The notes beneath the pieces are model-generated. The model was not told the origin of the DNA. It searched no databases and saw only the letters and a program-made list of their open reading frames with translations. A program made the translations under genes and the position numbers. A stretch of DNA of 64,000 nt. It comes from Aphanomyces cochlioides. Its lineage: Eukaryota > Oomycota > Saprolegniomycetes > Saprolegniales > Verrucalvaceae. The stretch lies in assembly GCA_019828595.1 (NCBI GenBank), contig JAHQRK010000009.1, forward strand, positions 1,612,001 to 1,676,000, in the 5' to 3' direction. Below, piece by piece: positions 1-64,000 of the stretch (its first letter is position 1; the number at the start of each line of letters is the position of its first letter).

Positions 1-1
1 T

Positions 2-142
2 ATTTTTATCCGTAACTTCGAAATGGCCATAGACATAGACACTCCCGGTGTGGATGCTCTAATGGCAGCAACTTTAGAAGCACATACTCTTTGTACTGCT
101 GAAGTGAATTTACTGCGTGTCCTGTCCCAAGCTCAAGCGTAA
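2..142 (+). CDS. C-terminal end of an unknown protein (partial)
   Basis: The frame is open from the window edge and ends at TAA 140-142, giving 46 residues that finish with LLRVLSQAQA. Composition is ordinary, acidic to hydrophobic, and no domain is recognisable. It could be a final exon or a chance open frame, because nothing upstream is visible. The MITE starting near 204 lies just downstream, in what would be its 3' flank. Confidence 0.3.
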   Translation: MFIRNFEMAIDIDTPGVDALMAATLEAHTLCTAEVNLLRVLSQAQA

Positions 143-203
143 CCACACGTGGCATTGCGATTTCGTTGATTGATTGCATGGAAACACCAGCAACACTTCA
201 TTG

Positions 204-730
204 GGGCTGTTGACAAAAGTGGGGGCTATTTAGAACATTTAGACAGAATTGGACACCTCTGACAAAAGTGGAGGCTATGTGACAGGAAGTGGACGGATGC
301 TTTCAATGGCCACCACATCTGTCACATTGTCATTGGTTGGTCTCCTGAAATGGAAAGACTGCGACTCATATGCACCAAGTGTCGCTGGGATTTCTCTTGC
401 TCGCGCAATTTGAAAGCGCATCAGCAGAGACAAATCTGCAAAGAAACTCGTAATCACAAGTTACGAGAAAAACGCTGCCAAGGCGGCTGTTAAAAATGGG
501 ATGTTAGCACCAAAGCTATGTGCACAAACTAGAACTTTGTGATATGACAGGCAAGTTTGATGAAATTCAAAGTTCATACTAATTTGGTCGATTTTTCAAA
601 AAGTTGCGGAACCACACTATTAAGACTATTTTATGAACATGTCCCCACATTTGGAAGATTCCCCACTTTTGTCAGACGTGTCCCACTTCTGTCTGAATTT
701 TCCTAAAAGCCCCCACTTTTGTCAAAAGTC
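204..730. mobile_element. MULE-like MITE with about 66-bp inverted termini
   Basis: The left end (about 210-275) and the reverse complement of the right end (about 661-726) match over about 66 bp and share the core TTGACAAAAGTGGGGGCT. The word TGACAAAAGTGG also recurs inside each arm. The element is flanked by a 10-bp direct repeat, CACTTCATTG, at 194-203 and 731-740. Long TIRs with a 9-11 bp target duplication are the signature of Mutator-like elements. The 527-bp interior has no credible ORF, so it is a non-autonomous MITE. Confidence 0.75.
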
Positions 731-1723
731 CACTTCATTGTCCTTGCTGCCAAGTGATCCATCCCTCAAAATGATGTATGAGTATGCACTCGGCATAAAT
801 GACTAGAGCATTCGCTGCTCGTGTAAAAGCTCCTGCAATGCAAAGTTCCTCATGATTGGACAGGAAGAATGCTCGTGGGGTCTGTCTCGAGCGACCCTCC
901 CCTTGGAGTCGTTTGAACTTTGTTATGAGGTATTTATGCTGAGCCTGCGAGGTATTTGTAGGTCTGCAATGGCTTTGACATTCTGTCAACTATAAGAATT
1001 TCATTTGGTGGGGAAAGATTAACAAACGAAAAGCCAGCTTCCATCAAGCATGTCCTTGAAATAGCAGGATCTTCATCCTAGAAATGCTGTGTTTGAAGTT
1101 TATGATTATCTCAAGCTAGTCGATTGTTCAGATCTTTAAACGTGAAAACCTCGAGTCTCATTGCTTGGAGCACGGAACATGCCAAAGTTCACGCTCCGTT
1201 ATCTTTGGGACAATGGGAACAGCCCTCATAACTTGGGTTCCGAGAGGAACTTTCTCGTGATGCCGACCATCAAGCAACGACTCAGCTGAGCATTGGGACA
1301 ATGGACTCGTTTTGGTAAATCTATATGGCGTTGAAGCATATTCACGATTGAAAATCAACTACCAATCAATTGTGATGGGAATGCGTAAGACACCAGTGCT
1401 ACATTTTATACGTAGATCTGATTGGATAAATGTAGCTAATTTTTCTAAGTTAATCATTCAAGTGTCTTCTAGCTTAAACAAACACGCTTTTTTCGGGCTT
1501 GTTTGGCTCTTCAGCTTGGTCAACACTACAATGCTAGCCATATTTATGACGTGTCCAAGGCATTTTACTTTTAATTCAGATTGAAATCATCAATTTATTT
1601 TGATGGTTACTATGTATTATCTAGACAGAATTGTCGGCTCACTGCTCACTCTGCGACTCCTTAGCAGATAGCAGCCCGACCATGTTCCCATGCATGCTCC
1701 AAGCCTTAGGAAGCTTGCGTCAT

Positions 1724-1757
1724 GAACCACCGTTTTGGGACACCAAAACGGTGGTTC
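1724..1757. repeat. Perfect 15-bp hairpin, 4-nt loop
   Basis: GAACCACCGTTTTGG (1724-1738) and its exact reverse complement (1743-1757) flank the loop GACA. There is no T-run after it and no adjacent gene, so it is not a bacterial-type terminator. It may be a remnant of a foldback element. Confidence 0.8.
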
Positions 1758-1880
1758 AAGGTTCTAACTTAGCTCAGTGGATGTGAGAACAAGACCAAGC
1801 AATTCATAGCCTTGGAATAGATTTTTTACAAAAATTAACCAAAGATTCACATACCCTTATCTAAACTCACAGGCAGGCCT

Positions 1881-1902
1881 TGGTGCGATAAATATCGCAC
1901 CA
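1881..1902. repeat. Perfect 10-bp palindromic arms, 2-nt spacer
   Basis: TGGTGCGATA and its reverse complement TATCGCACCA are separated by AA. It lies about 125 bp from the previous hairpin. No function is apparent. Confidence 0.75.
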
Positions 1903-3032
1903 TGGTCTACAAGAATTCCTCTGTCATTTGGATCAAAAGGCAAAAGGTGAAATGTCAAATACTAAACTATTCACTTCTGTATATAGCATTATTGATGAAA
2001 GCAGTTATTTCAACTAGGTCAATCATATTCACGATCACTCATCTTGTGGATTCGTTGCCCAAGCCGCCACAAATGACAAAATGACAGTAGCGTTGTGCTT
2101 TGACAATGTTTAGTTGTTAAGGATTGGTCAGTTTTTGTCCAATGATTGTCATATCTCTAGCGTAACTCAAGGAGCTTACAGATTCGCGTCACATTTCATT
2201 GATGTGCAAGCATAATTTAATCAAGTCATGCACAGGAAAATAAAAAATATTAATGACTTGTCTTCGGAATTCACAGAAAAATAATCCTACTATGTATATT
2301 TCAGCCAATCAATAGTTATTAAAAGTTGTGCGGTGTTTAATTGGTCAAAAACACAAGTCATGAGACAGCGACTCTTACGTGCAAGTCTCAAATGGCAATC
2401 GAAAATGCCTTTATTGACTTCAAAAGGCATGCAATCATCAGCACACTTGAGACTACCTTAGAGTTTAGTGTTTGTTCTAAGGGTGTTTAAATTGATGGTA
2501 ATTAACTTTCGCCTGAATGAAGTTGTTATGATAAGTGACTGTGGAGACAAATTTGAATTTGTCTCAATGTTTTTAGTTATATCTCAATAAGTTCTAAAGG
2601 ATTGCAGTAGCGTATGACATATCTCTAATATAACGATGAGTGATAAAACTACGCTAATAGATTCCAGCCATAAGTTGAAATGAAACATCGCGTTGCGTGG
2701 ACAAAAAGAAAAGGGAATACAACACCTCAACTGCTCAACGCTTCTCACTATCTTAGCTTGTTGTGCTGCACTTCTTAGCAATAGATTCTTCATCATATTG
2801 CATCTTATCTACGACTCGTCAAACGTCAGTCAAGGTCAGACTGTGTTTTGCTCCCTGGTTCTCTTGATGCTATTTTTGGGATTTTCTCGAAATGTGATTG
2901 GCTCATTTTCCCACAGAAAAATCCTTCTGTGGATTGCATTCAATTCGAGCTTTATTTTATTTCATACAAAATGTAGTACTACAAATAATTAAATCATGAA
3001 AAGAATTTTGAGTATTTTGGAAAATACAGGAC

Positions 3033-3134
3033 AAATTTTCTGTGGATGCATACAAACGGCAATATTTGTCCGATGTTTTCCGGAAATTTTCTGTGGATGC
3101 ATACAAACGGCAATATTTGTCCGATGTTTTCCGG
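3033..3134. repeat. 51-bp tandem duplication (2 copies)
   Basis: The 51-nt unit at 3033-3083 is repeated exactly at 3084-3134, starting AAATTTTCTGTGGATGCATA. It lies about 200 bp upstream of the first P450 start codon, in its likely 5' leader or promoter. Because 51 is a multiple of 3, the copies add 17 codons to a frame that is open upstream of the P450 ATG. Confidence 0.85.
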
Positions 3135-3332
3135 AGAATGGGAAATTGTAAGCTGTCGTCTTACGCTGCCTCTGAAAAACCCATACTATTAATAGTACTC
3201 AAGTTACAGAAGTTGTTGAATCGCTCAATCAGTCACCAAATACAGGATGAATATCCGGATACATCCCATTTTTTCCGGTTAAAGATATCAATTGTAGAAT
3301 TTGTGATATCTTCATTTCCATTTTTGAAGACA

Positions 3333-5712
3333 ATGGGGACAGACGTCTCTTCTTTGGTGCATCAAACTCCTCCATTCACATACGCGGTGGTTGCAACTAC
3401 TGCTGGGTCTATCCTCTTTGGCACGTTGGTTCTTCATTGTCTGTGGAAGTCGCGCCATGTGCCAACACCTCCAGCGACCAGCTTCTTGTTCGGACATCTG
3501 TACAATGCTGTCAGGAAGAGAGACGCTAAGAACTCATGTAGATATGAAATGTGTGTGAGAGTTGTCAAGTGGAAGAGCGACGACCACTACCCAGAACCAT
3601 ATTTGTCATGGGTGAAGACGTACGGCGGTGCTGTTCGTCTGCGTGAAGTAAACAACTTTAGTGTGCTCTTCACAGATTCGGTGGCACTTCAGCACATTCT
3701 CGTCGCAAATGCTAACAATTACCCTCGTCTTCCCATGATTCAAGCGTACCTACGAGTAAGTTCAACGGATAGAATTTTTGTTATGTTGCTGTAGAATGTT
3801 ACTATAGGCGATGGTTTATTCAGCGTCGAGGGAAAGCAACACGACTCCTTCCGGAAGCTGATAAATCCTCTCTTTGCTGTCTCGAAAATCAAAACTTTCC
3901 TTGAGATCTTTAACAACCAGACGCAGCTCTACAGCCAAAACTACCTCGAGCCTGCTTGTGATACCAACACACCGGTGGATCTATTAAAGAGTAAATGACT
4001 GACTGATCTACTCTGTCTGATACTCACTACACCATTTGCCGGTTTAGTTCGTTTAACTTGCGATATATTTCGTACCATTTGCAATATATTTCGAATCACG
4101 TGCAATATATTTCGAATGACTTGCATTTAATTTCGTATCCGGCAACGAAAATCGATTTATATTTCGCGTGGCGTGCATTATATTTCATACCTCTTGCATT
4201 TAATTTCGTATTTTTTAGCTTATATTTCGTATCACGTGCATTTAAATGCGTAGTAATGCAAAATCTATTGAATGTCCTATTGAGATATGAAGTTTCACAT
4301 GTGTTGAAGTATTGGCTTGAGCTATGAATTCGCGACGGGCAAGCGCATATGAACTCTGCTGAGCTTGCTTGATGCTCGCATTGACTTATATGGCGATTGA
4401 AGTGTCCCATCAATTTCTTATGAGGTCGATAACAATTTTTTGTTAATTTTTCTATGGACTTTTTCTCTTCTCTGCGAAATTAAATGCAAGTGATACGAAA
4501 TATAAGCTAAAAGTATGAAATTAAATGCAAGAGGTACGAAATATAATGCAAGTCATGTGAAATATAAATCGATTTTCGTCGCTGACGACGAAATTAAATG
4601 CAAGTCATACGAAATATATTGCACGTGATTCGAAATATATTGCAAATGGTACGAAATATATCGCAAGTTAAACAAACTAAACCGGCAAATGGTGTAGTAT
4701 TTGCCAGATTGATGCTGTCGATTGTTGGCTTGACTGTGTTGGGATACGATTTTGATAATTCGCCCGTCGCTCTTAAAGCGTATGAGCAAAGCATGATCGA
4801 ACCAAGCCCACTCATGCTCATTGGAACATTTTTCATTCCTGGGTTTCTCAATCTCCCCATACCAAGTTTGGCGAAGCGCCGCAAAGCCCAAGACACCCTC
4901 AAGAAGATTTTGGTGGAAGTTATCCAGGATAAGCTGGCTACCATGTCCTCAGAGAATACACAGGACTTGCTGGACATAATTCTTCTCCATGCTATGACCC
5001 AAGAGGCAGTGTCTCACACACTAACATTTATGATGGCTGGACATGACACTTCTAGCAACACTCTTGGCTTTATCTTTGGCATTTTACCAACATATCCGAA
5101 CATTATTGCTGCCATCCGAGCCGAATACTGTGACGTCATTTCAAAATATGGATCGTTGAATTCATGGGAGGCGGTGTCGGAGCTGGCATACACACAAGCT
5201 GCCATTCAAGAAACGATGCGCCTGAATACTGTCATCTTCTTGATGATTCATCGAACTGCTGTTGAAAATGACAATGTTCCAATGTCCGATGGCTCGATTA
5301 TCTTCATGCCTAAAGTGAGTACAAGACAAGTCCTTCGTGTAATCGATTCTAGGGCACCACCATGCAGACAAACCTGGCATCTATCCATCGCAATCCAAAA
5401 TACTGGAAAAATCCTGAATCGTTCATCCCAGATCGCTTTGTCGAAGGCATGCCAGAATGGGATGCTGATCTCCCCCTTCGAGGAGGCAAATCACACGCTT
5501 TTCACTACATGCCTTTCAGCTTCGGGAGTAAAAGCTGCATTGGTCAACGATTTGCCATGGCTGAGATGCAAGTGGTTGTCGCCACGCTTTTCAGCAAATA
5601 TGAATTTACGCCGACATCCACGACGGACATGCGCCATGCATTTGGGGGGATTGCGTTGAAACCTGTGAACGTGGAAATGTCATTGCGACGTGTTCCCGCT
5701 CCTGGCGCCTGA
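3333..5712 (+). CDS. Cytochrome P450 monooxygenase, intact, 5 exons
   Basis: A membrane-anchored haem-thiolate monooxygenase of about 517 residues. Exons are 3333-3499, 3542-3755, 3795-3990, 4698-5314 and 5353-5712, with introns of 42, 39, 707 and 38 nt. All junctions are GT-AG and keep frame, and they match the third P450 at 6747-8428. Visible features are an N-terminal membrane anchor, the Pro-rich hinge PTPPATS, the I-helix AGHDTS, the K-helix ExxR in QETMR, the PERF-type segment FIPDRF, and the haem loop FSFGSKSCIG with the ligand Cys. The start MGTDV aligns with MLTAV of the paralogue. Intron 3 is enlarged by a 665-bp inserted element but keeps its splice sites. The substrate is unknown; the closest look is the CYP4/CYP86-type clan used for fatty-acid hydroxylation (family knowledge, not shown here). 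Confidence 0.85.
4030..4694. mobile_element. Foldback MITE inside P450 intron 3, TA target site
   Basis: The element is 665 bp with inverted arms of about 220 bp (about 4030-4250 and 4475-4694). Both ends read CACCATTTGCCGGTTTAG inwards. It is flanked by TA (4028-4029 and 4695-4696). The arms are built of roughly 21-bp units alternating ATATTTCG and TTGCA/TTTAATTTCG words. It carries no transposase. Removing it together with one TA leaves a 40-nt GT-AG intron, the same size as the matching intron of the paralogue (7716-7755), so it inserted into a pre-existing short intron. Confidence 0.85.
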
Positions 5713-5926
5713 GTGTAGCTACTGTGTATTGTACTCGCATAAATCGACTTGCCTTCGGTTTCCTCACGACTGAAATCGCTGTTAGCTTGATTTGAAAAAG
5801 GCGAGATCGCAACATTCATGTTCGCTTGATGAAATTGTCCAACGAGGAATCCAAGGCGGTTTTGGGTTTGTTTTTGGAGATCTATGAATCAACGGAACAT
5901 CATTTCGACAATTTGGGGACCATGTG

Positions 5927-6700
5927 ATGACAATCGACTCCTCTTTGGCTCATGAAAGTTCTCCATTCACTTACACGACGGTTGCATTTGCAGCTGGAGC
6001 TATCCTCTTTGGTACATTTGTCCTCCATTGAGTGTGGAAATCAAGCCAACTGAACCAGATTCTAGCTTCGTCTTTGGTCATCTGTACATTATATCCATCA
6101 ATGCAGTCGGTAGCGAACTCTTGCAGATTCGACTTATGGGCGAGTATTGCCATGTGGAATGTCAATGACAACTACCCAGAGCCACTTCTGTCATGGGCCA
6201 AGAAATATGGCGGGGCTTATCGAATGCGAGAATTTACAACTCATGGTGTGTGTTGACGGATCCAGTTGCTGACACGGCACCAATTATCCTCGCCAACCGA
6301 TTGCCCGAACTTACGTCCAAGTGCGAAAGAAGAAATGGTTCACGGTCGTGTTGGTGTAGGATGTTACTTTGGGCGTGGCTTTTTCACTGCCGAGAGAAAA
6401 CAGCACGACTTCATGAATCCCCTCTTCACTACCTCCAAGATCAAAATCTTCTTGAAGACTTTCAACCACCAAACACAAGTCCATTGCAGGGACATCCTTG
6501 ATCCTGCTTGTGATACCAACACACCTGTCGATCTGTTGAGAGTAAGATGAATGTCTACCACACTCATCTGCTAGAAGTGTTCAACAAATTGATGCTATCT
6601 GTTGTTGAGCTGAATGTGTTGGGATTTGATTTTGACAAATCTCCCGTCGCTCTCGAAGCTTATGAACAAAGCATGATCGAAGTGAGCCCACTCATGCTGC
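5927..6700 (+). pseudogene. Truncated cytochrome P450 pseudogene
   Basis: The start MTIDSSLAHESSPFTY parallels the intact P450 upstream. In-frame TGA interrupts the anchor region after the conserved FVLH, another follows THGVC, and the third intron donor is shifted by one base. The short introns at the GHL, VTLG and VFNK positions remain recognisable. Homology ends near 6700, shortly after YEQSMIEVSPLML. The I-helix, ExxR and haem-binding Cys are therefore absent, replaced by the tail of the convergent third P450. It is a 5' partial duplicate and cannot encode an enzyme. Confidence 0.85.
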
Positions 6701-6746
6701 TAAGCTATGCAGTTGCAACCGATGTCGATGGAGAATTCGTCATTAC

Positions 6747-8428
6747 TTATGCACAAGGGGGAACAACTCGGCGGACAGTCATTTCGACATGGGCAGGAGC
6801 GACCGTGATTCCGCCATAGGCTTGGCGCATGTCCATCTTGGATGTCGGGATAAAGTCATACTTGCTCACGAGGTTCGCAACGACAGTTTGGACTTGAGCG
6901 AGTGCAAACTTTTGGCCAATGCACACTTTGCTCCCGCCACTGAACGGCATGTAGTAAAACGCGTGCGATTTGCCACCGCGCAAGACCATGTCGGCATTCC
7001 ATGCGGCGGTGCCTTGGACAAATCGATCGGGGATGAAGGCATCGGGATCCGTCCAGTATTTTGGATTGCGATGCATCGCTGCAAAGTTGATTTGGATGGT
7101 TGTGCCCTAGCATGGACTTAGTCAACTTTAGATGCGATCCTCACCTTTGGAACGAAGAGAGTTGTGCCATCTGCCATGGCACGCGACAGTGTTCAAACGC
7201 AATGTTTCCTGAACGACAGCTAGTGTGTACTCTAGTTCCGTCACGGCCTCCCACGAGTTCAGCGAGCCATACTTGGATAGAACTTTGCTGTATTCCACCC
7301 GAACTCCAGCAACCACGTCAGGATGATGGGCTAGAGTTCCAATGACAAAGCCAAGAGTATTGCTTGTCGTGTCATGACCAGCGAGCATGAACGTCACCGT
7401 GTGGGAAACCGCCTCATCTGTCGTCGCATGGGGAAGAATCATGTCGAGCAAGTCCTTGGGCATTTCTGACGACGACGTCGCAAGTTTCTCATGGATGATG
7501 TCAACCAACATCTTCTTGAGCGTCCCCTGGGCTTTGCGCCGCTTCACCATGCTTGGAATTGGGAGACTCGTGAAACCGGGGATTGTAAAGTATTTGGTTG
7601 AGAGGACTCACTTGGACCATGCTTTGCTCATACGCTTCGATCGCAGCGGGGGATTGATCAAAGTCAAACCCGAGCACGGTGAGCCCAACGATGGATAGCA
7701 TCAATTGGGTAAACACTAGCAGCAGCATCGTGATCGCTGTCACTTTTGCGCATACCCTTTGAAAGATTGACGGGTTCATGGCTGTCGCAAGGAGGCTCGA
7801 GGAACTTTTCACAGTAGAGCTGTGTCTGCTTGGTGAATATCTCGACGAAGGTTTTGATCTTGGAGACGCTGAAGAGGGGATTCATGATCTTGCGATACGT
7901 GTCGTGCTGTTTTCCCTCGACATTGAACAGGCCACCGCCCAATGTGACATCCTATCTCATGACTGTGAGGAGAATTCAATCGGCGGGCCATACTCGGACG
8001 AACGCTCTTCCTATGGCTTTGCGCGGGTAGTTGGTTCCATTTGCGACGAGAATATGCTGCAGCGCGACTGGATCCATGAAGACCACAGTATGGTCATTGA
8101 ACTCGCGCAAGTGAACAGCACCGCCATACTGCTTGAGCCACGACAAATATGGCTCTGGGTAGTGGCCGCGCGTCTTCCACTCGGTAATATTGCCCCGCTG
8201 GTCGAATCTACGAAGACGTGTTGATGAGAGCGTTGATTCCAAGGAGCTTTGCAGATGACCAAACAGGAAGCTGGATGGTGGAGGCCCTGGAACGTGGCTC
8301 ACTTGACTTGCCTTCCACAAGACGTGGAGAACGAGCGAGCCCAACAGAACGGTTCCAGCTGCAGTGGCCATCGCAATGGAATTCAGGGGAGAGTTTTGAT
8401 CCACCAAGGATGCGACGGCTGTCAACAT
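6747..8428 (-). pseudogene. Cytochrome P450, 5 exons, frameshifted
   Basis: Exons on the minus strand are 8428-8253, 8207-7994, 7951-7756, 7715-7145 and 7106-6747. The introns (45, 42, 40 and 38 nt) sit exactly where those of the P450 at 3333 do; the first has a GC donor. The last exon is complete (360 nt, as in the paralogue) with haem loop FSGGSKVCIG, and exon 4 has the I-helix AGHDTT and ExxR in QETLR. However, exon 4 is 46 nt shorter than its paralogue. One out-of-frame deletion lies after the VSPL segment (about 7580-7605). A second, near 7175, removes about 14 codons between the K-helix and the MADGT segment. The frame is not restored, so this is a recent pseudogene unless the sequence is in error. 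The start is the ATG at 8428; upstream in-frame codons are not ATG. Confidence 0.75.
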
Positions 8429-8646
8429 AGACTTCAAATGGCGGAATGGAAGTGACCACCATAACTCTTAACAGTCTGTCCGTGCCAAACGCATGGTGTT
8501 CATGCACGCAGATATAACTCGTGCAAGACACTATGTCCGCCCAAGTACAGTAGCGAGCCAGTGACCATCCAACTCGTCATCATATACATCTCTCATACGC
8601 CACGTCTATAAACTTCAGTTGCTAACTGAATCTGGCGCACAATGCA

Positions 8647-9276
8647 CTTAGGCCCATTCCTAACGAGATCATAAGCCTTGGATCATGAGCCATATAACAC
8701 ACCTTCTCGTATGATCCATATATTTCGTTCCTGACGGGCTCGTGGGTTTCGTGGGATCATGGTAAGATAATACATGTTTTGACTGCTTGACTAACACCAG
8801 CTATTGTACGTATGTGAAGGTAGCTTCCACCAGCTAGCCAAGATAAAGTCATCTGAATCATGTAGATGGGTGCGATTGGCTCGGTATTTGCTCAACAATA
8901 CGATCGTGAATGGCTGCGTTGCAAACTCGGAGCAATCACTTGGCACAGCAGCTCAAAGGAAGAAAGACTCATGCAATAATACCAGATGAACAAACCCTCG
9001 AGTAGCAATTGGTCACGATGCAAATCCCAGGTTAAGGGTTTGCGATAAATCACGTTTCGTCTTCGTTGTGGTGAGGCACGGATAAAGAGCAAAGCAAGCA
9101 AGATGATGAGATTACGCTTGAGTTTCCGGGGATGAGCCATGTGAGTGACAAGTCCAAGCCGACTCACGGGATCATGAAACCAAAAACGAAACGCCTATCC
9201 CTGTTGATTTTTCTTCAATCATGCGCAATCATTTTGGGATCACGACGGATCATGATCTCGTAGGAACGGGCCTAAG
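8647..9276. mobile_element. PIF/Harbinger-type element, internally decayed
   Basis: The ends are inverted: CTTAGGCCCATTCCTAACGA at 8647 matches the reverse complement of 9257-9276 with few differences, and TA sits at both borders of the GGCCC core. The interior carries the start of a DDE_Tnp4-like transposase on the minus strand. The 3-bp TWA duplication expected of this family is not clean, so the superfamily call rests mainly on the coding remnant. Confidence 0.55.
8760..9140 (-). pseudogene. Harbinger-type transposase fragment
   Basis: From ATG 9140 the frame reads MAHPRKLKRNLI and contains RKPLTWDLHRDQ and CMSLSSFELL, the N-terminal pattern of PIF/Harbinger DDE_Tnp4 proteins. A TGA at 8892-8894 interrupts it. 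The same frame then continues with TLSWLAGGSYLHI and IAGVSQAV, again family-like, to about 8760. The DDE catalytic core is missing, so it is a fragment. Confidence 0.6.
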
Positions 9277-10236
9277 AGCATAGTTAATGCGCTCACGCTT
9301 AACCGAAGTGAAATTTGGTATTCCAGTATGGCAAATGTCAAGCACAACCGGCCACGCTAGAATTTCCAATAGATTTGGCGTGGTTAGCCCAATATTGTCT
9401 CAAGAGCAGGCGTCTCATCAACTCCATTGACTTGTTCGTTGATGAATGATGCTACACGTGTATATGAACGAGTGATTGCTGTCCTGGCTCCGTACGACTA
9501 TTAACAAAAGTCGCCCGGTGGTTCCAGGGATGCAATCATAGCCATGTGACGATAGAAACTAGCGCTGGGCGTGTTCAAGCATGCAAACCGAGTGTTGAGT
9601 GTGAAATCTGTGGGCATGGAAACGCCAGTGTGAGGAAGAGTCCATTCCAGGTCAATATGTGGTCAGGTCATTTGTCTGGTCAAGAGAGTTTTTTTGGCCA
9701 GGTCACGTGTTGGTCACACTCAGGTCCACACATTTTCCATGTGTTATTTGTCAGGTCACAGGTCAGGGCGAGAAAATCACAATATAGTGGTGGACATTTG
9801 CATTTCAGTCCATTTTGGCAGAGATCAAGCTCCCATAGTCTAATCTTGCAGTTGATAATCGTGCAGAACTCTCAAAGAAATCAACACCGGTGGTCAAACA
9901 TAAAATCGGCGATGTCCATAGTTCGATTATCGCAAACACCATGCATTAGCATTGCATATGATTTGTATATCGTAGTCACCCTCAAGATGAGCCGCCATTA
10001 GGCACGTCTCTTATTGTACTTCATTCTAACTCTCAAGTAAGCTATCAAGGTGTAAGTAGCTCCTCCCCAGAGCACATTAAGGGTGTTTGTTTACTTGAGA
10101 GATACTCGAGAAGAGGAGCTGAAATTCTTCTTCATGAGAAGAGAGATCTTACAAATCTCTGGTCGACTCTTCACTACCAAAGGACAACTCAATATTTTCG
10201 TCATCATACTCTGAAGTAATGAAAGTTAATTTCTGT
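9277..10236. other. Gene-free stretch with clustered GGTCA words
   Basis: No coding frame is supported. At 9661-9770 the pentamer GGTCA occurs seven times in about 110 bp in one orientation. No other structure was recognised. Confidence 0.45.
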
Positions 10237-10239
10237 TCA

Positions 10240-12214
10240 CATAGATATGGTATTTATGTGGGATGGTCGGATCAGTGAAGTCCGAGCTTCTCGCCGCAAG
10301 AGAAGGGGGGGTGGAAGGTTAGAGGTCGCCTGGGCTTTTAGGTGAGCCAGACGCGATCGAAGGAAACGGAGAGGCACGACTGTGGGTTGAAAGTCCGCAG
10401 TAGTTGACCGCTGCTGGGGGAGAGGACGGTGGGGAGGACCGGAAGGGGGGTTAGTTGCTCGGTTGCCCATGAGCTACGCCTAGCGTTGACTGGCGTTGGT
10501 GAGGGAGATTGACGGTGCGAGCTTTCGACAGACCCACGGAACTCCTGCAAACTTCTTGGCGCTTAAACTCTCTCGACGGAACGACACAAACTTAGAGGTT
10601 CATTCAACGCCAGCCAAAAAGAGCTCTGAAAGACTAACTACTCTTTTCTCCGCTACTCCTAACCTCGCACGCAAGTTTCTCAATTGCTCTGCTCTCGCTC
10701 CTCGATTGGTCTATCGGCATTGTCCACTTTCTCAATTGGCTAGAGCCTTGACGACACACTCCTGCAGGCTGTCGCTCACTGCCGATCGTCTCTTCCCCAT
10801 TGGCAGGCGTTGCGCTGGCTCCTTACGATCATCTTTTTCCACTTGAATCGTCTGCTGCTTGGTAGAAATTCCGCCGCCGGCAATCGCCAAGATGAGACCG
10901 TTGGCAGCCGCAATTGACCACTGTTCACCCAATCAGGACGTCTAGTTGGCGCCATCTCATGCACTGGATCGGTCTCGCGAGTGCTGGCTCGCTTTGCCAC
11001 AAACCACCCTTGGCAGCTCGCGACGCCACGGGCAGGAACGGCTGCCAAACGACGAGCCAGACTCGCTGTTGCTTCGTATGCTTGTATCAAGGCTAAACGC
11101 GCGAGATTAGTGCGCGACAAAGACAATCGTATGCGACCCAATGGATGATCATTGCCATCTCTCGCGTCAGCCATATGAACTTCATTCTTGCCAGGCGACG
11201 GAAGACTTGTTGTCGGTAGGCTCGTCCTGGGCATCTTCTTGTTTTCTGGCTCGGCCCAGTCGCTGAAGTTCTCCCACCACCCCAGGTGAATGTTTTGGAT
11301 ATGGAGGCACCATTCGACGACAGGTCATTCTGTTGACTAGCGACTTCTTCTCATCGTTACACTTCTCTTTTGTCGCTGCCGTCGCCTGGTATCGTCATCT
11401 CTTGCCCTCAACAATCACGGAAACCACCCCGAGTGGATGCGCGAAGCGTTGATTGTACCTGGCCAGCAACTGAATAACACGATCATGGCCTCGACTTCTC
11501 CACTCTGGGCGATTGGTCGGCTCGTTTGATTGTTGCGCACATAGTTCGTCTTGGCCAATAATGCAGAGTACGTCTTGTGCAATTTTATAACTCAGTTTGC
11601 TCGCGGATCCTGTGCACCGTCCCCGCTTGTCAACTGGCTTGAATTCATCAAACACGCTTGCACTCATGTTTGCAGCTATCAAGTGTGCGTTTGAGTCTTC
11701 AATTCTTGTTCAATAATGTTCCGTGCTCAATCGTCACTTGGTCCAATTTTCTTCGTGTATCATGCAAAATGCATACGTTCCCATCAAAAATCAATCAATT
11801 TCCATTCCGCAGCCCATAATCCGATCGCCCGGTTCATTGCCACACCATATCATGTAGCCAACCATGCTACGGCAATCCCAAACGGTCACGTTCCACAGAG
11901 CGCAGATCTATCCTTCAAATTCTTCTTTTGTTTCTTCCTTAGTAAGCGGATAGAGCTCTTTGTGAACGATCATTGCAGAAATCGTCGTGGCCTCGATCGG
12001 GAGTGGTTGGATGTATGCTTGGTTACTGAGGGAACTTTCAGGAAGCCAACGTAGCTGGCAGCCTTGCGTCGCGTTGATTGTTGATTCTGTCTACATTCTT
12101 GGTTGCTTCTTCAACGCTTGGTGTAGCCGCTTGCTCTTGCTGCTTCTTCTTCCATCTACGAACCACTTCAAAAAGCTCTTCGAACTCCGTCAGTAAGGTT
12201 CTCGTGCGTTGCAT
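10240..12214 (-). pseudogene. Possible decayed multi-part gene, function unknown
   Basis: Several minus-strand segments look coding but lie in different frames. ATG 12214 opens a 58-residue charged stretch (MQRTRTLLTEFEELFEVV). The segment 11682-11395 contains PEWRSRGHDRVIQLL and reads through one TGA into VPPYPKHSPGVV and GELQRLGRARKQED. The segment 10550-10338 is Ser/Pro-rich (SHRQSPSPTPVNARRSS). Stops and shifts separate them. It could be a transposon-encoded helper protein or a real gene with unresolved introns. No domain was recognised. Confidence 0.25.
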
Positions 12215-12674
12215 GGCGGCAAATTCAAAAGTATTTTATTTTGAGTATGACCCGTAATATTATTCGGGTGGTCAAAATTCAAAGTTGATTTTGAGCGCGA
12301 AAACTCAGTTTTGACAGTCTGGAGCCAGTGGTTACTTCCTGTAGTTTTTAATGCTCTTTAAAAAATGATATTTGACGTTAAATTTGGTGAAGAAATGAAT
12401 TTTTGGGGTCGATTGGAAGTCATTTGTACAGAGTAATGTGGAACAGAGGAAGTAATGGATATCTTGTCTGTATTCAATTGGGTCCGGACCTGAATCCTAC
12501 ACTATTTCAAATATAATTGGTCCTTTGAAAGAATACCCTATTTTCTGCTTTTCATTATCTGATTGGACGTATTTAAATATATTTTGATTGGTCAATATAA
12601 GCTTTATTAATGCGCTGTGATTGGGTATATTTTCCATTTCACAAAAAGTGACGACTGTTTTGTATTGAATTCAC

Positions 12675-12683
12675 TATATAAAA
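12675..12683 (+). promoter_or_regulatory. TATA-like box upstream of SET gene
   Basis: TATATAAAA lies 44 bp before the ATG at 12719 and 89 bp before that at 12764. CCAAT (ATTGG) words occur nearby at about 12584-12700. The placement fits a core promoter for the downstream SET-domain gene. Confidence 0.45.
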
Positions 12684-12718
12684 ACCAGAATGTATATGAT
12701 TGGTCAAAAAATTTACCT

Positions 12719-13425
12719 ATGAATGTTTCTCCATCAATTTTGATTTTGTCTTGTTTCGAAACAATGTCGAAGCCCTTGATTTCCATGGTTGATGGGGTCT
12801 ATCTGTGCCCCAAGTGCCCGGCAACTCACGACACACTGCCAAAACTGCGCACCCATGTCTCCAGACATCATCGTGGAGTCTGCGTCAAGACGAAAACGTC
12901 GACACAGGACATGGGGACGAATTATGTAAAGAAGTTTCGACAGAAGCAAAAAGAAAAAGTTCCAGCCAAACGCAGGAAGCTTTACATGCATCAAACTGCT
13001 TACAAAAGGGGATCTCTCCGCTGTGACAAGCCCTTGCTTGTCATGAAAACATCTACCATCCCTGACTCTGGCTTTGGAGTCTTTACAAATGAAAATTTGC
13101 TGAAAGGGGACATTGTAACATTCTATACGGGAAAAATTGTCCGTGGAAAGCCCGAGGATCCAAGCTACGTCGTTGGCTTGGACAAGGAAAAAAACCTCTA
13201 CATGCAAGGTATCAACAAAGCGAAAAATGGCTGTGGTCTTGGGTCGTTCATTAATCGTGAGGAGCGCCCAATGGGGAAAAAAGAAAAAATCGCGAGTTTG
13301 AGTTTACACCGACAAAAAGACCATGTCTTTGGGTTGTCATGACCAAAAATTTGGAGGCAGGACAAGAGCTTTTGACAACCTACAGTCGAGGAATGCGCAT
13401 CGTGAAGAACAATTCAGAACTTTAA
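12719..13425 (+). pseudogene. C2H2 zinc finger + SET-domain protein with one frameshift
   Basis: The N-terminus (start MNVSPS at 12719, or MSKPL at 12764) has a C2H2 finger, YLCPKCPATHDTLPKLRTHV. A SET-like segment follows: SGFGVFTNENLLKGDI, then GLGSFINRE. At the A-rich run around 13274-13290 the frame shifts by one base, and the true C-terminus continues in another frame as RPCLWVVMTKNLEAGQELL to TAA 13423. The order SGFGVF / GLGxxINR / WVV..NL..G.EL matches SET methyltransferases, so a lysine methyltransferase-like fold is likely. One missing A would restore the frame, so a homopolymer sequencing error is as plausible as a true pseudogene. It converges on the Crypton recombinase, with 37 bp between the two stop codons. 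Confidence 0.65.
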
Positions 13426-13462
13426 TTTCATTCAAATATATCAGTGCATTATGCTTGTCTTT

Positions 13463-15555
13463 TTAAACAATCTCCCTCAATACGCAGTCAATGTTCTTGG
13501 CCATCCAGTCAAGAGATCTCTTGTTTTTTACACGATAGGCTTCAAATATTTGGACAACTTGGCTTGAGTCAAGTCGCTTTGAAGTTGCAACAGTTTCAAT
13601 CGCCTGGATAATTTTTCGACGACGATTTACAAATCGCCGTTCATTTTGACTACACCATCGTGTTCCTCGTGACTCTTCTAAGTACTTGATCGATGGCTTT
13701 TCCCCAAACCCACATGTCCACTCTCGCCATAAATCAACGACTGAAATGACGCCACGACTCATTGAGTATTGCAAATTCGTTTGATTGACGTTTTCAGTCG
13801 GTTCAGTGCTTTGAGGAGTATTTAATTGTGGGTCGCTGTAGTCTAACCTTATGTAGCACAAACCACGCCGTAAATCGCTCTCAAATTGTCGTTGACTTTG
13901 TATCTGCTCGGACAATTTTTTAACCTCGGATCTCAAAATTTCTATAGATGATCCCAAATCGCTGTGAAGCGCGTCAATTTTCTTCGAGAGATGGGGCATT
14001 GCTCGGCTCAATTGCAGCTCAGTTGGTTCAATGTCGTCACACATGGCATCTTTATACTGCTCTTCAAATTCTATGTATTCTGGAGTAAAGAACAAGCCAT
14101 TTTTCCAAAGAGGATGGTTGGGATAAATCTTTTTCAAATGTGGAGCATCTTGGACAACAACATTTCGAAGATAAAGATCCAAATTCAAGAATCCACGGGC
14201 AGCAATTGTAACATCACATTCGTTATTCTGCAATTTTTCCAACCAACCTGTTGCCCAAGGAAAAGCCAATTTCGAATGTTCTATCCTTGGTACGGCTTTA
14301 GCACGTTGAATATAGAAGTTTCCTTTTTCTGTACCAAATCCAGCTAAAGCTCGCATGGCTTTTCTTGGCAACGAGGTAAGATAACAATTTTCCATCGCCT
14401 GGTTATTCCATCGTCCCAAACGTCGAATTTGATTTTCGCTGGCGCCACCAATTTCGGCCATTCGAGCGCCGGAACCTTGGCCAATGTGCGTTTTCGCGCG
14501 AGAATTCAAACCGACAGACGACAACGCCTCGAACACTGCCTTGTGGTGGACACTATACGATATTTGCTTTGTCAGATCATTTCCTGCTTTAAGAACTTTA
14601 ATTCCAAACCAATCTTCAGATTTTTTGAAACAAGGCAAGGGTTCATTCTCAACATGCCACCTCCAGAAAAAGTAAAAAGCCAGGGCACTGTGGGGGCAAA
14701 TAGCAACGTCTTTGCTTCTGATGCAACCACCTATATCAATTCGACCATGTTGATTTGTTTTGCCTTGTCGCATCACAGCCACAAGCGCTATGCACTCTGT
14801 AAAACCTTCATTATCCAACAATTGACTTTGCAGATCGGCAAGTTCAAGCATTCGGACCGATTCACCACGAAGCAAACAATAGTGAGCTAGAGTAAAAGCA
14901 ACCCAATTTCGTAGATGAGTACCAAAATCTCACTTTTGCAGCCAGAAGCTGCGGACAAATTAATCAATTCCACAGTTGTAGTGTAACCATCGAGCGGTGT
15001 CCCGATTCCTCTATCCTCAAAATTCTCTCGCTTTCGATCATCTTCAAGGTGTTGGGTGTGTTTGAGGAGATCTTTTATTACTTGAGTCCTGGGGTGTGGA
15101 TTCGAGTTAGCCTTCATTTTGCACTGTTCTTCCCAGAGCTTGACAATGGCATTGACATACTGCTTTAACGTTGAAAATCCAATGGTTTTGGCTTTCCCGG
15201 TATCACTACAGTTCCTTCTGTCTCGTCCTATAACTCGGTCACAGAGAAATAGGTGAAGTTTCGACCCAGTGACAGTGAAGCAGCTGTGTCCTTCGAATCC
15301 CTTCTCTTTACACCAGTTCAGAAACTCATTTTGTTTTGAGCAATATGCTCTTTTCGTATTGAGCGGCTTCACAGAAGCTATTTCCTTGTAGGTTGTGGTC
15401 TCAGCGATTTCCATTTCTAGGTCGACTGCGGCGGCATTGTGTGTTGCTGAGGTCATCGTGTCCTCTCTCTGGAAACAGTATTGTTTTATGGTTTGAATAA
15501 CAGCCAATAAACTCAGTGGGATCTGGCCAGATGATATCTTGGATATCATGTTCAT
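13463..15555 (-). mobile_element. Crypton-type tyrosine recombinase (one frameshift)
   Basis: The N-terminal part (15555 to about 14925) has the SAM-like core-binding segment NTKRAYCSKQNEFLNWC. A one-base shift near 14925 joins it to the catalytic part ending at 13463. The catalytic part contains Arg in LLRGESVR, a KTHIGQGSGAR segment with His and Arg, RRLGRW, and the probable nucleophile Tyr in ENCYL. The C-terminus carries a GCR1-like DNA-binding segment (VVDLWREWTCGFGEKPSI) after a predicted coiled coil. This is the architecture of Crypton transposases, which move by site-specific recombination and lack TIRs. About 690 residues in total. The adjacent SET ORFs may or may not belong to the element. 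Confidence 0.8.
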
Positions 15556-16064
15556 GAATTTCGGATATCGTCAGGTATTTCCGGATAAATCCAGGACCCA
15601 ATGTACCTCAATCAGTCCTTCAACCTATATACCTTGCAACTTTTAATATACGGACTACGGTAATGGCAAACAAGGCTGACTACTGGCAGCTCTGAAAAAA
15701 AAAGAAGACGTCAGATTCGCACGAGAATGTTGGTAAATGTTGGACAAAGTGGGTACCAAACGTTTCATATTCGATCGAGACGCCTCTAAGTTCAAGCATG
15801 TTATCGTCTTATGGCGAAACCAGACGAATATAGGTGGGTGACGGCAGGGCCAACTGCTTTTGGCCTCGATTTTGCCTTATGAAGCACCAGGCATGTATGG
15901 ACGGTACCAGGTCCTGGAGATGGCAGTGGACGGGTTGTATTTAGTGTAAGAAATGCAAAAACGACAGGCATTTCCTGATCAAACGTCGAATCGACGACGA
16001 GATGTGATGAAGATTGCTCATCCTACGCAAGAACAAATTGTGTCATTGCAACTTACAATAGACA
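15556..16064. other. Intergenic stretch, nothing recognised
   Basis: No coding frame or repeat is supported between the recombinase start and the downstream end of the AWS/SET gene. Confidence 0.4.
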
Positions 16065-16757
16065 TTAATCGTCAATTATATCGGTGGGAGGTGGAAGGTA
16101 GGTCCCATCGCAAAAACCACATTGGCATGCAATGCCCCAAGTTGAGTCCATATAGTGCAAGCTAAAAATGCAGCCCTTCTCCAAAGGCAGTCGAGAGACA
16201 ACCACTAACCGCGGCTTCTTATCAACATACCATGTCTCGAAGCAGCAATTGGGGGAACACGCGTGATTGATGAAACGAGATGCATTGCCATACTTGGTCG
16301 CATCCACAAACAGGTTGTCATCTTCGCGGGAAACGCGTGCAATGTACCAAGCCAGTTGACCACGCCCCTTCTCCTTTCGACGGAGATAAGTGTCTTTAGT
16401 GATGAGTTGGCCAACGTATTCAATGATCTTGGTATCCTTTGGAACATTTTCATCCAATCTCAAGCCAAAACCAAAGGTTGGATCGACAACAACTGTGGTT
16501 TTTGGAAATCGCTTTTGTTGAATGACATTGTTTTGACAATGTTTGCCTGCACTGCATCGATCTGATGCGCATTCGTGACGACTGTCCACATTGCTGCATT
16601 TCCGCCAGTCAACACAAGGTGAACGACGACTACAGCGGTAGCAGCGATCATTGTGAATTCCACTGTTGTACTTGGAGCCACTGGAAAACCTTGCTAGTCG
16701 AGCAGGGTGTGCCTTGTTCGTTCGGCCTCGTGATGGCAAGCTCTGGTCAATGTGCAT
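16065..16757 (-). CDS. AWS-SET histone lysine methyltransferase-like protein
   Basis: Predicted protein lysine methyltransferase of 230 residues from ATG 16757. Cys-rich pre-SET/AWS segment with CSNVDSRHECASDRC and GKHCQNN. The SET core has FGFGLRLDENVPKDTKI, IIEYVGQLI, the cofactor/substrate motif RFINHACSPNC, and HYMDSTWG. The post-SET Cys cluster is CQCGFC. This order is that of SET2/ASH1/NSD-type histone H3 methyltransferases (family knowledge). The same frame is open upstream of the ATG to about 16900 and encodes an acidic stretch and a basic KRKRPR, a likely nuclear signal. The real gene may therefore start further upstream or be spliced to the repeat ORF at 16835-17881. Confidence 0.7.
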   Translation of the reverse strand: MHIDQSLPSRGRTNKAHPARLARFSSGSKYNSGIHNDRCYRCSRRSPCVDWRKCSNVDSRHECASDRCSAGKHCQNNVIQQKRFPKTTVVVDPTFGFGLRLDENVPKDTKIIEYVGQLITKDTYLRRKEKGRGQLAWYIARVSREDDNLFVDATKYGNASRFINHACSPNCCFETWYVDKKPRLVVVSRLPLEKGCIFSLHYMDSTWGIACQCGFCDGTYLPPPTDIIDD

Positions 16758-16834
16758 GTAGGCCTTGCCGTAGTCGTCTTCATCCGCTGATTCGTAATCA
16801 TTGTGTAATCGTGGGCGCTTTCGTTTCGTAGCAT

Positions 16835-17881
16835 CTAAGCCATCACTGTTTTGGAGGTCTTCGTCAAGTAGGTCTCCAAAAGTGTGCTGATTGACGGGGG
16901 CTCAGTTTGATGGTCAATGAGCGGATTGACGTGTTGATGAGCTTGCTGGTCAATATGTTCGACCATGTGTTGACCAGCTTGTGGGTCAGCGAGTTCAGCA
17001 ACATCTCGTCCAGCTTGTTGGTCAGGGAGCTGGTTGACGTGTTGAGTAGCTGTTTGATCAGTGATCTCGGCAACGTGTTGTCCAGCTTGTTGGTCAGCGA
17101 GCTGGTTAATGTGTTGATCAGCTTCTTGGTCAGCAAGTTGATCGATGTGTAGCTCAGTTTGTTCGTCAGTGAGCTGAACGATGTGTTGAGTAGCTTGTTG
17201 GTCAGTGAGCTGGATGACGCGTTGATGAGCTTGTTGGTCAGCGAGCTGGTTGACGTGTCGATTAGCTTGTTGGTCAGCAAGTTGATCGATGTGTTGCTCA
17301 GTTTGTTGATCAGCGAGCTGGTTGACGTGTTGATGAGCTTGTTGGTCAGTGAGCTGGTCGTTTTGTTGGTCAGCTTGTTGGTCAATGAGCTGGTCGCCTC
17401 GTTGGTCAGCGAGTTGATCGACATGCTGTTCAACTTGTTGTTCTGTCGCTGTGGGAAAATATCGCTCTGCAAAACGTGAACAGAACTTCCGAATGTTGCC
17501 CGGTGTTTTCCAAACATCATGGTCCATATCATACCATTCTGGCCAGATGCGGCGTGCTTCCTTGCGCAAGTCAGCTTGATTGACTGGTTTTGGAGCTGCC
17601 TTTATCCAGTCATAAAGCTGTCCTTTCTTTTCGTCGCTCGGTCTTTCTTTGGAGTACGCTCCTCGCTTTGATCGGCCACGCAGGTGCTTTGAGCTGCCAT
17701 TCTCAACTTTGGCGATTTCATCTGCCTTGGCTAACCACTTGTCGAACGTTGAGATTGTTACGCGGTGCATGCGGCTAAACTTGACCTTTGTCATGCCTTC
17801 TTCTTTCTGAGCGTCCTTCCATGCATCGAGGACCTCTTTCTTGAAGCTGTAAGGACGATGGATAGGTGTCGTCCTACTCAT
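16835..17881 (-). CDS. Helix-turn-helix-like protein with 12-residue repeats
   Basis: 348 residues from ATG 17881. The first about 130 residues are basic and resemble the N-terminal DNA-binding part of pogo/CENP-B-like transposases (VLDAWKDAQKEEG, TISTFDKWLAK). From about residue 145 the protein consists of about 15 copies of a 12-residue unit with consensus LADQQAxQHVNQ (36-bp DNA unit, 16905-17440). It ends in VMA just upstream of the SET ORF. It could be a stand-alone domesticated transposase fragment or the 5' part of a gene spliced to the AWS/SET ORF. No catalytic DDE domain is present. Confidence 0.5.
   Translation of the reverse strand: MSRTTPIHRPYSFKKEVLDAWKDAQKEEGMTKVKFSRMHRVTISTFDKWLAKADEIAKVENGSSKHLRGRSKRGAYSKERPSDEKKGQLYDWIKAAPKPVNQADLRKEARRIWPEWYDMDHDVWKTPGNIRKFCSRFAERYFPTATEQQVEQHVDQLADQRGDQLIDQQADQQNDQLTDQQAHQHVNQLADQQTEQHIDQLADQQANRHVNQLADQQAHQRVIQLTDQQATQHIVQLTDEQTELHIDQLADQEADQHINQLADQQAGQHVAEITDQTATQHVNQLPDQQAGRDVAELADPQAGQHMVEHIDQQAHQHVNPLIDHQTEPPSISTLLETYLTKTSKTVMA
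16905..17440. repeat. 36-bp coding minisatellite, about 15 units
   Basis: The 36-nt units encode LADQQAxQHVNQ on the minus strand. They have diverged by point changes but keep length. Because the unit lacks stop words in several frames, other frames on both strands are also open here; those are shadows. Confidence 0.8.
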
Positions 17882-18221
17882 TTGGAAATGGCAGATTGTC
17901 GAGTGAGGAAAATAAACGGATGGTAGTATTTCAACGAGGCGAGATACATTTTAAAGTGGCGAGAAGCATTTAGAAGAGGAGAGAAGTATTTTGAACAAAA
18001 TTTGTTTTTATATTTGCTTTCAGTATGAGCGATGCATTTCAAGCAGGAAGTACTTTTCATTTGCAGATGTAAGTATTGGCCATGGGGCGTCCAGTGAAAT
18101 GGTTGGTGACATGGTAACATGCACTAAACAGGACTTTTGTTTTAGGCAATACTCTGTAGGTTGGAAGGCAAATCGTCCCTGTTTAGGATCACAATCTACC
18201 TAACTTCAACAAGGTGGCACC

Positions 18222-20379
18222 ATGAGATACCAGAGTTTCGAGTTCCCTGTAGAAAGCATGTTTGACTGGGCTGGACTCGTTGGCCTTCCCAGCGCAATGC
18301 CTTCGATAGATCCAGATGTCGACGAGAACACTGAGATGCACGATATTGAGCAGCCCGATGTAGCTGCACACGAAGCATCAAGAAGTGCTAGTGCATTCGC
18401 TGACGAGGGAATGGACTCACTCGCGAACGCTCTTGCATCTCTCCGTCGCAATGGACGTGGTGACGCTGTGCGGCAAGCATGGCGTGTAATTGGCGCATTT
18501 GCAAACTACAACCTCGCACGCGCTCTATGGCCCACGCGGTCGTTTACTCGACGACCCGATGCACATGTACTGTCTGCGAATGTCCATCTCAACACTTGAT
18601 GGTCGCACGATATCTACGATGCAAATGCCAGCAAGGATGCACCAAGAAATTGCGCCTTCAAGAGTGCCAGACAAAGCGACATTGCGTTGTTGCAGTAACT
18701 GGGGAGTACACCGCCTGCGTCTTGCCTACATCGAAACTTATGACAAAAGTCCTGCGAGCTGAAGCTGATGTCATGTTCAAAGATGGCTTCACCCCAAGCC
18801 AAGCGCGAAAAAAATTGAAGTCAAGTGTGACTGCGGCACAGCTTCCTCCCCTCAAACATTTTCAAAATCGGTACAGGCACGTCAGGCACCACAAGATGCT
18901 TGAAAGCAATTGTCCCACCAAGATGGCGAGCTTGTTCATGGAAAAATGCTTCACTTACGACGTGGAAGAAACAAAATACTTCACGTTTGGTTACGACATC
19001 GAAAATGGATACCCCCATGTTGGCTATGGCGGCGAAACGGGTCCTTTTATGGTTGGTGTCACCACCAAGATGCTTCTTCACAAAATGAACCGAGACCCGA
19101 GCACGTTTATTATTCACTGGGATGCCACATACAAGATCAATTCTAAAGCGTTTCCTGTGCTTATCTGTGGCATATCCGACGTTGCCCGTCAGTTCCATCC
19201 TGTAGCTTTCTTCCTTTTGAGCAAGGAAAGCCAAAATGAGTACACTTGGGCCATGAATGAGCTACAAATGATCTATGATGCAGTCGTTGGATGGCCAATG
19301 AATGTCAAATACACCATGGCGGATGCAGCGCAAGCTCCTTTGCTCAGTATCCAAGCTTTTGCAGATGAGCTTGATGTGGAGAAGATCCTGATGTGTTTTT
19401 ACCATTGTGTGGCAAATGTGAAGAAAAGGCTCGCAGGCACGTCAATCACTACGAAAGGGCTTGTTTATCGCCATTTGTACAACATGCACTACTCCCGCAG
19501 TGAAGCCGAAATGCGACACCATTGGGCTGTTGCCCAAGATGCATGGTCAAGGGACGCTGTCTTGGTGCAAAAAGGATTTGTGGATTACTTCTCAAGGCAA
19601 TGGATCCACAGTGAATTCTCGGCTTGGCAAGTGTTTCACTCGCCAAGTGGCTTTGCAACAACTAACAATCCGTGCGAAACTTTCAACAAGCACTTTAAAG
19701 ATGTCTACACGAGTCGCAATGTCCACGGACTATGTGCTACACTAAACATCATCGGAGAGGTTGCTGAAGAGTATTCTACATTCAAGTCTCCATCTTTCGC
19801 ACTATAAGCAAGCCCGAGTTACAAGTTGGTGCGTCGAAGCCATCGGCTTAAGGCATTTGGCCTGCTCGAGGAAGTTTCTGCCGATGAGCTCTTTGAACTA
19901 CCTGCTGGAGAAATGTTAGTGAAGAGCATCGTTCCAACCAACGCCATCACATTGGCGTACATGTTTGAATATGGCTTCATGGAGGCTTCCCGAGAGGAAG
20001 CGGAAGCTGCAATCCGAGCAGAAGCCATTCCTGGTTCTGTTCAAAGCGCTCAAGATGTGGAGATTGCCAATGCTTACTACTACAACTCGACAACGAACAA
20101 CGCTCGCCATGAAGTCGTGTGCAGCGGCAACCACCAGCCATGGTATGGCTGGCGCGTATGCACAACTCCTGGTATTCTCCGTGTGAGTGCAACTACTTTT
20201 ACAAACACGGCCACTGCTGTCACCTTGTGTTCGCCCTGAGCTTGAAAGAAAAGGATATGTACGGGAACCCTTTGCCTCGAAGTACCTTTGTCCGAGCGAC
20301 GGCGAGTCGACAACCGGAAAGCATGAGCTTTGGTGGGCGCAATAGAAGCAAAGTTGGTGGCGCTTTGGCCATGCAGTAG
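18222..20379 (+). mobile_element. MULE transposase gene, decayed
   Basis: Mutator-like transposase in pieces. 18222-18530 is an acidic N-terminus in one frame. 18479-19807 is the main frame, with a Cys-rich FLYWCH-like segment (CKCQQGCTKKL) and the MULE catalytic core: Asp in IIHWDATYK, Asp in MADAAQAP, the CFYHC motif, and Glu in NNPCETFNKHF. A TAA at 19805-19807 interrupts, and the same frame goes on (SYKLVRRSHRLKAFG) to about 20150. There it shifts into the frame carrying a SWIM zinc finger (CECNYFYKHGHCCH), which ends near 20379. With at least one stop and two frameshifts it is probably inactive. Terminal repeats were not found. Confidence 0.8.
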
Positions 20380-20477
20380 CATGATTGTATAAATCCTGTA
20401 AGATACATCAGATTACACAGGTAATGATGGCAGCACAAACGTCAGTCATGAAAATGTCTTATCGCGTCACACTACAC

Positions 20478-20625
20478 CACAGTGCAAAGCAGTGCTTTGA
20501 ACCGATTCCATGTGCAAGCCGTTCGCACATGTAGTCAACTGGAACTGTATGGCTTCAGTTGACTACTACTCGCAAATTGTTTGCACATGGATAGTGCTCG
20601 AAGCACTGTTTTGCGCTGAGGTGAC
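20478..20625. repeat. Foldback inverted repeat, about 60-bp arms
   Basis: The left arm (about 20480-20540, CAGTGCAAAGCAGTGCTTTG onward to TAGTCAACTG) pairs with the right arm (about 20557-20622, CAGTTGACTA onward to CAGTGCTT.) with scattered mismatches around a loop of about 16 nt. Confidence 0.65.
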
Positions 20626-20867
20626 CACGATAGATTACATCCACGCACGTCTGATGTACATGTAGACTACTTGCACTTGTGGCGAGAGCTAATTCATCTA
20701 ATGTAGCATCATGCCCACTCAATGCGTCGCCCTCTTATATTGTCGTTGGCCTCCAGACGCTCGAAATGTGTGCACTGAGGATGAACGGACGACTTGGCTA
20801 ACTCAAGCTGTCTTATCAGGTCAAAGAAAACTCTGTGTTCAAGTCGGTTCCATGTAAGACATGCCAT

Positions 20868-21048
20868 GCGTGTTGAACGTAGTCAACTGAAACTCCATGA
20901 GCACAGTAGACAACATCCTACGAGCACAATGTCTCCTACATTGAAGCCACTGAAACCGCGGCTTAAGTAGCTTCCATTTAAGAAGTATTGTGCTGGTAGA
21001 ATGCTGTCGGAGATGATCATGGAGTTTCAGTTGACCGCATTCAACAAA
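20868..21048. repeat. Inverted repeat, about 30-bp arms
   Basis: TGTTGAACGTAGTCAACTGA at about 20870 is the near-perfect reverse complement of the copy ending near 21047 (CATGGAGTTTCAGTTGACCG). The arms share the TAGTCAACTG core with the foldback at 20478, so the two are related. Confidence 0.6.
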
Positions 21049-21092
21049 CGAAGCGAATGGAAGCGTCCAGCGCGGCGTCCGTCATTAGAGAA

Positions 21093-21290
21093 GCAATGGC
21101 CATAAAGCTATTCATCCGCGTGTGCACAGGGACAGGTGCCTCTTGCACGAATGCAGTACGAGAAGCCTTTTAGTTTGTGGTCATGACTGGTTCATCAAGT
21201 GCCCGCCATGACCACTGACAGTTCGCCCCTTGTACTGCATTCGTGCAAGAGCAAGATGCACAATAGGATGAAAAGCTTTATGGCTACTGC
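21093..21290. repeat. Foldback inverted repeat, about 65-75-bp arms
   Basis: The left arm (about 21095-21165) contains GCCATAAAGCT and TCTTGCACGAATGCAGTAC. Both recur inverted in the right arm (about 21225-21290). A smaller nested hairpin, GTGGTCATG...CATGACCAC, sits in the centre. Confidence 0.65.
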
Positions 21291-21639
21291 AAATGCGCTT
21301 TCTAAGGCTTGCTTATAGTAGAATAGTCAGGTTCTACTCATGACTTCTTGCTCTTTAGTAGCCATATCACCTAATTCCTGCGCATGAGTTGAATTCCAGA
21401 GCTTAGCTTTGACGATTCGAGTGTTGAAACGGTCTTCTACATTTAGCTGAACTTTGAGGTGATTGTTCGCAATGTCGTAGTGTGAAAACACTCCATTGGA
21501 TGTATCAAACCTCTAGTCTTACGACTTCATTAGATTAAACTCGATAGATAGGCCGCAAAACATTCAGGACGTCGTCTGCATCGATCTACCCAAGGCAATC
21601 CAAAAATATGGCTTTCTTTTGTTGATGATATTAAAATTT

Positions 21640-21705
21640 TTCTCTGTTAGATTTGAACCGGCAATATCGGGGTTCTTAATCTACTGTCTTAACATCGAGG
21701 CCTTT
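21640..21705 (-). tRNA. tRNA-Leu(UAA)-like relic, not a functional tRNA
   Basis: On the minus strand a D-arm-like GGCCTCGATGTTAAGAC is followed by AGTAGATTAAGA (a 7-nt loop ATTAAGA with anticodon TAA) and a B-box GGTTCAAATC. The order and spacing resemble tRNA-Leu. However, the 3' anticodon stem, T-stem and acceptor do not pair, so it is at best a pseudo-tRNA or SINE-like fragment. Confidence 0.3.
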
Positions 21706-22017
21706 ACACTCTCATATATAAAGGACTTTTACATGTAGTTTAAATGACAATTGTCATATGACAGTATTTATACCGAGTATCAGTATCTATACCGAAACCG
21801 TGTCGTGTATTTGAGATTTCGAAATAACAAGGGCGCAAAGACAAAGAGTAAATTAACTCCCCGCGTTCTTTATTCAAAAGACGTTTGTAAACGAGTTCGC
21901 ATCGTTGAATGTTCACAATGTTAAATAACATTCTTCCGATTGGTCGCACTTTAGGGTAAAGTTTAAAATAGGGGACCCTTTCAAAACCTTGAATATTGTA
22001 TTCGAACTTGAGGAGTA

Positions 22018-22984
22018 CTACTCCGGTCCATTTTACTTACTACGGTTCTGTTTTGATTGGCGGCATTTTTCTAATACATCCCTTTTCAGGTTTATGATTG
22101 GCTCATTAGAAAGAACAAGATTCCAGCTTTGATTGGCTGTATAGAGAGCGCGCCAATTCCTCCTGAATCAGGAGTTATGAGCCGCGAAAGCAAGGACAAC
22201 GTGCAGCTGAGATTTAATTCCGTTCGCTGTGAGCTCATTAATTCATTTCAATCCTTCTCAACGAGTCTACAGCATCGCCAGCACCATCTAAATGTCTCGG
22301 ACTTCTTCCTGCGAGAACAAACAAACCCAGGGGACGACAAAGGCTCAACGAGAGCTCTCAATCGACGAGCGCCGCATGGCATACGAAACGCTGCTCAGAA
22401 CTATGGTGAACGGCCAGCTCCCATACGGTGCTGTGTCTAAGGTGGCTGAGCAGTTCCGTTGCCATCGCACGACTATATCACGTCTCTGGGCACGCGCCCA
22501 TCGATCCTCCCTGCGCGGTGATCTGGTCGCCGACATTGCATCAAGAAAGCAAGGTATTTACTCTGAAACTTTATATTTTCGTCGATTACATTGAATTGTG
22601 GGAGTATATATTTTAAGAGGTTACTTTGTTTAGGAAATTGTGGAAAGCCAAGAATGCGGTCGTCAGACGCAATTGAAGAGGCCGTCAAAGCTGTGGCGCA
22701 GGAAGACCGCCAAAATCTGCGCACGCTTGCTGCCAAGTGCAACGTCCCCAAGACGACAATCTTACGTCATATGGCGTCAATGCTCTCCGTCGGTGTATGC
22801 TAGTGCCATCCACCACCTTAATTCCCAAGAATAAGTAGTGGTAATAAAAAAGAAATACATGATTATATTTTTCTGCACCATTATGAGTTTACAAGATTCA
22901 ATACAAAATTTAAGATATACATAAATGAAAGAGTATACTTTAATCAAGAGTAAACACCGTAGCAAGTAAAATGGACCGGAGTAG
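22018..22984. mobile_element. Short Tc1/mariner-like element, TA target site
   Basis: Termini of about 30 bp are inverted (CTACTCCGGTCCATTTTACTT at 22018; the same in reverse complement ending at 22984) and flanked by TA at 22016-22017 and 22985-22986. At 967 bp it is too short for a full transposase and encodes only the DNA-binding half on its plus strand. Confidence 0.8.
22292..22803 (+). CDS. Mariner transposase DNA-binding region only (2 exons)
   Basis: Exons 22292-22553 and 22634-22803 (80-nt GT-AG intron) give an intact 143-residue protein. Exon 1 has the first helix-turn-helix (LSIDERRMAYETLL, AVSKVAEQFRCHRTTISRLW, then ASRKQ). Exon 2 has the second (SDAIEEAVKAV, TLAAKCNVPKTTILRHM). 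This matches the two-HTH N-terminus of oomycete mariner transposases. The DDE catalytic domain is absent and the frame ends at TAG shortly after the second HTH. It could bind element ends without cutting; a repressor role is speculation. Confidence 0.65.
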
Positions 22985-22986
22985 TA

Positions 22987-23433
22987 TGTTTTAAAATAAC
23001 CGACCCATTTTAAAAGAATAAAAACAACCGATAGTTTCAAAACGTACTTACACTGTAACAAGGGTTTTTAAATAGCAATTTCATTCAAAATTCAGCAAAA
23101 AATCTGTGAAACAGCATTCAGTAATTAATCACCTGTCAAGGGTTCGGACTTGACGGGAAGGGTTTAAAACTGGAGACCCTTTTAAAATGCAAAAAAAACT
23201 CTACAAGAAAATGTCAATAGAAAAATCATCTATCAGGGGTTCCTCTGAACGAGAAGGGTTTAGAATAGGAGACCCATTTCTAACGCCTCTAAAATGAATT
23301 TTCTGCATGAATCAAATTTGCAAGTATTGCCAGGCTAACACTATTCACGACGACGTCAATCCCATTTGCTGCAGTGCGTGGTATTGCACCGCGCTGGAAT
23401 GCCATCCTGTGTTCAATCTCCTTCCCAAGCGCT
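22987..23433. other. Gene-free stretch with a repeated GGGTTTAAAA motif
   Basis: No coding frame is supported. A roughly 30-bp motif, AAGGGTTTAAAATAGGAGACCC, occurs near 23156 and 23258 and, with changes, near 21953 on the other side of the mariner element. Confidence 0.45.
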
Positions 23434-23438
23434 AGGAG

Positions 23439-23701
23439 TGTAACCGTGCCATGTCTGGCAGGTACATAAGATGAGGGCGCGGTCTGCGCATTGACCTGGC
23501 GCCCTGCAGTAGCGGTTCCCCGCGCTCTACTGTGTGAACGACTGGCCTTGGGAGGCCACAGAAGTTGAAGCTCCTAGTGAGGCTGTGCGATAGCCAACGA
23601 GAAACAAGACAGGAATGAGACTTTGGTTGCTTTAACTTTAATTCACTCTTACACTTCAGTCGCAGTTCACACGCGCCTGATATCCTCTGCGCCCGGTTAC
23701 A
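23439..23701 (+). repeat. 5' LTR
   Basis: 263 bp, TGTAACC...GGTTACA. The sequence at 23704-23715 (TGGTAGCACTCT) is in the right place for a primer-binding site and resembles the initiator-tRNA-Met type, with mismatches. Confidence 0.93.
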
Positions 23702-23730
23702 CCTGGTAGCACTCTAGTTCGTCCAGGACC

Positions 23731-24855
23731 ATGGACGCTGCGCCCGCTACGTCGACAATCGACGTTTCCCACTTCTCACCCGAACAGCAAGCTACTCTGA
23801 CCGAGCTGCTTCGCTTGATCCCTGAGAACATCGTTCGGGGATTGTTCAGTGGATTGAACCCTCAAGACCAGATTTTGGTCATTGAGAGCTTCCGCCTGCA
23901 TGGCGAAGCAACCGCGCAGTCGGCGGCCCATGCCGCTGTGTAACGCACTCAAGAAGAGGCGGCGTTGCTCTACGAAGCAGACCTGTTGAAGGCAACGGCG
24001 AAAATCGCCGGCCTTGAAGAGTCCAACAGGAACCTGGCTAGTCAAGCCAGACGATCAGAACACCCTTCGTCGGGGATTGACGACATCTTCATCGACTCCA
24101 GAGCGTCGCATGACTGACCTCTGAAGCTCGAAGTGTCAAAGTGTGGCGGTGCCGCGGACGAGCACCTGTTCCGCTGGGTTTCCGAAGTCCCTTCGCGCCC
24201 AGCTCGTAACGAACGAGACACTGCGCGTTGCATTCGCGATATCCAACCAGCAAGGACGAGCCCGGGTTTGGCCTACAACCTTCACATGTTGGACGACGAG
24301 GCTTTCCCCACGTTCGAATCCTTGGTTGAACAACTCAAGGAGCAGTACGTTCACTCGAACGTCGAAATGCGCTATCGCGCAAAGTTCAACCAAGCAAGGC
24401 AAGGGGACTATTCAGGAGTATGTGAACGAACTTCGTTCCATCCTCGGGTCCTTCGAGAACTCCTACAAGATCGACGAGATCGGTCGAGTCTCGGTCTTTA
24501 TGTACGGCCTGAATCAAGGCCCAGCTCGTGACGAGCTTTTCCGTTTGCAACCTCAAAGGTTCAATGAGGCAATCAGCATCGCGCTGAACACGGAACATTC
24601 GCGCGGCTTGGCGCGCTCTTCCGGCGGATCTCCCGATGTCTCAGCTGACATGGAGATCTCGCGCATGGAAGCGGCCTTTGATGAAGAGCGCCGCTGTTTC
24701 AATTGTGGCCAGACTGGTCACTTCGCAAGAAAATTCCCTCAGCCTTCACAGGCGAGGAAGAACCCGAATTACTCCCCACACCGCTCGCGCGGTGGCGCCT
24801 ATCGTGGGCGTGGGCGTAGCTACGGCCATCACCAGGGGAAAGAGAACTCCCAGTA
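23731..24855 (+). pseudogene. Gypsy gag, broken
   Basis: Starts MDAAPATSTIDVSHFSPEQQ. TAA at 23941 and TGA at 24115 interrupt one frame, and the capsid part then alternates between frames (KSLRAQLVTNETLRVAFAI; TFESLVEQLKEQYVHSNVEM; NELRSILGSFENSYKIDEIG). A zinc knuckle CFNCGQTGHFARKF lacks the final Cys (Phe instead), followed by an Arg/Gly-rich tail. It cannot yield a full Gag. Confidence 0.8.
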
Positions 24856-24975
24856 GGCGCGAGGCGACCTACTGGGACAACTCTAGGCTCTGATGAAGAG
24901 CGTTCCGGCATACCGCCTGTTCGTCAGAACCTAGCCTCTGACACATTACTGTGTCAACTGGGACAGCATACTACG

Positions 24976-27900
24976 ATGCTGCATGTCGAGATGCCCGTGG
25001 AGGGCTTCAACCGAAAGTTCCGAGTCTTAATCGACTGTGGAGCGTCGAAGAATTTTGCTCCTCGACAGACGCTCGAAGAGAATGCGAGCCTCTATGCCGA
25101 GGTCGACAACGGCACGTCTCTGACTGAGACGGTGCGCGTCAAGTTGGGCGATGGGTCATTCGTGACCGCACCCAAGAGATCAGTTCGCCTGTTAACACAG
25201 GTTGGCACGTTCAGTAGTCTGGAGGACTACTTCGTGATAGACCTAGATGAGCGCTGGGACCTCATCCTAGGTATGGGCTGGTTGGAGAAACACCAGCCCT
25301 GCATAAACTGGCGGGCCAAGACAATTCATGAGGTCGGCCCCGACTTTCTCAAAAGCCATATGGGCATGGAGAGTAATGAGCTCCAGAGTGTCGACGAGAC
25401 AGACCTCTGCACGATGTCCACGGAGGATCCGGACGTCGCTGGCGAGACACCGCCAGCACCATCTCGCACATGGGATAGGCTCAGGACGAGCCCGTTTTAC
25501 CCCCTCGTGAAGGAATATGAGGATATCTTCCCGGAGCAAGTTCCCGCGAGATTGCCCAAGGACAAGGGCGTGCGTCATGAGATTGACTTGACGCCAGAGA
25601 CTAAGTGGTGTGTCACTCGACAGTGGCCACTACCACGTGAGCAAGTCGAGTTCATCGACTCATTCTTCGCCGCACGCAAGAAGGCGGGGCACGTACGGGA
25701 GAGTACGTCGCCACACTCGAGTCCGACCTTCTGCGTCAAGAAGCCTAACGGCTCTTGGCGGATTGTTCATGCTTATAACAAGCTGAACGCAGCCACCATC
25801 CCGGCGCAAACGCCGATCCCAAGAAAAGATGTCATCATTGATAGTATGGGTGGCTCAACGATCTTTTCAACGATCGATCTGCGCGATGGATTTTATCAAA
25901 TCCTCACGCAAAAGTTGCGCCCGTTGCGCGACTTTGCGCCGTCGTACTTCGACGACATATACGTGCACAGCCGTGCAGACAAGAATCGCACAGATGTGCA
26001 AGTCCATCTTGGACATCTGCGGCAGGTCTTTCAGACGCTGCGAGATGCAGGATTGTATGCCTACTTACAGAAGTGTATGTTCGGCGTTGCAGAAATACCC
26101 GTACTCGGGGAGTACGTTGGTATCAATGGATGTCGGCCAGACCCGGCCAAAGTCACCACGATCACAACTTGGCCTGTCCCGGCCACTGCGACAGAGCTCC
26201 GCAGCTGGCTTGGTCTTGCGACCTACCTACACAAGTTTTCGAAGAACTTTGCCGACATCGCAACGCCGCTGACGCGGCTACTAATGAAGGATGTCCAGTG
26301 GGACTGGACACAAGATTGTCAAGAGGCTTTTGACGGATCAAAGCCAGCCTCACGCAAGCGCCGATCCTGGCGTTGCCTGACTTCAATCGACCATTCTCGG
26401 TCGTCTGTGATGCATCTGTGCGAGCAATAGGTTGCTGCCTCATGCAAAAGGATGACGAGGGTCGTGACCGACCCGTCTCCTATCAGTCACGGCAGCTGCG
26501 CGCTGCTGCGCGCAACTATCCGGTCCACGACCTAGAATTACTGGCGATGAAATACGCCTTGGTCAAAATCCGTATCTACCTTCTCGGCTCGAAGCGGTTT
26601 ACGGTATACACGGATCACGCGTCCTTGCGGACTGCTGTGAACTCGCCGCATATCTCTGACCGGATGGCCAGGTGGCTCGCGTTTTTCGCGGAATACAACA
26701 TGACTGTTGAGTACAAACCGGGTCGTACCAACGTCATTGCAGACGCGCTGTCGCGCCGTCCAGCGGAGGAGGAACCTCCCTGCCTGTCTGCCCTAGCCGA
26801 AGTCCGTTCGGACTTGTTTGATCGCATTCGAGGATCGTATAGCCTCGATCCCGTACTTAGCCAGACGATTGATGCCATTACCGCTGGCAAATCACTCTCC
26901 ACCAAGGTAGTCCAGATCGGACGTTTCACCTTCCACGACGACCTGTTGTGGTACGCGGTGACCCCGGGGGACGCCCCGAGAGTGGTTGTGCCGTGAGACC
27001 CGGCTCTTCGTGCGGAGATCATCCGCGAATTCCATGACACTCCAAGCGGCGGCCATTTCGGCCGCGAAAAGACATACTTGTCTGTCGCTCGCTCTTTCTT
27101 GTGGCCATGCCTATACAAGGCGGTGGCGCGCTTGTTGCATCGTGTGGCGTCTGTCAGGCCGTTAAGGCCGCCCCACACTCGCAAGCTCCGCTCCAGAGTC
27201 TGGACGTTCCACTCGAACTGTGGGAGTCCGTGAGCATGGACTTTATCTTTGGCTTGCCCGCCGACAAGTCGGGCAATACGGGTATCTTCACCCTTGGCGA
27301 TCGCGCATCCAAGTATCTGATCGCGCTGCCTGTTAAGGTATCCATCACGGCGGAGAAGTCAGCTCGCATTTTCTTTGACAACGTCTATTGTCATTTTCGA
27401 CTCCCGTCCAGTATCGTCTCGGATCGAGACCCTCGGTTTACGTCCCATTTTTGGCGAGCGCTGTTCGCGCTCTGCGGGACGACGTTAAACATGTCCAGCT
27501 CGGACCATCCAGAGTCTGATGGTCAGACCGAACGCGCGAATCGCGTTCTCGAAGACATCCTTCGAAGTTATGCCTTGTCTAGGCCGAAAACAAGGAGTTC
27601 CATGTTGCCAACAGCGTGTTTTGCATACAACACGTCTGTTCATGCGTCAACGGGCATTACGCCCTTCTACGCGGTGCATTTGAAGCACCCGCGGCTTCCC
27701 ACGGACGTGGACCGTCCTGTTTTAAGTGTGGGAGGAATCTCCGATGACGTTCCGCGGCGTACAGCCGCTTCTGTCGAACACTTCGCGTCGCAGCGCGAGT
27801 CCTTGATATTGCGTCTGCGCGAAAACATCGCCAGCGCTCAGGCAAAACAGGCTAGACAAGCCAACAAGCACAACCGAGGAAATACAAACGTGTATTCGGT

Positions 27901-28132
27901 TAACGACCTAGTCTATGTGCATCGGTCGGTCGTGAAGGCACCTAGCGGTCCTTCGAAGCTTCGCTGTCTTTGGCTGGGGCCTTTTCCTATCAGAAGAATT
28001 GTTAGTCCAGTGGACTATGAGCTCGAACTGCCCAATGACTGGGACATCCATCCCGTCATATACACGGGCGAGCTCAAGAGACACATACCTCGGCTGAGGT
28101 TCTCCAACCTTCAGCTCCTCGAAATGCGTTGA
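24976..28132 (+). pseudogene. Gypsy pol (protease, RT, RNase H, integrase), broken
   Basis: The retropepsin site reads VLIDCGASKNF (DCGA instead of DSGA/DTGA). RT runs from VKKPNGSWRIV through DLRDGFYQIL, then jumps directly to PLRDFAPSYFDDIYVHS, so roughly 45 residues of the palm before the YFDD site are missing in frame. A frameshift near 26373-26400 leads to RNase H (VVCDASVRAIG, TDHASLR, DALSRRP). A TGA at 26994-26996 and another shift precede the integrase: zinc H2C2 region around 27040, core Asp in SMDFIFGLP, Asp in SDRDPRFTS, Glu in SDGQTERANRVLED, ending at 28132. It is not functional. Confidence 0.88.
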
Positions 28133-29200
28133 GTCCTGGTGGACCTTCCGATGGAGTTGTCGAAGATGCGCGTTCACGCGATCTCTCTCCTTCGCGAGAC
28201 GCTCAACAAGTAGCTCGAGCTCCGAGCACTTCTTGTAAAAACATTCGCGGTGAATATCCATCGCGCGAGCCCAGCTCTTCGAGCTCTCGGCGGTCGCTGC
28301 GTGTAGAGCGCATGACTGCGACATCTGATCAAAGCGCATTTGCAAGGCACGACGCTTCTCGCGCTCCGTCTGGAGCTCACCTTGAAGGTCCTGGAGGAGT
28401 GACCAAGTTGGCGGGTCAGCTCCGCAACTTCATCACGCAGCTGGTAAAGATGATCGTCCAGCGCATACCTCGGCCGGTCCCGACTCCGACTACGCCCCAC
28501 CTCTCGGCGTGAATGTTTCGCCTCAGGCTCGGTCGAGCGAGAGCGAGAACGAGGAGCGGGATAAAGGCGCGCAGATTGTCGCGCAGCGCTGGGGCCAGCA
28601 CGGCCGCAAGTATCGTCTCTTGGCGCAAAATTCGGAGGGGGCTCCAACAGACATGTGGGTGAGAGAAGCGGACCTTGGTCCAGACTCACATAAACTACTC
28701 GCAGCTTTTGGTACGCGACAGCGATCGCTCCGACGGTCTCGGCAGCGAGGCGTACCCTCAGGTCTTGGCGCTCACGCTCGAAATTAACAACACGCTCTTG
28801 GAATTTGGCGTAGTTGTGCGGCCATGTTGTTGCGTCAAGCGCAATGCGCGACAACATTCGATTGGCTCAGATGGCCACGTACTCAAATTTAGTTTCGTCC
28901 CGCAAGGGAGAAACAGGCACAAACGCGTGCATGCCACCAAAGCGCCGCTGGTCTTGTCGAATCGAAGGCCATTCGGCCATATCGAGAATGACGGGGTTGC
29001 AGGATTCCCACAATGACACTGCAAAGGCAACCCCAGAACAAATTCACTCTTGGACTCGCCGTGAAGGCGAGAATGCAATTGCTTCAACAAATCATGAAAT
29101 TTGCCGGGATCGGGCATGCCGTGGCGAGAGGTTGAAAAGCCCGGCATTTGGTCGAAAGTCAAATCGCATCCTGTGTCGGATGATTGACAACACACGTGGA
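27908..29200 (-). pseudogene. Antisense coding region between pol and 3' LTR
   Basis: The minus strand shows protein-like sequence in consecutive segments: VILDMAEWPSIRQDQRRFGG, FVPVSPLRDETKFEY, one TGA, LSRIALDATTWPHNYAKFQE, ERERQDLRVRLAAETVG, an Arg/Ser-rich patch (APRSRSRSTEPEAKHSRRE), then coiled-coil LYQLRDEVAELTRQL and LELLVERLAKERDRVNAHL. A frameshift near 28345 and a few stops break it, in keeping with the decayed pol. The 3' end overlaps the integrase C-terminus by about 220 bp. No family was recognised. Antisense ORFs at this position are known from some plant Gypsy elements (family knowledge). Confidence 0.5.
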
Positions 29201-29497
29201 CACCACCACCAGCTCGATCTTGGCCCTCACGGGTCCAAAGATGGTCAATGTATTTGGCGCGTCTTTGCGTCGACGCTGCTCCTTGATGACCACTGCCCAG
29301 ATCGGGCGAGGGCGGCGTGTACTCGTAGTCAACTTCTGGACATTTTGGAAAATGAACCTGATTGGCTCAGGAAGAGCCACACGACAATTAAATCTGTCTT
29401 TGATCAGTCCCAGTTCAAACGGGACTATGAATTGATTGCCTCTGGCGAGAGAGGTGCCCCCGCAATCTAACGGGCTTTCGCCCTAAGTGTGGGAGGA

Positions 29498-29765
29498 TGT
29501 AACCGTGCCATGTCTGGCAGGTACTAGTACATAAGATGAGGGCGCGGTCCGCGCATTGACCTGGCGCCCTGCAGTAGCGGTTCCCCGCGCTCTGCTGTGT
29601 GAACGACTGGCCTTGGGAGGCCACAGAAGTTGAAGCTCCTAGTGAGGCTGTGCGATAGCCAACGAGAAACAAGACAGGAATGAGACTTAGGTTACTTTAA
29701 CTTTAATTCACCTTACACTTCAGTCGCAGTTCACACGCGCCTGATATCCTCTGCGCCCGGTTACA
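29498..29765 (+). repeat. 3' LTR
   Basis: 268 bp, about 98% identical to the 5' LTR apart from two small indels. A purine-rich tract (GTGTGGGAGGA, about 29486-29497) precedes it as the expected polypurine tract. Confidence 0.93.
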
Positions 29766-29825
29766 AGGAGTGTGCCGTTTGCCAAAACTTTTGGATCACT
29801 CAACATGAAGACATTGCAATCAAGT

Positions 29826-30847
29826 TTAAGGGCCGCTCGCTTGTACAAGGCCATGCTCGACGAGACTTTGGCAAGTGTCGGCAATCGTTGCCGCCATTTG
29901 GGTGTACTTGATACTCAAATCCTTCACGGCCTTGCTGCCGTCGAAGAGCAATGGCTCTGGCGTTTTCCCATCATCTTCGACTTCAGTTGGAATCTTTGAT
30001 GCGCGCGCAAATCTCAGCTTCCGTCGCTTGCCATCCGATCATTACGTAGCGTCCATTCGCGGCGGGGTTTTCGAAGGCAGCAACGTGAGCGGCGGCCAAG
30101 TCACGAACGTCCACGCCGCATTTGAAGTCGTTCGGGATATTCTTGAGGTTGCCCGTGAAGAAGCGGGAGATTTGTTGGTTGCTTTCGTTCAACGTGGGTT
30201 GAAGCATGGGGCCGAAAATCCATGTCGGTTTGAGCGCGACCAAGCTGAAAGAAGGTGCTTCAGTCTGCATGAACTCGTGCGCTTTAGATACCAGATCTCG
30301 TTTTTCTCCAGCAAGTCTTCAGGGCTCCAGTCTGCCTCCGTGTACTACAGCCGTGGAACATGACAATGGGAGGAAGTGCTGAAGAGAAACGTACCACATG
30401 CGTTGAAGGGACGGTTGACGTTAAGACGACGCGACGGACTGAAGGAGTCTTTGCGCACGACTGAAGCACAATCAGTGTGCCCCTGACAGCGGGGTCGAGG
30501 ATGTTGTCGTGCGTTGCATTTCCGATGAAGAAGGGAGAGGCTGTGTGGAGCACATACGTCGTTCCCTTGATCGCTTCGTCGAACGCGCCCTCCTACTCAA
30601 ACATTGGAGCGTCAAGACGTGAGCAGAATATGCAGTACACCTCGAGCAAGTTGGCTTCGAAGAATCGCAAGCGCTCCGTCGCTCCTGGGAGTGCTTTCAA
30701 ATGAGCGAGCTTCTGTTCGTCGTTGACACTGCTGACTGTCGTGTTGACGGTGTATCCTCGGTCGAGATGTGCCTTGACGACATGTGCGCCGAGAAATCCC
30801 GTTCCTGCCGTCACACACACGACAATACTTGCATTCGAGGCACTCAT
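29826..30847 (-). pseudogene. Dihydroflavonol-reductase-like SDR, frameshifted
   Basis: NAD(P)-dependent extended short-chain dehydrogenase (DFR/cinnamoyl-CoA-reductase-like). Exon 1, 30847-30641, has the Rossmann motif TAGTGFLGAH. A 48-nt GT-AG intron leads to exon 2, 30592-30395 ([19 protein letters not shown]), and a 50-nt intron to exon 3 from 30344 ([15 protein letters not shown]). In exon 3 an out-of-frame deletion just after IWYL removes the YxxxK active-site Lys region. A second frameshift lies after EAEICARI near 30005, and the last coding stretch (KIPTEVEDDGKTPEPL) ends at TAA 29826. Two lesions make it a pseudogene. The Gypsy element lies 55 bp beyond the stop. Confidence 0.75.
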
Positions 30848-31514
30848 CTCGACGAATCGCTTTCGGAAATGGCGCCTTAACTGCCCGCCATGCCTCGAAA
30901 GATGAGGATCACGTCGGAGGAAGCTTGATTATTCAATCGATTCATTACTGTGCACCAGATGCGAACCAGGAATGCAATCTGCGCCGTGGCGGGTGGTTGA
31001 AGTGCAGATCATGGGAATCCCAAGGCATTGCCTTTGGCATCACGAGAAGAACTCCTCTGCTCTTCAAGTCCCAAATGGCTTTATAAACTGCGATATCAGC
31101 TGCACCCTCATATCTCAAGTGACGAGATGGAGGAGGCAGCTTCTTGAGGCCATGTGTCAGTGTTGCTGTTGTTGCCAAGGAGAAGGCATCTACTCATTCT
31201 TACGATTGTCCCGCGCAGCCTATGCAGTGATGCCACGGGAATCAACGATTACGTCAGCTGTCGGAGGATCCTTCTCGTTGAATTTGGCACCGACGCGGCG
31301 AATGGAATGCGGTCGACATATGAGCCACCGTGGCAAAACATTGCCCGCCCTTCAACTCGTGAATGCGCGGCTCTAAGGAATGTGGAAATATCGGCTTGCG
31401 TGAGGAAATACGCAGTGGAAAATGAACAATGTGTCATTGAGCCTTAGCTAATTGGAACCAGACAAAGCCACGGCGCAACATGCAAGGGCGAAACCCACTC
31501 AAAAAGTTTCCTTG
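30848..31514. other. Intergenic, nothing beyond the SECIS-bearing 3' UTR
   Basis: No supported coding frame lies between the SDR start and the GPx 3' UTR. Open frames here are short and show no family pattern. Confidence 0.45.
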
Positions 31515-31592
31515 GCGGTGCAAGACTGCATTCTCAAGACTCTTCTGACCTCTCGGCTTGAAGAGGAGTCTGTCATTCATGTGGACGATGTG
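31515..31592 (-). promoter_or_regulatory. SECIS-like element in GPx 3' UTR
   Basis: About 50-110 nt after the GPx stop, the minus strand reads ATGAC (31576-31572), then AGACTCCTCT, an apical loop beginning TCAAGCC with the unpaired AA, a GCC/GAGA/GG mini-stem, then AGAAGAGTCT and TGAG (31536-31533). AGACTC/GAGTCT and TCT/AGA pair with one mismatch between them. ATGA...AA...TGA with 13 nt from ATGA to AA fits the eukaryotic type-II SECIS consensus needed to read UGA as selenocysteine. The lower helix pairing is weak by eye. Confidence 0.65.
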
Positions 31593-31628
31593 CGATTCCA
31601 GCTAGATAACGCTCGACATCATTTCAAG

Positions 31629-32219
31629 CTATTCTTGCTTGGCTTCCTCCTTCGATTCTTCACTGGGCGCTTGCTTGGACAAGAGCTCGACAATGTCGCC
31701 TTCGAAGTCGTTGGGAGCAGTTTGGGGACTGTATCGTTGGAACGGTTGGCCCTCGCGATCGACGAGGAACTTAGTAAAGTTCCACTTGATGAAGTTGCCC
31801 AAGAGTCCCGAGAGGTGGTGCTTCAGGTACTGAAACACTGGCACAGTGTTGTCGCCATTGACATCACACTTGTTGAAGAAGGGAAACGTGATGCCAAACG
31901 TCTCGACAAACTCCATGATCTCTTCGCTCGTGCCAGGTTCTTGGCCTCCAAACTGATTGCAAGGGAATGCTAGGATTTCCAAGCCTTGATCGCGGTATTT
32001 CGCATCAAGGGCGGCGAGTTGAGTGTAGTTGAGTTGCGTCAAGCCTCACTGCGACGCGACGTTCACAACAAGACAGACGCGGCCACGGTACTTGCTCATC
32101 GGCACGGTTTGGCCAGCCATATCGACGGCTGACAATTCAAAGAACGATTTTGCCTTGGTCGGATCGTCGCCGCTTGATTGACTTGAAGCGCGTCGTCCGA
32201 ACAGCGACCAGCTTGACAT
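31629..32219 (-). CDS. Glutathione peroxidase, probable selenoprotein (UGA = Sec)
   Basis: 196 residues from ATG 32219 to TAG 31629-31631 with one in-frame TGA at 32046-32048. The TGA falls exactly at the catalytic position: VVNVASQ[TGA]GLTQLNY, where glutathione peroxidases have Sec or Cys (the neighbour at 33044 has SQCGLT). The rest is intact: FPCNQFGGQEPG with the active-site Gln, and FIKWNFTKFL with the Trp-Asn pair. The frame continues undisturbed for 139 residues after TGA, and a SECIS-like hairpin lies in the 3' UTR, so Sec insertion is far likelier than a nonsense mutation. It reduces hydroperoxides, probably including phospholipid hydroperoxides (GPX4-like monomeric pattern; inference). 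There is no signal peptide. It is divergent to the second GPx and may share promoter sequence with it. Confidence 0.8.
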
Positions 32220-33043
32220 GATTCGTCCAGTTCCAAATTTGACTGACGCCGTTCAACCAGCCGAGATCATTTCTCACAGTCAATAAATTCCTCCATATCT
32301 ATTTCACCGGCAGATTAGAAATCAGACGACAAAGTGCATCATATCATGCACAATTTCCATATATTTAAATAAAAATCTCTAAAAAACTTGGTCGTCATGA
32401 TGGATTCTTCGTAACTCTAAGCTCAATTCTTTACAATTTATATGAAATTAAAGTATACATTGGAAATAGTCTCAACGGCTGCATTGTCGCTCCTGCATGA
32501 TCTTCTGACGAATTCCACTTGTCGAATCCTGACGATGATGATGACAACTTCTTTGGTCGAATATTCTTTGTTGACGGCGACTTGGACTGCTGAAATCTGT
32601 GGTCTAAATGTTGCGACAAGTGCGCAAGGCAGTGTTGGATCGGCTGCGATAGAAATGCAACATCTTTCGTGCTTTGGACAGCCCATGGAGTCTATGAAGG
32701 GGATCGACCAGCTGGGAATCCGCCTGTTTACACATCATTATAAATGAATTTCATTTATTATCTACTTACTACTACGTAGTAACTGTCAGAGGGGCTTGCA
32801 CTATTTCCCCAAAAGACTACTGAAACTACCGGCTACCGTGTAATGTAAGAACACTGAATGAAAGGCAACCCCACTTTTTCGTCATCATGGGAGGATTGAG
32901 TAAGTAGATCACTTGGACAACATGGTATAGAGGCTGGTCAAATAAAAGAATAAATGAAAATTGTTTATTTGCTATTTTTGAATGATTTAAGGAAAGCTCG
33001 GGGAGGATCCACTTCAACGTTTCATTTTGGAATTGAAGGGGAC
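32220..33043. other. Divergent intergenic region between the two GPx genes
   Basis: 824 bp between the two start codons, AT-rich, with a 12-bp palindrome TACTACGTAGTA near 32770. No coding frame is supported. It probably holds both promoters. Confidence 0.45.
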
Positions 33044-33985
33044 ATGAGCAAGGTGGAAGACGTATTGGACGCTGAATCATGCGGCGGTTTGCTCGATCAA
33101 GTCAAGGTTTCGCAAGGCATGCTGTGGAACTCGGTGAAGAAGACCCCCGTGTTTGTTGTGTCGAACCCCACGCTCAAGAAGATCTACGTCTTTGATGAGA
33201 AAAAGACGACCGTGAAGACTGTCTTTGACACGGATGCCAAGCAAGTCTTTGTGCGTGAAGAAGATGCTCCTGATCACCGATTCGTATTGGGATCGGAAGG
33301 TGTTGAACCAGTCGTGCTCTCTGCCAAGTCCTCGGACGAGCAAGGTGAATGGTTTGGTTCTTTCACGAAAGCTGGTGCCTCGATCCAAGAGCCAGTCGGT
33401 GAGTTTGACCCGAACCAAGTTAAGTCGTTCTACGAACTCAGCGCTGTGGATTTGAACGGAAAGCTTGTTCCATTCGAAGAGTACAAGGGCCGTGTTTGTG
33501 TCGCGTTCAATGCTGGCTCGCAATGCGGTTTGACCGATGTAAACTACAAGCAATTTGTTGAATTGGACAAGAAGTACCGTGACCAAGGTCTGCAACTCTT
33601 GGCCTTCCCATCCAACTCGTTTGGACAAGAAACTGGTTCGGCCAGTGAAATCCAATCGTTTGTTGACCGCTATGGAGTCACTTTTCCAGTCTTCCAAAAG
33701 GCCCCTGTGAATGGACCTCATACGCAACCTGTGTTCAAGTACTTGAAGCAAAATGCATCGGGAGGTGTGTTTGGCAACTTCATCAAGTGGAACTTCCAAA
33801 AGTTTTTGATTGACCAAGATGGCAAGCCCATTAAGCGATTCTCGCCAAAGACTACTCCGAGCGAAATTGAAGCCGAAATTGTCGAACTGCTCAAGGCCAA
33901 CCAAGCCAAAGATGCTGCCCCTGCTGCTGAGGCTGCCCCTGCCGCGGCCCCAACTGCTGAAGCTGCCCCAGTCGCCAGCAACTGA
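33044..33985 (+). CDS. PH-like domain + glutathione peroxidase (Cys type)
   Basis: 313 residues from ATG 33044 (MSKVEDVLDAES). Residues 1 to about 120 look like a PH-like domain (QGMLWNSVKKTPVFVV, KKIYVFDEKKT). A GPx fold follows: KSFYELSAVDLNG, FNAGSQCGLTD with Cys instead of Sec, FIKWNFQKFLID with Trp-Asn, and an Ala/Pro-rich tail (AAPAAEAAPAAAP). The usual NQFG segment reads NSFG, so the active-site Gln is Ser, and the Cys of FPCN is Ser. Peroxidase activity may be altered. It is paralogous to the Sec-type gene next door (YRDQGL.LLAFP in both). Unlike its neighbour it is uninterrupted, with no intron. Confidence 0.85.
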   Translation: MSKVEDVLDAESCGGLLDQVKVSQGMLWNSVKKTPVFVVSNPTLKKIYVFDEKKTTVKTVFDTDAKQVFVREEDAPDHRFVLGSEGVEPVVLSAKSSDEQGEWFGSFTKAGASIQEPVGEFDPNQVKSFYELSAVDLNGKLVPFEEYKGRVCVAFNAGSQCGLTDVNYKQFVELDKKYRDQGLQLLAFPSNSFGQETGSASEIQSFVDRYGVTFPVFQKAPVNGPHTQPVFKYLKQNASGGVFGNFIKWNFQKFLIDQDGKPIKRFSPKTTPSEIEAEIVELLKANQAKDAAPAAEAAPAAAPTAEAAPVASN

Positions 33986-34480
33986 ATCGATCCAGACAAG
34001 CTTCCAAGCAAACTGTAGTTGTCTGGTGCAAGCGTAATGTTAATGCATAATCATAATTCATAGTCGAGAAGTACCCATGACGACGACATATTGAGGGACC
34101 ATGGATTATTCAAATTGAACTCTGAAGTTCGACACAATCCATAAAGTCTGCGGCGCGTGGAATTGTCTTGTTCCCGAAGATCACTTTGGCAATGGCATGT
34201 TTGTTTGGGGTACGTGGAATTGTATCTCGTCGTCTGCATGCACTTGGAATGGAAGACTCGGCAAGATATTCTCACCTCCCTTGCTTGATGCGTTATACGA
34301 CAACCAAATATTTATTTCATTTCCTAACGATTAGAATTGATACATTTTTCAAGATATTTATTTAAAAAATGATATTGATGGAGAAATTTCCAACTTATTT
34401 AAACATGTCTTCACTTGGATTTTGAAATCAGCGCGGGAAGAGAAAGTGCGACGTGCGCCGCCAAAAGTCATCTCAAGGTG
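33986..34480. other. Intergenic, AT-rich; nothing recognised
   Basis: 495 bp between the GPx stop and the RecQ start without a supported frame. It probably contains the GPx 3' UTR and the RecQ promoter. Confidence 0.4.
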
Positions 34481-38706
<4,226 letters not shown>

Positions 38707-38864
38707 TCTGCTTTGGTATCGAAGAATTTTGAATTGAGTTTTGATTATTTAATTCTGCATTCACAGAAGTGTGGTTGCAGCTCGAGCAATGTTCGCATGG
38801 ACATCCCAGAACGAAAGTGTACACAAAATTTAGGATATGTTTACTTTATTCCTTCAAATGGATT

Positions 38865-39948
38865 TTACAGCTCAGTACGTTCGCCTTGGATGACCTTCGA
38901 TGCAGCTGGGGGTGGTGCGACAGACGTTGCTGCAGGAGGAACCGACGGGCCTTCGGAAATGTGCATATCTTCCATCACTTTAGCCATGTTGTGTGTTTGA
39001 TGCTTTTCCTTCTTTTGCTTTTGTTGTTCGATGCGGAATTGGAGATCAGGCAGGTATTCGTTGTAGTACTCCGCTGTGGCATCCTCGACCGCCTTGTAGA
39101 AATCGTCGATGCCAGCCCCTGTAGCTGCTGAAACACCAACATGTCGTAGATTGTTGTAGAATTCTTCAAGCACCAAACTGAGCGATCTGGAGAGTGTGTT
39201 CATGTAGCTTTCTTCTTGGGACTCATCCAATGCAGCTTGGAAAGCTTCAAAGTCCGTCATCCACTCGGAGGCAAAATCATGGCTCATCACGTCGGTCTTG
39301 TTGAACACGATGATGAAAGGCAACTTTACTTTGTAGAGAATACTGCACGCGTACAGCATGTTAGACATGAATGTGTTGGGGTTCACAGTGCGTGGAGTGT
39401 CCACGACGTAGACAACAACTGTGGGAAAAGTCGTCGCAAGCGATTCCGTGATAATTGCACCAGACGCTGACCATGTAAATGCTTCAATTTGACCTGGAGT
39501 GTCGACAATGACATAGCTAGCATACAAGATATAAGCATTCAGAACGACAGGTCAGCACGTACTCTAGTTTCTCAGCTCGTTTTTGGATAAGATCCACCAC
39601 TTGGTCAAATCGTGTCGCAAACAAGTTCAACGATGTCATAATCGCACCGTTTGGACCAAGTCCATACTCAGTCATAACTTGTTTATAGTCGACCGTGTCA
39701 CGAATGTCAATGTGAGCGCCGTACGGGATTTGCTTCACTGCTGGATCCAAATTCACCACGTACTGTCGATGATCCTTCTGCTTCTCAGCAGCGTGTGCAG
39801 CCAAGCGGTGCATAAACGTCGTTTTCCCACTACCAGCCATCCCAATTACGAGGAGCGTCGTCGGCAAGACGGCAGATGGCGTCGGCGTTGGATCGGCAGT
39901 GGCTTCAGCACTCATTTTCAAAAATGCCGAAATCTCGAATTCCTGCAT
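38865..39948 (-). CDS. GPN1: GPN-loop GTPase 1
   Basis: GTPase for nuclear import and assembly of RNA polymerase II. Exons 39948-39563 and 39516-38865 with a 46-nt intron (GTACGT...CTAG) give 345 residues. G1 is [11 protein letters not shown], the hallmark GPN loop lies in GLGPNGAI, G3 is VDTPGQIE, and G4 is NKTD (FNKTDVMSH). The C-terminal tail is charged, as in GPN1. The start may be ATG 39948 (MQEFEIS) or ATG 39915 (MSAEATAD). It converges on RecQ (158 bp between stops) and diverges from MoaC with only 67 bp between the upstream starts. Confidence 0.92.
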
Positions 39949-40015
39949 GACGACTGGACGAAACTCATCCGCATAAACATCCGGATAATTTATTTTGCCA
40001 CAAAGGTTTTCTGGA

Positions 40016-40558
40016 ATGCTGCCGAGATCGACGCTTGTCCGTCGATGTCTTCAACAACCAGCTCTGCATCGAGCCAAGCATGGATTGACGCATGTTAATA
40101 GTGAAAAGCAGCCAACGATGGTGGATGTAAGTGAGAAAGCTATTACAGCTCGAACTGCTGTCGCTCGCAGCATCATTCGCTTTCCAGAGTCCATTCTCAA
40201 TCAGTTGCTTCAAGATGGAGAGGTCATGAGCAAGAAAGGACCAGTCCTATCCACAGCTACAATTGCAGGCGTGATGGGAGCCAAGAAAACAAGCGATCTA
40301 ATCCCATTTTGCCACCCTCTTGCATTAGACGACTGCAAGATATCGCTACAAGTGCAAGAGGATGATTCGACAATTCATGTCACGTGCTCAGTCAAATGCA
40401 CTGGACGCACTGGAGTCGAAATGGAGGCACTCACTGGTGCATCCGTTGCTGCTCTATGTGTGTATGATATGTGCAAAGCGTTGTCCCATGAGATTGTCAT
40501 TGAAGACACTCGATTATTGTCAAAGACAGGCGGAAAGTCAACATTTACCAATAAATAA
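40016..40558 (+). CDS. moaC: Cyclic pyranopterin monophosphate synthase MoaC (mitochondrial type)
   Basis: Converts the GTP-derived 3',8-cyclo intermediate to cPMP in molybdenum cofactor synthesis. 180 residues. The first about 34 residues ([20 protein letters not shown]) are Arg-rich without acidic residues, a typical mitochondrial targeting peptide, which is why the ATG at 40016 is preferred over 40121. The MoaC domain begins [16 protein letters not shown], contains [30 protein letters not shown] and the catalytic-Lys tail SKTGGKS. Single exon. The stop lies 7 bp from that of the opposite-strand peptidase gene. Confidence 0.92.
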
Positions 40559-40565
40559 TCAATTG

Positions 40566-42115
40566 TTACATGACGACCATTGAAAGGATAGCTACCAGCA
40601 CGACTAGTACGTCACCGAACATCAGAATGGCCGAGAGAGTGCGCATTCGTAGCTGCTCGTCGGCTATCAGGAGCTGCAAATAACTCGCACACAAGTGGCT
40701 CCCATCCAAGTAATGGATCGGTAGCGCATTGAAGAGCCCGAGAGATCCTGACACGTTGTACAAAAAGTGCCAAAAGCGCTCGATGCACGTGGGAAAGAGG
40801 ATCCACAACGAAGGATATCCTCGTCTTCGAGGTGCATAATTCGACAGCTCGAGCTCAGCTGACATTTCCGGTGGATATGCATGTAGCATAACAACTCGGT
40901 CGTCTTGCAATCCAAGTCGTATCAATGTGGAAGACTCTATCAGCCGCGGCATAGCACAGATGTTTCCCACAGGACACGGCTCGTGATGACTACACCGAGC
41001 GATGGACTTGTCCCCGACAAGTTTTCCATCCAGACATCTTTGAGATTCATCATTCAGATCTGTGGAAAAACATTCGAGGGGGCTTTCCACATCAGGATTG
41101 CAGCAGGATATATCCGTGATAGTCTTCTCGGGAGCAAAAATGTCAAGAGGAGGCACGCAGTAGCCGTCTCCTTTCCAAGTGGCATTTTGATCCGACAGCA
41201 ATGCCAAGCGCGAAATTTGATGATGCCACTGTGAAATATTCAACGTTGACACATGGTCAACCGATACAATGACATCGCCTGCGAGAAGATCGTCATGAAG
41301 ATTTCAAAAGAGTGGTTTGTACCCACAGAGAGCACGCCTTCAAAGACAGAGTAATCTGGCGTCGACACAACAGCCACGCCTTGATTCAAGACAAACCATG
41401 GCGACAGAAATGTCGATAGCATGGCGAGCTGGATTGCACAGAAGAGTGTCATGACCTACAGCTAGTTGAGGACTCTGCAATCAATCAAGTAGACCTACCG
41501 CATTATGCCAAATCCCTGCGCTTTGAATTTTGATTTGGTCGTTCACGCCAATGTTGTAGTAGCTGTCGAAGCGAACGTAGGCTCCCGGAAACACCACGGC
41601 AAAGAAAATACCGACGGATACGAGACGAATTTCGCTCAGTGCTGCAGCCACTGCATGGCCAAACTCGTGCTACGATTAAGAGCTTCAGGTCAGTGTGCTT
41701 CGGCATATCGAATACGTACAAATGCAACAGCGAGAAAGATTGCAATCCATAGATACCCCAAAGACATGAATGGCAAGGTCACGCCTGGAATCATCACTGA
41801 TGTCGACGACAGCGGTGCTTCTACATCCACTTGAGCAACTGCACGAGCTGCGAGAGCGACAAAGTTCCACAGGAGATAGCATGTGCCGCCAAACATAATC
41901 ATCGCACTGACAACACTTCCAACAGTGAACCAGTTCTTGAGGATCGTGGCGTGTTGTCGACCCAATTCAAACACACGCTCGTTCAACCCTGTGAATTCCT
42001 TCGAAATATATGCAGGGAGAATATACACGCTGTCGTTGGAGCTTCCATGCAGCGCATACTTGATGGAGTACGCTATGGCCCACCCCACGCCAAGGAGAGC
42101 AAGCCACATGGTCAT
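40566..42115 (-). CDS. Site-2-protease-like M50 membrane metallopeptidase, 4 exons
   Basis: Intramembrane zinc protease of the S2P family, 470 residues. Exons 42115-41720, 41669-41499, 41455-41323 and 41278-40566, with introns of 50, 43 and 44 nt, frame-consistent. The zinc site HEFGH opens exon 2, next to membrane segments. GIWHN follows, then a PDZ-like part starting VLSVGDVIVSVDHV and a Cys-rich luminal region. The second zinc-ligand motif is FNALPIHYLDG (LDG), followed by two C-terminal membrane helices. In animals and fungi S2P cleaves membrane-bound transcription factors after site-1 cleavage (family knowledge); the substrate here is unknown. It is divergent from the GPGSY-repeat gene, with 187 bp between starts. 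Confidence 0.88.
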
Positions 42116-42302
42116 TTCCTTGTGTACACTTGGGTTGCCGCATGCATTCTAGAACTATTCCAATTAAAAATATCATAATTCATACGAATTTTCAAATAAT
42201 AAAAATAAATGTGTTTTATTGTTATAATTAATCCTGTAACTTATTCATTTTGAGAGTTTCTTAGGTCAAACTGTGAAACCACCACGTTTAGAAGAGGCCA
42301 CC

Positions 42303-42797
42303 ATGTCATTCTCGCATCTCTCTCAAGAGCGAGAATCGGGCTCTCCCGTGAAGGAAGTCGATCCACATAACCACCGCTCTCTAGGTCCAGGGTCTTATAT
42401 GTACGTATGATTGACGTCCCTCGTGATATTTAACTGGAATGCAGCAAGGTGCCAGAATGGCCTGGAAAATCTCCACCGAAAGGTCGTCCCAAGACATCGT
42501 TTGGCACGAGCGTGGATAAAGAAGTTCCAAGACACTCCCATGTCGAACGGGATCGAACCGTGTTTCAGAACGAATCCATACTTCATGGCAAGTAGTTGAG
42601 GCAAATCCTGCTGAAATCGCTGTAGAACATCACGCTTTGCTCCAACGGAACCACCCATCGACGAAAACGACAAAGAAATACGACCAAGATATACACTACC
42701 ACGCGCAAAGCCGTCATATACCATGAAATTGCCCGAGGAACCTCTTGGAGATAGATTACGCCGCAGCCATCAACAACTGTGTGACAGTCCAAAGTAA
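42303..42797 (+). CDS. Small GPGSY-repeat (SHIPPO/STPG-like) protein, 3 exons
   Basis: 138 residues assembled from exons 42303-42400, 42445-42591 and 42626-42797, with GT-AG introns of 44 and 34 nt and consistent phases. The first repeat is LGPGSYIKVPEWPG with downstream PKGRPKTSFGTS; a later RAKPSYTMKLPEEPLG is a degenerate second. Pro-Gly-x-Tyr repeats are found in sperm-tail and axonemal proteins (SHIPPO/ODF3/STPG families), so a flagellar role in the zoospore is plausible (inference). Reading on past 42592 without splicing would stop at TAG 42593. Confidence 0.7.
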
Positions 42798-42834
42798 GGC
42801 AGTTGATTTATTTAATGCTCGTTATTGTGACTTG

Positions 42835-43598
42835 TTAGACAATGTTTAACTCGGTTGTGCTGTGAATCCTCCTCCAGGTATCCCTGAAATAGCAACAGTA
42901 ATGAAAGGCAGGCTGCAATACTATAGCAGCCAGCTGAATCAACCTCTCTTCTTATACAGCTTAGCATGATGGCAATTTCCGCAATCTTCCGAGTTGGAGG
43001 CATACAGTTACATCCGCTAGGGCTACTGTAGATAGTGCTAGTACTTGGCTGAGTAGACTCGCCGGGCGATAGTAACGTGTTAATTGCGAAACAACAACAA
43101 CGCGTTGGAGGCAGAGCACGAGAACAAGGCAACCTGTTTCAATAGCCAAGACAGTGAAAACTCGCTCAAGTTCTTCTATTTTGCATTCGAGTGTCGATTC
43201 GACATGACTAAAGTTGAAGTTGGGGTCATTGGCCTGTGCAGTTAGTTGTGACAACCCTCAATAGCCCAATCCATTGCATCTATTGTGGCTGAACAAGGCT
43301 ATCACAGTCTTGCTCATGTCCGAAAGAACCTCTTCCGACAAATCCTCTTGGATGCTGCTTTGCAGTTTTGCCATTGTCATGCAGTTTGACTCAAGTACTG
43401 GTACTCAATATGGTGGAAGTTTCAACTTCAATCGTCAAAGCACTCCTCGAAGTACTGAATGTCGAAGTTTCCAATTTCTCAATTCCTCTTAAGTGCGAAA
43501 GAGTACCCCGTCCAATTTGGGAGGTGTGGCAACTATATCGTTTCAAAAGTAGCTCAAGCTGCACTTTCTTACCATGATTGCGTCGTTCGTCTCGCCAT
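42835..43598 (-). CDS. Small multi-pass membrane protein, unknown (tentative 5-exon model)
   Basis: The last two exons are well supported. 43233-43006 (SHVESTLECKIEELERVF, then hydrophobic LAIETGCLVLVLCLQRVVVV) and 42933-42835 (LAAIVLQPAFHYCCYF, ending ELNIV) join in frame over a 72-nt intron. Upstream, MTMAKLQSSIQEDLSEEVL joins via an intron of about 62 nt. The start MARRTTQS at 43598 is suggested by a TATATAT box about 10-20 bp upstream and a 40-nt intron. About 165 residues with two or three membrane helices. No family is assigned; the pattern before the helix vaguely recalls tetraspanins. The upstream exons are uncertain. Confidence 0.45.
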
Positions 43599-43940
43599 GA
43601 GACGCGCGCATATATACACTCCGTCGACTTGCATCAGACGTCAGTCGATCGTGAAAATTTGCACTCCAAAGTATCAATTTGTCCAATTTTTAAAAGTGAT
43701 ACTAAAAAATGATACATTTAGCGTATCACTTTAAATAAGCCAATCAAATGGAAGAATTTAAATTTGAAGACATTTCATTGGTTGAAATTCGACAACCAGA
43801 AAATCTTTCGATATTTGACGAGCAGAGTGTCTTTTGGTCAAAGATCTTCCAGCGCTTCCCCTAAGAAATCAAAAGATCGACTGGCGCGCACGGCGAGATC
43901 CTTGAGCTCTCCATTTAGAAATCGAGCAACTTCGGCAAAC

Positions 43941-46900
43941 ATGGTGATGCTGATGAGAAGACTCGTGAGAGGTAGATGTGTCTGGTATGTCGGCTCATCG
44001 TTTTGTAGCAATGCTGACGTGCATTGTCCTCTTCCAACAAGCACACGAAGCCAGAGCGCAAGACTTTGGTAAGACGGTAGGATATACATGTTGATAACAC
44101 CCCTCGCAGGTGCAACATCTATATATGAACCTCGCAAAGATCCTCTCCTCTCCCAAGTGTCTGGCGACGTTGAAGGCATGCTGCAGGAGAATCACCGACG
44201 ACTAACTCTTCAGCAAGCCCCACCCTCGGATCCTTTTCTACTCGGTTCAAACAGTCATGCAAACACCGAGAACTCATTTGATTGTTAGATAACCGTTTTC
44301 TTGGGCAAGTTGTCGTTGAGAGCCATCCGACTTTCGGCTCCGCATCAGTGTCGATTGATTCAGGATCTCGGTTTCATGCAGCCACCAGCGTGGGTCCAGC
44401 TGGTGCTTCCCTTCTTTCCGCCGTCATTCCTACAGCTTCAGACGCCACGTAACTTTATTGCAACCCCTTCTAACTCATTGTATCTTGTAGCGCACTGATC
44501 AACCCTGGCGACGTCATTCTCATTAACCAAGTTGAATTACGAACTGTTGTAACAGTTGCATCAACATCAATTACAGTTGACCGTGGCATTCAACGTGCAC
44601 TTTCTGGTGGTGAAACCATTCTCGTCAAACAAGCGCTACTTTCAGCTTTTGAAGACAACACACCATTGTCACTTATAAACTCCCTTGGGATGGACATCCG
44701 ATCGATTGACTCTCAGTCAGATACCTTGGGCATTCATCCAACTGCCCGAATTCAACATTTCTCTAGTGCCAATGCATCTGCTACCATTCGTGTGCCTGGC
44801 ACTGTTGGCGTAGTGCGTGGTAGTGACTTGGTCTTGACTTCTGCCGACCTGACTGGCATCCTTCGCCCAAATCAGTACATCCGCCTTGCTGGTGGCATTT
44901 ATGTTGTGAGCCCCACCAAGTCTTTCAACTCTACCTCTTTTTATCTCGATCGCCAGTTTACTGGACCTTCTTACACTGGGATGCCACTCTTTATCGAAGG
45001 TTTGGGCACTGCTATGACGCTAAGAGCTTCAGGCAGTGATCTCCTTCAAGCAGCGGCCAGTGTAGATGTGGCATTTGGCCAAGACACCAACTCCGTGTCC
45101 CTCCGACTAGCTACTGCCGACAATACTCAGCAAGCCACATCACTGACAGCACGACTTCAAATTGCTGCTGCTGGCCTTACACTCCTTGGTGGAGCAAACA
45201 CCATTTCAACGGAATTTGATGGACTCAACCTACGATCAGCGAATTATCTTAACATCACGGCTGGGACAGATGAATTCAGTCAACGTGGCGGCGACATTGT
45301 TGTCAAGGCTGGTGATTCAAATGTCAGTCAAGCCGGGAATGGTGGTTCAATATATGTTAGAACCGGCAGCAGCGTATCGGTGAATTCATCTTCTGGTATT
45401 CTTTTTATGGCCAGCGGTCGCAACGACAATGCCTCTTCCGGTACTGTCGAGCTCAGATCTGGTAGTGCAGGACTGGCAAGTGGTGCCGTGACTATTGCGT
45501 CTGGAATGAGCACAACTTCGGACACTGGAAATATTACGGTCAAGACTGGTGTGGCGACGCTTGGTAACAGTGGCAATGTGATCATTGCAACCTCCGACTT
45601 AACAACTGGAACGAAGGCTGGCGATGTGATTTTGAGTGGTGGCAAGAGCGCTCTATCCCAAAGTGGAAGTATTAATTTGAGTGGTGGTGATGGCTCGATT
45701 GGAGGAACGATCAATCTTCGAGCTGGCACCTCAACTTCTTCGTCAAGTGGTGGTAAAATCGTTGTCTCTGGTGGTGGTAGCGCCTCCAGCTCTGGGGGTG
45801 ACATCACATTTTCAGCCGGATCGTCCCAATCAACAAGCTCTGGTGGTAACGTGCTACTAACCTCTGGGGGTAGTGCCTCTGGTGTGAGTGGAAATCTGAT
45901 ATTTTCGTCAAATGTCGCCCAAAGCACTGGCAATATTACACTAACGTCGGGCTCTGCTTCAGCTGGCTCCTCTGGCTCTATGACCATCACAACCGGTGGC
46001 TCAACAGGTGGCCTCTCAGGAGGCATTCTCCTCTCAATTCAAGCGAGTAACACTGGAATTGGTGGCGATGTCAAGATACGAAGCGGTAACTCCATTATTG
46101 GTGGTCCAATTTCTCTTTTTTCTGGCAACTCCACCGGAGGCACATCTGGCTCAGTGACGGTTGGATCAAGTGGCTCTGTAGGTGGTGATTCTGGTACACT
46201 AACATTTTCAACTGGCGCGTCTGTCGGTGGAACTGGTGGGTCTATCGTCGGATCAGTAGGCAATGGCGTCCTTGCAAATGGTGGATCAGTCTCGTTTACA
46301 GCTGGTGCCTCCTCAGTTGCCAACGGTGGCAAGACATCTTTGATCGGTGGTGCAGGTACCAATGGTGGAAACGTTGAGTTGACTGGTGGTGCCGGATCGA
46401 CCTCGAATGGTGGAAATCTTGTTTTAACTACGGGCTCTGCTGCTTCAACTGCGACAACAGGTACATTTACACTTAGCTCAGCGTCTGGAACAACTAGCGG
46501 ATTTATTCAACTTAGAACTGGTAACGCCACGAGTGGCCCTGGTGGCACGATTGCATTATCTGCCGGCAGTTCTACCACTGGAAATGGTGGAAGTATTATC
46601 GCGACGAGTGGAGCTGGTGTTGTAAGTGGACCTGTGTCGATTTCAAGTGGATCTTCAACTGGCGGTGCATCTGGTATGGCGACATTGACCACTGGTGCCT
46701 CCAATGGTGGTGATTCAGGATCTGTGTCGATTGCGACTGGCAATGCTGTTGGTGGTACAGGTGGCAGTATTGCTCTGTCTGTTGGTGGTGGCGTGGTCGG
46801 CAATGGCGGTCAAATTTCTTTAACTTCTGGCTCAAGTAGTGTTGCGACTGGTGGTAAAACTGTTTTAACAGGTGGTATTGGAACTGTTGGTGGCAATATT

Positions 46901-49900
46901 GAACTGAATGGTGGTGCCGGCTCGACTTCGACTGGTGGTGCGATTTCATTGCTTTCTGGTTCTGGTGCTGCTTCGTCTTTCAGTGGTCCTATTGCTATTA
47001 ACACAGCGAACGCAGTTACGAGTGGTTCGATACAATTGAGAACTGGTACAGGATCCAATGGTGCTGGTGGCAATATCGTGTTATCAATTGGTACAAGTTC
47101 GAATGCGACAGGTGGTGCGATCAATGTGAACAGTGGTGTTGGTGTTGCTGGTGGGTCGATTGGGATTGCGAGTGGAGCATCAACTGGTGGCACTTCTGGC
47201 TCATTGACGATTGGATCAAGTGGCTCAGTCGGTGGTGATTCTGGTACACTAACATTTTCAACTGGCGCGTCTGTCGGTGGAACTGGTGGGTCTATCGTCG
47301 GATCAGTAGGCAATGGCGTCCTTGCAAATGGTGGATCAGTCTCGTTTACAGCTGGTGCCTCCTCAGTTGCCAACGGTGGCAAGACATCTTTGATCGGTGG
47401 TGCAGGTACCAATGGTGGAAACGTTGAGTTGACTGGTGGTGCCGGATCGACCTCGAATGGTGGAAATCTTGTTTTAACTACGGGCTCTGCTGCTTCAACT
47501 GCGACAACAGGTACATTTACACTTAGCTCAGCGTCTGGAACAACTAGCGGATTTATTCAACTTAGAACTGGTAACGCCACGAGTGGCCCTGGTGGCACGA
47601 TTGCATTATCTGCCGGCAGTTCTACCACTGGAAATGGTGGAAGTATTATCGCGACGAGTGGAGCTGGTGTTGTAAGTGGACCTGTGTCGATTTCAAGTGG
47701 ATCTTCAACTGGCGGTGCATCTGGTATGGCGACATTGACCACTGGTGCCTCCAATGGTGGTGATTCAGGATCTGTGTCGATTGCGACTGGCAATGCTGTT
47801 GGTGGTACAGGTGGCAGTATTGCTCTGTCTGTTGGTGGTGGCGTGGTCGGCAATGGCGGTCAAATTTCTTTAACTTCTGGCTCAAGTAGTGTTGCGACTG
47901 GTGGTAAAACTGTTTTAACAGGTGGTATTGGAACTGTTGGTGGCAATATTGAACTGAATGGTGGTGCCGGCTCGACTTCGACTGGTGGTGCGATTTCATT
48001 GCTTTCTGGTTCTGGTGCTGCTTCGTCTTTCAGTGGTCCTATTGCTATTAACACAGCGAACGCAGTTACGAGTGGTTCGATACAATTGAGAACTGGTACA
48101 GGATCCAATGGTGCTGGTGGCAATATCGTGTTATCAATTGGTACAAGTTCGAATGCGACAGGTGGTGCGATCAATGTGAACAGTGGTGTTGGTGTTGCTG
48201 GTGGGTCGATTGGGATTGCGAGTGGAGCATCAACTGGTGGCACTTCTGGCTCATTGACGATTGGATCAAGTGGCTCAGTCGGTGGTGATTCTGGTACACT
48301 AACATTTTCAACTGGCGCGTCTGTCGGTGGAACTGGTGGCGGGATTAATGTTGCAGTTGGTAATGGAGTTGTGGGTAATGGTGGATCTGTTTCAATCATT
48401 TCTGGCGCAAGCACAGTTGCTGCTGGTGGTCGAGTTGCCATCAGTGCTGGAAATGGTGTGGTTGGTGGAAACATCGCTTTGACAGGAGGCAGTGCCACAT
48501 CCTCTGACGGTGGCAATGTCATCGTGTCAAGCGGGACTTCAGCAGCATCAAGTGGATCCATAACATTAAAGACTCCAAATGCTAACAACAGTGGGGGAAT
48601 TCAACTCTCGTCTGGCGCAGGTACTGGTGGATCCGGCGGCAATCTGGACTTTTTAGTTGGAAATGGCACATCAGGTATTGGTGGCGCCATTACAATGAGC
48701 AGTGGTGGCAATGTTATTGGTGGTCCAATTATGGTAACCAGTGGAGTCTCAACTGGCGGTAACTCAGGCAATATTGCTTTGGCGTCTGGGGCTGCATCTG
48801 GTGGCAACTCTGGCCTTGTCGTCATTTCTTCTGGAGCATCTGCTACTGGTAATGCTGCAGGTGTGCGATTGTCTGTAGGCTCTGGAGTTGGTGTTGGGGG
48901 TGACGTTACCCTTGTCTCTGGTTTAAGCTCAAGTACCAATGGCGGAAAAATATCATTAACGGGCGGCACTGGCACATATGGGGGCAACATAGAAGCCAGC
49001 GGTGGTATTGGCGTATCCAACAATGGAGGCAATGTTGTTGTGATCAGCGGTGCAGCCGCGACAGGATTTACCAGTGGTGCTGTTGCTGTCAGCTCAAGCA
49101 CTAGCAGCACAAGTGGATCTGTTCAGCTTCAATCTGGCGGTGCAAGCAATGGTCCAAGTGGTTCAGTCACGATAGCCACAGGATCAGCAAGTTCAGTCGG
49201 TGGAATCATCAACATCAGCAGCGGAAATGGTGCAACAGGGGGACCAGTTTCGATTACTACAGGTGTATCTTCGAATGGTGCATCTGGTGCTTTATCGCTT
49301 GGTTCAGGTGGTTCCAATGGTGGCTCATCAGGGGCAGTATCCCTATCAACTGGCGCAGCTCTTGGTGGTACGGGTGGAGCGATCACTGCTACTGTCGGAA
49401 ACGGTGTGTTAGGCCTCGGTGGATTAATTACATTCACTGCTGGTGCCAGTTCAGCATCTACTGGTGGCAAGACCTCACTTCTCGGTGGTTCCGGGACAAA
49501 CGGTGGAAACGTTGAACTGACCGGTGGTGCAGCGACAACCAGTGTTGGCGGTAACCTTAACCTTATGTCTGGTACTGGTGCTGCGTCGTCTGGAAGCGGC
49601 TTGATTAGTATTGGCACGTCAGGAGGAAGCACGAGTGGCTCAATTCAGCTGAGGACAGGAAACGGCACTGCCACCTCGAGTGGCTCAATCATTTTGTCTG
49701 TCGGTTCTGCAACGACTGGAGCAGGTGGGGCAGTGAACATCAACAGTGGATCTGGTGTGGCTGGTGGTGCAGTGTCAATAACAAGTGGCGCATCGTCAGC
49801 AGGAGCTTCTGGCTCGTTGTCAATTGGTTCCGCTTCTTCGACTGGTGGCGACTCAGGATCTTTGATTTTTACCACAGCAAACTCAATTAGCGGTGGAGTC

Positions 49901-52900
49901 GGTGGATCGATACTGCTCTCTGTTGGAAACTCGTCCGTTGGGGCTGGTGGCCCAGCGATGCTGACTGCTGGTAAGAGTGCTGCTTCTGCTGGTGGGCAAG
50001 TGTCCATTGTCGGTGGATCTGGAACCCTTGGTGGAAATATTCAGCTGACAGGTGGTTATGGAGTGGCCGGTGATGGTGGTGATGTTTTGCTATCAACTGG
50101 TGGTGGAGCTGGCCAAGCAATGAGTGGCGATATTGTGTTAAGCACAGCTTCAGATTGGACTAGCGGAATGATTCTCCTGAACACTGGCTCAGCAACTGGC
50201 GGAACTGGTGGGGGTATCCATGCCTCTGTCGGTGTAGGAGTCAACGGAACAGGAGGGGCTATCAGCTTCTCTAGTGGAAGCTCAACTTCTGGAGGCCCTG
50301 TCACAATTATCAGTGGTGGCTCTTCCGCTGGAGCCTCTGGAGCTGTGTCTCTACAATCCAGTGTGTCAACTGGTAGCACATCTGGTGCAGTGACATTGAG
50401 CTCTGGAGCCTCTTCTGGAGGATCCGGCGGTGCAATAAGCGTCCTAGTTGGAGACGGCGATACTAGTTCTGGTGGCCAAATTTTATTCAAGGCTGGGTCC
50501 AGCTCAGTATCTACTGGTGGCAAAATAACAATGACGGGTGGTTCTGGCACCATTGGCGGCCGATTGGAGTTATTTGGAGGTAATGGATCTTCAAGCAATG
50601 GTGGAAGTATCAGTCTCGTCAGTGGATTTGGCGAGAATTCTGCATCAAGTGGCTCTGTTACTGTATCAACGTCAAGTGGGGTAACTGGCGGCCAAATAGG
50701 TCTCATTTCTGGAACAAGTACAAGTGGTCCTGGTGGTGCCATCTCTCTCTCAGTTGGTGCATCGGTTAGTGATTCTGGTGGCTCAATGACCATCAGCGGT
50801 GGCAGTGGTCAAACTGGCGGCCCACTTTGCATTGCGAGTGGTGGGTCAACATCTGGCGATTCTGGAATTATCAATTTTGGCTCTAGTACATCTACTGGAG
50901 GCAACTCTGGAGCAATAACAGTATCATCTGGCTTTGGAAACGGCGGAAGAGGCGGAAACATAGCCTTGAGTGTTGGCAATGGAAGCACTGGAATTGGTGG
51001 CATCATCAGTCTTACATCAGGATTAAGTGCTGACCAAGCTGGTGGGAAAGTATCATTAAATGCTGGCTTTGGAGCAACAATTGGTGGCAATGTCGAGGTG
51101 ACCGGGGGCGGTGGTCAAGGCAATGGGGGCAATGTTATGCTGACAGGAGGAAGCGGGACAAGTGGGACAGGCGGTATGCTTGTTTTGACCTCCGGAGCCA
51201 GCTCAACTCTGGGCTATACTGGAGGCATTTCAGTTGCTTCTGCCAATGGTATATCAAGCGGATCGATACAATTGAGCTCAGGCCTTGCATCGAACGGTCC
51301 AGCTGGTTCAATTCGTCTGTCCATTGGAAATGGCTCCTCTGGAGCAGGTGGCGCAATTAGTTTGTCCAGTGGATTATCCTCAAGTGGGGGAAATGTGTCC
51401 ATTGCAAGTGGTGGCTCAACAGCTGGAGCATCAGGATCTCTTCTCTTAAACACAGCATCTGCAACCGGTGGCTCGTCCGGTCCAGTGCAAGTATCGACAG
51501 GAGCGTCTACATCAAGTGGGACTGGTGGTGACATCACTGCCACTGTCGGAAACGGTGTGTTAGGCCTCGGTGGATCAATTACATTCACTGCTGGTGCCAG
51601 TTCAGCATCTACTGGTGGCAAGACCTCACTTCTCGGTGGTTCCGGGACAAACGGTGGAAACGTTGAACTGACCGGTGGTGCAGCGACAACCAGTGTTGGC
51701 GGTAACCTTAACCTTATGTCTGGTACTGGTGCTGCGTCGTCTGGAAGCGGCTTGATTAGTATTGGCACGTCAGGAGGAAGCACGAGTGGCTCAATTCAGC
51801 TGAGGACAGGAAACGGCACTGCCACCTCGAGTGGCTCAATCATTTTGTCTGTCGGTTCTGCAACGACTGGAGCAGGTGGGGCAGTGAACATCAACAGTGG
51901 ATCTGGTGTGGCTGGTGGTGCAGTGTCAATAACAAGTGGCGCATCGTCAGCAGGAGCTTCTGGCTCGTTGTCAATTGGTTCCGCTTCTTCGACTGGTGGC
52001 AATTCTGGCATTATTTCTCTTTACACTGGAGCTGCAACTTCAAGTGGATCAGCAGGAAATATAACAATGGCGATTGGAAACTCCCAAACTGGAGTTGGTG
52101 GGACGATCATTGCCACAGCAGGCGCAAGTAGCGCCACCACGGGAGGCTCTTCATTCGTTGTTGGTGGTGTCGGCTCTGTTGGTGGCACTGTTAATTTAGT
52201 CGGTGGTGCTGGTAATACAGGAGCTGGTGGCAATGTCCAATTACTTTCAGGATCTGGTACGAATCCAGGATCAAGTGGAAATATTATTTTGAATACTGTA
52301 CTTGGCGCAACGAGCGGAAGTATTGCTTTGACCACTGGTGCAGCAAGCGTTGGAGCCAGTGGAAGCATCCGCGCAAGTGTTGGAGCTGGAACTACCGGCA
52401 CAGGAGGAGATATCACTCTTCTCAGTGGAAATTCTCCCACGGGTGGCCCGGTAAAGATCATCAGTGGTAATTCAAGTTCAGGATCATCAGGCATGATATC
52501 TCTCACATCTGGTGCATCAACCGGCGGAGACTCTGGTGCACTCCTTTTTACCACTGGGTCGACCACGGGAGGTGCCGGAGGCCCAATTTCCTTGTTGGTT
52601 GGACCAGGAGATTCTAAAAATGGGGGCGACCTAACTCTTCAAGCCGGATTGGCCTCTTCAGCCGTCGGTGGTCGAGTCATCACAGTTGGTGGAAATGGTT
52701 TGACTGGTGGATCAGTACAATTAAACGGCGGTGCAGGTTCAAATGGAAATGGTGGTGGCGTTGTCTTGTCCAGTGGAGTTGGTGATTCTGCGTCTACAAG
52801 TGGTGCAGTGTCAGTGACGTCAGCATCTGGTAGTACGAGTGGAGCCATTACCTTATCTACAGGTGCCTCTACATCCGGGCCAGGTGGTTCAATTTCCCTC

Positions 52901-55900
52901 TCAGTTGGCTCTTCCCAGGCTGCCACTGGTGGTGCCGTCACCATTAACAGTGGCGCTGGTGTTATCGGTGGTGTATTAAGCTTGACAAGTGGTCTATCCT
53001 CTGGTGGTGTGTCTGGTGGAGTGAATATTGCGTCGAGTCCATCAGCTGGGGGAAACACTGGACCTGTCGTCATCTCGTCAGGTGCCAGCGTTGGCGGCAC
53101 AGGAGGAGGAGTCATGTTATCAGTTGGAAGAGGTGCCACTGGTCTTGGTGGAGCCATAACAATTTCAGCCGGTGAAAGTGGAGATCAAATTGGCGGTAAA
53201 ACTTCAATACTTGGTGGTAATGGGGTAACCAGTGGTGGAAATGCCGAAATTGTGGGTGGAACTGGGCAAACAAGTGGAGGAAATATTCTTCTGAATGGCG
53301 GAGCTGGATCATCTGACGTTGGAGGCAGCATCAGCATGACAACCGGTGGTAGTACTACCTTGGGACTCACTGGCAGTATAAGTTTGTCTTCGGCAGCCGG
53401 CCTTTCCAGTGGGGCAATCCAACTTTCAACTGGTATGGCATCGAATGGACCAGTTGGCTCTATTAGAATCAATTCTGGAACTGGAAGTGTGGGCAATGGT
53501 GCTTCAATTACATTGTCTTCTGGTACTGCTCCTGTCGGTGGGCCTCTTTCGTTGACAAGTGGTGCATCAACGGCTGGAGCTTCTGGATCGATTGTATTAT
53601 TTTCCGCTGGAGCTGCTGGCGGGTCAAGTGGAAGTATCCGACTTTCTACAGGATCTTCAAACTCGAGCGGCACTGGTGGCGATATCACCGGAGTTGTTGG
53701 CCAGGGAGTAGCTGGAGTTGGTGGCACTGTGACATTTACTGCAGGCGCAAGTTCGGTCTCAACTGGTGGTAAAACCTCCCTTGTTGGAGGTGCTGGTACT
53801 GTTGGTGGAAATGTCGAACTGACAGGCGGTTCTGGGGCAAGTGGCACGAGTGCGACAAACGCTGGGGGCAGCATAAATATTGTGTCTGGCATTGGTGCAG
53901 CAACTGCTTCAAGTGGCTCAGTCATCATAAACTCTCCTACCGGAAGTTCAAGTGGGCAAATTCAGTTGCGAACAGGATCCGGCTCAACAGGCTCTGGTGG
54001 TTCGATAACTTTATCAATTGGAACGGGATCAAGTGGTGGTGGTAATATTGCCTTGGCAAGTGGCGCTGGTGCTTCTGGAGGCTCCATTGGTTTGACAGCT
54101 GGCTCATCTACAAATGGTGTGTCTGGTGCAGTGAGTATTGCTACAAGTGCGTCTTCAGGAGGCACATCTGGTGGTGTTGTGATTACAACTGGAAGCTCCA
54201 CCTCTGGAGGCACCGGAGGAAGTATAACCGCTGTTGTTGGAAATGGCGTCTCTGGTGCAGGAGGGACCGTCTCACTCACTTCCGGTGCTAGCTCGGTTTC
54301 AGTTGGTGGCAAGACGTCTCTTGTTGGTGGTTTGGGCACAATTGGGGGTAACGTTGAGCTTACTGGCGGTGCAGGGTCTACTACCTTCGGAGGAAATATT
54401 GTAATTACAAGTGGAGCAGGCTCACCATCCTCGTCAAGCGGAGGTGTAACGATTGGAACGCCATCTGGAAGTCTTTCTGGAGCAATTGCATTACAAACTG
54501 GAACCAGTTCAAGTGGCTCTGGTGGTGCAATTGGATTTTCTGTTGGCTCTTCGGGTACAAGTTCAGGTAGCACAATTAATCTCAAGAGTGGAGACGGTGG
54601 AGTTGGTGGCGATATCCGAGCTATCACAGGTGCATCGACGACAGGAAATTCTGGCTCCATTTCCCTTTTGTCAAGTCAATCTAGCGGTGGTAATAGCGGC
54701 AGTATTGCTATCACAACAGGAACCGCTACAGGTGGCAAATCTGGCGATATTACCGCATCAAGTGGCACAGGTGATACTGGAAATGGAGGCAGTATTGCAT
54801 TAATTGCAGGAAATTCAAGTGCCGCATTTGGTGGCAAAACCAGCTTATTCGGTGGTATTGGTAATGCTGGAGGAAATGTTGAACTCACAAGTGGTACCGG
54901 TTTAACAACAAACGGTGGTGATGTATCCCTTACTAGTGGTAGTGGGACTGCTTCGACTGGAAATATTCGAGCGATTACATCTGCAGGAACAACTTCAGGC
55001 TCGATGATCTTAAGAACAGGTACAGCGTCAAGCGGACTCAGTGGATCTATTGGATTATCGGTTGGCTCAAGCTCGTCTGGTACAGCTGGCAGTATTACTT
55101 TATCGAGTGGCGATTCTGTCACTGGTGGTGCCATATCACTGTACAGCGGAAGCGCAAGTGGTGGCCCATCTGGTGGTATCAGCTTGACTACCAACACAGC
55201 CATTGGGGGTAATAGTGGCTTAATATCGCTCGTGTCTGGACAGTCTACAAGTGGTGGTACTGGTGGCGGCATTACTGCAACTGTTGGCAATGGAGTTGCT
55301 GGTACTGGAGGGTCTGTATTGCTCACAGCTGGGCTCAGTTCTTCTGCAAGTGGCGGAGACATCTCCCAAGCAGGTGGTATTGGATCAATTGGTGGTAATG
55401 TTATTTTGACTGGTGGCCTTGGCAACATTGGTGTTGGTGGTAATGTGGCTCTTTCTGGTGGAGTAAGTAATTCAGCAACTGGTGGCTTCATAACTCTTGC
55501 AAGTGGTGTTGGCTCAACTACTGGAAGAATTTTGATCGGTTCTGCCTCAGGTGTGGCTAGTGGAGCAGTTTCACTGTCAACAGGAGCCAGCTCGGCTAGT
55601 CCAGGAGGAAGCATTACAATCAGCGTTGGCTCTGGTGCGTCCAGTGCGGGTGGTGATGTCAACATTCAAAGTGGGGCATCAGTTGCAGGCGGATCCGTAC
55701 TTTTGAGCAGTGGGTCATCCACGAATGGGTTATCTGGAGCTATCTCTGCATCTACAAGTACCGCCACGGGTGGCAACTCTGGAGGGGTAACTCTTGCAAC
55801 AGGCAACTCTGCAAGTGGCGGCACGAGCGGTAACATTCTTGTTTCTGTGGGTTCGGCTGCAACAGGCACTGGTGGTCAAATCAGACTAAATGCAGGAAAC

Positions 55901-58900
55901 GGACCATCTGGTGGTTTAGTTTCTATACTCAGTGGAACATCGTCTGCAGGTAATTCTGGCGGTATTTCGATCTCAACAAGTGTGGCTGTTGGCGGCACAT
56001 CAGGTTCCATTACCCTATCCACTAGTGGAGTTACCGGTGGCTCTTCTGGTTCGATTTCTGCAGCTGCTGGCACTGGATCAAGTGGCACAGGTGGTTCTGT
56101 TTCTATCACTGCAGGGGCATCTGTTAGCGGTGGTGCTATTTCTCTGCTCAGTGGAATGGCATCGAATGGACCCTCGGGGGCAATTTCCTTGTCGTCGAAT
56201 TCTGCATCCGGTGGGAATTCAGGTGCCATTAGTCTTTCGACGGGCACTTCAACTGGCGGTATTGGTGGTGCTATTACTGCTTCCGTTGGTCTTGGAACAA
56301 ACGGAACCGGAGGTTTAATGTCTTTTACTGCAGGTAACTCTGCAGTTGGTGGGGCCGTTTCCATTAAGAGCGGAGCATCTACGGCAGGTGCATCAGGCGC
56401 GATCAGTATCTCTACAGGAATTGCTGCCGGAGGAGCTTCTGGTGCTATTCAACTATCGTCAGCGATGTCTAGTGGTGGAGCTGGTGGAAGTCTTTCTGGA
56501 ATTGTTGGTAGCGGCACAGTTGGTACTGGTGGCTCTATTTCATTTACTGCTGGGGCAGCTCCAATTGGAGGCTCAATTACACTTGCAAGCGGTTCTTCTT
56601 CAGCCGGCACTTCTGGTGGTGTGTCATTGTCTTCAAGTACTTCTGTCGGTGGCAGCTCTGGTGGAATTTCAATTGCAACAGGAAGTGCAACTGGTGGCAC
56701 TGGCGGCTCTATTACTGCAACAGTCGGAAATGGTGCTTCTGGAGCAGGTGGTTCTGTAGCTATTTCAGCTGGTTTAGCTCCTTCCGGTGGTTCTTTGAGT
56801 GTATCAAGTGGAGCCTCCAGCGCAGGAGACTCGGGCTCTGCTGCGTTCGGCTCAAACTCAGCCGTCGGTGGCAATTCGGGATTGCTTTCTCTTTCCACTG
56901 GTAGCTCCTCCGGTGGCAACGGGGGCAATGTAGTCATTTCAGTTGGAACTGGCGATCGAGGAACTGGCGGAAAGGTTCAAGTTTCAGCTGGTGGCGCCCC
57001 TTTAGGTGGTCCACTTACTATTGCTTCAGGCGTATCCAGTGCTGGTGAGTCTGGCGCGACAACAATCTCTTCTGGTGCTGCCTCTGGTGGCTCATCTGGC
57101 GTACTAACAATGGCAACTGGTGCAACAGATACTGGGTCAGGTGGAAATGTTGTCATTCAAGTCGGCAATGGTGTCAGTGGTGTTGGTGGTTCCATTTCCT
57201 TGGCCGCTGGGAAAAATGTCGTAGGTGGCGACGTATCTCTACTTACGGGTGAGTCTTTAGCTGGTGCCTCTGGTAGTTTGTATCTTTCTACAAACACTGC
57301 AACTCAAGGAAACTCTGGAGCCATCCAAATTGTCTCGGGACAAGCTCATGATGCAGCGGGGGGTGCTATTAGCCTTTCCGTAGGCTCAGGGCTGGTAGGA
57401 CCAGGAGGATCTTTAAGTTTAGCCTCTGGATCAGGTGTTGCAGGAGGTGGAATATCAATTGCAACTGGTGCGTCAACTGCTGGCGTTTCAGGAAATATTA
57501 ATCTCAAGACAAGCGATGCTGTTGGGGGAAACTCTGGCGGAATCTCCGTTTCTTCAGGCGGATCAAATACTGGAGTTGGCGGTGATATTACAATTTCAGT
57601 CGGAGCTGGCACCAGCAATAATGGTGGTGCAATTTTACTCTCTTCTGGCCAATCTGTAACTGGCGGTTTGATTCAGCTCATAAGTGGAGCTTCTACGAAT
57701 GGCGATTCTGGGGCTATATCTTTGTCATCGAGCAATTCAGCAGGTGGAAATTCTGGTGCCCTCACGTTTGTATCTGGATCAGCAACTGGTGGCCGAGGAG
57801 GGAGTTTGGGTCTCTCAGTCGGATCCTCAGTACTTGGGACTGGCGGCAGCGTGTCAATTGTATCTGGTTCATCAGTCACTGGGGGGCCGATATCTTTGCG
57901 CACAGGTGCATCAACAGCCGGTCAATCAGGAGCAATAACTTTGTCCACAAGCCCGTCAGTTGGTGGCTCTTCAGGCGGTGTTTTGCTTTCTACAGGTGCT
58001 GCCAGCGGTGGAACTGGCGGCTCAATTACTGGCTCAGTTGGAAGTGGCGTGTCTGGAATTGGTGGTTCGATATCTCTTACAGCTGGTTCAAGTACTGTAT
58101 CAACTGGAGGCAAGTTTTCTGCCACAGGAGGTGTCGGATCTGCTGGAGGCAATGTTGAGCTAACAGCGGGCTCAGGATCGCTAAATTCTGGCGGTCAAAT
58201 TGTATTGACTGGCGGCTCCAGCTCAAATGCAATTGGTGGCGGTATTTCATTATCCTCCGGAGCTGGGGCGACTTCGTCCACAAGTGGAAGCATTAATCTG
58301 AGTACAGTTGGTGGTAGTACTTCTGGAATGATTAGCTTGACAACTGGCACTGGAAGTGTGGGTGTTGGTGGTGGCATCGCCTTATCTGTCAGTGCAGGTA
58401 CACTTGGCACTGGTGGTGCGGTTTCGATTCGAAGTGGTACTTCAACAGTTGGTGGGCCTGTTTCGCTAACATCTGGAGCTTCGACGGCCGGCAACTCTGG
58501 CTCAGTTTCAATTGCGTCTTCTGCAGCGACAACCGGCAATTCGGGTAACGTACAAATTCTCACAGGCTCATCGACAGCCGGGGGTCAAGGTGGCGATATC
58601 ACAGCAACAGCTGGAAACAGTGTTGTGGCCATCAGTGGGGCTGTTATCCTTACAGCAGGCAGTACTTCAGCGTCATCCTCTACAGGGGGAAGATTTTTGG
58701 CAAATGGCGGTCAAGGCTCGACTGGTGGTACTGCTCAAATTATTGGTGGCACTGGATTAAATAACGTCGGAGGCAGTGTACAACTTACAGGTGGCAGCAG
58801 CCAAACTTCCACTGGTGGGCAAATTGGTTTAGTGAGTGGCTCCGGAGCTTCAAACGCTGTCAGTGGTGCACTAACCCTCTCCACGTCAACCGGTAGCGTG

Positions 58901-61900
58901 AGTGGAGCTATCAGTATATCAACAGGAGTCAGCAGCTCCGGGGCTAGTGGTGCAATCGGCTTATCTGTGGGGACGAGTTCAGCTGGACTAGGAGGTTCAA
59001 TTTCTCTGAAAAGTGGTGACAGTGTTGTTGGTGGCCCCTTAACCTTTACAAGTGGTGTATCCTCAGCAGGTGCTTCAGGAAATATCGCAATATCATCTGC
59101 AGCGTCAACGGGTGGCAACTCAGGTCAACTGGCTTTAAACACTGGCGCGTCAAGTGGAGGAAGGGGTGGTGATATCCTGCTTTCCAGTGGATCAGGATCA
59201 ACAGGTCTAGGAGGTGCAGTTTCAATTTCATCTGGAACTAGTGCAGCCTCTATAGGAGGAAAAACATCTCTCTTTGGTGGAACTGGGACCTCTGGTGGCA
59301 ATATTGAATTAACTGGTGGCTCTGGCAATTCTGGTGCTGGTGGTGATATTGTTATTGGCAGCGGTATTGGCTCTACCCCAGCACAGAGTGGTGTTATTAA
59401 TTTGTTTACCAGTGATGGTGCAACTTCAGGAGCATTGAGGTTGACAACAGGAGCTGCTGCGTCCGGTGCTGGTGGTAGTATACGATTGTCTATTGGTGTT
59501 GGTACATCAGGTGCTGGTGGAGATATCACTTTGTCAAGTGGCAACTCTGCTGTTGGTGGAGCACTTAATATGGCTAGTGGTGTTTCGACAGCAGGAATGT
59601 CTGGTGGCATATCCTTCACAACAGGATCGTCTGTCGGTGGCAACTCCGGCAATCTGCAGATGGCTTCTGGAACAGCTAGTGGTGGCACTGGTGGAAGTTT
59701 AATTGGGCTAGTTGGAAACGGTGACACAGGTATTGGTGGTGCTATTACGTTTACCGCTGGGTCTAGTTCTGTATCAACAGGTGGCAAAAGTTCGCTCCTT
59801 GGTGGGAGCGGTACTGTTGGTGGTGATGTTGCTTTGACAGGTGGCTCTGGATCGGCTGCAACAGGGGGCCAATTATCTCTTACCAGTGGCTCTGGAGCCT
59901 CCACATCGTTTAGTGGGCCGATATCACTAAATACCCCAGCTGCGTCAATGTCAGGGGCAATTTTGCTTTCCACAGGGGCAGCCAGCTCAGGCTCAGCTGG
60001 ATCTATATCGGCATTAGTTGGTGCTTCCAACTCAGGCACAGGTGGAGCTCTGAGCATACTAAGTGGTGCTGGTGTTACTGGTGGCCCCGTCAGTTTGACA
60101 AGTGGTCTGGCTTCAGCTGGAGCATCAGGCTCAGTGACTCTATCTTCTGGTGTTGCCAGTGGGGGGAATTCAGGAACTATTACAATCAGTTCAGGTGCCG
60201 TCTCGACTGGAGGAACTGGTGGCAGTATTTTTGGCACAGTTGGAGCAGGTGCTCTTGGAATTGGTGGTTCGATTACATTTACTTCTGGTAGCTCATCTGC
60301 TTCAACTGGTGGTAAAATGTCTATCTTTGGAGGTGCTGGTGCTGCGGGTGGTAATGTTGAGCTAAATGGTGGATCTGGAAGTACATCCTCCGGTGGCAAC
60401 ATTATTGCGGTTACAGGTATCGCTGGTACATCATCCACGAGTGGCAGTATCACACTTAGCACTTCAAATAGTAGTGTGTCGGGCTCCATTCTATTCAGGT
60501 CAGGGATTGCCTCGAGTGGAACAAGTGGCGCCATTGCGGCGTCAGTCGGATCCAGCACAACTGGCGCTGGTGGACCAATCGGTTTATCGAGTGGCAGTGG
60601 CACAATCGGTGGTCCAGTATCGATATCAAGTGGTGCATCATCATCCGGAGCTTCTGGTAACTTACTTTTAACGTCGGCTGGCTCAACGGGTGGAAACAGT
60701 GGTGCTATCAGCTTGAATACTGGCGTAGCAACTGGTGGAACCGGTGGCTCAATTATTGGCACAGTTGGAAACGGCGTTTTAGGTAATGGTGGCATGGTTT
60801 CGTTCACTAGTGGAGCTAGCTCAGTTGCAATTGGTGGTAAGGTTTCTTTGATTGGTGGTTCTGGAACTGTGGGTGGCAACGTCGAGCTCACAAGTGGTGC
60901 AGGCTCTTCAACATTTGGTGGTGACATAATTCTTACAAGTGGTGCTGCCTCAAGCAATTCTGTCACAGGCAACATCGTGCTCAGTACACCAAGCACATCC
61001 TCAACTACCGGTGGATCTATTTCAATTAAGTCTGGCTCATCAAGTGGAAGTGTTGGTGGAACGATCAATCTCTCTGTTGGTGGAGGCTCTGTTGGAACAG
61101 GAGGTGCCGTGCGAATTACAAGTGGAAATTCGGTGAATGGAGGTGATTTTGCCGTTTCTTCTGGTCTTTCATCAGCTGGCCAATCTGGTATGGTTTCTTT
61201 GTTATCTGGTGCATCAACTGGTGGTGATTCTGGTAGCCTTCAATTGGTATCTGGGCCAGCTACTGGGGGACGCAGCGGTGGTATAAGTGCTGCTGTTGGC
61301 ACCGGCTCCTTGGGTGCTGGTGGTAGTATCTCGTTGACAGCAGGCTCATCCGTGATTGGAGGTGCAATGCTCTTAACAAGTGGTGCCTCATCCGCTGGAA
61401 ACTCGGGTGCAATTACTATTAGCTCAAATACAGCAACGGGTGGAAACTCTGGAGCTATCTCGTTACTATCAGGAGCATCATCTGGTGGTACAGGTGGAAG
61501 CATTATTGCGACGGTTGGTTCTGGAGCCTCAGGAAACGGAGGAGTTGTTAGCTTCACTGCTGGCTCCAGTTCTGTAGCTACAGGAGGTAAAAGCTCCATC
61601 GTTGGTGGCAGTGGTACCTCTGGAGGAGATGTAACGATAACTGGTGGAGCAGGAACGTCCACAAATGGTGGTGGCATTACTTTGCAATCTGGTGTTGGAG
61701 CCTCATCAGGACTCAGCGGCAACATCAGCTTGAGTACAGTTGATGGAGCATCATCTGGTTTCTTAACCCTCGCAAGTGGAGCTGGCACAGGTGGCGCTGG
61801 AGGAAATATTCTAGTATCCGTGGGTGCTGCTTCAACTGGTACAGGAGGATCATTAACCCTGAATAGTGGAAATGGTGCGAATGGGGGTCCACTTGCAATT

Positions 61901-64000
61901 TCAAGTGGGGTGTCTACTGCCGGAAGCTCTGGCGCCATCCTTGTGAACAGCGGTTCATCTATTGGTGGAGCGTCCGGTGCTTTAACATTTATCTCTGGAT
62001 CTTCAAGCAATGACGTGGCAGGCGATATTATCGCTACTGTGGGGAATGGCTCCCCTGCCGCCACGGTCCCAGGGGGACTCGTCGCCATTACCGCAGGTGG
62101 AAGTTCTACTTCAACTGGTGGTAGAATTTTGTTGACTGGTGGGGCTGGAACAATTGGAGGAAACATTGCTCTCCAAGCGGGATCGACAGCTGCTGGAAGT
62201 ATGGGGGGTAATATTCTCTTGACAAGTGGTAACGGTGCCACCGGATCGGGGGGCAACATTGCTCTACTTAGTGGCACTAGTTCAACTCTTGGTCAAAGTG
62301 GGGCCCTGACTTTTTCTACAGCTCCTGGCGTATCCTCTGGCTCTATCCAAGTCTCAACCGGCACTGCATCAAATGGACCAGTTGGAAGTGTAGCTTTGTC
62401 AGTTGGTGTTGGCAGTGTTGGACAAGGCGGATCGATGCAATTATCAGCCGGAAATTCTGTCAGCGGCGGAGGCGTGTCTATTGGAAGTGGAAGCGCTTCT
62501 GGTGGAGCCTCTGGAGCAGTCCTTTTGAGCTCAGCTGGTGCAACTGGTGGCGCATCAGGTCTATTGTCCTTAAGTACTGGCGCAGCAACCGGTGGTGCTG
62601 GAGGAAATATTGTCGCTTCAGTTGGCAGCGGTGACGGAGGAAATGGGGGGTTAATATCTCTCACCAGCGGCCAGAGTTCCTCGGGTATCGGTGGAAAACT
62701 ATCCCTTACAGGGGGGTCAGGCCAAACTGGTGGTAACGTCGAAGTTACTAGTGGACCCGGCGCATCGGCAAATGGTGGTGATGTTCAGATTAAGAGTGGT
62801 GTTGGAGCTGCAACTGCTGCAAGCGGTGCAATTAGCGTCACTACAGCCAATGGCTCGACATCCGGAGCGATATCATTAAGAACTGGAAGCGGAAATGGTG
62901 GCCCAGGCGGTGCAATCGCTATGTCGGTCGGTGGAAGCAGCACAAGTACAGGCGGTACGATCACTTTGAGCAGTGGCGTAGGTGTCACTGGAGGTGGCCT
63001 TTCAATCTCCAGTGGAGCTTCTACCGCTGGGGCCTCTGGGGCTCTTGCAGTTGCATCAAGCGCATCGTCAGGTGGAAATTCCGGAGCAATTGCAATTACT
63101 ACTGGTGCATCGACCAGTGGCGGAACTGGTGGTACAATTACAGCCACTGTTGGCAATGGTGTTTCTGGCAATGGCGGACTCTTGTCACTCACGGCAGGAG
63201 CAAGCAACAGCGCTATTGGTGGCAAAGCATCCATTAATGGTGGAAATGGTTCTGTTGGTGGCAATGTAGAACTCAACGCTGGCACAGGGTCAAGTACTCT
63301 AGGCGGTAATGTACTGGTTTCGAGTGGTGCTGGCGCAAGCTCATCAACGAGTGGCTCCATTAACTTACTTACCACCGGTGGCAGCACAAGTGGTGCGATA
63401 TCATTGAGCACTGGAGCTGGAACTAGTGGTCCTGGTGGCAGCTTGTTGCTTTCCGTTGGGAATGGAACCACAACAATCGGTGGCAGTGTCTCGGTTGCCT
63501 CGGGACAAAGTGCAACAGGTGGTCCTCTGACTTTGACAAGTGGTGCTTCTACTGCAGGCACCTCAGGAACTGTTTCAATTCAGTCTGGTGCATCAGCAGG
63601 TGGAAACTCTGGATCCCTTTCGATAGCCTCGGGTGATGCCACTGGTGGTGCCGGTGGAGCCATCGCAGTTACAGTTGGCACTGGTGCACAAGGTACTGGC
63701 GGCAGCTTTACTGTGACAGCGGGTTCTAGCGCGGTTGGTGGTGGTGGTTTGAGCTCGATGGTTGGGGGCGCCGGTGTTGCAGGTGGCAACGTTCAGCTCA
63801 CTGGTGGTACAGGCTCAACTTCCAATGGAGGCTCCATTGGCTTGAAGAGTGGCGACGGTTCTACAGTCAGCGGCAGTATAACTGTATCATCCAGCTCTGT
63901 TGGCTCAAGCAGTGGACCTATTGGACTTTCCACTGGAGCTTCTGCGGGCTCTGTTGGCAGCATTACAGTCTCAGTCGGTGCATCTACCGGTGGCGATGGC
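43941..64000 (+). CDS. Giant secreted Gly/Ser/Thr-rich repeat protein, 3' end outside window
   Basis: Exons 43941-43971, 44009-44068, 44110-44253, 44289-44448 and 44491-beyond 64000 (introns of 37, 41, 35 and 42 nt; all phases agree). The start gives a classical signal peptide: MVMLMRRLVR, hydrophobic AMLTCIVLF, cleavage-like ARA before QDFG. After about 130 residues of ordinary sequence, and a region to about 45250 with some non-repeat character (VDVAFGQDTNSVSLRLATAD), the protein becomes almost pure Gly/Ser/Thr/Ala/Val/Ile repeats, e.g. GGSISLTSGSS, every 16-18 residues. The frame stays open for 19.5 kb in one exon, at least 6,635 residues so far. Cys is essentially absent. Regular hydrophobic positions between GG/SG turns suggest a beta-solenoid. 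A role in cell-surface or cyst-coat adhesion, as for the giant repeat glycoproteins of oomycete spores, is inference. Long Pro-rich frames on the other strand are shadows. Confidence 0.85.
46181..48340 (+). repeat. Perfect 1,050-bp tandem duplication inside the giant exon
   Basis: The sequence from about 46181 recurs at +1,050 without visible differences (for example 46201 versus 47251), and a third copy begins at 48301 before diverging near 48338. The shift of 350 codons preserves frame. Identity at synonymous sites points to a recent duplication or gene conversion, or to an assembly effect. Confidence 0.85.
49381..52001 (+). repeat. About 470-bp near-identical dispersed pair, 2,151 bp apart
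   Basis: 49381 to about 49851 and 51532 to about 52002 are almost identical (both contain GTCGGAAACGGTGTGTTAGG; early differences are CTACTG/CCACTG and TTAATT/TCAATT). The distance of 717 codons keeps frame. Confidence 0.8.

What the first reader, a model, noticed from the sequence alone, without database searches (positions are those of the whole stretch)
43941..64000. Giant signal-peptide-bearing gene with a single exon of at least 19.5 kb
Four tiny exons (one with a clear signal peptide) feed an exon that stays open to the window edge, at least 6,635 residues of Gly/Ser/Thr-rich solenoid-like repeats. Almost all other introns in this region are 34-50 nt, so such an exon stands out. A secreted protein above 600 kDa with near-zero Cys and heavy potential O-glycosylation would be a major surface or matrix component. 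I know of no close described equivalent.
Basis: partly seen in the sequence, partly recalled or inferred. Interest (0 to 1): 0.9.

Follow-up and report, generated by a model that had tools for sequence, protein, structure and literature searches.

The report
Megadalton secreted fibre gene, one exon
A water-mould-like microbe carries a gene whose last exon alone is about 40,000 letters long and encodes what looks like a secreted, rope-like protein of about 13,500 amino acids, a member of a little-known family of giant proteins that also has a relative in another water mould.

Summary
The window lies in a held 76.2-Mb assembly; read past the window edge, the frame stays open for 13,390 codons and ends in TAA. 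Three or four small 5' exons supply a signal-like peptide; the product is about 13,513 aa, 1.19 MDa, 5 Cys. It behaves as protein-coding sequence: 0 stops in 13,384 codons against 452-503 in shuffles, and pN below pS in 13 of 13 module pairs of 60-95% identity. The body is a chain of ~15-residue Gly/Ser/Thr coils, 12 per 175-aa module, closed by a separate C-terminal cap. A second giant locus in the genome (C7, ~100 kb) and a Lagenidium giganteum protein share coils and cap. The C7 locus and one further relative also carry Peptidase_S74 (phage-fibre chaperone) domains; the window gene has none. Best reading: a secreted beta-solenoid fibre, roughly 0.4 um or longer, of the cell or spore surface.

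The parts
43941..43971 (+).
   Evidence: In frame with the rest, 13,516-aa product; not decided without RNA
43987..44068 (+). First exon in the simpler model; signal-like peptide MSAHRFVAMLTCIVLFQQAHEARA
   Evidence: hydropathy maximum 2.87 over 11 residues
44069..44109 (+). Intron, 41 nt, GT..AG
44110..44253 (+). Small exon 2
44254..44288 (+). Intron, 35 nt, GT..AG
44289..44448 (+). Small exon 3
44449..44490 (+). Intron, 42 nt, GT..AG
44491..64000 (+). Giant last exon, window part; continues to contig C89:1,696,646 (40,156 nt in all, stop included)
44492..45394 (+). Non-repetitive N-terminal domain (residues ~130-430; borders approximate)
   Evidence: No Pfam, PHROG or NCBIfam family for 44492-45295; no whole-protein relative found
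44783..44950 (+). Small module inside the N-domain, weakly similar to a stretch of a giant FN3-type frame on contig C1 (E 1.1e-5) and of a frame on C26 (E 0.0017, overlapping range)
46325..64000 (+). Coil region, zone 1 of 175-aa (12-coil) modules from residue 741; runs past the window edge to residue ~7990, where zone 2 of shorter modules begins
46130..47289 (+). Recent internal duplication, first copy (second copy 47180-48339, 99.3% identical)
49365..49849 (+). Recent internal duplication, first copy (second copy 51516-52000, 98.6% identical)

Best explanation
The gene encodes a secreted, megadalton fibre protein. Read from sequence: a signal-like peptide; a ~400-residue non-repetitive N-terminal part; about 860 coils of mostly 13-16 residues, [GS]-G-x-[IV]-x-[LI]-x-x-G-x-[SGA]-x-x-G-x; 12 coils per 175-aa module; two zones (33 full-length modules at residues 741-7986, then mostly 98-130-aa modules to ~13,250); a C-terminal cap of ~200 residues shared with a paralogue and an oomycete homologue. 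Inferred: each coil is one rung of a beta-solenoid (Ile/Leu packed on one face, Ser/Ala/Gly on the other, Gly at the turns), so the chain is a rod of about 0.41 um at 4.8 A per rung, or about 0.8 um if half-coils are the rungs of a three-chain beta-helix; the cap ends or joins the rod; the rod is displayed outside the cell, most likely on spores or cysts, as a hair, spine or coat; length changes in evolution by duplication of whole modules. The three-chain version rests on the paralogue and P0003, which carry S74 chaperone domains among the same coils; the window protein has none.
For: Intact 13,390-codon frame; stops, codon-position and pN/pS tests; signal-like peptide; coil and module periodicity and invariant Gly columns in 24 two-module pieces; cap shared with C7 and Lagenidium P0002, 41 and 42% identity; coils shared with C7, P0002 and P0003; S74 domains over the curated cut-off in the C7 frame and in P0003; two recent whole-module-scale duplications; charged residues only ~3% of the coil zones and only 4 weak membrane-like hydropathy windows after the signal. 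Analogy of form: 16-residue beta-solenoid coils of ice nucleation proteins (PMC10727499, passages).
Against: No structure prediction could be run and no solved structure matches by sequence (best E 0.16). No S74 domain in the window gene, so trimerisation is not supported for it directly. No expression or location data. For Saprolegnia hooked hairs the authors' own candidates are fibronectin-III and thrombospondin proteins, not coil proteins (PMC5771568); a known Phytophthora mastigoneme protein is a 64-kDa EGF-type protein (PMC12223298). Coil-like sequence could be disordered or glycosylated instead of solenoidal.
Confidence: 0.6

Rival explanations
1. A stored vesicle glycoprotein, like the >400-kDa PnLpv proteins of Phytophthora large peripheral vesicles, which enter the secretory route but are normally retained in the cyst.
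For: PnLpv is of very high mass and sits in zoospore vesicles (PMC3869178, passages); a signal-like peptide fits vesicle cargo as well as secretion.
Against: Only ~3% charged residues and rigid-looking coils suit a fibre better than a store (inference). PnLpv sequence was not compared.
Confidence: 0.15
2. A mucin-like, heavily O-glycosylated, largely unfolded coat or adhesive in which the Gly/Ser/Thr repeats serve as sugar carriers.
For: Ser+Thr about 31% of residues and few Lys/Arg.
Against: The strict [IV]-x-[LI] and invariant Gly positions and the 12-coil module are more order than a mucin needs; Pro is only 0.97%. Glycosylation could still decorate a solenoid.
Confidence: 0.15
3. A gene taken over from a virus, phage or bacterium: the coils plus S74 chaperone are a tail-fibre module captured by the host.
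For: S74 domains in the C7 paralogue and in P0003; the same genome holds 46 further S74 sites, many in repeated 746- or 750-aa frames that look like integrated virus-like elements.
Against: Fitted spliceosomal-type introns, a signal-like peptide, and an oomycete homologue. No viral or prokaryotic relative found with five viral-contig scans and one genome scan, though tblastn is weak on such repeats.
Confidence: 0.08
4. Not a gene: a satellite or assembly artefact that happens to lack stops.
For: Repetitive at protein level, with two near-identical internal duplications.
Against: Old modules have pS around 0.6-0.7 yet keep frame over 40 kb; pN<pS in 13 of 13 pairs of 60-95% identity, pairs that share modules and so are not independent; no tandem array with a unit of up to 500 bp at 40000-64000; cap conserved in another species.
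Confidence: 0.02

Closest known systems
Lagenidium giganteum hypothetical protein N0F65_003511 (P0002)
   Same: Same coils (E 2.7e-24, 49% identity over 9% of the query) and same C-terminal cap (42% identity); oomycete by taxonomy.
   Different: Database model is 1,705 aa: coils and cap fill about its first 700 residues and the rest matches importin-13-like profiles weakly (below Pfam cut-offs), so it looks like a truncated and fused model. It is closer to the C7 locus (48% over 684 residues) than to the window gene.
P0003, unnamed 1,767-aa protein (NCBI source)
   Same: Coils recognised by the window's own module profile (12 stretches).
   Different: Carries three Peptidase_S74 domains; no cap seen; organism not known.
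Bacterial ice nucleation proteins
   Same: Tandem 16-residue coils forming a beta-solenoid with a C-terminal cap, assembling into thin fibres (PMC10727499, passages).
   Different: About 65 coils in the example described there against ~860 here; no sequence relation shown; water-organising TxT motifs were not tested here.
Phage tail spikes and fibres with S74 intramolecular chaperones
   Same: Repetitive beta-rich fibre plus S74 domain is the layout of the C7 paralogue and P0003 (S74 as a self-cleaving chaperone: PMC7582827, passages).
   Different: Window gene has no S74; phage S74 usually sits at the C-terminus (recalled), in C7 it is internal; far longer here.
PnLpv of Phytophthora nicotianae; giant FN3 proteins of Saprolegnia cysts (SPRG_19863, 9,440 aa)
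   Same: Very large secretory-route proteins of oomycete spores or cysts (PMC3869178 and PMC5771568, passages).
   Different: The SPRG proteins are FN3-type; PnLpv sequence was not seen. No coil repeats mentioned in the passages read.

Membership tests
Coil-and-cap giant family (window gene, C7 locus, Lagenidium P0002; defined here) | Coil array recognised by one module profile | tested here: met
   Profile built from the window gene hits C7 end (9 stretches) and P0002 (6 stretches); own-genome search with P0002 hits both loci
Coil-and-cap giant family (window gene, C7 locus, Lagenidium P0002; defined here) | Conserved C-terminal cap | tested here: met
   41 and 42% identity to the window cap; shared ITHSGATSLT-like stretch and YD..Y.C end; C7 E 2.9e-14
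S74 (endosialidase-chaperone) fibre proteins | Peptidase_S74 domain (PF13884) | tested here: not met
   None of the 48 sites in the own genome lies in the window gene; two lie in the C7 paralogue
Bactofilin (PF04519) | Profile match over the curated cut-off | tested here: not met
   Cap scores 18 bits against a cut-off of 27.9
Beta-solenoid proteins | Solenoid fold | not testable with these tools
Ice nucleation proteins | Sequence similarity to a solved or modelled member | not tested
   No ice nucleation sequence was compared; Pfam scans of the pieces gave no such family
PnLpv | Sequence similarity to PnLpv | not tested
   No PnLpv sequence was fetched
Secreted proteins | N-terminal signal peptide | tested here: inconclusive
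   Hydrophobic, signal-like start in both gene models; no trained predictor available, start not proven

The most novel reading that the evidence does not exclude
A eukaryotic lineage builds micrometre-scale extracellular hairs or spines from single giant beta-solenoid chains, or three-chain beta-helices, whose length is written in the gene as the number of modules, with phage-type S74 chaperones used in the sister protein to register and perhaps cut the chains. The sister locus on C7 would encode about 33,700 residues if it is one intact gene, near titin size (titin size recalled).
Probability: 0.2. Interest if true: 0.88.

Novelty: new variant of a known kind. Interest (0 to 1): 0.7.

Why it matters
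A 40.2-kb coding exon and a 1.19-MDa predicted secreted protein are extreme for a eukaryote (comparison recalled). The pieces scanned match no Pfam, NCBIfam or PHROG family above a curated cut-off or convincing E-value. If it is a surface fibre, it is a concrete candidate for the unidentified material of oomycete spore and cyst structures; for Saprolegnia hooked hairs the authors state that the composition is still to be found (PMC5771568, passages). It also shows how such proteins can be overlooked: tryptic peptides of 7-35 residues cover 1,450 of 13,489 residues, and the one named database relative looks truncated and fused. The S74 link is a testable bridge between phage-fibre assembly and eukaryotic surface fibres.

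Tried and rejected
Viral or prokaryotic source: viral-contig scans with the cap, a coil piece, the N-domain, a second coil piece and P0003 gave no relative by tblastn; one prokaryote-genome scan with a coil piece gave none. These are weak negatives, since six short peptide patterns per scan and a repeat-shy tblastn can miss such repeats. N-domain as query among proteins of 3,577-11,380 aa: none of 836 scored candidates at E<=0.001; shorter or longer relatives were outside that search. Bactofilin match of the cap: below cut-off, rejected. Solved structures: best E 0.16 (a plant ribosome-inactivating protein), then nanobodies, phycocyanin and the like; chance level. S74 in the window gene: looked for, absent. 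Satellite or artefact: rejected (the tandem-repeat program's longest period is 500 bp, so it could not see the 525-bp module or the 1,050-bp spacing, which one search covers). Papers: all ten searches listed no paper that, by title and start of abstract, describes such a coil protein in an oomycete; the library lacks most subscription journals and preprints, so this is no proof of absence. Passages were read in PMC12223298, PMC3869178, PMC5771568, PMC4576200, PMC10727499, PMC7582827; PMC5768655 gave no passage for my terms (79); no paper was read whole. Sizes of titin and of other giant proteins, the 4.8-A rung spacing, and the S74 catalytic SDxRxK motif are recalled.
Full report
Observation. 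The window is C89:1612001-1676000 of a 76.2-Mb, 94-contig assembly. The reported exon is open to the window edge. I fetched 30 kb downstream and read on: the stop-to-stop frame 44474..84643 has 13,390 codons and ends in TAA. With exons 43987-44068, 44110-44253, 44289-44448 and 44491-84646 the product is 13,513 residues, 1.19 MDa, pI 5.2, G 26%, S 19%, T 12%, A 11%, 5 Cys, 47 N-x-S/T sites. Only RNA can choose.

Is it coding? In 13,384 codons there are 0 in-frame stops; ten dinucleotide shuffles give 452-503, and ten more have longest open runs of 187-288 codons; the five other real frames reach at most 704 codons; G+C by codon position is 0.52/0.70/0.33. A self-comparison of the exon at E<=1e-20 finds four pairs, of which two are recent duplications (1160 bp at 99.3%, 485 bp at 98.6%); the others are 524 bp at 73% and 110 bp at 93%. 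Tandem Repeats Finder lists nothing for 40000-64000, but its longest period is 500 bp. Ungapped comparison of 525-base stretches from 50 module starts gives 43 pairs above 55% identity; the 13 between 60 and 95% have mean pS 0.57 and mean pN 0.23, with pN<pS in 13 of 13. The pairs share modules and are not independent. Old, diverged modules thus keep frame and protein sequence over 40 kb, which a satellite would not do.

Anatomy. After the signal-like peptide comes a non-repetitive part (exons 2-3 and residues ~130-430), then coils. Identity at lag 15 and lag 175 is 0.267 and 0.228 against a composition baseline of 0.153. In 413 coils of exactly 15 residues the pattern is [GS]G-x-[IV]-x-[LI]-x-x-G-x-[SGA]-x-x-G-x; positions 1, 2, 4, 6 and 9 are partly fixed by the anchor pattern used to cut coils, whereas the small residue at 11 (99% G/A/S/T) and Gly at 14 (64%) are not. 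767 anchors were placed; counting spacings of 27-31 as two coils and 43 as three gives about 860. Twelve coils make the 175-aa module. The final module profile has 105 hits: 33 full-length ones between residues 741 and 7986, and 53 in residues 7990-13,260, of which 48 span 98-130 residues and 5 span 27-29; the other 19 are partial or lie before or across these zones. An alignment of 24 two-module pieces of the window has invariant Gly columns along most of its length. The last ~220 residues form a separate cap ending in CSQGDLKYDTTNLYICVGSTYKKVQYTAW.

Relatives in the genome. With the first 509 residues of the exon frame as query, 47 matches fall on C89, C7 and, for the N-domain only, C1 (84 of 139 candidates scored). 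With P0002, 96 matches fall on C7 and C89 (28 of 465 candidates scored). These are lower bounds, so further coil loci are not excluded. The C7 locus starts with a signal-like peptide and a PSI domain (27.8 bits, cut-off 23.1); frames of 1,448, 16,528, 1,712, 4,543, 3,878 and 5,573 codons (33,682 in all) cover C7:369,808 down to 268,880 nearly end to end. Between 365.47 and 365.19 kb and near 315.6 kb intron-like GT..AG stretches are visible; in the DNA printed for the junctions near 310.55 and 285.6 kb I see no intron, and the junction near 297 kb was not read. Whether this is one intact gene is open. Its cap matches ours (43% over residues 2-117, E 2.9e-14).

Relatives outside. The third protein search found two hits at E<=1e-10 among 8,000 scored candidates: P0002 of Lagenidium giganteum (Oomycota, Pythiales) and an unnamed P0003 with three Peptidase_S74 stretches. 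P0002 has the same cap. The cap search found one protein at E<=0.001 among 8,000 scored: P0001, an unnamed ENA entry (E 4.3e-11, 30% identity over 47% of the query). The N-domain search found none. In the own genome the N-domain has weak matches on C1 (E 1.1e-5), C26 (0.0017) and C4 (0.25).

Mechanism. The coil pattern, Gly at presumed turns, and alternating Ile/Val and Leu/Ile positions suggest a beta-solenoid (inference; no structure could be predicted). The nearest design I read about is the 16-residue coil of bacterial ice nucleation proteins, whose individual fibres are up to a few hundred nm long (PMC10727499, passages). At 4.8 A per rung (recalled) 860 coils give about 0.41 um. The C7 paralogue and P0003 place S74 domains among the same coils; S74 is described as a self-cleaving intramolecular chaperone of phage fibres (PMC7582827, passages, whose reference list cites a structure paper on triple-beta-helix folding). 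T4 gp5 is a three-chain beta-helix with an eight-residue repeat (PMC4576200, passages). If the coils were such a helix with half-coil rungs, the length would be about 0.8 um. The window gene has no S74, so for it the trimer is only a possibility.

Place of action is inferred. Saprolegnia hooked hairs were not ruptured by trypsin and their composition is called a research challenge; the authors' candidates are fibronectin-III and thrombospondin proteins (PMC5771568, passages). A Phytophthora mastigoneme protein is a 64-kDa EGF-type protein (PMC12223298, passages). PnLpv is a >400-kDa vesicle glycoprotein that is normally retained (PMC3869178, passages). The window protein has 208 Lys+Arg in 13,489 mature residues; 72 of 206 predicted tryptic peptides are 7-35 residues long and cover 1,450 residues, so trypsin-based proteomics would largely miss it.

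Species. 'Oomycete' fits the one named relative, but no phylogenetic test was made.

Verdict. Observation confirmed and extended; interpretation partly supported; a new giant fibre-type family, filed as a new variant of a known kind because beta-solenoid and S74-assisted fibres are known, whereas this size, host type and coil-and-cap design were not found described.

Noticed in passing
G000:C7:268880-369808, minus strand (L032, L033, L034, L044, L045): Paralogous giant locus: coils over ~100.9 kb in six nearly abutting frames (33,682 codons), PSI domain at the start, two internal S74 domains, an array with a 1,212-bp period around 271-296 kb, same cap at the end. At least two frame changes without a visible intron; not mended.
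   Followed up: partly
G000, 46 further S74 sites, e.g. L038-L043: Peptidase_S74 in many near-identical frames (six of 746 aa, fifteen of 750 aa); in L038 and L039 an opposite-strand frame that looks capsid-like to me (not tested) lies beside it, so probably a family of integrated virus-like elements. Described only.
   Followed up: no
G000:C1:1316729 (L025): An 8,720-codon open frame with fibronectin type III domains that shares a small module with the N-domain of the window gene; recalls the giant FN3 proteins reported from Saprolegnia cysts (PMC5771568).
   Followed up: partly
G000:C26:106876-107124 (L027): A frame that looks TPR-rich by eye contains a stretch weakly similar (E 0.0017) to the same small N-domain module.
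   Followed up: no
window 59125-61068, minus strand, and others: Long antisense open frames inside the exon (up to 704 codons) are most likely a by-product of the sense-strand codon make-up.
   Followed up: partly
window 13466-14875 (-), 18479-19804 (+), 24976-28129 (+): Mobile-element genes near the giant gene: NDC10_II/GCR1_C (Crypton-like, recalled), MULE transposase, and reverse transcriptase plus integrase.
   Followed up: no
window 40569-41252 (-) and L004:740-1468 (+): Flanking genes: a Peptidase_M50 upstream, and downstream a frame that resembles CDC50/LEM3 (recalled, no family search).
   Followed up: no
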